Origin: a virus | IMG/VR virus record: IMGVR_UViG_3300043675_000027 | Coordinates: 1-31,779 of that record | Reading direction: 5' to 3' (one strand) | DNA: 31,779 nucleotides | Shown here: in pieces, positions 1-31,779 of the stretch | Position numbering within the stretch: the first letter of the stretch is position 1 | Layout of the letters: each line of letters begins with the position of its first letter | Notes under the pieces: model-generated | Seen by the model: only the letters and a program-made list of their open reading frames with translations | Databases searched by the model: none | What the model was told of the DNA's origin: nothing | Translations under genes and position numbers: made by a program

Positions 1-246
1 CTAGCTGAGTGATTTAGTCCCGCCCTCACAAGTCAATGACATGCGAGGGCCTTCCGCTTCCAAGGCCCCTTCATCCTCCACGGTTTGTTTTCTTGACTTG
101 GTGTTTAGCGCGTGTGCAACGCTTTCTGCCTCACGGCGAGTGAGGCACCTTTCAATTGTCGTGCCGTCGATCAAACCGTCGCGTACCTCAAAGGGAGCTT
201 GCCCAGTGCCTCGATAGGGGTTTCGGTAGACTACGAATTTAGTCAC
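1..246 (-). CDS. Small hypothetical protein resembling the Fic protein's C-terminal tail
   Basis: I do not recognise a named family for this 81-aa protein. The GTG start at 246 is chosen because a strong Shine-Dalgarno (TAGGAGGG, minus strand, 263-256) lies 9 bases upstream; a longer reading to 381 has no such site. The core runs from a FEVRDG segment to a helix with the pattern TRREAESVAHALN. The same pattern (F-acidic-V-x-D, then R-x-x-A-E-x-[IV]-A-x-x-LN) occurs at the C-terminus of the neighbouring Fic protein, so the two may share a small fold. It is the last visible gene of the minus-strand cargo operon. The reading frame is complete within the window, with the stop at bases 1-3. Function unknown. 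Confidence 0.6.
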   Translation of the reverse strand: MTKFVVYRNPYRGTGQAPFEVRDGLIDGTTIERCLTRREAESVAHALNTKSRKQTVEDEGALEAEGPRMSLTCEGGTKSLS

Positions 247-505
247 GCTGGCCGACCCTCCTAATGCGTTGAACCGCCGCCACGACGATATGCACCCAGT
301 GCAGCACCTGATCCGGCGGACATATCGAAAGGCCCACCCCGCCTTGTAGGTCGCGCGCATTTGCGCTCGGTACCGGACCACGTTTGCAAATGTCCCCGAT
401 TGACTGATGCGGTACGCCAGTTCTCATCGGCCCATCGCTCGATTCTGCGCGAAGCAAATCGTGACGTCGGCAGCGGCGCGCACCAGTAAGGGCATTCTTG
501 ACCGC

Positions 506-1186
506 TCATACGACACCAGAGTGTTGGCGGTTCAAAAGGCGAGCGATCAGTTCAGCCCTATCTCGGTCCACGCAATAGCAGTAGAACCCGGCCTGGCGCG
601 GGATGATTGCATTGTCAACGACATCAAAGCCCCGGCTCTTCTGCTCAACGATCCATCGCGCTTCATCACCATTGTGTGGCCTCGGCGCGGTGTCACGAGC
701 GTCATTCGATTTCATTGCCTCGCTGCTTGCGCACTTCTTGAGCGTTTGATAGTAGAGCTCGTGCAAAAACCCTAGACTCCGAGAGGTCCTTCGAAGGGCC
801 CAGTAATGCAAAATTCTTCCGGATCTCCCATTGCAATCGGAGAACGGGTGGAGCTTCTCATACTGTATGTGCGCGTCCCAAGGGCTGAGCTTCTTGTCGG
901 AATTGACGTCGATTAACAGCGCCTGTAGCTGAGCCACAATGTGTTCGCCGCCCTTCGGAGGCACATAGGATCCCACCTGAACGTCCATGCCGGGAAAGCT
1001 GCGTAAGCGTGCATTTGGCTGATAGATTTTCACGAAGGTCTGCAGCTCCGAGATAGTAACCTTCTCTAGCCCAACAAATCGCTCGTGTTCCCTAATCTCC
1101 GCCTCCGTAGGCGGTCGATCAATCCCTTCAATTCGGTTGCTCTCAGCAACCATGTCGTGTGTGTTCATATGTCTCATGGTCTTCAC
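506..1186 (-). CDS. fic: Fic-domain AMP-transferase, class II-like
   Basis: Fic proteins transfer AMP or another nucleotide moiety to a hydroxyl side chain of a target protein. The active-site loop is visible at residues 113-124, HPFSDCNGRSGR, with catalytic His113; the usual glycine of HPFxDGNGR is replaced by Cys118. Near the N-terminus SNRIEG (16-21) matches the class II inhibitory motif (S/T)xxxE(G/N), whose Glu normally blocks the ATP gamma-phosphate. Residues beyond about 175 form an extra tail similar to the small protein encoded at 1-246. The GTG start overlaps the stop of the HAD gene, which implies translational coupling; ATG codons at 1177 and 1168 are alternatives. The target cannot be predicted. 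The Gly-to-Cys change may tune or weaken activity. Confidence 0.9.
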   Translation of the reverse strand: MKTMRHMNTHDMVAESNRIEGIDRPPTEAEIREHERFVGLEKVTISELQTFVKIYQPNARLRSFPGMDVQVGSYVPPKGGEHIVAQLQALLIDVNSDKKLSPWDAHIQYEKLHPFSDCNGRSGRILHYWALRRTSRSLGFLHELYYQTLKKCASSEAMKSNDARDTAPRPHNGDEARWIVEQKSRGFDVVDNAIIPRQAGFYCYCVDRDRAELIARLLNRQHSGVV

Positions 1187-1746
1187 TTATCGAGATCGAC
1201 ATCGGGCCATTTCAGTTTTGCGTCTCTAGCTAAATCCGGATGAATGAGGAACTTTTCGACGTTACCAAAGACCTTCGCTAGCCGTCGCTGCAGCTCGAGT
1301 GCGGCGGCAGGAGAACTCAACCCAAGCACGGGGGGCATCGGAACGATGTGCTGTAACGCATGCTCCGGCCATCCTTGCAGATCATCATCGATGGAAATCC
1401 ACCGTGTTGGGCGCCGGCGCTGAACGTCTGCCATGATCTGCTCATAGCGCGTGAGGTTCGAAAACTCAAACTTCCGCATGTGGCGTTTGTGGAATGTGGC
1501 CCCCACCACGCGCTGCTGCAAAGCTTGCGGCAAATAGCCTCGAGCGCGACCGAAACCCAGCTCCTTCACCCAGCTGGTTGATAGCACGATTTTCAGATCC
1601 GGATACGGGTCAAGCAAGCGCACCAAAATCGGTGCGTTCTGAAACAGCGTCTGTCCCGGAGTCTCTGGGCGCAGCGAAGGCGGCTTCCGATACCGAAGGA
1701 CCCCGCCTTGGAGTACGTGGTCATAGTCGCAATAAATTACATCCAT
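1183..1746 (-). CDS. HAD-superfamily phosphatase-like protein (RNA-repair-associated type)
   Basis: The 187-aa protein shows the HAD signature: motif I D7-x-D9 in a YCDYDHVL strand, motif II STSW (56-59), and acidic motif IV ISIDDD (117-122) followed by GWPEH. The order and the STSW and DDDLxGW flavour match the HAD domains described in multidomain Swiss-army-knife RNA-repair proteins (HAD_SAK), often encoded singly in mobile elements. HAD enzymes remove phosphate through an aspartyl-phosphate on the first Asp. An AGGTGA sequence lies upstream of the ATG. Its stop overlaps the start of the Fic gene, so the two are probably made together and may act on the same nucleotidyl or phosphate chemistry; that link is inference. 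Confidence 0.75.
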   Translation of the reverse strand: MDVIYCDYDHVLQGGVLRYRKPPSLRPETPGQTLFQNAPILVRLLDPYPDLKIVLSTSWVKELGFGRARGYLPQALQQRVVGATFHKRHMRKFEFSNLTRYEQIMADVQRRRPTRWISIDDDLQGWPEHALQHIVPMPPVLGLSSPAAALELQRRLAKVFGNVEKFLIHPDLARDAKLKWPDVDLDK

Positions 1747-1765
1747 CGCGCATCACCTACTATCG

Positions 1766-2143
1766 CTACAGCTCATCCGGATCGATTTCGATAGACTTCG
1801 AACCGTCTGTTAGGCGCTCTTCGACCTTCCGCACGAGAGCGTCCCGCTCGGCCTGACGTCGGCGCACCCACTCTTCACGCCGCTTTTGAGAGGCAACCAG
1901 TTCTGCTGCCGACGGAAATATCATTCGGGTGCGACTCGGTTCGTCTGGCGCGGTGATGTCGATGTAGCGCAAGCAGTGAATATTTCCATTGTCGTCGAGG
2001 CCTCCTTCCTCATTGCATCCATAAAACTCGCATACCCCGGCTATTCCTTCAACGAGCCCACTGTTGTGATGGTCCTCATACGAGTGGCCGCAGTGACAGA
2101 TTTGTTTTTGGGCTTGTACCATTGAATTTTGATCTTTGCTCAT
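1766..2143 (-). CDS. Cys/His-rich CHCGH protein, copy B
   Basis: This 125-aa protein has a putative metal-binding N-terminal half: CHCGH, then HHNSG, then further Cys residues in CEFYGC, a GGLD turn, and HCLRYID. The C-terminal half is a charged helix (KRREEWVRRRQAERD). Residues 15-70 are clearly paralogous to the protein at 3070-3339, with the same Cys/His spacing and the shared ICHCGH, HHNSG, GGLD and RYID blocks. The Cys/His arrangement suggests zinc binding, but I do not recognise a named family and no catalytic motif is evident. It lies 19 bases upstream of the HAD gene in the same operon. A weak AAGGA lies 11 bases before the ATG. Confidence 0.7.
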   Translation of the reverse strand: MSKDQNSMVQAQKQICHCGHSYEDHHNSGLVEGIAGVCEFYGCNEEGGLDDNGNIHCLRYIDITAPDEPSRTRMIFPSAAELVASQKRREEWVRRRQAERDALVRKVEERLTDGSKSIEIDPDEL

Positions 2144-2184
2144 GCGAGGCAGGGTCCTTCAGATCTAGATGCGAGCCATTGGAG

Positions 2185-2637
2185 CTATGTCTGCTTGTCG
2201 CTTGCCCAACAATCAATGAGCCGGTTTCCCTCAATCCTCATACCACACGGCCAGATTTTCCCTGCCGAGTAGTACGATTCGACGTCGCACATAGGTGCCA
2301 TCTCTTGGCGTTTCAGCATATCGATCAAGCCAATAAGAAGAGTCTGCATTTCTTCGTCACCGCCGGTGTAAGCAGAGGCGTAATGACCACCGAAGCGCCC
2401 TCGCACGTTAATCTTCCCACCCAAAAACTTGTGCAGCCCACGAGACCCGACCGCCGACTCTAGCCACTTAAGGCGCTCCTTCAATTGATGATCGATGGTC
2501 GCTGGTTGTGCCGAAGACCGCGGACCGGCCGACATCTCGACCGTATTGCTTCGAGCACGGAAGCGCACTCGAGCCTGCTCCATGCCAGCGCCGATGAGGG
2601 CGGGAAAGTTCTGCAGAAATCGTGGCCATTTTTGCAT
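2185..2637 (-). CDS. Hypothetical protein, 150 aa
   Basis: I do not recognise a family for this protein. The start is supported by a GAGGA ribosome site 6 bases before the ATG. The first 55 residues are basic and low in secondary-structure signal; residues 60-150 look like a mixed alpha/beta domain with a charged helix (LKERLKWLESAV), a glycine-rich stretch (GGKINVRGRFGGHYASAY) and a helical LLIGLIDMLKRQE. It lies in the minus-strand operon between the two Cys/His-rich paralogues, about 40 bases from each neighbour, so co-transcription with the Fic/HAD genes is likely. No signal peptide or membrane segment is visible. Confidence 0.6.
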   Translation of the reverse strand: MQKWPRFLQNFPALIGAGMEQARVRFRARSNTVEMSAGPRSSAQPATIDHQLKERLKWLESAVGSRGLHKFLGGKINVRGRFGGHYASAYTGGDEEMQTLLIGLIDMLKRQEMAPMCDVESYYSAGKIWPCGMRIEGNRLIDCWASDKQT

Positions 2638-2679
2638 TACGGGTCCTCATGGTCGTCTCAATCGTGGTTGGCGGCTGAG

Positions 2680-3057
2680 TTACGCCGAAGGCACACTCGA
2701 GTGTCGAGAGGACAATTCGGAATACCGGACCCTATTCACCAACGACTCTGACAGCGTTTCGCTCACCATCGCGGACAGAATCCAATGCTTTTCGCTTCGC
2801 CGCAATATCAGCCACGCGGGATCCCCCCGAACGTTCCGATAATATCGACACACAACTGGATCACGTGGCATCGATTTTGGCGCAAGAATGTTGGTTAATC
2901 GTGCTTCCTCCTCTGCCGCGAAAGTGAGCGCCCACTTGGCAACCTCATCGATGTAAGCGTTTGCCGTGAATCCTAGTTTTTCAATTTCCGAAGCCAGCAT
3001 TGCGGCGTCAGCCGGAATCTCTAGTTCAATTTGGTGACCTCGGAGGGGGCGCGGCAT
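2680..3057 (-). CDS. Hypothetical protein, 125 aa
   Basis: Unrecognised small protein. The ATG has a GAGGA ribosome site 8 bases upstream. The N-terminal part (HQIELEIPADAAMLASEIEKLGFTA, split here as a strand plus helix) begins with a basic PRPLRG and resembles a small antitoxin or adaptor-like alpha/beta fold. The middle is an alanine-rich helix (AKWALTFAAEEEARL) and the C-terminal third is polar. It is separated by 12 bases from the stop of the upstream Cys/His-rich gene, consistent with one operon. A DNA-binding role is possible from the N-terminal basic strand-helix pattern but unproven. Confidence 0.55.
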   Translation of the reverse strand: MPRPLRGHQIELEIPADAAMLASEIEKLGFTANAYIDEVAKWALTFAAEEEARLTNILAPKSMPRDPVVCRYYRNVRGDPAWLILRRSEKHWILSAMVSETLSESLVNRVRYSELSSRHSSVPSA

Positions 3058-3069
3058 CCGAACAATCCT

Positions 3070-3339
3070 CTATTGATCCGTGAGCAGTTTGTAGAAGGCG
3101 GCGACCGGTGGCGGGGGCCCTCCGCGAAGCCGGCGCGGCAAATCATCCGGCAGGCTCGTATCGATATAGCGCTGGCAGTGATTCAGTCCGTGCGCGTCTA
3201 AACCGCCGTTTTCGCTTTTGCCGTGGAAGTGCAGACATTCTTCGGCCCAGCCGTCCTGGATTCCAGAATTATGGTGTTCATCCCACGCGTGTCCGCAGTG
3301 GCAGATATTTGTGAGAGGCTTCTTGCGGGGAGTGCTCAT
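3070..3339 (-). CDS. Cys/His-rich CHCGH protein, copy A
   Basis: First gene of the minus-strand cargo operon. The protein (89 aa from the ATG at 3339) carries the same Cys/His pattern as the gene at 1766-2143: CHCGH, HHNSG, a Cys plus FHG, GGLD, then HCQRYID. The pattern suggests a small zinc-binding domain. The C-terminal tail is proline-rich (GGPPPPVAAF) and lacks the charged helix of its paralogue. The start at 3339 is preferred over 3357 because it gives an MS- N-terminus like the paralogue; neither start has a convincing ribosome site. AT-rich sequence upstream (3340-3400) may hold the operon promoter. No family recognised. Confidence 0.65.
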   Translation of the reverse strand: MSTPRKKPLTNICHCGHAWDEHHNSGIQDGWAEECLHFHGKSENGGLDAHGLNHCQRYIDTSLPDDLPRRLRGGPPPPVAAFYKLLTDQ

Positions 3340-3453
3340 ACGTGAATAAATCAACATACAGTACGTTCATATCTCACTGGCCGCTGCCTCCTCGGATGAT
3401 CGGCTTTCTACTGGACTAGCCTTTTCGCAATAAGACCAAGCGCGGGAAGTCCC

Positions 3454-3717
3454 TCATCCTTCCCGTGGCACCGAAAACCATGGGGAGAGGTCCGCGATGA
3501 TCTCTATCAAGGCCTTTTCGACAGAGGCTCTCTCTCGTGCGATCGTGTCTTCCTTGTCCTTGCAACAGGCTGGCGACTCGAATGCGCGGAGCTTGCTGAG
3601 CGCGTCACAAGCCGTTTGTAGGGCGCTCGCGGCGGCGATAGCTCGACGCCGGTCCGCAATCATCGCTTCGCCAAGATTTTTACCGAAGCCCAAGTGGTCG
3701 GTTACGCTGACAATCAA
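3454..3717 (-). CDS. Putative small helical protein
   Basis: Weakly supported ORF of 87 aa. From about residue 19 the sequence is convincingly helical and amphipathic (ADRRRAIAAASALQTACDAL, then RERASVEKALIEIIADL), which argues for real protein. The only upstream start in frame is TTG at 3717 without a ribosome site; an internal ATG at residue 19 is an alternative, and 5' truncation is possible. It lies about 100 bases upstream of the cargo operon on the same strand. A plus-strand ORF (3497-3934) overlaps it but has a less protein-like composition. No function can be assigned. Confidence 0.35.
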   Translation of the reverse strand: MIVSVTDHLGFGKNLGEAMIADRRRAIAAASALQTACDALSKLRAFESPACCKDKEDTIARERASVEKALIEIIADLSPWFSVPREG

Positions 3718-3967
3718 AGTTAGTCATTGTGGACCGGGGAGTCTCCTTGAGATAGCCACAATCGCCGATCAGGAGACAGGTTTTGTCGTCACGCTTGCCC
3801 CTTCTCGCTTCAATATCATAGCGCTGCGACCAAACGGGGTGCAAGTGCTTTGTATCTTAGAGTCCGGAGAATTACGGCAGCTTGATAGTAACGCGTTTGC
3901 CTGCGACCAAAATGGAGGCAAGACCCTTCAGTGATTAGCTACTTGCCTCTGAATTGGGGGCAGGCGA

Positions 3968-4201
3968 GTGAAGAAGAATTTACGCAGCGCGCAACATCGC
4001 GTCACTATATTGGCGATTGTCGAGGCAAGGCAGGCGGCGGGCCTCACACAACGAGAACTCGCTGCAAAACTAGGACGCTCGAATTCGTTCGTTTGGAAAA
4101 TCGAGGCCGGCGAGCGCCGCGTCGATATCCTCGAGTTTATTGAAATTGCGCGTTGTCTTGGTGTGGATCCTGTTGGGCTCTTCAAAAGAGCGCTGAAATA
4201 G
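3968..4201 (+). CDS. XRE/Cro-type helix-turn-helix regulator
   Basis: A 77-aa protein that is almost entirely a Cro/C1-type HTH. The first helix holds EARQAAGLTQRELAAKLG, the recognition helix SNSFVWKIEAGERR, followed by DILEFIEIARCLGVDP, the canonical XRE continuation. The GTG start is preceded by a purine-rich GGGGGCAGG. Such single-domain proteins act as dimeric transcriptional repressors or as antitoxins. It is the only plus-strand gene in this part of the element and is divergent from the cargo operon, so it may control that operon or the orphan ORF next to it; this is inference from position alone. Confidence 0.85.
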   Translation: MKKNLRSAQHRVTILAIVEARQAAGLTQRELAAKLGRSNSFVWKIEAGERRVDILEFIEIARCLGVDPVGLFKRALK

Positions 4202-4397
4202 CTCCGGCGGGCGGGGGTGCAAAGTGCTGCGAAATGGGGACAGCCCTTGCGCTGGATGTCGGAGCTCCCCTGTCCGGAGGAGAGGGCATGCGGGGAGTTT
4301 AGCAATGGACGGCACTTCAGGTTTTGGAGAGGGGTGTGGTACTACAGGGTGACGGGTCTATTGCAACTTGGACGGCAAGAAAGCTTGATATCTCCCG

Positions 4398-4781
4398 TCA
4401 GCAATTGTTGTATCGAAGCGCAGCGCTGGCGAGATCTAACGAGAAGTAGGCGTCCACAAAGTCGTTATTGTCCTTATTGAATGTCACGCGAAGGCACTGA
4501 CCGTTGTAGTAGCTCTCTAAACTGCTAATCTCGTCGCCGCGGTCCTCGACGACGTGGCGGACCGTCACGTTACAGATGCTGGTCGTGTCAGCGTCTATCC
4601 GATCGAACGCGCGCAGAAGTACAGCGCGATCGAGTATTGAACAAAGCCTCAGAAGCTTTAACGTTCGCAGTTCAACAACCGGTTCGTCGATGGTACAGAG
4701 AAAAACAAACCAGTCGCTGGACAAATCATCCATGGAAATTGGATCCGAGTGGATGACTTCATCGATCGTCTTATTGCCCAT
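4398..4781 (-). CDS. Hypothetical acidic protein
   Basis: Unrecognised protein of 127 aa from the ATG at 4781. A TTG at 4844 would add 21 residues (including a hydrophobic VWLVV) but lacks a ribosome site. The sequence looks structured, with an early acidic DEVIHSDPISMDDLSSDWF segment, alternating hydrophobic strands around residues 25-60, then VVEDRGDEISSLESYY and a final DAYFSLDLASAALRY. The overall acidity and small size would fit an immunity-type or adaptor protein, but no motif proves that. It is isolated, convergent with the XRE gene, and lower in GC than the replication genes, which suggests separate acquisition. Confidence 0.5.
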   Translation of the reverse strand: MGNKTIDEVIHSDPISMDDLSSDWFVFLCTIDEPVVELRTLKLLRLCSILDRAVLLRAFDRIDADTTSICNVTVRHVVEDRGDEISSLESYYNGQCLRVTFNKDNNDFVDAYFSLDLASAALRYNNC

Positions 4782-5355
4782 AAAAACTGCTTCACCCGGC
4801 ACCACTAACCAAACATTGGTAAGGAGCACAGTAGAACCAAACAATGGTTATTGGTAGGAAACGTCGTAACTGAAGTTCGCAATCTCACTGGCAAGTGAAT
4901 TGCCACGCGCCAGATGACCGAGATATCTGCGTCGGAGCGTTGTCTGGTTAGCATTTTCAACGGAGGCGGTCAGCAACGCCATTGGGAAACGTTTCTTGGG
5001 TGTCTGGGTCGCGAGAAATGAGGCGTCAGCTCCAGGGTCACACGCTCCTCTCTTACACTGCCACTCCGACGCCGTGGTTCCTCAAACCGCGATGAACACT
5101 GGCGTAAAAAGGGGTGTCAGCCTGCGGATCAGGTGCCAATGCTCCAGCAACCACATAACTGTTGCTGCCTGTTAAAGATGTCTTCCAGGCGGACAGAAGC
5201 GCGGAACATTGTTTTTGCCGGCGCAAGCGATTGTTCCACGGTGAAAGTGTGGAGCCGATAAACGGTAGTAAAAACAAATTGATAGAGTAAAACGGAAGGC
5301 ATTGGAGCGGTGTGTTCCACGGAACCGATTTCCCTCCTGAGGCGAAATACGCCCA

Positions 5356-5378
5356 AAAGGGAAATGGCGTTTCCCTTT
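5356..5378. repeat. Perfect inverted repeat, 9-bp arms
   Basis: AAAGGGAAA and its exact complement TTTCCCTTT are separated by the five bases TGGCG. It could form a hairpin or be a dimer-binding site. There is no T-tract directly after it. Confidence 0.6.
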
Positions 5379-5524
5379 GGTTTGCGCCTTTGGTACGGTC
5401 GCGCTCGCCGGCTCCGCACCCCAGAGAAGTACTCGATGTCAGGCACCTGTCAGGGAGGACTGCAGTGGCCGCTACAGCGACACGCGGCGGGGTAAAACCC
5501 CACAGGATCAAGGCGCTGGGTGCA

Positions 5525-5617
5525 TGTCACTTTGGTGGTCCCCCGGTGGTAGTGCCGGGGGTACTGACACTTTCAAGTGACACGAAAACTGTCTCACTGA
5601 CACTAGTAACTAACACT
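5525..5617. repeat. Nested inverted repeats and ACT(G/A)ACACT direct repeats
   Basis: The outer arms TGTCACTT (5525-5532) and AAGTGACA (5575-5582) enclose the inner arms CCCCCGG (5540-5546) and CCGGGGG (5555-5561), giving a cruciform-like structure. ACTGACACT occurs at 5563 and 5596, 33 bp apart, with ACTAACACT at 5609. This is followed by an AT-rich stretch at 5618-5640. The layout resembles an iteron plus AT-rich origin segment, but that is inference. Confidence 0.55.
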
Positions 5618-5825
5618 AACTAAAATATCTATCTTTCTTCTTGTATTCCGAATGCTTACGTGTGGTGTGCATCGTTTGTGGAATCTTGGTCTCAATGCCG
5701 ACACGAGATGCTAGTACGCGCCAAAAACCTATGATTTACGGCACTTCACGAGTTTTGGTGGCAGGGGTTGAAGAACAGTGCGCTGTGTGCGCGCCGCGAC
5801 GGTTTCTGGGGCACTTATCTGGAAA

Positions 5826-6068
5826 GTTGGGACGGTCCCAACCTTTTTGTTGGGACGAAAAGGCCTAAAAGCGACTTAAGCTATTGATACGCCTACGCCT
5901 TAGACATTCTGCAAAACCGTGGTAGCGATCGGCAAGTAAGTCCCGTCAATATCCCAACAAAGCAAAATTTCTTTAAGAGCTAACTAAGCTGCGATACCTG
6001 TAAATTAGGGCTCTCTGCTTGTTCATCTCACTGATCTTGTCTGCGGTCGCGTTATCTGGAGTTGGGAC
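5826..6068. repeat. GTTGGGA(C/T) repeat cluster
   Basis: GTTGGGAC occurs on the plus strand at 5826, 5849 and 6061, and inverted at 5835-5842 and (as ATCCCAAC) 5951-5958. The first pair forms a 17-bp palindrome with a one-base centre (5826-5842), directly followed by a second hairpin with arms CCTTTT and AAAAGG (5842-5863). These could be protein-binding sites in an origin or centromere region next to the par genes. Confidence 0.55.
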
Positions 6069-6102
6069 GGTCGCCGTGCCGGACTTCTCTGGACGGATCA
6101 GT

Positions 6103-6120
6103 CAACATGTAAACATGTTG
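6103..6120. promoter_or_regulatory. 18-bp palindrome downstream of the par genes
   Basis: CAACATG, four bases (TAAA), CATGTTG: a perfect inverted repeat with the same arms and spacer length as the palindrome just upstream of parA (7054-7071). It sits 6 bases past the end of the ribbon-helix-helix gene. Likely a binding site of that protein, acting as centromere or operator. A degenerate third copy lies inside parA at 6438-6455. Confidence 0.7.
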
Positions 6121-6126
6121 ACTTTA

Positions 6127-6399
6127 TTACTCGTGATCAATTACCGGCACATCGTATTTTGCAAACAGATCGTTCAGCGCCTCGGCGATTAGCGTCTGCA
6201 GGCTGCGCCCGGTCTTTGCCTGGATGAGGCGCATATTGGCTTTGTAGTCCCGCGACAGGTACGCGGTGAGGTTCGTTTTCCCCGCCCTGCTGGGCGCGGT
6301 GTAGCTCGGAGTTACCGCCGCTGCGGCGGGCAGCGGACTCACCGCCGGCGACTTCGATTGAAGCGCGCTTTGCAGGGCAGCCATGTTGCCTTTGCTCAT
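6127..6399 (-). CDS. Ribbon-helix-helix partition protein (ParG/ParB-like)
   Basis: A 90-aa protein with a flexible alanine/proline-rich N-terminal half (to about residue 40) and a C-terminal ribbon-helix-helix domain: KTNLTAYLSRDYKANMRLI as strand and first helix, then RSLQTLIAEALNDLF as second helix. Small centromere-binding proteins partnered with type Ib ParA ATPases have exactly this build: the mobile N-terminus stimulates the ATPase and the RHH dimer binds DNA repeats. Its ATG overlaps the stop of the ParA gene (ATGA) and has AGGAAA just upstream, so the two are coupled. The palindromes at 6103-6120 and 7054-7071 are the obvious candidate binding sites. Confidence 0.8.
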   Translation of the reverse strand: MSKGNMAALQSALQSKSPAVSPLPAAAAVTPSYTAPSRAGKTNLTAYLSRDYKANMRLIQAKTGRSLQTLIAEALNDLFAKYDVPVIDHE

Positions 6400-7043
6400 G
6401 AAGGTTTCCTATCTAACGTGTTAAGAAGTTCCATTGTGAACATGTAAAGTCGTTGCAGCTCGTCCGCCGCTTTACCGGCCGGCTCCAATTCCTGTGCAGT
6501 TTTTCCAACGGTGGGCGCTTCTGCATAGCTGCCGCGCTGGCACAAATGCATTGGCGCCACGTGGAAACCGAAGCCCTCGATGAGTGCCTTGGCAGCTTCC
6601 GCGCCCTTCGTCGCTTGGGGGTGGATGCCGTTCACGACGACGTATGCGAGCGGATCCCCAGCCACTCGCAGCAGGTCCCGAACCGCCTGCAGCGTCTCTA
6701 ATCCAAAGATCTGCGCCCTCGCGGGCACCAGGACCAGATCGGCGGCCCTGGCGGCCTCGATAGCGGCGCTATCGGACCGGCCAGGCGTGTCGATCAAGAC
6801 AAGGCTGGCGCCGTAATCCTCGGCGGTCTGGAGCGTCTGTTTGAGACGGCTCACCTGCGCCGAAATCACGGCAGGGTTGTCGCTGCCGGAGCGCCGGTCC
6901 TTCCAATTTGCAGCGTTCGCTTGGGGGTCTAAATCGATAATGGCGACGTCCTGGCCGGCGCCGGCGGCGGTTACAGCCAAGCATAGCGCCAGCGTAGTTT
7001 TCCCATCTCCGCCCTTTTGGCCAACTATCGCGATTTTGAACAA
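6396..7043 (-). CDS. parA: ParA-family partition ATPase
   Basis: Segregation ATPase of the small, HTH-less type (215 aa). It has the deviant Walker A motif KGGDGKTT near the N-terminus, the Walker A' motif DLDPQAN, and the Walker B-like LVLIDTPG. Such proteins move plasmid or phage-plasmid copies over the nucleoid with a centromere-binding partner, here the coupled ribbon-helix-helix gene. I choose the TTG at 7043 because GAGG lies 5 bases upstream and because upstream start codons (for example ATG at 7067) fall within the 18-bp palindrome at 7054-7071, which makes sense as an operator just before the ribosome site. Its presence implies that the left element can exist as an extrachromosomal replicon. 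Confidence 0.92.
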   Translation of the reverse strand: MFKIAIVGQKGGDGKTTLALCLAVTAAGAGQDVAIIDLDPQANAANWKDRRSGSDNPAVISAQVSRLKQTLQTAEDYGASLVLIDTPGRSDSAAIEAARAADLVLVPARAQIFGLETLQAVRDLLRVAGDPLAYVVVNGIHPQATKGAEAAKALIEGFGFHVAPMHLCQRGSYAEAPTVGKTAQELEPAGKAADELQRLYMFTMELLNTLDRKPS

Positions 7044-7053
7044 GTTAACCTCG

Positions 7054-7071
7054 CAACATGTTTGCATGTTG
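7054..7071. promoter_or_regulatory. 18-bp palindromic operator upstream of parA
   Basis: CAACATG, four bases (TTTG), CATGTTG: a perfect inverted repeat directly upstream of the parA ribosome site. The arms are identical to the site at 6103-6120. It is well placed for autoregulation of the par operon by the ribbon-helix-helix protein and possibly for centromere function. Confidence 0.75.
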
Positions 7072-7117
7072 ATCATTGCGTGGTGGGGGACACATAGCTT
7101 ATCTCGGCTCCACTGTT

Positions 7118-7699
7118 CTAGGGACCAATCCACCGCGGGCGTTGCTCGTCGGGCTTCGCGTCAATGGGTGGGCCCTTTCGCCATGCAAAGCGATGAACGT
7201 CCGTGATATCAATCACGACTGTTTCCGCATCCTCCGGACGAACGAACAGCGTCGCTCGGATAGTGGGTTTCGGCCCGTCCCCCATCGGCACAAGATCGAA
7301 CGTCAAGTGCACATCGCGATAGCCGGGTGCACTGCCTGACCTGACAAATTTGGTTGAAAAGTCGATGGTCTCGTCTTCCGACTGCTGCCGCGCAGTGAAT
7401 TTAGTCAATCTGGCTTCGTGAGCCCGGATGGCAGCTCTATATTCCGCCGCATCGCTCTCATGCTTGAATTGTTTGGCCGCAGCGGGAATGAGCCGCGCCC
7501 ACTCTGGACCGACGCGCTCGATCGCGTCTGCGATGGTGTATTCCATCGCGATCAGCCAGTCAGGACGGTTCAGAACGAGCGCGGCCATGAGTGCTTCCCC
7601 CGTAGACAGAGGGCCGGGGCCGCCGCGCTCCGCCGCCGCGCGCGTTTTCGCGAGAATGTGCGCAAGATCCGCGCTGCCAATAGTCGAATCATCGCTCAT
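7118..7699 (-). CDS. Hypothetical protein of the recombinase/primase operon
   Basis: A 193-aa protein that I do not recognise. The ATG at 7699 is chosen because GAGG lies 5 bases upstream; a start at 7750 would overlap the preceding gene and lacks a site. The N-terminal half is helical and rich in Ala and Glu (ADLAHILAKTRAAAERGG, EALMAALVLNRPDWLIAME), and a charged helix spans about residues 75-105. The C-terminal half looks like a beta-rich domain (DVHLTFDLVPMG, TIRATLFVRPEDAETVVIDI). It follows the primase-helicase gene by 47 bases and precedes the parA operator, so it is the third gene of a minus-strand operon. It may be a partner or regulator of the two large proteins; that is inference. 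Confidence 0.7.
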   Translation of the reverse strand: MSDDSTIGSADLAHILAKTRAAAERGGPGPLSTGEALMAALVLNRPDWLIAMEYTIADAIERVGPEWARLIPAAAKQFKHESDAAEYRAAIRAHEARLTKFTARQQSEDETIDFSTKFVRSGSAPGYRDVHLTFDLVPMGDGPKPTIRATLFVRPEDAETVVIDITDVHRFAWRKGPPIDAKPDEQRPRWIGP

Positions 7700-7746
7700 G
7701 AATTCCTCTGCTATTTCGTGGCTATCATATCGCTCGAGTGATTGAA

Positions 7747-10662
7747 TCAACGGGTGCCTGCGCGAGTGGCGTCTCGCTTGCGTCGCTCTTCCTGCAGGTC
7801 ATCGCACCGGCCCACGTAGGGGCAGGTTGCACACATCCGGCAGAACCCTTTGAAGTCCTCGGATCGTGCTGGCTCCTTGGCGAAGAGGCTCGGCGCCTCG
7901 AGCCGGATCTTGTTCAGCATGTCCTGCACGAATTTCGGGTCCAGCTTGTGGGCGCGCAGGCTCCTGCCAAAGAGATTGGTGCGGCGCTGCTCCGAATGGA
8001 TGTCGCCGTATAGTTGTCGGAGCATTTTGCCGACCGCATCAGGCCGCTCGATGATGGCGAGCGAGGTCGTGAACTCCTTGCCGAAGTTCGTATCAACCAG
8101 AGTCGCCATCTCGAGCATGAGCTGCGTGACTGTCACCCAAGTCTGGACCACACCAACTTGTTCGATCGAGCGTCGTATAATGGCCTCCAAAGCCTCTTTC
8201 ATCAGCTGCTCCGGAGAGTCGTGGTCAATCTTGGCGTGCTCTTGGCGGCCTAGGCCACGCTCGAGGGTCCGCATGATCTCATCGTCCTGCGAGAGGGCCG
8301 CAATGACGCGCAGAGGCGCGTTGATTTCCTCAACGCGTGTGCTCTTGTTCGGAAAGATCTCCTGGTACGTGTCGGCGATCTGCTGGACGTTCATGAAGGT
8401 CCAGGTGTGGAGGTCATCACGCAACGCCCGAAGCTCTTCGGCCTGCAGTTTTCCTTCCGGAGGCAGCAACGTGGTCGAATCAACGCCGACCGGCATCCGC
8501 CTCGTCTGGATGACGATCATGCGCGTGTTCAGGATCGCATCGGCTCCGCGAGTGTTGTTGATCCACTTCGTACCGAAGAAGTTGAACTCGACCTGCTCGG
8601 CGACTCCACCTCGGGTGTAGTTCGTGATGATCCGGACGGCGGTGTCCTTCTTGTACGAGAGCTTGATCACCTGAATGAGGTCGCTGAACGCCCCATCGCG
8701 CGTATCAGCGATCGACTCAAGGTCATCGAAAAGGACCAGACCGCGGCACTGGTCCACGTAGCGAGTCAGGGTCGCGGCGCTCGACTGGCCGAGCATCTTC
8801 TCGGCATTGGCGCCTAGCCACCTCCCTGCTTTGAAGGCCTCGCTCTTGCCAGTACCGGGGGGGCCGGTCAACAGGAAAAGCGGGACAGCGTCGAAGATCG
8901 CTTGGCAGTAGCTCACGACGATGCTGGTGGTGAGCAGCATGTAGTCGTCCTCGAAGGGCAGCCACACGTTGGAGCGCAAATGACCATGGACCATCCAGAT
9001 GAGCTTCGCGAGGTTCGGCGAGCGCGGTTTCTTTCCCTCAAGGTGGCTGTCGAGCCATTTCTTGATCGACTCCCAACGCCACGTCAGGTAGGGGTTCGGC
9101 TCGGGACGCTTCGAAAGCAACGTGCCGTCGGGCGAACTCAAGCGGAGCACTGGTGCGCGCTGGTCTGCGCCCTTCGGCGCCGGCATCTCCTCCACGGTCA
9201 GCTGCTGCCCATCGGAGCGCAGGATGATCGTGTCGTAGTACTCGACGAAGGCCATGCCTTGGCGCTCACGCCTCAGGACGCGTACGGCTTCGTAGAGGAA
9301 GCCGTTGTGGTAATTGCCGATGACGCTCACAGGCCGGGCTTCGAAGGTGCCCTCCGGCCACTTGGTTGGGTCGTCCTGCTCAATGGACGTCCGCTTCACC
9401 AGCATTGGTTCGGCGCGCTGGAGCAGCGTGCGAAACATCTCGATGGTGCCGCCGTTGAGCGTCCAGTCGTTCCAGTCCTTCACCTTCACGCCGGACGGTT
9501 TCACGCGGCAGCACTCGCGGTACGCCACCTTCGCGATCTTTTGCGCGTGCTCGTCGCCGGCGCGCAGGCCCAGGTTGTTCGCCTTATCGTTGTCATGCCC
9601 GAGGTACACGTACTCCCAGTCGGCCCAGTACTTCTCGCTGGTCCATTCCGTCGGATGGCTGCCGCCGCCGGCTGTCGAGGTGACTACCAGCAGCTTCTTC
9701 TCGAGGTCGGTGCCACGGATCAGCTTCTTCAACGCCCACAGGTCCTTCTGGCCGTCGCACACGAAAAGCATCTTGTGCGTGGAGTCTAGCTTCGCCGAGT
9801 AGTGAGCCCAGACGACGGTGGTCCAGCTCTTCGTGTCAGGCTTCGCGAAGAACTCGGTGACGCCGGGGACCTTGGCATACATGTATTTCTTGCGGAACAC
9901 ACCGTCGATGCCGCGGACCGGCGCCATGAGCGCTAGGGCGTAGTTCTTCACTTCTGCGCCTTTGTCCGTGGTCAAGTACAGCGACGAGAGGCCGATTCGC
10001 TCGTCGCGGATCAGCTCCTCGTCAAAACCGCGGACCGTTGTCCACCACTGCATGGCGACTTCGTTTGTGAGCAGCACATTCATGCGCTCGCGCGCGTGCT
10101 GCTCCGAACACTCCGCGACCTCCCACCACTCGGAAGGCTTCTTTTTCCTTTTCGCCTCGACCTTCGGATCATTCTGCGGGACGTCCTTGACGGACGGTGC
10201 ACCCGACTCTACGTGCCCCTCGGCGGGGGGATCGCCAGCGGGGTCGCTCGCGGCGGCAACTGATGCCCCACGAGGTGCGACGAAGTCAGTCGTTCCAAGT
10301 ACTCTCTCGGACTGAGCCTGGTCGCGAAGCGGCTTTGCAGCAAAGTAATGCTGGAGCCGAGACATCTCCCATGAGGTCAACGCACCGATCTTCACGAGGA
10401 AGTCGCCGTAGGTGACTTTCTCGGAACGCCAGCACTTTACGGCGTGCGTGTAACCGTTCTCTGACGGGGTCTCGGCAATCCCGCACTCGAACCGATTGTC
10501 GCCCGGGTGATCGCACCACGGGCAGTGACTCATATTGAGGAAGTCGCCATTGCGCTTCACCCTCACTTGGAACCCCCGGAGCAAGGGCTCAACAGGTCCG
10601 GTGTAGACCGACAGAGATCCGAGGATTTCCGCCCGAGAAATCATTTGATCGAGTTCGAGCAT
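7747..10662 (-). CDS. Primase-helicase-like protein (zinc finger, Toprim-like, AAA ATPase)
   Basis: A 971-aa protein with replication-type architecture. Residues 47-77 form a CHC2-like zinc finger (CPWC, C60, C77). Residues about 298-360 look like a Toprim fold: FVCDGQKDLWALKKL with an acidic residue at 303, then the D-x-D in GHDNDKA. Residues 590-720 are an ATPase with Walker A GPPGTGKS (600-607) and Walker B VLFDDLE (643-649), of the kind seen in superfamily 3-like phage and plasmid helicases. The C-terminus carries a tight Cys cluster, C941-x2-C944-x2-C947-x5-C953, possibly zinc or Fe-S. The start at 10662 has AGAAGG upstream and overlaps the end of the recombinase gene, so expression is coupled. 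Likely role: initiating or priming replication of the element. No named family confirmed. Confidence 0.75.
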   Translation of the reverse strand: MLELDQMISRAEILGSLSVYTGPVEPLLRGFQVRVKRNGDFLNMSHCPWCDHPGDNRFECGIAETPSENGYTHAVKCWRSEKVTYGDFLVKIGALTSWEMSRLQHYFAAKPLRDQAQSERVLGTTDFVAPRGASVAAASDPAGDPPAEGHVESGAPSVKDVPQNDPKVEAKRKKKPSEWWEVAECSEQHARERMNVLLTNEVAMQWWTTVRGFDEELIRDERIGLSSLYLTTDKGAEVKNYALALMAPVRGIDGVFRKKYMYAKVPGVTEFFAKPDTKSWTTVVWAHYSAKLDSTHKMLFVCDGQKDLWALKKLIRGTDLEKKLLVVTSTAGGGSHPTEWTSEKYWADWEYVYLGHDNDKANNLGLRAGDEHAQKIAKVAYRECCRVKPSGVKVKDWNDWTLNGGTIEMFRTLLQRAEPMLVKRTSIEQDDPTKWPEGTFEARPVSVIGNYHNGFLYEAVRVLRRERQGMAFVEYYDTIILRSDGQQLTVEEMPAPKGADQRAPVLRLSSPDGTLLSKRPEPNPYLTWRWESIKKWLDSHLEGKKPRSPNLAKLIWMVHGHLRSNVWLPFEDDYMLLTTSIVVSYCQAIFDAVPLFLLTGPPGTGKSEAFKAGRWLGANAEKMLGQSSAATLTRYVDQCRGLVLFDDLESIADTRDGAFSDLIQVIKLSYKKDTAVRIITNYTRGGVAEQVEFNFFGTKWINNTRGADAILNTRMIVIQTRRMPVGVDSTTLLPPEGKLQAEELRALRDDLHTWTFMNVQQIADTYQEIFPNKSTRVEEINAPLRVIAALSQDDEIMRTLERGLGRQEHAKIDHDSPEQLMKEALEAIIRRSIEQVGVVQTWVTVTQLMLEMATLVDTNFGKEFTTSLAIIERPDAVGKMLRQLYGDIHSEQRRTNLFGRSLRAHKLDPKFVQDMLNKIRLEAPSLFAKEPARSEDFKGFCRMCATCPYVGRCDDLQEERRKRDATRAGTR

Positions 10663-13600
10663 GCAATCGCCTTCTTGGTGATGGAGGCCCCGTTGCGAAC
10701 AGCCTCGCGCTCTAGCTGCGCTTGTCGGTTGATGTTCTCCTCCTCGTCAGCGTTCGCGGTCGCTCGGTAGATATCCTCGACGACTCGCGCGCTGTCGTTC
10801 AGCAGCGCTTGGCCAGTCGCGGTGGCAAGGCCCAGGCGATAGGCCTGGCTCACCTTCAGCATTCGCCAGTCGTGCGGCGTGATGCGGATGCCGATGTACT
10901 GCTTCGAACGGTCACCGATCCGTTGGGTGATAGTCCTCGTGAGCATCTTCAGGCCGCGGTGGTCTTGGTCTGCGCTCATGCCCTTGCGTGTGCCGCCGTT
11001 CATCGCGCAGCGGATGAAGACCCACTCGGTCTTTTCCGCCCCGGGGATCGTCGGACGGTAGACCTGCAGCCATTCGCGCAGCGGAGCAGCGTGCTCCTCG
11101 GGGATCACCATATCGACGTCTTGGGCGTAGTCCCAAATCCAATTTTTGAACTCCCCCTTGGAGATACGCAGCCGCACGGTGCCGTCCTTCGCGATGGTGA
11201 TGTTATGACCGATGCGCAGGTTCGAGACGTTCTCAACGCGCAGTGGGAGCCAGGTCAGTAGTTCAAGGATCGCGATGTACTGCACGTCGAGCGCTCGCCA
11301 CACGGGTGACGACGGTGGCGCCATCCTCTGCCGCCATACGTCAATCAACCGATAGAGCACCGCCGCTGGATGCTTGGCACGAAGGAACAGCGACAGCCGC
11401 TTCGCGCGGCTGACCTTTTGTTTTACTATCTTGCGCACCGCTTTGGGAAACTTCCCACGGAAGTTGAGAAGTTTTTTCGAACACCAGTCGTCCCAGGCCT
11501 CACGCGAGACTTCAGGAACTTCGTGTTTTAACAGGTCGTAGTGTGTCCGCACGAAGCTGTACGATTTGTTGATCATGTTGTTGCAGAAGATCAGAAATTG
11601 CTGCATCGAGTCCGAGAGCGTTTTCTGATCGACAGGGACAGACGGCGGCGGAACTTCACCGCGAGCGATTGCCCTTTGGCGGACCTCTTCCACTCTCCAC
11701 GCGTCCTCGTCGTAGCTGCGGGACCGGGTCCACCGGAAGTACTTCCTGAGATAGTGGAGGTTGAGGCAGTGAGTGAACTTGATATCCGATGGCTTGAGAC
11801 CCATGCCGTAGAGCAGCCTATCTTCCCACGCCATGCTCTCCCAGTGGCCCCAGCCTTTTGGTGGCAGCGGCAGCATCAGGAAGCCAAAAAACCCACCGAG
11901 TGCCTCCATGCGTTTCTTGATGCTCGCGTCCTTGTGCCACACCTCCCAAGGATCGAGAGTGAAGAACTCCTGGGTTCCGTCTGGCATGTCAACGGTGTGC
12001 TCGGCCAGCCTCTTGTGATCAACGAGCGCGTCGAAGATACGACGGAGGTGCTCTGGCCATTTGTCGTAGAGCCAGCGATACTCGTACTCGCACAGCTTTG
12101 CGTTGTGGCGAGTCCAGAACGGGGTAATCTCGTCTTCGGAGAGTTCGTCCGCAAGCAGCGGTGTCGCGTCGGTTTGCATACGCGACGTCAGCACGCCTTT
12201 CGGGAGACTGAGTGCCTTCTCGAGCGCCACAACTTTATCGAAGCTTTTGGGCGACGGGTACTTAAGCCGCGCTGCCCAATGATAGCTCGATTCGCCTGCG
12301 ATCTTCCGCAGATCATTCGGCAGCAGCCCCTTGCGATCGATGATCACAGCGAAGGCGTCGCAGAAGTCGGCCGGTAACTCGGAACTCATGCTCCATGCCC
12401 GATAGGAACGCTGCAGCCGGTAGAGCTCGATGCGGCGGTTCTTCCACGTCTTCTCCGGTAGATCTTTCGTGCTCGCGATCTCAAGCTCGGTGAGGCGACG
12501 ATCGAACTCTGGTGAGAGGAACTCTGGGCCGATTAACGCGCTCGCCGCTGGCTTCTTGGGCATCGAGTCGAGCCACATCCGAAGTGCAGCATCGCGATGG
12601 CTCCGAGTTTCCTTGCCAGGAGGGTTCTCCTTGTTCACGCGTTCGAGCAGATCGCAGTACCGCAGCTGGAGCACGACCCCGGTCTCATCCAGCGGCTTGA
12701 TCACCGGACGGGGCAGGGGGTGCGTCGGGTCCCACGTGCGTCTCTGTATCGCGCGCGACGTCAGGGTGCCTTCTGGGAGACCCAGCCTGATCTCGAGCGC
12801 TTTGAGCGTCGGTACGTTCTCCTTGCGCGTCTTCGGCGCTACGCCGCCCAAGGCCCACAAGTACGCGCGCTCGTGTATTGCGCGCAGATCACTTGCAATG
12901 AGACCGCGTCGGTTGAGGACTTCGGCGAGACAGTCCGCAAAGCCGGTTGGGAGATCCATCCACTTGCTCGCATCCTGCTCTGGATGCGGCTCGGGTCGCG
13001 GCAACTGCTTCGCGCCCGGCTTGCCGACCCGCGCTTCGAGGACTTCCAGGCGGGACACGAGCATCCCCTCCGGAAGGTTCAGCTCGTGCTCAATCTTCGT
13101 GGCGGCCGTCCCGGTTGTGCGAAGCCTCGGCACGTACGTACCGTCGTTCCAGGCTCGGATAAGGTTCGAGGACACGATGTGATGCAGATCGAACGGCAGC
13201 TTGCCGCGCCTTTCGATCACCTCGAGAAGCGCTTCGACGAAGTTCTTTCCTTCCAGGTCCGCTTCCCACGTAGCTGCATCCTGGTTCGGATGGGGTTGGG
13301 GTCGCGGCTTTTTGCTCTTGCCTTTCCCTCCCAAGTTCGTGACGCGCTTTGAGAGCAAACCTTCGGGCAGATTGAGGTGCCCCTCGATCTTCTGCAGCAT
13401 CGGCAAACTGCGTGGCAGTGCCGGCCCCTTTTTGACTTTTCCGCGGTTGGCGCACGCCCAGTTGCAAGCGGTGCTACCGACTCCCTTCATGTCCACGGGC
13501 ACTAGGCCGCGGCGACGGATCACTTCGCGGTAGGCCGTGGCGAAGTCACCAGGCAGCTCGGTGTCCCACGTGCTCGCGTCCTGGTTCGGATGCGGCTCCG

Positions 13601-14033
13601 GCCGGTGCTTTTTTGTCTGATACATCAGCGGTGGCGGCGGCCACGGCTTGCGCCGCGCTTTCGAGTGCTCCTCGAGTTTCACGCGCGACCCGAGCAGCCC
13701 CTCGGGTAGGCGGAGTGCCTGCTCGAGCTTGGCGACGTTCTCCAGGCTCTTCTGCCGACTCGGCGTGTTCTTGCCAATCGCCCAGAGGTAATGGGATCCG
13801 AAGTTCTCCCCCGGCCCGACGAGATCCGCCGGTACCATGCCGCGGCGCTTGAGCGCCTCCTGCAGTGCTGCCGTGAAGTCCTGGGACAGCTCGGTGTCCC
13901 ACGTGCTCGCATCCTGGTTAGGGTGCGGTTCTGGTCTGCGTGTCTGGTAGTGACGCGCATGCCTGGTTTTCTGTTGTTGCTCCGCGCCAACGACTTGCAC
14001 GTCGGTCGCAGAGGCGATGCCGTTCTCTAGCAC
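10641..14033 (-). CDS. Giant tyrosine recombinase with five HTH-like repeats
   Basis: An 1130-aa protein. The C-terminal 220 residues show a tyrosine recombinase fold: Arg932 in LPLRVENV, Lys959 in ISKGEFKN, H1054-x-x-R1057 in HDWRML, and the nucleophile candidate Tyr1089; the usual second His/Trp before the Tyr is not evident (N/D there). The N-terminal part holds four repeats of about 85 residues (33-118, 144-231, 244-329, 346-428), each opening with RPxPHPxQDA and ending LPEGxLxSR, plus a fifth, more distant copy (553-619) without the RPxPHP opening. Each repeat resembles an XRE-like HTH. Typical recombinases are 300-450 aa with one arm-binding domain. The GTG start has GGAG five bases upstream. 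It heads the operon with the primase-helicase gene. Function inferred: a recombinase recognising an extended multi-site DNA target. Confidence 0.8.
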   Translation of the reverse strand: MLENGIASATDVQVVGAEQQQKTRHARHYQTRRPEPHPNQDASTWDTELSQDFTAALQEALKRRGMVPADLVGPGENFGSHYLWAIGKNTPSRQKSLENVAKLEQALRLPEGLLGSRVKLEEHSKARRKPWPPPPLMYQTKKHRPEPHPNQDASTWDTELPGDFATAYREVIRRRGLVPVDMKGVGSTACNWACANRGKVKKGPALPRSLPMLQKIEGHLNLPEGLLSKRVTNLGGKGKSKKPRPQPHPNQDAATWEADLEGKNFVEALLEVIERRGKLPFDLHHIVSSNLIRAWNDGTYVPRLRTTGTAATKIEHELNLPEGMLVSRLEVLEARVGKPGAKQLPRPEPHPEQDASKWMDLPTGFADCLAEVLNRRGLIASDLRAIHERAYLWALGGVAPKTRKENVPTLKALEIRLGLPEGTLTSRAIQRRTWDPTHPLPRPVIKPLDETGVVLQLRYCDLLERVNKENPPGKETRSHRDAALRMWLDSMPKKPAASALIGPEFLSPEFDRRLTELEIASTKDLPEKTWKNRRIELYRLQRSYRAWSMSSELPADFCDAFAVIIDRKGLLPNDLRKIAGESSYHWAARLKYPSPKSFDKVVALEKALSLPKGVLTSRMQTDATPLLADELSEDEITPFWTRHNAKLCEYEYRWLYDKWPEHLRRIFDALVDHKRLAEHTVDMPDGTQEFFTLDPWEVWHKDASIKKRMEALGGFFGFLMLPLPPKGWGHWESMAWEDRLLYGMGLKPSDIKFTHCLNLHYLRKYFRWTRSRSYDEDAWRVEEVRQRAIARGEVPPPSVPVDQKTLSDSMQQFLIFCNNMINKSYSFVRTHYDLLKHEVPEVSREAWDDWCSKKLLNFRGKFPKAVRKIVKQKVSRAKRLSLFLRAKHPAAVLYRLIDVWRQRMAPPSSPVWRALDVQYIAILELLTWLPLRVENVSNLRIGHNITIAKDGTVRLRISKGEFKNWIWDYAQDVDMVIPEEHAAPLREWLQVYRPTIPGAEKTEWVFIRCAMNGGTRKGMSADQDHRGLKMLTRTITQRIGDRSKQYIGIRITPHDWRMLKVSQAYRLGLATATGQALLNDSARVVEDIYRATANADEEENINRQAQLEREAVRNGASITKKAIACSNSIK
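12750..13937 (-). repeat. DNA encoding four tandem HTH-like repeats of the recombinase
   Basis: Four units of about 85-90 codons, with variable spacers rich in Lys, Arg and Pro. The first two units are nearly identical at DNA level around the RPEPHPNQDA boundary (about 13559-13600 and 13895-13935), which points to relatively recent duplication. A fifth, diverged unit lies at about 12177-12377. Confidence 0.8.
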
Positions 14034-14125
14034 ATCCTCTCCCGTGATTAACTCTTGACGAGTGCCCGAGGGATGCGCAAACTAATCGGCGAATAGCGTC
14101 GCTGCCGATCAGCTGCGACAACCCT

Positions 14126-14159
14126 GAAACGGCTCGAGGCGCCAACCTTGAGCCGTTTC
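14126..14159. terminator. Strong hairpin between the regulator and recombinase genes
   Basis: Perfect 10-bp arms GAAACGGCTC and GAGCCGTTTC with a 14-base loop. There is T-rich sequence after it on the plus strand but only a weak T-tract on the minus strand. It may end transcription coming from the AlpA-like gene or shield the recombinase operon. The rest of 14034-14308 shows no gene. Confidence 0.45.
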
Positions 14160-14308
14160 GCTTTCTAGGGCCGTTTTCCTTTGTTCAGCTCTGGAATTAA
14201 GATCCGGTTTGGTCTCCTTCCTTAACTACTGGATAACAGCTTCGGTAAGTTGCGACGTGTGCACGGTTCTCGCAGGATCGCGTAAGCAATCGGCGAGGCC
14301 GAGTCTGC

Positions 14309-14563
14309 TCATTGGGTCAAAGCGGCCCTAATCTGATCAACTGGCCACAGCAATCTTCTACCAAATCTTATTGGTCGGACTCCGTGGTATTCACCAGCTG
14401 CCCGATACCGTGTCCATATCGACTCTGGTTTGCAAAAAAGTAAGGCGGCAAATTCGTGCGTTGATACATGATCTCGATTCGAAGGAAGATTGTGTAATTC
14501 GGTGTGCCCGTGAGTTCGGTTCAGTGCGTCACCCGTCTTGTCAGGTACTTTCTTTCGCTTCAT
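14309..14563 (-). CDS. AlpA/MerR-like HTH DNA-binding protein
   Basis: An 84-aa protein whose C-terminal half fits the small winged-HTH of excisionase/AlpA regulators: VSTHEFAALLFCKPESIWTRY as HTH, then a wing ending FGRRLLWPVDQIRAAL, where 'rrllWPvd.I' is the usual closing motif. The ATG at 14563 is preferred over the GTG at 14584 because a GAGG lies about 10 bases upstream. These proteins act as recombination directionality factors or integrase regulators. It lies between the giant recombinase and the conventional integrase, divergent from the gene at 14638, so a role in excision control is plausible. Confidence 0.75.
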   Translation of the reverse strand: MKRKKVPDKTGDALNRTHGHTELHNLPSNRDHVSTHEFAALLFCKPESIWTRYRAAGEYHGVRPIRFGRRLLWPVDQIRAALTQ

Positions 14564-14637
14564 TTCTTGACGACCTCGATTCACTGCGATTGAAATATGA
14601 TGACTATGGGTTCACCATTGGTCGAGGAGTTGCCAGC

Positions 14638-15201
14638 ATGCCGTCCAGAAAGGGGGAGCCAACAAAAACATTGCGGGTGCCGTCATTCGGCGCCGTCCGA
14701 AGACGCAGGCGCTGGGAAAATAGGCTCTTCGGTGACCCTATGCAGCGACGGAATCCAGCGCCGACGCATGATCTGCTAGAACATTTCGGCGATGTGTTGA
14801 AGCATTGTGGCGATGCACGTGAGACTGCGGTGGCGGTAATCCATGTTCTTCAAGTGACCGTCAATAGCGGTAGCGTCAAAGCCCGATCAAGAAAGGCGTT
14901 CATCTGGGCGTTAAGAAAAAATGGGGTATCGCAACGCCTGTTCACGGCGTTGCAAGTTATTGTAAAGAAGCTATCGATCATTCGTGAGGACGAGCGGATT
15001 TATGAACTCGTCAAGAAGGAACACTTTGAAAACGATAAGAGACTCACGCTCCCCGGTAAGAGGCGCGGGAAAAAGGAGGAGGAAAACGCCTTTTGCGTCG
15101 TAGCTGAAAAGCTGAAGATTTCCAAAGAAAAGGTGTTTAAGTCTTACCACAGATCAAGGCAGCGAGATGTACGCCGTATGGCAGGATACGGCAAGCTGTA
15201 A
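14638..15201 (+). CDS. Hypothetical basic protein with C-terminal HTH-like segment
   Basis: A 187-aa basic protein, not recognised. The ATG at 14638 has GAGGAG eight bases upstream; readings starting further left overlap the divergent regulator and are unlikely. The middle is helical (RETAVAVIHVLQVTV, RLFTALQVIVKKLSII). After a Lys/Arg-rich linker (GKRRGKKEEE), the C-terminus has the pattern AEKLKISKEKVFKSYHRSR, which resembles a short HTH. The protein at 18897-19325, also encoded beside a recombinase, ends with a similar segment. It faces the integrase gene tail to tail and is probably a DNA-binding accessory factor; that is inference. Confidence 0.6.
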   Translation: MPSRKGEPTKTLRVPSFGAVRRRRRWENRLFGDPMQRRNPAPTHDLLEHFGDVLKHCGDARETAVAVIHVLQVTVNSGSVKARSRKAFIWALRKNGVSQRLFTALQVIVKKLSIIREDERIYELVKKEHFENDKRLTLPGKRRGKKEEENAFCVVAEKLKISKEKVFKSYHRSRQRDVRRMAGYGKL

Positions 15202-15234
15202 GCTCGCAAACCCCGAGAGGCTGAGGCGGTCCCG

Positions 15235-16641
15235 TTATTGGTTCCCTACGCTGACCCGTCGTCCACGCCGCTTGGCCGCCTTGCGACGACTCACACGACG
15301 GGTAGGGCGAGGCTCAATTGATTGGAGACGGGCGGGTATCTCGGTCAGGGACTGTTTGCCGCGAGGTCTCGGCCCTTTTAATTGAATTCCCGTCTGCTCC
15401 AATATCCATGCTTCGTATCGGACATGCCAAACCCGCAGCAGATCAATGGGCTTAAATTTATAGTGTATGTCCCCTGTTGTCTTTGGCGCGTGCCCGACGA
15501 TCTGATCGATGATTCCGGCGGGAATGACCAGCCACTCTGCCAGGCTGATAAATGTTCGGCGCAGGGCCTGCAGCGTGACGTGGGGGAGTTTCGCCGTCAA
15601 AAGCGCCTGATTGTGCGCGATTCGTGGCTCGGAAATATGTCCGGAGTCCGCCGTCGTGCTCGAGAATACCCATTGGTTCTCGCGCGGTAATGTGCTGAGT
15701 AGCGAGGACACATAAGGCGTCAGCGGGATGATGCGGCCCTCTTTTGAGACCTTATCCTTCACCCACAGGGTGCGCCACGTAAAATCGACGTGCTCCCAGC
15801 GCAGTTCAGCTATTTCCGTCCGACGAGCACCGGTGAGCAAGAGCGATTGCAGGTACGCACTGATGACGAGGTTGGGGATAGCGCGCACCGCAGAGAACCA
15901 CGCTTGCAGTTGCGTGGTCTGCAGCACATCGGATTTGTGGGTTTTACGCTTGGGAATCTCAAGTAAGAGGTCCTTATCTTCGATGACGCCAAGATTCACA
16001 ACGGCTTTATAGGTCTCGTGCGAGCCGGACCAAGCCCAAAACGCTTTGAACAGCTCAAAACCTTGGCGGGCTTTATTGGCGCGGGGGCCGGATTCCGCTT
16101 TCACCCATTTCGTTAAAATGGTGGCGGTGATGTCCACCATGCGATAGCGCATGAGCGGGTAGAGGACCCCCGGTCTCGTAAGGCCTTTACCGCGTTTCTT
16201 CGCTACCCCACCGGTTTGAGAGAGGTTACGGTGATCGCGCAAATGCCGCGCTCCCCACGTGGTGGCGTATTGTTCTAGGTAGGCAGTCCATACGTCACCC
16301 ACTAACACGGATTCGGTCGCTTGACGAACACGGTCGGCCTCGGCCACGGCCTGTTGCTCTTCCCGCACTGTGCGCGGATGGATGCCTTTGTCAGTCAGTG
16401 TCTTGAGCTTCGTGGCTTCGGCTCGCGCCTCTTTCAACGTCCAGGTTTTAATGTCGCCGATGGTCTCGCGCACGGTTTTGCCGTGAAGCGTGGTTTCGAA
16501 GATATACGACCGTGCGCCGCCCGCCGTCACACGCAGTCCGAGACCGGGCGTCGCCTTATCCTGGTACAGGGTCTGCTTACCGCGGCCGGGCACGAATGCG
16601 AGAGACGGGACCCGCTTGGCAGTAAAGTGTTCTTGGGGCAT
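15235..16641 (-). CDS. int: Phage-type tyrosine integrase
   Basis: A 468-aa integrase. The N-terminus has the DUF4102-type arm-binding region (RVPSLAFVPGRGKQTLYQDKA split by a turn, then TPGLGLRVTAGGARSYIFE), followed by a core-binding domain and a catalytic domain: R273 in TGARRTE, K300 in VSKEGR, R361 in LQALRRTF, H384 in IVGHAP and Y394 in DIHYKF. The position normally His in HxLR is Gln358. The C-terminal 45 residues are an unusually basic tail. The gene starts 166 bases from the tRNA-fMet fragment, the standard layout for an integrase beside its own attachment site, so it most likely inserted the left element there. No strong ribosome site precedes the ATG. Confidence 0.93.
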   Translation of the reverse strand: MPQEHFTAKRVPSLAFVPGRGKQTLYQDKATPGLGLRVTAGGARSYIFETTLHGKTVRETIGDIKTWTLKEARAEATKLKTLTDKGIHPRTVREEQQAVAEADRVRQATESVLVGDVWTAYLEQYATTWGARHLRDHRNLSQTGGVAKKRGKGLTRPGVLYPLMRYRMVDITATILTKWVKAESGPRANKARQGFELFKAFWAWSGSHETYKAVVNLGVIEDKDLLLEIPKRKTHKSDVLQTTQLQAWFSAVRAIPNLVISAYLQSLLLTGARRTEIAELRWEHVDFTWRTLWVKDKVSKEGRIIPLTPYVSSLLSTLPRENQWVFSSTTADSGHISEPRIAHNQALLTAKLPHVTLQALRRTFISLAEWLVIPAGIIDQIVGHAPKTTGDIHYKFKPIDLLRVWHVRYEAWILEQTGIQLKGPRPRGKQSLTEIPARLQSIEPRPTRRVSRRKAAKRRGRRVSVGNQ

Positions 16642-16699
16642 TGTGAACCGCGTTGATGCCTACCGTGTAGGGGCTGTGTAGGGAAACGGTACCACATTT

Positions 16700-16802
16700 A
16701 ATCGTAGTCAGAGGATGTCGATGTGGCGGGAAATTTCTAAATTCCGCGCGAAATGCTTGAAAATCAAGAGTAGAAGGATGTGGGTCGATATCAATCGTAG
16801 TC
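16700..16802. repeat. Direct repeats beside the attachment site
   Basis: AATCGTAGTC occurs at 16700-16709 and 16793-16802, with related AGGATGT words after the first and before the second. Direct repeats between an integrase start and its core site are typical of arm-type integrase binding sites. Confidence 0.45.
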
Positions 16803-16807
16803 CCAAC

Positions 16808-16859
16808 CGTCGGGCTCATAACCCGAAGGTCGCAGGTTCAAATCCTGCCCCCGCTACCA
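16808..16859 (+). other. tRNA-fMet(CAT) 3' fragment, probable att site
   Basis: From the anticodon stem (GTCGGGCTCATAACCC) through the variable loop and T-arm (GGTTCAAATCC) to the terminal CCA, this matches the 3' half of a proteobacterial initiator tRNA. The acceptor and D-arm halves are absent upstream, so it is a fragment and not a gene. tRNA 3' halves are the classic core of integrase attachment sites. The orientation places the integrated element on its left, making this the distal att site, with the intact tRNA expected beyond the left edge of the window. Confidence 0.85.
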
Positions 16860-18412
16860 TCTGTTCCTACGCCGCGTAGCAGCGCGGCCGTTTGCAGGTT
16901 CCAGTGGGCGACAAGCCCGCCATTCTCATCGGGAACCAGCCGAATCTTCCCCTCGTAGGCCTCGCGCAGGATCACCCGCGCTTTGAGCGATGCCCGCGAG
17001 CAGCCGCCGAGCGCTGCGGTAATCTCCCGCCGGGCGGTCTGCGCGGCCCGGGGCAGCATGGCAAGCACCTTGGCCGAGTGTTTCGCCGCCGGCTGCTGAT
17101 CGAGAAGCGCCTGGCGCTTGCCCTCGGCCCGGTCGATCGCGGCCTGTAGCTCATCGGCGGGCATGTCAGGATCGCCCGCCTTCAAGCGCTCACGCAGGCG
17201 GGTGATACGGGCGCCGAGTTCCTGCAGCTCGCGCGGCGCCTCGATGGCCTGGGCCTCCAGAGCGCGGCTGCGCTCCAGGAAATAGGCCTGCATATCCTGG
17301 GTGATCTGCTTGATGCTCTGCGGGGCGAGCAGATCGCTCCGTAGCCGACCGACCATGACATCCTCAACGCGGGCCCGCCGGATCCGCACGCCGTTGCTGC
17401 AAGCGCTCATCCCGCCGTCGCGGTGGCTAGAGCAGCCGTATTCCGCGCCATTGACTCCGATGTAGTGCGCGTCACAGACATCGCAGCGCAGGAGCCCCGA
17501 TAGCAGGTACTTCGGTTTCCCGCCGCTGCGGATTGACCGTGGATCGTGCGCCGGGCGCAGGCGCCGCTGCGCGCGGCTGAAAAGCTCGTCCGAGACGATG
17601 CGTAAACTCTCATCGCTGCGCGTGATCCATTCGGACCGCGGCCGCGCGATGCGCTGTCGCTTGCCGGAATCCGGGTCTTTTCGCCATTCGCTCGTGTTCC
17701 AGTGGATCAGGCCGCGGTAGCGCTCATTGCGCACGATCACACGCACGCCGCTGCCCATCCATCCCGAAGCCCGCCGAGTCGTACGGTTCCAACTGCTACC
17801 GGGGGAGGGGATACGCCGCGCGTTCAAGTCCGCGGCGATCGTGCGCGTCGAGGCGCCGTCGGCGAAGCGTCCAAAAATCTCCTGCACGATGGCGGCCTCG
17901 CCCGGGTCCACCTTGTCATCACGGTATCCATACGCGCGCCCGCCCGTGGGGCGCTTGTCCCGCGCGCGCGTCTCCAAAGCGGTGAAGGTCCGGGCGCGAA
18001 TCATCTCGATGAACTCGCCGCCCATGATGGCGGACATGCCGGCCTGCATGCGGGCGGTGCGCGCCGATGAATCAAAGCCGTCCTGCACGCCGATGATCCT
18101 CACGCCCCGGAATCGGAGCCGCGAAACCAAGGGCGGCAGATCCTCACTGCGGGCCAGGCGATTAAGGTCACACACCAGCAGCACCTCGAAGCCGCCGGCA
18201 AAGCCTGCCTCGCGCATGCGCAGCACGCCCGGACGATTGCCGAGCGCAGAACCGCTGATGCCCTCGTCCTCGAAGCGCTCGGCGATGCGCCATCCTTGCC
18301 TCTCGGCGTATTCGGTGCAGACGCGCACTTGGTCGGCGATCGAGCTGTCCGTTTGCCGGTCGGTGGAGAATCTGCTGTAAATTGCTGCTTTCACTGGCGC
18401 GTGGCCCATCAC
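16838..18412 (-). CDS. Large serine recombinase
   Basis: A 524-aa recombinase. The N-terminal resolvase domain has catalytic Ser16 in YSRFST and the arginines of DLNRLARSEDL. Next come the recombinase domain (GYRDDK to about residue 250), a zinc ribbon (C-x2-C in RCDVC, then Cys in YGCSSH and SACSNG), a coiled coil (about 375-430) and a C-terminal basic segment. The ATG at 18412 overlaps the upstream gene's stop. Oddly, the last seven codons and the stop lie within the tRNA-fMet fragment, so the C-terminus is partly encoded by the attachment sequence. It is likely the integrase of the right-hand element; its own crossover site is not proven. Confidence 0.92.
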   Translation of the reverse strand: MMGHAPVKAAIYSRFSTDRQTDSSIADQVRVCTEYAERQGWRIAERFEDEGISGSALGNRPGVLRMREAGFAGGFEVLLVCDLNRLARSEDLPPLVSRLRFRGVRIIGVQDGFDSSARTARMQAGMSAIMGGEFIEMIRARTFTALETRARDKRPTGGRAYGYRDDKVDPGEAAIVQEIFGRFADGASTRTIAADLNARRIPSPGSSWNRTTRRASGWMGSGVRVIVRNERYRGLIHWNTSEWRKDPDSGKRQRIARPRSEWITRSDESLRIVSDELFSRAQRRLRPAHDPRSIRSGGKPKYLLSGLLRCDVCDAHYIGVNGAEYGCSSHRDGGMSACSNGVRIRRARVEDVMVGRLRSDLLAPQSIKQITQDMQAYFLERSRALEAQAIEAPRELQELGARITRLRERLKAGDPDMPADELQAAIDRAEGKRQALLDQQPAAKHSAKVLAMLPRAAQTARREITAALGGCSRASLKARVILREAYEGKIRLVPDENGGLVAHWNLQTAALLRGVGTDGSGGRI

Positions 18413-18654
18413 TGCGGCGAGTAGCTGATTGTCGCTCCCAGGTCATGGAGCGTTCTCGCGAGATCGCGCACCTTCACATGCGACGTGCCGGGCCGGACGT
18501 GGATTGATAGATGGCCGCGACCGACAATGCCTAGCTCTGATTCCGTCGGCTGACAGTATATATATGCCTCTTCGTTACCGGCGTACGAGCCGCCCTCAAC
18601 GACGTGCCCGTCTTTGACTTCGAAAGCGTAAACGCCGCGATCCACCTTGCTCAT
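18409..18654 (-). CDS. Hypothetical 81-aa protein coupled to the serine recombinase
   Basis: Unrecognised small protein with a beta-rich pattern (VYAFEVKDGHVVEGG, EAYIYCQP, LSIHVRPGTSHVKV) and one closing helix (RDLARTLHDLGATI). Both ends overlap neighbours: its ATG overlaps the stop of the ribbon-helix-helix gene (ATGA) and its stop overlaps the recombinase start (TGATG). Such tight packing suggests a regulator or cofactor of the recombinase, for example a directionality factor, though nothing in the sequence proves it. Confidence 0.7.
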   Translation of the reverse strand: MSKVDRGVYAFEVKDGHVVEGGSYAGNEEAYIYCQPTESELGIVGRGHLSIHVRPGTSHVKVRDLARTLHDLGATISYSPQ

Positions 18655-18872
18655 TTCGTCGCTCCTTTCTGCACTTTGACCTTCTTGTACTTCGCTAAAA
18701 CGGTCTCGACACCTTCGCGGATGTAAGCCTGCGCCGGTACGCGGGTGCTTTCGCTCAAGGCCTTAAGGTCAGCAGCCTGCGCGGGCTCGAGATACGCCTG
18801 GACCGGAACCTTTACCAGCCGCTGCTTTGAGGATTGCTTGGCTTTCATTCGCGTCTCTTTGCTGTTTGCCAC
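18651..18872 (-). CDS. Ribbon-helix-helix regulator
   Basis: A 73-aa protein with a basic N-terminus (KAKQSSKQR) and an RHH fold: strand LVKVPVQAYL, helix AQAADLKALSEST, turn, helix AQAYIREGVETVLAKYKK. RHH dimers bind operators as repressors or as antitoxin-like regulators. It is the first gene of the operon with the 81-aa protein and the serine recombinase. The GTG start at 18872 lies only 24 bases from the divergent gene at 18897, so the two promoters must overlap the coding starts and the protein may control both directions. An ATG at residue 9 is an alternative start. Confidence 0.78.
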   Translation of the reverse strand: MANSKETRMKAKQSSKQRLVKVPVQAYLEPAQAADLKALSESTRVPAQAYIREGVETVLAKYKKVKVQKGATK

Positions 18873-18896
18873 AACCTGATGGTAACATGATGCGCG

Positions 18897-19325
18897 ATGA
18901 AGTCAAAGAAGACAGAACAGCGGCGCCGGCTTGATAGAGAAGGCAAGGAGGTGTTGCGCGCAATTGCAGACGGGCTCGTCGCATACGCCTCGGGCAAGAT
19001 CTGCTTAATGCCTCAACAGGCTTCCAAGGATGCGGAGACACTTCGGATGCTCGCTGGACATTCGCGCCGCGGTCAGCGGGCGGAATCCATAGTCAGATGT
19101 TGCGCGATTCGCCGCAAAATAGAGCCTGAAACAAGCGTGACGGACATCTACAAGAAAGTTGCCGCTGTCTATGGTGTGGAGCTGCAGACGGTCCGTAACT
19201 ACAACAACAGAAAGGCACAGGAACGAGCAAAGAGTTGGCTCCGTCAGCGCCTTGACGATGATGCCAGGCCACTACCGGAGTCTGAAAAGCTCTGGCGCCA
19301 GCTAACATATATTGAGCCGAACTAA
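18897..19325 (+). CDS. Hypothetical protein with C-terminal HTH-like segment
   Basis: A 142-aa basic protein, first gene of the right element's plus-strand early region. It has a charged N-terminus (KKTEQRRRLDREGKE), helical middle segments and, at residues about 80-110, DIYKKVAAVYGVELQTVRNYNNR, a plausible HTH in which VELQTVRNY is the recognition helix. A similar ending occurs in the gene at 14638-15201 next to the other integrase. No clear ribosome site precedes the ATG. It may be an early regulator or replication accessory protein; no named family recognised. Confidence 0.65.
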   Translation: MKSKKTEQRRRLDREGKEVLRAIADGLVAYASGKICLMPQQASKDAETLRMLAGHSRRGQRAESIVRCCAIRRKIEPETSVTDIYKKVAAVYGVELQTVRNYNNRKAQERAKSWLRQRLDDDARPLPESEKLWRQLTYIEPN

Positions 19326-19389
19326 CTACTCAATTTCGTGACCGAATCTGAGTAACGGCTCAGGTCGGCCCGCGGATACGCTGCGGTAC

Positions 19390-19605
19390 ATGGGTACTCC
19401 CGCAGCCTTCTTAAGTCAGAGCCTCGCAGCGATCACTGTCGACCCCGCGTGTCCCCCGAGTTCTGACACTCTCATTCGCTGGCACGACCGGATTGGCGGA
19501 CCGCGCGACACTTACGGCCGGCGCATCTGGACATCGGAAATTTGCGACGCGATCCGGGCGGCTCGCGCTCAGTCGCGCCAAGTTCGCACCCCCGACCGTG
19601 TCTGA
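19390..19605 (+). CDS. Small MerR/excisionase-like DNA-binding protein
   Basis: A 71-aa protein. Residues 25-62 (LIRWHDRIGGPRDTYGRR, then IWTSEICDAIRAARAQSR) fit the wing and last helix of small MerR/AlpA-like HTH proteins, where a GRRxW-x(3)-I pattern closes the domain. The N-terminal helix is less clear. No strong ribosome site precedes the ATG at 19390. Its stop overlaps a possible next start (GTG 19598). It is probably an excisionase or transcription regulator of the right element, consistent with its place between the recombinase operon and the replication gene. Confidence 0.55.
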   Translation: MGTPAAFLSQSLAAITVDPACPPSSDTLIRWHDRIGGPRDTYGRRIWTSEICDAIRAARAQSRQVRTPDRV

Positions 19606-19843
19606 TTTCTTCCAACCCCCGCCGATCCCCGAAGCACAACTGCGCGAACTGCAGCGGGCGATTGCGTGGGCGGCGATCGATCGAATGATTGAAGAAATGA
19701 AAAGGCCCGGGGCGCTTAGCGGCGGAACCCCGGGCCCTGATGAGGAGCACGACCATGCAGATTCTACAGTTTCCGCTGGAACGCACAACTCGGCGCTGCG
19801 CCGGCTGCGGCGTCCCATTTCGACCCCACGAAAATCGCCATAG
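19598..19843 (+). CDS. Possible small protein overlapping its neighbours
   Basis: A tentative 81-aa ORF. The GTG at 19598 overlaps the stop of the previous gene. The first 40 residues look like genuine protein: FFQPPPIPEAQLRELQ followed by an alpha helix AIAWAAIDRMIEEMKRPG. After that the sequence becomes low quality, runs through a strong GC hairpin and overlaps the better supported zinc-ribbon gene by 89 bases. Either only the first part is real (with a sequencing error or frameshift) or it is a short overlapping gene. Confidence 0.35.
   Translation: MSDFFQPPPIPEAQLRELQRAIAWAAIDRMIEEMKRPGALSGGTPGPDEEHDHADSTVSAGTHNSALRRLRRPISTPRKSP
19704..19736. promoter_or_regulatory. GC-rich hairpin ahead of the zinc-ribbon gene
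   Basis: Perfect 9-bp arms GGCCCGGGG and CCCCGGGCC with a 15-base loop. There is no T-tract; it ends 5 bases before the GAGGAG ribosome site of the next gene. Possibly an attenuator, translation-control element or processing site. Confidence 0.5.
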
Positions 19844-19940
19844 GCTTTGTGTGACCTGCTATTGCTGGGCGCGCTGGGCTGCGGCTTTCAAGGCGCAACG
19901 CGAACTGTGGCAGCAGCTCCTGAGCGGCTGCGGCCGGTGA
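19755..19940 (+). CDS. Small zinc-ribbon protein
   Basis: A 61-aa protein. The ATG has an excellent ribosome site, GAGGAG seven bases upstream. Residues 14-35 carry two Cys pairs, CAGC and CVTC, separated by a basic stretch, which is a short zinc ribbon; a WARWAAAFKAQRELWQQLL helix follows. Such proteins are common in phage early regions, usually of unknown role and sometimes DNA- or RNA-binding. Its stop overlaps a possible GTG start (GTGA) of the next ORF, indicating an operon leading to the RepA-like ATPase. Confidence 0.75.
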   Translation: MQILQFPLERTTRRCAGCGVPFRPHENRHRLCVTCYCWARWAAAFKAQRELWQQLLSGCGR

Positions 19941-19966
19941 GCGCCGATAAGCCTGGGGCCGGAAAA

Positions 19967-20119
19967 ATGGCTTATTTTTTGATGCTTACGCGCGACGAGC
20001 AAGCCGCGGCGATTCGACGGCTGTCGAGCTCCGGCATGTCCGATTATGGGATCGCCAGCGCTACCGGGTTAGCTGTCGAGCATGTCCGCGCAATCCTCGG
20101 CGATCGTGGCGCGGCGTGA
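19967..20119 (+). CDS. Small HTH-like protein
   Basis: A 50-aa protein from the ATG at 19967. A GTG at 19937, overlapping the previous stop, would add ten residues. The sequence EQAAAIRRLSSSGMSDYGIASATGLAVEHVRAIL is a classic minimal HTH, with SDYGIASATGLAVEHV as the helix-turn-helix proper. Its stop overlaps the GTG start of the ATPase gene (GTGA), so the two are translated together. It may be a loader or regulator for the replication gene, by analogy to phage and plasmid early operons; that role is inferred from position only. Confidence 0.65.
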   Translation: MAYFLMLTRDEQAAAIRRLSSSGMSDYGIASATGLAVEHVRAILGDRGAA

Positions 20120-21345
20120 GGGTGCACGCTGACAAAAATGGTGTACTGCTTCGCTATTCGACGGACGGGGTACCGCCGGAGAAGCTTAAAATGTACACGC
20201 TCGAAACTGACCCCGAACTCGCGGAAATGGTGAGAGAGGGGAAGGCGCTAGGCTTCGGCGCTGCCGCGCCAGAACTTCCACCGCTCGAGGTCTATCGCGA
20301 TGAACCTGGCGCGAGCGCTGCGAATGCCGTAGAGCCATTTCCGGTTGCGGCGCTCGATGAGATATCCGATGAGGTGCGGGCGCAGATTGTGCAAAACGTT
20401 TTCGAGGTGGGAACCGTTGCGGTCATTGCTGGTGCCCCGAACACCGGCAAAACGTTTCTTGCGGTTCACCTCGCCGTGCACATGGCGGCGGGCGAATCCT
20501 GGTTTGGTTGCAAAGTGTCGGGCGGCCCTATCCTGTACGTCGCCGCGGAAGCACCCGGTAGCGTGAGGACACGCGCGCGACTCGCCGCCAGCCAGGGATT
20601 CGCAAACAAGCGCCTGCCGTTCTACGTGATGAGCCACGCGCCGGGACTCGGCAGTGAAATCGATAGTCCTGGCGACACGCTGCGGCTCATAGCGACCATT
20701 CGCGCGGTTTCCTCAATCGAGGGAATGGAAGTCAAAATGGTCATTATCGACACGGTGGCAAGTGTGCTGGCGGATGGCGAGGAAAACGCTGACGGCATGC
20801 TGCGGCTCGCCGGATCCGCAAAATTCATCGCCGCAGAAACTGGCGCAGCGGTCACTCTGGTGCATCACCCCTCGAAGGGCGATCCGACCAGCCTAAGAGG
20901 ACATAGCAGTCTCGCGGCAGCGGTCGACACCATCCTGTCGATCACTATGGACGACAACACCGGCATTCGGGCTGCAACGCTGACGAAATCCCGCGACTCG
21001 GCGGCCGGCCGGCAATTCTTTTTCAACCTGGAAGCGGTCAAATTGCCGACGCTCGATTCCTTCGGCGATCCGCGCACCAGTTGCATTGTGATCCCGGTCA
21101 CTGTCCCGCTATCGCAGCGCCGTCGACCCGGCGGCAAGGCGCAGGAGCAACTGCTCAGCGAAATCGAACGTCGCTATCGAACCGGCGAGACCCACATGGA
21201 CGAGGCCGCGATCCGCAAAGCGGGCCACGGTTTGGGTATGCATCGGAATTCGATACCGAAAGCGCTCAAGGGTTTGCGCATTTCCGGGTTCGTAGTCGGC
21301 GAGGCGGCACGGATCACCCTCAAATATCCGCCGGAATCAACATGA
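20116..21345 (+). CDS. RepA-like RecA-fold replicative ATPase/helicase
   Basis: A 409-aa protein. Residues 95-300 form an AAA_25/RepA-type RecA domain: Walker A GAPNTGKT (106-113), the YVAAEAPGS segment (141-149), Walker B VIIDT with D212, and the VHHPSKG loop (249-255), a signature of this family in plasmid RepA-like and phage helicases. The last 80 residues look like a winged helix (EAAIRKAGHGLGMHRNSIPKAL). Such proteins are hexameric helicases or origin ATPases. The GTG start overlaps the previous stop. The array of TGCA sites begins right at the end of the gene, suggesting an origin controlled by it. It belongs to the right element and is distinct from the primase-helicase at 7747. Confidence 0.88.
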   Translation: MRVHADKNGVLLRYSTDGVPPEKLKMYTLETDPELAEMVREGKALGFGAAAPELPPLEVYRDEPGASAANAVEPFPVAALDEISDEVRAQIVQNVFEVGTVAVIAGAPNTGKTFLAVHLAVHMAAGESWFGCKVSGGPILYVAAEAPGSVRTRARLAASQGFANKRLPFYVMSHAPGLGSEIDSPGDTLRLIATIRAVSSIEGMEVKMVIIDTVASVLADGEENADGMLRLAGSAKFIAAETGAAVTLVHHPSKGDPTSLRGHSSLAAAVDTILSITMDDNTGIRAATLTKSRDSAAGRQFFFNLEAVKLPTLDSFGDPRTSCIVIPVTVPLSQRRRPGGKAQEQLLSEIERRYRTGETHMDEAAIRKAGHGLGMHRNSIPKALKGLRISGFVVGEAARITLKYPPEST

Positions 21346-21472
21346 TGCACACGTTGCACACCTCTGCACACCTCTGCACATGTGCACATAGGTGCATCGG
21401 TGCAAGGGGGCACTGCACCCAATGCACACGTGCACCACCCCCCTTTAGGGGTGTGCACGGTGTGCAGGTGCA
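21346..21472. repeat. Array of 13 TGCA sites, candidate origin or operator
   Basis: TGCA starts at 21346, 21355, 21365, 21375, 21383, 21393, 21401, 21414, 21423, 21431, 21454, 21463 and 21469, mostly 8-10 bp apart, close to one helical turn. Many read TGCACA, and GCACATGTGC forms a 10-bp palindrome. A hairpin with arms GTGCAC(C)ACCCC and GGGGTGTGCAC spans 21430-21458. It lies immediately after the RepA-like gene. Probable binding array for a DNA-binding protein. Confidence 0.7.
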
Positions 21473-21599
21473 TCCCAGCACTTCAGTTTTGCGTAGTACG
21501 GAAGCCATGAAAGACCTTCGCTGCCGGGTATTTCCCGGCCATAAAAAGCGATTCGCTGCGCCGGCTGTCCAGATGAGGCAGGCTTATCGTGAAGTGGTC

Positions 21600-21624
21600 A
21601 TATCGGGACCCCGATATTTTTCTT
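21600..21624 (+). terminator. Rho-independent terminator
   Basis: ATATCGGG, two bases, CCCGATAT, then a T-tract (TTTTT, C, TTT). It closes the replication transcription unit before the small gene at 21673. A weaker hairpin (GCCGGG/CCCGGC) lies at 21523-21539. I see no firm gene in 21346-21672; a 49-codon ORF at 21507-21656 runs through this terminator. Confidence 0.65.
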
Positions 21625-21672
21625 TGCAGCAAATCGATGCGAAATCATGCAGTTAATCGAAAGCATCAACCG

Positions 21673-21951
21673 ATGACCCGCTCCAGCGCTCACCTGGTCG
21701 TCTATGGCCCGATACCACACCCGAGGGAATGGCTGATCGCGGCCGATGAATCGGCGCCGGCTGGGTATCTCAAGCTCGCCAGTCTCAGCATCGCACCTCG
21801 CACGGCGGCAAAAAATCCGGGCACCGACTTGGTTTCGAGCCAGGATATCGAGGCGCTGCCATCGCATATCGAGCGTCTGTTACGGGCCTACGCGCGGCTC
21901 GACTCCGCGGGGCGCGTTGAACTGATTCGTCTCGCGGAGCAACTCGCATGA
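21673..21951 (+). CDS. Hypothetical protein, 92 aa
   Basis: Unrecognised protein. From the ATG at 21673 the N-terminal half is mixed (SAHLVVYGPIPHPREWLIA) and the C-terminal part is a clear helix pair (IEALPSHIERLLRAYARL, GRVELIRLAEQLA) resembling the end of small regulatory proteins. No strong ribosome site is visible; an upstream start at 21589 would run through the terminator and is unlikely. It is the first gene after the terminator, so it probably has its own promoter and may be a late-gene regulator, by position only. Confidence 0.55.
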   Translation: MTRSSAHLVVYGPIPHPREWLIAADESAPAGYLKLASLSIAPRTAAKNPGTDLVSSQDIEALPSHIERLLRAYARLDSAGRVELIRLAEQLA

Positions 21952-22057
21952 GCGGCCTACTTTTCCCCCGGGGTGTGTCAGTGGAAGGCAGCCCGGCATG
22001 CGGTGCGTGCTGGGTGTTGCCTTCGTCCCTCGTCTTCAAACCTAAAGGAACTCGACC

Positions 22058-22885
22058 ATGAACATAAACAACCTAAGAAAAGTCCAACTGCACGGCGCGC
22101 GCGTTGTCACTGACGGCGGCCACATCGCGATTCACAGCGCGAGTCGAGCGTACGGGTTCGGCAGCCCGCCCGCCGGTTTCCAAGAAAACACCGACTTCAC
22201 TGCGGAAACGGCGACAAAGCTCGATCCGGCCGCACGGGAGTTTGTCGACGATCCGGTGAGCCTGGCTTCGTCGCGCGCCATGCTGGCGTTACCGTCGCTC
22301 GACTATACGACGCATCAGATCGTCAACGACGCACGCCTGTCGCCGGCCGGTCGCGCAGAGAAACTCAAAGAACCACGCGTGGCTGCGATCAAGACGATTG
22401 CGACGGTGGCGGCGGAAGTGGGCAAGCATGGCCAAACGCTCAGGGCGCGCGAAGCGCAGTTCTACGCGCCGCCGAAGCTCACCAACGATGTACAGGCGGG
22501 TCTCGAGGATCGCGAGGTGCGCGACCACTGGCGCGCCCTGCCCGTAGGTCAACGCATGTCATCGCTTGAAGGAATGGCCCGCGGCCAAGATGACCGAACG
22601 CTCGAGGCGCTGGTGCGCAGTCCGGTGGCAATGGAGCCCAACGAACGCGAACTCATCCGCAACGCCTGGGTTAAGACTGCTGAGAAGCGCAAGCCCAAGG
22701 AAGCGGCCGAACTAAAAGCCGCCGTGGCAGTTCATGAATGGGCGGATAGCGTGGTCAAAGCCGCTGCGCAGTATTCGGCGCGTGCAACCGGATTGACGCC
22801 CGCCGAAATTACCGAAGCCGCGCGCGGTACGGGCGGCGAAGGCATTTTCTTCAATAGTGGGCTGCGCGCCGTCGACGCGGCGTAG
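22058..22885 (+). CDS. Hypothetical phage protein, 275 aa
   Basis: Starts the late block, with AAGGA eight bases before the ATG. The protein is helix-rich with no recognised domain: residues 50-120 and 140-250 are charged amphipathic helices (REVRDHWRALPVGQRM, KKRKP-like AEKRKPKEAAELKAAV). There is no transmembrane segment or signal. The layout before a scaffold-like coiled-coil protein and the tape measure suggests a virion or assembly role, but nothing confirms this. It is followed by the next gene after a 10-base gap containing a GAGGG ribosome site, so both are in one operon. Confidence 0.7.
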   Translation: MNINNLRKVQLHGARVVTDGGHIAIHSASRAYGFGSPPAGFQENTDFTAETATKLDPAAREFVDDPVSLASSRAMLALPSLDYTTHQIVNDARLSPAGRAEKLKEPRVAAIKTIATVAAEVGKHGQTLRAREAQFYAPPKLTNDVQAGLEDREVRDHWRALPVGQRMSSLEGMARGQDDRTLEALVRSPVAMEPNERELIRNAWVKTAEKRKPKEAAELKAAVAVHEWADSVVKAAAQYSARATGLTPAEITEAARGTGGEGIFFNSGLRAVDAA

Positions 22886-22895
22886 GCGAGGGCTC

Positions 22896-23630
22896 ATGCT
22901 CAAGTACGAAGTCCCGGACCTCTCGCAAGTCGCCGAAGCACTCCGCGGCTGCTACGAAAAAACCGAAGCCGGCGCCTATCGCCTTGCGCTCGATGGCTAT
23001 GAGACGCCAGAGCAGTTGCGCGCCGGTCTTGCTGCTGAGAAGGCCGCCGCGCGTGCCGCAGTTGCTGAACTCGCTCGACTGGAAAAACTGGCGGCAGAAT
23101 CCGCCACGCGCCTGGCTGAACAGGAACCGGAGGACGCCCGGCGAAAGGCTGAGCAGGAAGCGCAGCTCAATCGCCAATACGAGCAGGAAAACACTCGCAA
23201 GCTAGCCGAATACACGGCGAGCAAAGAAGCAGAAATTAGCAGCCTGCGCGCGGATCGCAACCGCGTCGTTCTTGAACATGCCGCGCTCAATATAGCCGCC
23301 AAGCTGGCGCGCGCTGAATACGTCGCAGTGCTGCTGCCACACATTGCCGAGCGTCTCGAAGGTCGCGAAGAAGGCGGCGTGTTTTCCGTGCACGCAAAGG
23401 ACGCGCCCGATCTTGACGCGCTGGCCGAGCAGTTCCGCGCGGATAAGCGCTTCGAGCGAATCATTGTTGGCGCATCGCCCGCCGAGAAAGCACGTCACGC
23501 CGCACGCGTCGCGGAAACCCTTGGCGTGAAGGCTGCACAGCAACCCATCACGCGCAAGCAGTTTGAATCTCTGCCACCCGAACGACGCGCCGAAAGTGTG
23601 CGCGCTGGTACAACAATTCTTGACGGTTAA
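22896..23630 (+). CDS. Coiled-coil phage protein, scaffold-like
   Basis: A 244-aa protein. After a short N-terminal domain, residues about 45-125 are an uninterrupted coiled coil rich in Ala, Glu, Arg and Lys, followed by a compact domain and a C-terminal ITRKQFESLPPERRAESV ending. That ending resembles a motif common at the C-terminus of phage structural or scaffolding-type proteins (ITRxQFxxLxPxxR). The ATG at 22896 has GAGGG four bases upstream. It lies between the 275-aa protein and the tape measure. It could be a head scaffold, capsid accessory or tail assembly factor; none is proven. Confidence 0.65.
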   Translation: MLKYEVPDLSQVAEALRGCYEKTEAGAYRLALDGYETPEQLRAGLAAEKAAARAAVAELARLEKLAAESATRLAEQEPEDARRKAEQEAQLNRQYEQENTRKLAEYTASKEAEISSLRADRNRVVLEHAALNIAAKLARAEYVAVLLPHIAERLEGREEGGVFSVHAKDAPDLDALAEQFRADKRFERIIVGASPAEKARHAARVAETLGVKAAQQPITRKQFESLPPERRAESVRAGTTILDG

Positions 23631-23645
23631 TTACGGAGCGATGTT

Positions 23646-26600
23646 ATGAGTGAATCAACCGAAGTCGCGGGCCTAAAAATTGCGGTCGATGCGACCAGCA
23701 CCGATAAGGCATCCGTCTCTCTCGATAAATTCACCGCCTCGGCGGCGCGCGCCAACACGGCGACCACGGCGCTCGGCGCGACGTCCAAAACCATCGCCGC
23801 GCAGACCGCGCAGATGGCGAGCGCCTACGCAGATGCGGGCCGCGCAGCGCAAGCCGCCTCAACGAACCTATCGCCCCTGACTGCGCGCATCAAGGAACAG
23901 GTCGATCTGTTCGGCAAATCGCCGGTCGAAGTCGCCAAGTATCGGGCAGGTCTGGCAGGACTGAGTCAAGAAGAAACGGCGCTGTACGTAGGTTACGCTA
24001 AGCGTTTGACGGCACTACAGGCCGCAGAAGCGGCATCAAAGGCTGCCGCCAAGGCGGAAGACTCGCTGGGTAAGGCAGTGCATGCGGGTGGACAAGCGGT
24101 ACAAGTTAGCTCGCTGCAAATCCGTGAAAGTCTTTCGATTCTGCGTGACATAGGGTCGGGTCGCTATTCACGTATCCCAGGATCGTTCTCGATTCTTGCG
24201 CAACAGGGGAATCTCGCCGCGCTCGCCATGAAGGCGTTGTCGAGCCCTTTGGTTGTTGCCGGCATCGCGGCGACCGCTACGGCAGCGACTGTGGGCGTAC
24301 TCGCGTATCAAGCTGAGAAAGCCGCGGAATCAATCAAGCTCATCGGGACCGCGCTCACCGCGACCGGCAAGAGTGCGCTCGTCTCCGATGATCAGATCCG
24401 CCAGACCATCGACCTGATTCAGCAATTGCACGGCGTCAATCGCGCGGACGCTACTTCATCGGTAGATGCGTTGGTCCGTGCGCCGTTCGCCAATGTGGAG
24501 CAGTTCAAGGAGGCCGCATCGATTCTCGGCGATCTTGCGGCGGCACTCGGTGTCAAAGTACCTGACGCCGCGAAAGTGTTGTCTGGAGCGCTAGAAAGTC
24601 CGATTCAAGGATTGCGCAGGTTACAGCAAGCGCATATTGCGCTCACGCCAGATCAGCAGTTGCTGATTGAGCGCTTGCATGATGAAGGCAAGGAATCTCA
24701 AGCCGCAGCGGCGCTGATCGATGCCTTGCAGGAAAAAACGAAGGGGTTGGCACAGCAGAATCTCACGCCGCTGCAAACCTCGATTCAAAACTTGGGCAAT
24801 GCCTGGCATGGCGCATCGACGCAGTTCTCAGAGTCATCAGTGGTCAGCGGTGTGCTTGCCACACTGACCGGATCGTTCAACGCCATGGCGAAGGCCATCA
24901 ATGCGGTACGCGACGGCAGCAAGGGTCTGGATGATACCTTTTCCGCCATATTCGCCAATCCGGCGATTACCGCCATTCTTCCCGGTCCACTGCAGGCATT
25001 GGCCGGCAGGGCGCAGACCACGGCGGGAGGCCCAGGCCGCGTCACGACCAGCACCGGCCTTGCGGCGGCGAAAGCGGCGGCAGACGCTGCGGAAAAAGTG
25101 GCGACGGATAAGACCGCTGCTGCCTTCGCGCAAGATTTCGATCGTGTGGATCAGTTGACTCGTGGCCTCAAGTCACAAGCAGCCGCCACCCAAGAATTGA
25201 TCCTCAAGCGTAAGGAACTGCAGGCGGCGCTGAACACCAAGGGCGAGATAACCGAACCTGCGCAGCGTGCCGTGTTTCAGGATCGCATCAAGGCCATCAA
25301 CGAGCAATTGACGAAGAAAGATGACGGCGGATTCGCGGCGAAGAAATTGGAGTTGTTGCAGTCTCTAAACAAGGCGCAAGAGGAACTGACCGCAACCACC
25401 AATGGCACGACACTCGCGGAAGATCGCGGCGTCAAGGCGACGCAGACATGGCTCGATAACAATCAAAAAGCGCTCAAAATCAGCGAGGCGACTAAAGCGG
25501 TTCTATTGAGCATCGCCGCTGCCGCGGATAAAACGAATGAAGCGAATAAGGTTGCGCTAGAAACGATTGCAATCAAACAGCGCACCGAAGGCGTGCAGTC
25601 GCAAATCGATCGCCTCACGGGCAACACTGCGGATTCGCAAGTTGAAGCCATTCACAAACAATTCGATGAGCCGCTGCGCAAGGATCAGGCATCTGCAGAT
25701 GAAGTTCCCGCATTACAAGCCGAGGTCGATGCTGAAAAGAGCAAAGTCGCTGAACTGCTAAAGGTGGCGCAGGCCGCCAACGAAGTTCTGCAGATTGAGA
25801 AGGCAATCAGCGTATCCGAAAAGGCCAACGCCACGGTGTCAAAGACCGTGCAAGTCGAGGAAGCGGCCGGGTTAATCTCGCACGCTGCGGCTCAGCAGAA
25901 AATCATCGCCGCTAACGACGCTGAAGCTGAATCACTCGCAAAACAGATACCGATCTACCAGGCATTGGCCGCTGCGCAAAGCGGACCGGCGGCCGATGCG
26001 TACCGAGAAAAAATCGGTGAGCTAAGCCTCAAGATCCTTGAGCTTAAGACGCATACGAGCGAACTGACTGCGGCGCTGAAGGGCGCCTTTGAAAGCTCGG
26101 TGTCCTCTGCGCTCGATGGCGTGATCGAGAAAACTGAGACGGCCAATCAAGCGGTAAAGAATATCGAGAAGTCCTTAGAGCACGCCTTCGTCTCGACGTT
26201 CACCAAGGGCCTCGTCAACGATCTGAGCACGTCCATTTTCAGCCCGCGCACCGCTCCAGGCGGCGCGCAGCAGCCCGGCGGCTTTGCAGGCGTGCTGCCG
26301 TCGGTGGCCGGGTTGTTCGGCATCAAACCCCCTGCGACTGGCGTTGCCGGCGCCACCGGTATCGCGGGTGCGGCGGCCAGCGCGGCTCCGATCTCTGCGG
26401 CATTCACGGCAGGCTCAACCACGGTGTCGACGGCCTTGGGCGCATCCTTCGCGAGCGGCGCGGCCACCTTGGCGAGCGCCATTACCGAGTCGCTGTCCGG
26501 CGCGAATCCCACCAATGTCAGCGGGGGCGATTTGGGCCCGCTGTTTGGCCTCGATGGCGGTAGCTCTGCGGTCTCAGGGATCATCCCTGATTTATCTGCG

Positions 26601-27764
26601 CAAGCCGAAGCGGCGACAGCGCCAACCTTTGATGTAGGCGGCTATACCGGCAATGGCAGCAAATACCAACCGGCAGGCGTCGTGCACGCGGGTGAGTTTG
26701 TGCACCGCGCAGAAGTCGTCAGGCAACCAGGCGCAATGTCATTCCTCTCGGACTTCAATGACCGCGGCATGCAGGCGGTCGCCACATATGCGGGCGGCGG
26801 GTTGGTCGGTCCGGTCAAGAGCATCGATACGTTGCCGGCATTGGCTGCATCCGCGTCGTCCGCGTCGGCGCGCAACGGTGTTGAGCAAGTCGGCGCGACC
26901 ATCAGCACGGCGTTGAACACGGGCGGCCAGCAGGCCGGCAGTACGCTTACCGATGCCGTGGCGCAGGGCGGCGTGCAAGCTGGGCAAACCATCGCCAATT
27001 CGATAGCGCAAGCGAGCCAGCCGGGCACTGGCTTGTCCGCAGGCGGCAGCAACACCTACAGCAAGACCAACAACGACAAGGGCATTTTCGGCCTGGTGAT
27101 GGCCCTCGCAGGCATTGCGACGAAAGGGCTCAAAGCACCGTCGAGTAGCGCGGGTCCGGACTTGACCGGCGGGGCGATCGCCGCAACTGCGCCGGCGCTG
27201 GACTCAAGCACCATTTCAGGCCTTGCCTCGACGAATCCACCTGGGTATGCGCCCGGCGGCTACACCGGGGACGGCGGCAAATACGAGCCTGCCGGGATCG
27301 TCCATGCAGGCGAATTCGTGCATCGCGCGGAAGTAGTGCGCCAGCCGGGAGCGATGCAGTTCCTCAGCGCCTTCAACGACAAGGGCATGTCGGCGGTGTC
27401 GTCGTGGGGCGCGCGCGGGTATGCCTACGGAGGGCTCGTCTCTGCGCCGCCGCTGGCACGCATTGGCGAATCGATGGACTGGCGACCTGCAGCGGGGGCG
27501 AATGCCTACTCGGTTCCTAGGACCTTTACGGCGCCTGGGTATGCTGACGGCGGCATCGTGTATCCGGCAGCCCCACCCAGCGCGAGCACGCCGGTCGTCT
27601 CGATACCGCAGACCGGGCAGGGCTCTGGAGGGCAACCCGCGCCACGCTACGCCGGCCAGGGCGCCCCTACCGCGGTCAATTTGGTGCTGTCGCCGGAAAT
27701 GGCGCACACGACGGTCGCTGACCTTATCGATCGCCATCTCAACGATTCGTTTGCGAAGCGCTGA
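23646..27764 (+). CDS. Phage tail tape measure protein
   Basis: A 1372-aa protein that sets tail length and is packed in the tail tube of siphophages. Residues 50-140 match the lambda gpH-type N-terminal region, with alanine-rich helices. A hydrophobic segment lies at about 200-221 ([21 protein letters not shown]), long helical repeats extend to about 900, and the C-terminus carries the gpH-like GGYTGxGxKYxPAGxVHxGEFV motif twice. Start: GGAG seven bases before the ATG. Its length would correspond to a tail of roughly 200 nm by the usual 1.5 angstrom per residue rule. The expected tail tube and chaperone genes upstream are not seen, and terminase genes follow, an unusual order. Confidence 0.93.
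26637..26780 (+). repeat. GGYTG domain repeat, copy 1, within the tape measure gene
   Basis: Encodes 48 residues from [14 protein letters not shown] to FNDRGMQAV. The second copy at 27255-27398 encodes the same 48-residue unit with about a dozen substitutions. Both contain [19 protein letters not shown]. Confidence 0.85.
27255..27398 (+). repeat. GGYTG domain repeat, copy 2, within the tape measure gene
   Basis: The same 48-codon unit as 26637-26780, 618 bases downstream and in frame. Synonymous changes are frequent, so the duplication is not recent or has been under protein-level selection. Confidence 0.85.
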
Positions 27765-27795
27765 TTTGTCATTCAATCCTAACGGGAGAACGAAA

Positions 27796-28182
27796 ATGGT
27801 TCGCGATGTTGAATTTGAAAGTTTTGTTTTATGGCTTTGGCCAAAGTATCAGCAAAGTGACGAGGCGGGCGCGGTCTCGCGGCACGTACGGGCGCGTGCG
27901 TTCCCGGCGCATGTCTTCTCAGATCCAGTCGCATTGCAGGCTGATCTCAACAACAATATTAGTTTTGCAAGTGAGAGCGCGCCGGATCACAGAATCCCGC
28001 TACAGGGAAATGTCGGGTTTGTTCCATCATTGGCCAATTGCGCGTCCGCACTCGCCGCAGCCCCCATCGATCAGCTCTCTTGGGCCGACTTCGCCACGCT
28101 GCACACAAGCATTCTGCATTTTGGTCCCGATTGTTCGATGACCCAATTCAACACGGCACTGGCGCAGTTCAGAGCATCGTAG
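27796..28182 (+). CDS. Hypothetical phage protein, 128 aa
   Basis: Unrecognised protein between the tape measure and small terminase genes. The ATG has GGGAG seven bases upstream. The N-terminal third is helical and aromatic (ESFVLWLWPKYQQS), the middle is mixed (FSDPVALQADLNNNISFAS), and the C-terminal helix is TQFNTALAQFRAS. Its TAG stop is directly followed by the ATG of the terminase gene, so the two are co-translated or closely packed. A DNA-packaging accessory or tail protein are both possible; nothing decides between them. Confidence 0.65.
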   Translation: MVRDVEFESFVLWLWPKYQQSDEAGAVSRHVRARAFPAHVFSDPVALQADLNNNISFASESAPDHRIPLQGNVGFVPSLANCASALAAAPIDQLSWADFATLHTSILHFGPDCSMTQFNTALAQFRAS

Positions 28183-28680
28183 ATGCTCCAGTCCTCTCCC
28201 GACGCGCCGCGCCTCGTTCCTGCCGCCGGCTCCCTTGGCGGGCAGCCGCGCAAGGAACCTCCGGCGGATGCTGCGCATCACATTCGCAGCTTTGCCGGCG
28301 ACGGTTTTTCGATCGTCGGCATCAGCGAAAAATTCGGGATCGATCGAAAAACGTTAGAGCGATGGCTGGCCGATTTCCCGGAGCTGCGCGAGGCGTTCGA
28401 TCGAGGGCGCGAGAAAGAGCGGCACTCGTTGCACAATCGTTTGTATCGAATCGCCATGGAATCCGATGACGAAAAAACGGCGGTCTTGGCGGCGACAGTT
28501 ATTCTCAATTCGCGGCACGGCTACCGTCGAGACGATCAGGGCGAACAGGCGAGTCGTGTGAACATCACGTTCAATCTGCCGGGCGCTCTGTCGCGCGAAG
28601 AATTCATGAAAACGGTGAGCATCGATGAGCAACGAACTGACGACGAGCCCGTTCCAGGAACGGGTCTTGTCCGTACCTGA
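28183..28680 (+). CDS. terS: Putative small terminase subunit
   Basis: A 165-aa protein. Residues 35-75 form an HTH (GFSIVGISEKFGIDRKTLERWL), as in DNA-recognition domains of small terminases, followed by a helical region (REKERHSLHNRLYRIAME, KTAVLAATVILNSRHGYR) typical of the oligomerising core. The C-terminal tail includes REEFMKTVS. It overlaps the large terminase start by 56 bases, the usual arrangement for the pair. The subunit selects phage DNA at the pac or cos site and delivers it to the motor. An HTH regulator is the alternative, but the overlap strongly favours terminase. Confidence 0.8.
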   Translation: MLQSSPDAPRLVPAAGSLGGQPRKEPPADAAHHIRSFAGDGFSIVGISEKFGIDRKTLERWLADFPELREAFDRGREKERHSLHNRLYRIAMESDDEKTAVLAATVILNSRHGYRRDDQGEQASRVNITFNLPGALSREEFMKTVSIDEQRTDDEPVPGTGLVRT

Positions 28681-30010
28681 AAGCGCCGATATTTTCTTGG
28701 GCGGCGGTCGCGGCGGCGGTAAAGATTACGCCATCGCGTTTTTGATCCTGCGCCACATGGAGCAGTACCGCGCTCGCGCCCGCGCGCTGTACTTGCGCAT
28801 GACGTATCAAGGACTCGCAGACTTTGAACTCATCTGCCGGGAAATCTTCGGCATGATCTATGGGGGTGGGGCTAGATACAACGCGAATGATCATGTCTGG
28901 CGATTCCCCGGCGGCGGCTATTGCGAACTGGGTCAGCTCGACTCGCACGCTGCGTACGCGTCAAAACAAGGTCGATCGTTCACCCTGCTCATCGTGTCCG
29001 AGGCAGGCCAATACGCATCCCCCGATTTGCTCGACCTGATGCGCTCTAACTTGCGCGGCCCGAAGGAAATACCGCTGCGCATGGTGGTCGCTGCGAATCC
29101 GGGCGGTGTCGGCCATCATTGGCTCGCGCGCCGCTATGTGTTTCGCGCGAAGCCGTGGACGCCGTTCATCGAGGAGAAGAGCAAACGCGAGTGGGTGCAC
29201 GCGCCGAGCACTTATCTCGACAATCCCCATATCGATCAGGCCCAGTATCGCGCGCAGCTCGAGAGTGCAGCACCATCAGACCCTGAACTGTTGCGCGCGT
29301 GGCTTGAAGGCGATTGGGCAGTTGCACGCGGCGCCTATTTTGCGGCTTGCCTTGAAGAGTCGCGCAACGCGGTCGGTCCATTCGACAAGGTGCCGGTCGA
29401 TCGCTTCGGCGAGTGCTGGCGCACGTGGCTTAGTCATGATTTCGGCAGTTCCGCGCCATCCGTCACGCAACTCATGGCCGAATCTCCTGGCCAGGAAATT
29501 GACGGTCGATTCTATCCGCGTAAATCAATTGTGGTGCTCGCCGAACTGGCCGCGCACCGTCGCGACGATTTGAGTAAGGGTCTCGGATGGACCGCGAAAG
29601 TCACGGCCGAAGCCATACGCTCGGAGCTGTGCGCAAAATGGAAAGTCCCAGCTCAAGGCTGTGCCGATGACGCCATCTTTGCGCGCATGGGTTCCTCTGC
29701 AGGCAGTATCTCGGACGAGTTCGCCGCGGCCGGCGTGACGTTTCAGCCAGCGCGCAAAGCCGACAGAATCAGCGGCTGGCAAAAAATGAAGCGCATGCTC
29801 GCCGACGCTGGGAAGCCCGATGTCCCCGGGCTATACGTGTCGCGAGACTGCGAATATTTTTGGGCGACGGTGCCATATCTCGCACGCGATCAGCGGCGAG
29901 TTGAGGACGTGGACTCATCCGGCATCGATCACAGCGCCGACTGTTCTCGATATGGAATTTTGTATGAGCGTCCTGTAACGGGCGCTGTCGGCATCGGCTT
30001 CGCAATGTAA
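28625..30010 (+). CDS. terL: Large terminase subunit
   Basis: A 461-aa packaging motor that cuts concatemers and translocates DNA into the prohead. The ATPase half has Walker A GGGRGGGKD (26-34), Walker B LLIVSEAG with Glu126 (Ser replaces the more usual Asp), and the coupling motif VVAANPGG (154-161). The nuclease half shows acidic residues at D272 (SHDFGSS), in LAELA (near 307) and at D348-D349 (CADDAIF), in keeping with the RNase H-like fold. The domains look complete and uninterrupted, so it is probably functional. The start overlaps the small terminase gene by 56 bases. A portal gene would normally follow; instead there is a putative virion surface protein. Confidence 0.93.
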   Translation: MSNELTTSPFQERVLSVPESADIFLGGGRGGGKDYAIAFLILRHMEQYRARARALYLRMTYQGLADFELICREIFGMIYGGGARYNANDHVWRFPGGGYCELGQLDSHAAYASKQGRSFTLLIVSEAGQYASPDLLDLMRSNLRGPKEIPLRMVVAANPGGVGHHWLARRYVFRAKPWTPFIEEKSKREWVHAPSTYLDNPHIDQAQYRAQLESAAPSDPELLRAWLEGDWAVARGAYFAACLEESRNAVGPFDKVPVDRFGECWRTWLSHDFGSSAPSVTQLMAESPGQEIDGRFYPRKSIVVLAELAAHRRDDLSKGLGWTAKVTAEAIRSELCAKWKVPAQGCADDAIFARMGSSAGSISDEFAAAGVTFQPARKADRISGWQKMKRMLADAGKPDVPGLYVSRDCEYFWATVPYLARDQRRVEDVDSSGIDHSADCSRYGILYERPVTGAVGIGFAM

Positions 30011-30035
30011 ACAACACAAACAAGGCCTAGAAATC

Positions 30036-31016
30036 ATGACAATTCTCTGGTTCGGTGGCGAGGATATCGATTTTCCCGCGGGAAATGCCGTTGCTAACAA
30101 CGGCAGCGGTTTCAGGAGCTCGTATGCGCGGACCGCGCTCAATTGTTCTTCTGGCGTGAATACCGTCAGCGCCCGCAGCCTTGCGTTCAGCGGTGGCGCG
30201 CTCACCTCATTCTGGCTACACGCCCAGCTAACATTAGCAACAGGGGCTCAACCATACCGCGCAGCGGGCCTCGCGCAGACGGCCAACGGGACGGCGAGCG
30301 GCCTCTACGTCGGCAACGATAGCAGCACCGCAAGCAAGGTGGCGTTGTGGAAGCTCGATGGTTCGACCTGGACCGAGTTGGCCTCGGAGAGCGGCGCATC
30401 CTTGTCCAGCGCGCCGCAGGCAGTTGATATGCAGGTGACCAATTTTGGAGCGACCGCAACCGTCAACGTCTACGTTGCCGGTACTTTGAAGATTACCTAT
30501 AGCGGGAGCACGGCCATCACCGGTGTTTCTAATTTGGATTGCGTATCCCTTCCAGGCAACAGCGGCGTTTTTGTGGCGTCTGAAATTATCGTCGCCGACG
30601 CCGACACGCGCGCCATGAGCTTGGTCACCATGGCGCCGAATGCGGCCGGGGACGCGAACAACTGGACTACTGGCACTTATGCCAGCATCAATCCGACCAC
30701 CATCAACGATGCGAACGTGATTGCGGTCAACACGACGGGCCAGGACTTCCAGGCGAACTGCATCGATCTGCCGAGCGGATCGTTCTCGGTCAACGCGGTC
30801 AAGGTGGCCGCGCGCGCGGAAGTGACTGCCGGATCCACGCCAACGTCTGTGAAACTGGGTGTCAAGACCGGGGGCACGGTTAACGTCGATGCCGGGCACA
30901 CGCTCACCGCGGCGTTCACGACGTATGAGCGGCTGATGACAACGAATCCCGTCACCTCTGCCGCCTGGCTTTCGAGCGACATGAACGCGCTGCAGATGGA
31001 TCTGCAGTCGGCCTAG
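30036..31016 (+). CDS. Putative virion surface protein
   Basis: A 326-aa protein of low charge, rich in Ser, Thr, Ala, Gly and Asn with alternating hydrophobics, i.e. a beta-sheet protein. Residues 1-190 (TILWFGGEDIDFP, then AFSGGALTSFWLHAQL, VALWKLDGSTWTELAS) resemble the concanavalin/jelly-roll fold of phage decoration or tail-fibre proteins; the C-terminal 120 residues are a second beta-rich region. There is no strong ribosome site; it follows the terminase gene by 25 bases. It is probably displayed on the virion. Family identity is not certain. Confidence 0.65.
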   Translation: MTILWFGGEDIDFPAGNAVANNGSGFRSSYARTALNCSSGVNTVSARSLAFSGGALTSFWLHAQLTLATGAQPYRAAGLAQTANGTASGLYVGNDSSTASKVALWKLDGSTWTELASESGASLSSAPQAVDMQVTNFGATATVNVYVAGTLKITYSGSTAITGVSNLDCVSLPGNSGVFVASEIIVADADTRAMSLVTMAPNAAGDANNWTTGTYASINPTTINDANVIAVNTTGQDFQANCIDLPSGSFSVNAVKVAARAEVTAGSTPTSVKLGVKTGGTVNVDAGHTLTAAFTTYERLMTTNPVTSAAWLSSDMNALQMDLQSA

Positions 31017-31025
31017 GCGAATCCC

Positions 31026-31226
31026 ATGGCTACTGGCGTCAATGTCTCGAAAGCAAACCTCTACGGAGTGCTCGCACCGCCGATCGCGGCCAGCGTCAGC
31101 AAGGCGAACCTGTCTGCGGTGTTGTCGCCGCCGCTAGGCATCGGCGTATCGAAGGCGAATATTTATGCCGTGCTGTCACCCGTGACCGCCAGTGCTCAAC
31201 GGTCGATGGTGCAAGTGTGCGGGTAA
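31026..31226 (+). CDS. SKANLY-repeat protein 1
   Basis: A 66-aa protein built mostly from three imperfect repeats of about 17 residues with the core VSKANLYxVLxPP. The repeats start at about residues 5, 23 and 40. Tandem short repeats of this kind occur in some phage virion or tail-associated proteins. It follows the virion surface gene by 9 bases and is paralogous to the next gene, probably from a local duplication. The C-terminal tail (ASAQRSMVQVCG) is unique. No enzymatic motif. Confidence 0.7.
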   Translation: MATGVNVSKANLYGVLAPPIAASVSKANLSAVLSPPLGIGVSKANIYAVLSPVTASAQRSMVQVCG

Positions 31227-31233
31227 CACAGTA

Positions 31234-31434
31234 ATGGCGACCGGCGTCGATGTCTCCAAGGCGAATATTTACGCAGCGCTCTCGCCCCCGAAAGGCACGG
31301 GGGTTTCCAAGGCCAACCTGTACGCAGCACTCGCGCCTCCCGCTGGCGTGGTCGTTTCAAAAGCCAATCTCTACGCGGTGGTATCGCCGCCAAGTTCCGT
31401 CAAAGGGCGACGCTTGGTCTTCGCGTGCACGTGA
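31234..31434 (+). CDS. SKANLY-repeat protein 2
   Basis: A 66-aa paralogue of the previous protein: MATGVDVSKANIYAALSPP at the start, then two more VSKANLYAxLxPP-type units. The ATG at 31234 lies 7 bases after the preceding stop; a longer start at 31192 would overlap that gene. The close spacing and shared N-terminus (MATGV-x-VSKAN) suggest tandem duplication. It is the last plus-strand gene of the window, before a convergent terminator. Confidence 0.7.
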   Translation: MATGVDVSKANIYAALSPPKGTGVSKANLYAALAPPAGVVVSKANLYAVVSPPSSVKGRRLVFACT

Positions 31435-31441
31435 ACTAAAA

Positions 31442-31461
31442 AGGCCGCCCGAAGGCGGCCT
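31442..31461 (-). terminator. Rho-independent terminator with TTCG loop
   Basis: AGGCCGCC, CGAA, GGCGGCCT; on the minus strand the loop reads TTCG and a five-T tract (31442-31438) follows. It ends the minus-strand gene at 31486 and sits between two converging genes. Confidence 0.8.
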
Positions 31462-31485
31462 GTGTATCGTTGACGATGAGCGTAG

Positions 31486-31779
31486 TTATGCTGCGGGCAC
31501 ATTCGCGGTGTCTGGAGCAGTGATCGCGGCCGGCTCCAACAAGGTGGCAGCTTCGTCGAGCATCCCGTTAGCGGAGCCGAGCGCGTTTTTCATCACCCAG
31601 TCCGGATTGCTTTCGTTAGCCATGGCCGCCCTCATGGCAAGTTCGACGATCGCTTGCGCTTGGAAGATCAGCTCACGAACTGTCTCTGCTCGGTTCTCGA
31701 TTACTTCAAACGTTGGATTGGACGGCGGCGCCGGCGGTGATCCTGGGCGGGCGATTGAAGTAACATTGTCGGTGGTCAT
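31486..31779 (-). CDS. Hypothetical protein, possibly complete at the window edge
   Basis: A 97-aa protein whose ATG coincides with the last bases of the window, so a longer form cannot be excluded. The N-terminus is polar and proline-rich (ARPGSPPAPPSNP). Residues 30-85 form two helices (TVRELIFQAQAIVELAMRAA, then ALGSANGMLDEAATLLE), a pattern seen in small proteobacterial DUF3077-like proteins; the similarity is tentative. It converges on the late phage genes and shares the terminator at 31442-31461. Likely a small regulatory or cargo gene. Confidence 0.7.
   Translation of the reverse strand: MTTDNVTSIARPGSPPAPPSNPTFEVIENRAETVRELIFQAQAIVELAMRAAMANESNPDWVMKNALGSANGMLDEAATLLEPAAITAPDTANVPAA

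Follow-up and report, generated by a model that had tools for sequence, protein, structure and literature searches.

A TGCA iteron array at the 3′ end of a RepA-like helicase gene, a proposed prophage replication origin

Few temperate phages other than a handful of model phages have a known origin of replication. The RepA helicase of RSF1010 is not known to bind its own origin, and the iterons of this plasmid are bound by RepC. In several iteron plasmids additional iterons serve copy control, and P4 relies on a second site (crr). Published work that mentions this second P4 site (PMC6092414) is also among that describing SaPI Rep, the C-terminal domain of which recognises iterons located directly 3′ of its own gene; the iterons of SaPI and PICI differ between elements (PMC7581432, PMC6092414). 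In pRN1 (orf56/orf904), a small repressor gene is followed by the gene of a replication protein with a C-terminal winged helix and, just 3′ of it, by the essential origin, which forms a long stem-loop of variable sequence and displays no iteron structure (PMC4234260). Vibrio cholerae PLE carry RepA–iteron modules that are matched in specificity and swapped together, and origin-directed nucleases (phage Odn) have been proposed to select for their diversification (PMC8263062). Likewise, the short iterons of geminivirus Rep differ between close relatives while their position and pattern are kept (PMC12548392). A literature search limited to open-licence papers found no published description of the helicase–array module presented here.

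The helicase gene and the array that follows it

The window, which is the whole stretch of DNA analysed here, comprises 31,779 nucleotides (31.8 kb) of IMG/VR virus record IMGVR_UViG_3300043675_000027. It encodes phage structural and packaging proteins of its own, namely a tape measure, a scaffold and both the small and large terminase subunits, all located on the right side of the array, with a tyrosine integrase and a serine integrase on the left side. By its gene content, the element is a prophage and not a satellite. The scaffold and tape measure genes lie ahead of those of both terminase subunits (22857–30010, plus strand), an order unusual for a tailed phage; among the proteins searched, neither a portal nor a major capsid protein could be identified. 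Where the phage part begins on the left, the genes of the tyrosine integrase and of the large serine recombinase adjoin (15235–16641 and 16838–18412, both minus strand), a pairing that might represent either two integration systems of a single element or a two-element junction. The block at 6396–14033 (minus strand) has the appearance of a second mobile element next to the phage; it includes a ParA-like gene, a protein of 971 aa that contains a primase/helicase segment (phrog_239) and a protein of 1130 aa in which a PEPHPNQDASTW-type repeat occurs four times and for which PHROG gave no match. Elsewhere in the window, the translation of 506–1186 (minus strand) shows a protein with the Fic-like motif HPFSDCNGRSGR, and two small neighbouring open reading frames made of repeated VSKANLYAVLSPP-like units (31026–31226 and 31192–31434, plus strand) are found just 3′ of the phrog_6368 protein.

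The gene that precedes the array (20116–21345, plus strand; stop codon 21343–21345) encodes a RepA-like (AAA_25) replicative helicase/initiator of 409 aa. Its description in an earlier note on this DNA, made from the letters alone, as a RepA-like ATPase is borne out by a Pfam AAA_25 match (E 8.8e-33), by a profile match to RSF1010 RepA (1g8y; E 1.7e-17) and by the structural model, whose core (residues 75–328) superposes on RepA and DnaB and aligns to 1g8y with a Z value of 22.7 (r.m.s.d. 2.3 over 214 residues). The Walker A motif reads GAPNTGKT, with the invariant K112. PDB and Foldseek matches span this core (model residues about 70–332). It is followed in the AlphaFold2 model by a C-terminal domain (residues 341–402; 21136–21321, plus strand) that consists of three α-helices (341–355, 363–372 and 379–390) and two β-strands (393–396 and 399–402) modelled with pLDDT values of about 86–97. 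In this model the domain is a winged helix like that of the relatives, assigned here to no named winged-helix family, and it is the proposed array-binding domain; its third helix (379–390; 21250–21285, plus strand) is the proposed recognition helix, the matching helix being the one that co-varies most with the repeat in relatives. Single-protein scans of viral contigs and genome contigs found no close relatives of the window ATPase, and its best viral profile matches are 38% identical. Just upstream of the helicase gene lies a small putative helix-turn-helix (HTH) protein (19967–20119, plus strand), a rival or auxiliary candidate binder; the open reading frame that encloses it has no family match.

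The array (21346–21472), with the consensus TGCACMC, begins at the base right after the helicase stop codon. An exact search recovered all 13 TGCA sites that the earlier note had counted in these 127 bp, with starts at 21346, 21355, 21365, 21375, 21383, 21393, 21401, 21414, 21423, 21431, 21454, 21463 and 21469, where about 0.6 would be expected (151/31779). The enrichment is purely local, since the whole window holds 151 TGCA sites and its shuffles a mean of 152, which is chance level. The densest other 127-bp stretch of the window contains 4 sites, the maximum per 127-bp stretch in 200 dinucleotide shuffles of the whole window is 6, and in 1000 shuffles of the array the count never exceeds 8. 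No second array was detected in the remainder of the window. Spacings between consecutive sites (9, 10, 10, 8, 10, 8, 13, 9, 8, 23, 9 and 6 bp) are mostly 8–10 bp, as had been noted. However, the best periodicity lies near 9.5 bp and not 10.5 bp, so that of the earlier proposal that the sites occupy one DNA face the regular spacing stands while the helical phasing is approximate and the single face holds only loosely.

The array can be divided into four parts. On the left, four direct iterons (TGCACAC, TGCACACC, TGCACACC and TGCACAT) are placed 9–10 bp apart (21346–21381, plus strand). They are followed by a palindromic iteron, ATGTGCACAT (21380–21389), which is the true 10-bp palindrome announced by the earlier note, and by two iterons of opposite orientation, GGTGCATC and GGTGCAAG (21393–21404, minus strand). 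The right group (21414–21472) is convergent, with three forward iterons, a GC hairpin and three reverse iterons. This hairpin (21429–21459), also foreseen from the letters, is built around CCCCTTTAGGGG, with the core CACCCCCCTTTAGGGGTG and 12-nt arms formed by the iterons themselves (21429–21440 and 21448–21459; 83% complementary). The array folds far better than its shuffles on either strand (z about −4.9), which is expected from its inverted repeats. Its GC content is 0.56–0.60: a GC hairpin, not an AT-rich stretch, separates the right-hand iterons, and no AT-rich unwinding region is found inside the array. The lowest-GC 100 bp nearby (21600–21699, GC 0.49) also hold an intrinsic-terminator-like hairpin with a T-run (21600–21617, plus strand), separate from the array hairpin.

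Arrays behind relatives of the helicase

The comparison set, drawn from 80 bacterial genomes, 160 viral contigs and earlier loci, comprises 144 non-redundant helicase genes. If any 7-mer present at least 5 times or 6-mer present at least 6 times within the 330-bp stretch at the gene end is taken as an array, one is carried by 91 of the 144 relatives, against 38 of 2617 control tiles. When the region from −520 to +420 bp of the stop codon is considered, including arrays overrun by the reading frame, the count is 115/144, and stretches of equal size located farther upstream and farther downstream give 8/144 and 17/144, respectively. The signal peaks sharply at the gene end and is confined to it, arrays being present in only some 1% of the 320-bp tiles placed elsewhere. 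The repeated units are 6–8 bp long and mostly 9–10 bp apart. In the typical layout, calculated over the 91 arrays, the first unit starts about 3 bp past the stop codon, the array is 121 bp long and the spacings peak at 9 and 10 bp. Both unit orientations are present in 89 of them and a GC hairpin lies between convergent iterons in at least 29, the arrays often surrounding a CCCCTTTAGGGG-type hairpin as in the window. The window array fits every layout item common to those of its relatives.

The unit itself varies by lineage and includes TGCACA, CGTCACA, CGTGACA, CGTTACC, CGTTCCC and CGGACA, among others. Ten phage and plasmid relatives, most of which have an array at the gene end, show the units CTACAAA, GCGTGACA, CGTCACA, GTGCGGCA, GGAACA, TTTGTGAG and TGCGGAA. 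Judged from these sequences, the conserved feature is the architecture of the array rather than the letters TGCA. The conservation check proposed in the earlier note thus gives a divided result: most relatives have an array at the gene end, and its letters change with the helicase tail. A fixed-gap scan for three spaced TGCACA units returned at least 119 stretches, four of which are arrays that follow a distant RepA-like or prim-pol/RepA-like gene; most of these loci, with no more than three or four TGCA units each, differ in type from the window array. A search of viral contigs with CCCCTTTAGGGGNGTGCA, which combines the window hairpin core with one half-unit, gave 20 stretches, ten of them TGCA-rich; nine of these ten lie behind an AAA_25 protein and the tenth is cut off.

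With these thresholds no array is seen in 29 of the 144 relatives, some of which have an apparent C-terminal domain. Five of these proteins end at or near the core, seemingly without such a domain, and two of the loci have five CGTAAC units, just under threshold. At seven loci (L133, L135, L137, L139, L141, L142 and L167), the helicase frame runs through the array and the iterons are translated as a repetitive tail, so that in gene predictions the origin would be concealed within the coding sequence. In loci with the appearance of Bacteroidota phages, arrays of TGTGTGCA are also found behind a different replication gene (L029:4800–4961, L071:143–321 and L108:1298–1477; also L008, L018, L049 and L062). 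In the first three loci, the preceding gene encodes a DnaG-type primase of about 1090 aa. The 3′ array layout may extend to other initiator families.

Co-variation in the relatives of the helicase points to the part of the protein that would read the array. Over 4095 pairs of array-bearing genes, repeat similarity is correlated with similarity of the C-terminal domain once the core is controlled for (partial r 0.29, permutation p 0.001) and not with that of the core once the C-terminus is controlled for (−0.04). Repeat identity follows the C-terminal winged helix and not the ATPase core. L050 and L072 illustrate this: their cores are 85% identical to that of L294 and the tails are unrelated, and the arrays read TTGCACA and GCAACA, respectively. 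Within one alphaproteobacterial clade, the five of 346 alignment columns that best track repeat change are 317, 321, 320, 315 and 311 (reference numbering), all located in or next to the third winged-helix helix of the L152 model (331–347, offset 19). In this clade, a threonine at residue 317 goes with CGTCAC in 12/12 cases and a glutamine with CGTGAC in 8/9, the exception being the distant L189, which has Q with C. Methionine goes with CGTAAC (4) or CGTCAC (2), and K, R or V with CGTTAC in 6/8, K being found with G in the distant L195 and L196; helices of the TAFHK type go with CGTTCC. The correspondence thus fails in distant members (L195/L196 and L189).

On a tree built from the core only, Q/T and G/C switches agree in all four independent pairs located on supported branches; such sister pairs are few (4 to 5), and the phylogenetic sign test alone is not below 0.05. 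Switches are seen in separate lineages, and L143/L310, L163/L333, L140/L157 and L125/L305 are among the sister pairs that differ in their repeat. L152 and L154, whose helix reads RTAF, have a sister protein with RQAF in L320. A held-out set was provided by loci whose arrays had been missed earlier since the reading frame runs through them. Those with a known helix type carry the predicted repeat in 8/8 cases (label permutation 1 in 280), the eight loci being mutually related and so not eight independent trials, and the V rule deriving from one earlier case. A ninth held-out locus has a new residue, A, with CGTTGCC.

A proposed origin and its alternatives

Taken together, the array is real, looks functional and is more general than first supposed. 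It is very probably an iteron-type prophage origin, bound by the upstream-encoded helicase via its own C-terminal winged helix. The earlier suggestion of iteron-like origin sites behind the ATPase gains support from the arrays of the same layout behind most relatives and from their co-variation with the winged helix; as for the binder, evidence in relatives favours the 409-aa ATPase over the small HTH proteins. The winged helix would attach the RepA-like helicase to the TGCAC(A/C)C repeats, and the protein would assemble on the array, where the right-hand repeats face each other across the GC hairpin. Unwinding would then start with an opening near the hairpin or in flanking DNA, and the rest of the replisome would join. 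For this locus we infer DNA binding, helicase loading and origin activity; that the winged helix of the window protein reads TGCAC is suggested by homology of layout and fold.

The repeats might instead form an operator array, at which the small HTH protein (19967–20119) or another repressor controls transcription across the junction between rep and the downstream genes, with no replication role. Such a small HTH-like protein does precede the helicase gene, HTH-type regulators are annotated upstream of the helicase genes of some relatives, and promoters of the downstream genes could lie in the array. This explanation is nonetheless unlikely: a separate repressor would not predict that the repeat co-varies with the helicase's own recognition helix in relatives, sites at a gene 3′ end with a central hairpin are unusual for an operator, and no promoter-like site was found on the array. 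It is also improbable, to a similar degree, that the array is an auxiliary helicase-bound site serving copy control, incompatibility, partition, or primase or single-strand initiation, with the true origin elsewhere. The lack of an AT-rich region in the array, the ParA-like gene in the left part of the contig and the precedents of iteron plasmids and P4 crr are consistent with such a role. However, no further array was found in the window, the relatives show arrays in about 1% of tiles off the gene end, and the corresponding 3′ site is the origin in SaPI/PICI and pRN1 (PMC6092414, PMC7581432, PMC4234260).

A terminator or RNA structure, that is, a strongly folding 3′ untranslated region that ends or protects the rep transcript, was rejected as highly improbable. 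The sequence does fold well as RNA on either strand, but folding is a by-product of one unit repeated in both orientations, the array hairpin has no directly following T-run and is not needed as a terminator because a separate terminator-like hairpin lies at 21600–21617, no Rfam match was found for the array, and an RNA role would not explain why the units vary together with a DNA-binding domain. Chance or a functionless microsatellite expansion, which the two perfect tandem copies of TGCACACCTC at the left end might suggest, can be dismissed almost entirely, a microsatellite having been named in the earlier note as a refuting outcome: shuffles never come near 13, Tandem Repeats Finder detects few copies (on the left 3.6 for a 10-bp unit, on the right 2.5 for a 9-bp unit), the units occur in both orientations with varied spacers, and the arrangement recurs at the gene end behind most relatives (115/144) with different units.

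If the array is a helicase-bound origin, each lineage could have its own repeat because an adjacent initiator and site can change together. We lean, with some reserve, towards a broader proposal: RepA-like (RecA-fold) phage helicases would constitute a large, undescribed class of self-recognising initiators, whose winged helix reads a private repeat at the end of their own gene. A few recognition-helix residues would form a readable code for the fourth base of CGTNAC (T for C, Q for G, M for A, and K or V for T), and the repeat, repeatedly re-specified, would set origin specificity and perhaps the compatibility of co-resident prophages. Were this correct, sequence alone would suffice to annotate an origin along with its initiator in hundreds of prophages, from Pseudomonadota and other groups, and the code in the recognition helix would provide a natural data set in which DNA-binding domain and site change in step. 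It would also offer a testable basis for phage–phage incompatibility or for the evasion of nucleases directed at origins, which has been proposed for PLE satellites (PMC8263062).

Comparison with described initiator–origin modules

The proposed mode of action resembles that of the rep–ori modules of SaPI and PICI, in which an initiator helicase gene is followed directly 3′ by an origin of short iterons, with reading by a C-terminal domain, as proposed here. The window shares this arrangement by position, its array starting at the base after the stop codon and its origin role being predicted, and it shares the multiple short iterons, with 13 TGCAC-type units in 127 bp. C-terminal iteron recognition is suggested by co-variation in relatives and by the winged helix of the window model, no close relatives having been found in the window's own lineage. 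Despite this common layout, the initiators are distinct: SaPI Rep and SCCmec Cch2 are satellite helicases of the D5/DUF927 type, whereas the window encodes a RecA-fold, RepA/DnaB-like prophage helicase that matches AAA_25 and RSF1010 RepA and is not of the D5, DUF927 or Primase_Cterm type. The origins differ as well, since those of PICI contain two iteron sets around an AT-rich region, in place of which the window has a GC-rich array with a GC hairpin. The window array is therefore not classified with SaPI and PICI: the helicase belongs to another class, there is no AT-rich core, and the element is not a satellite but a phage.

With RSF1010 RepA, the window protein shares the core fold and family, its RecA-type core being related to 1g8y and carrying a Walker A motif; it differs from it by the additional C-terminal winged helix. 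The resemblance to pRN1 concerns gene order and the stem-loop just 3′ of the replication gene, the long fold of the window array (z −4.9) following here from inverted repeats. The pRN1 initiator, however, combines prim-pol and SF3 helicase and acts without iterons, whereas the window has iterons and a RepA-like helicase with no prim-pol domain, although some relatives possess one. The PLE modules likewise pair matched initiator and iterons, but PLE RepA is a RepA_N protein with N-terminal DNA binding and not a helicase, and its iterons are about 30 bp long. Geminivirus Rep is a rolling-circle protein of single-stranded DNA plant viruses, unrelated to the window helicase and with iterons upstream of its gene. 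Together, PLE RepA with Odn and geminivirus Rep represent parallels for the diversification of iterons.
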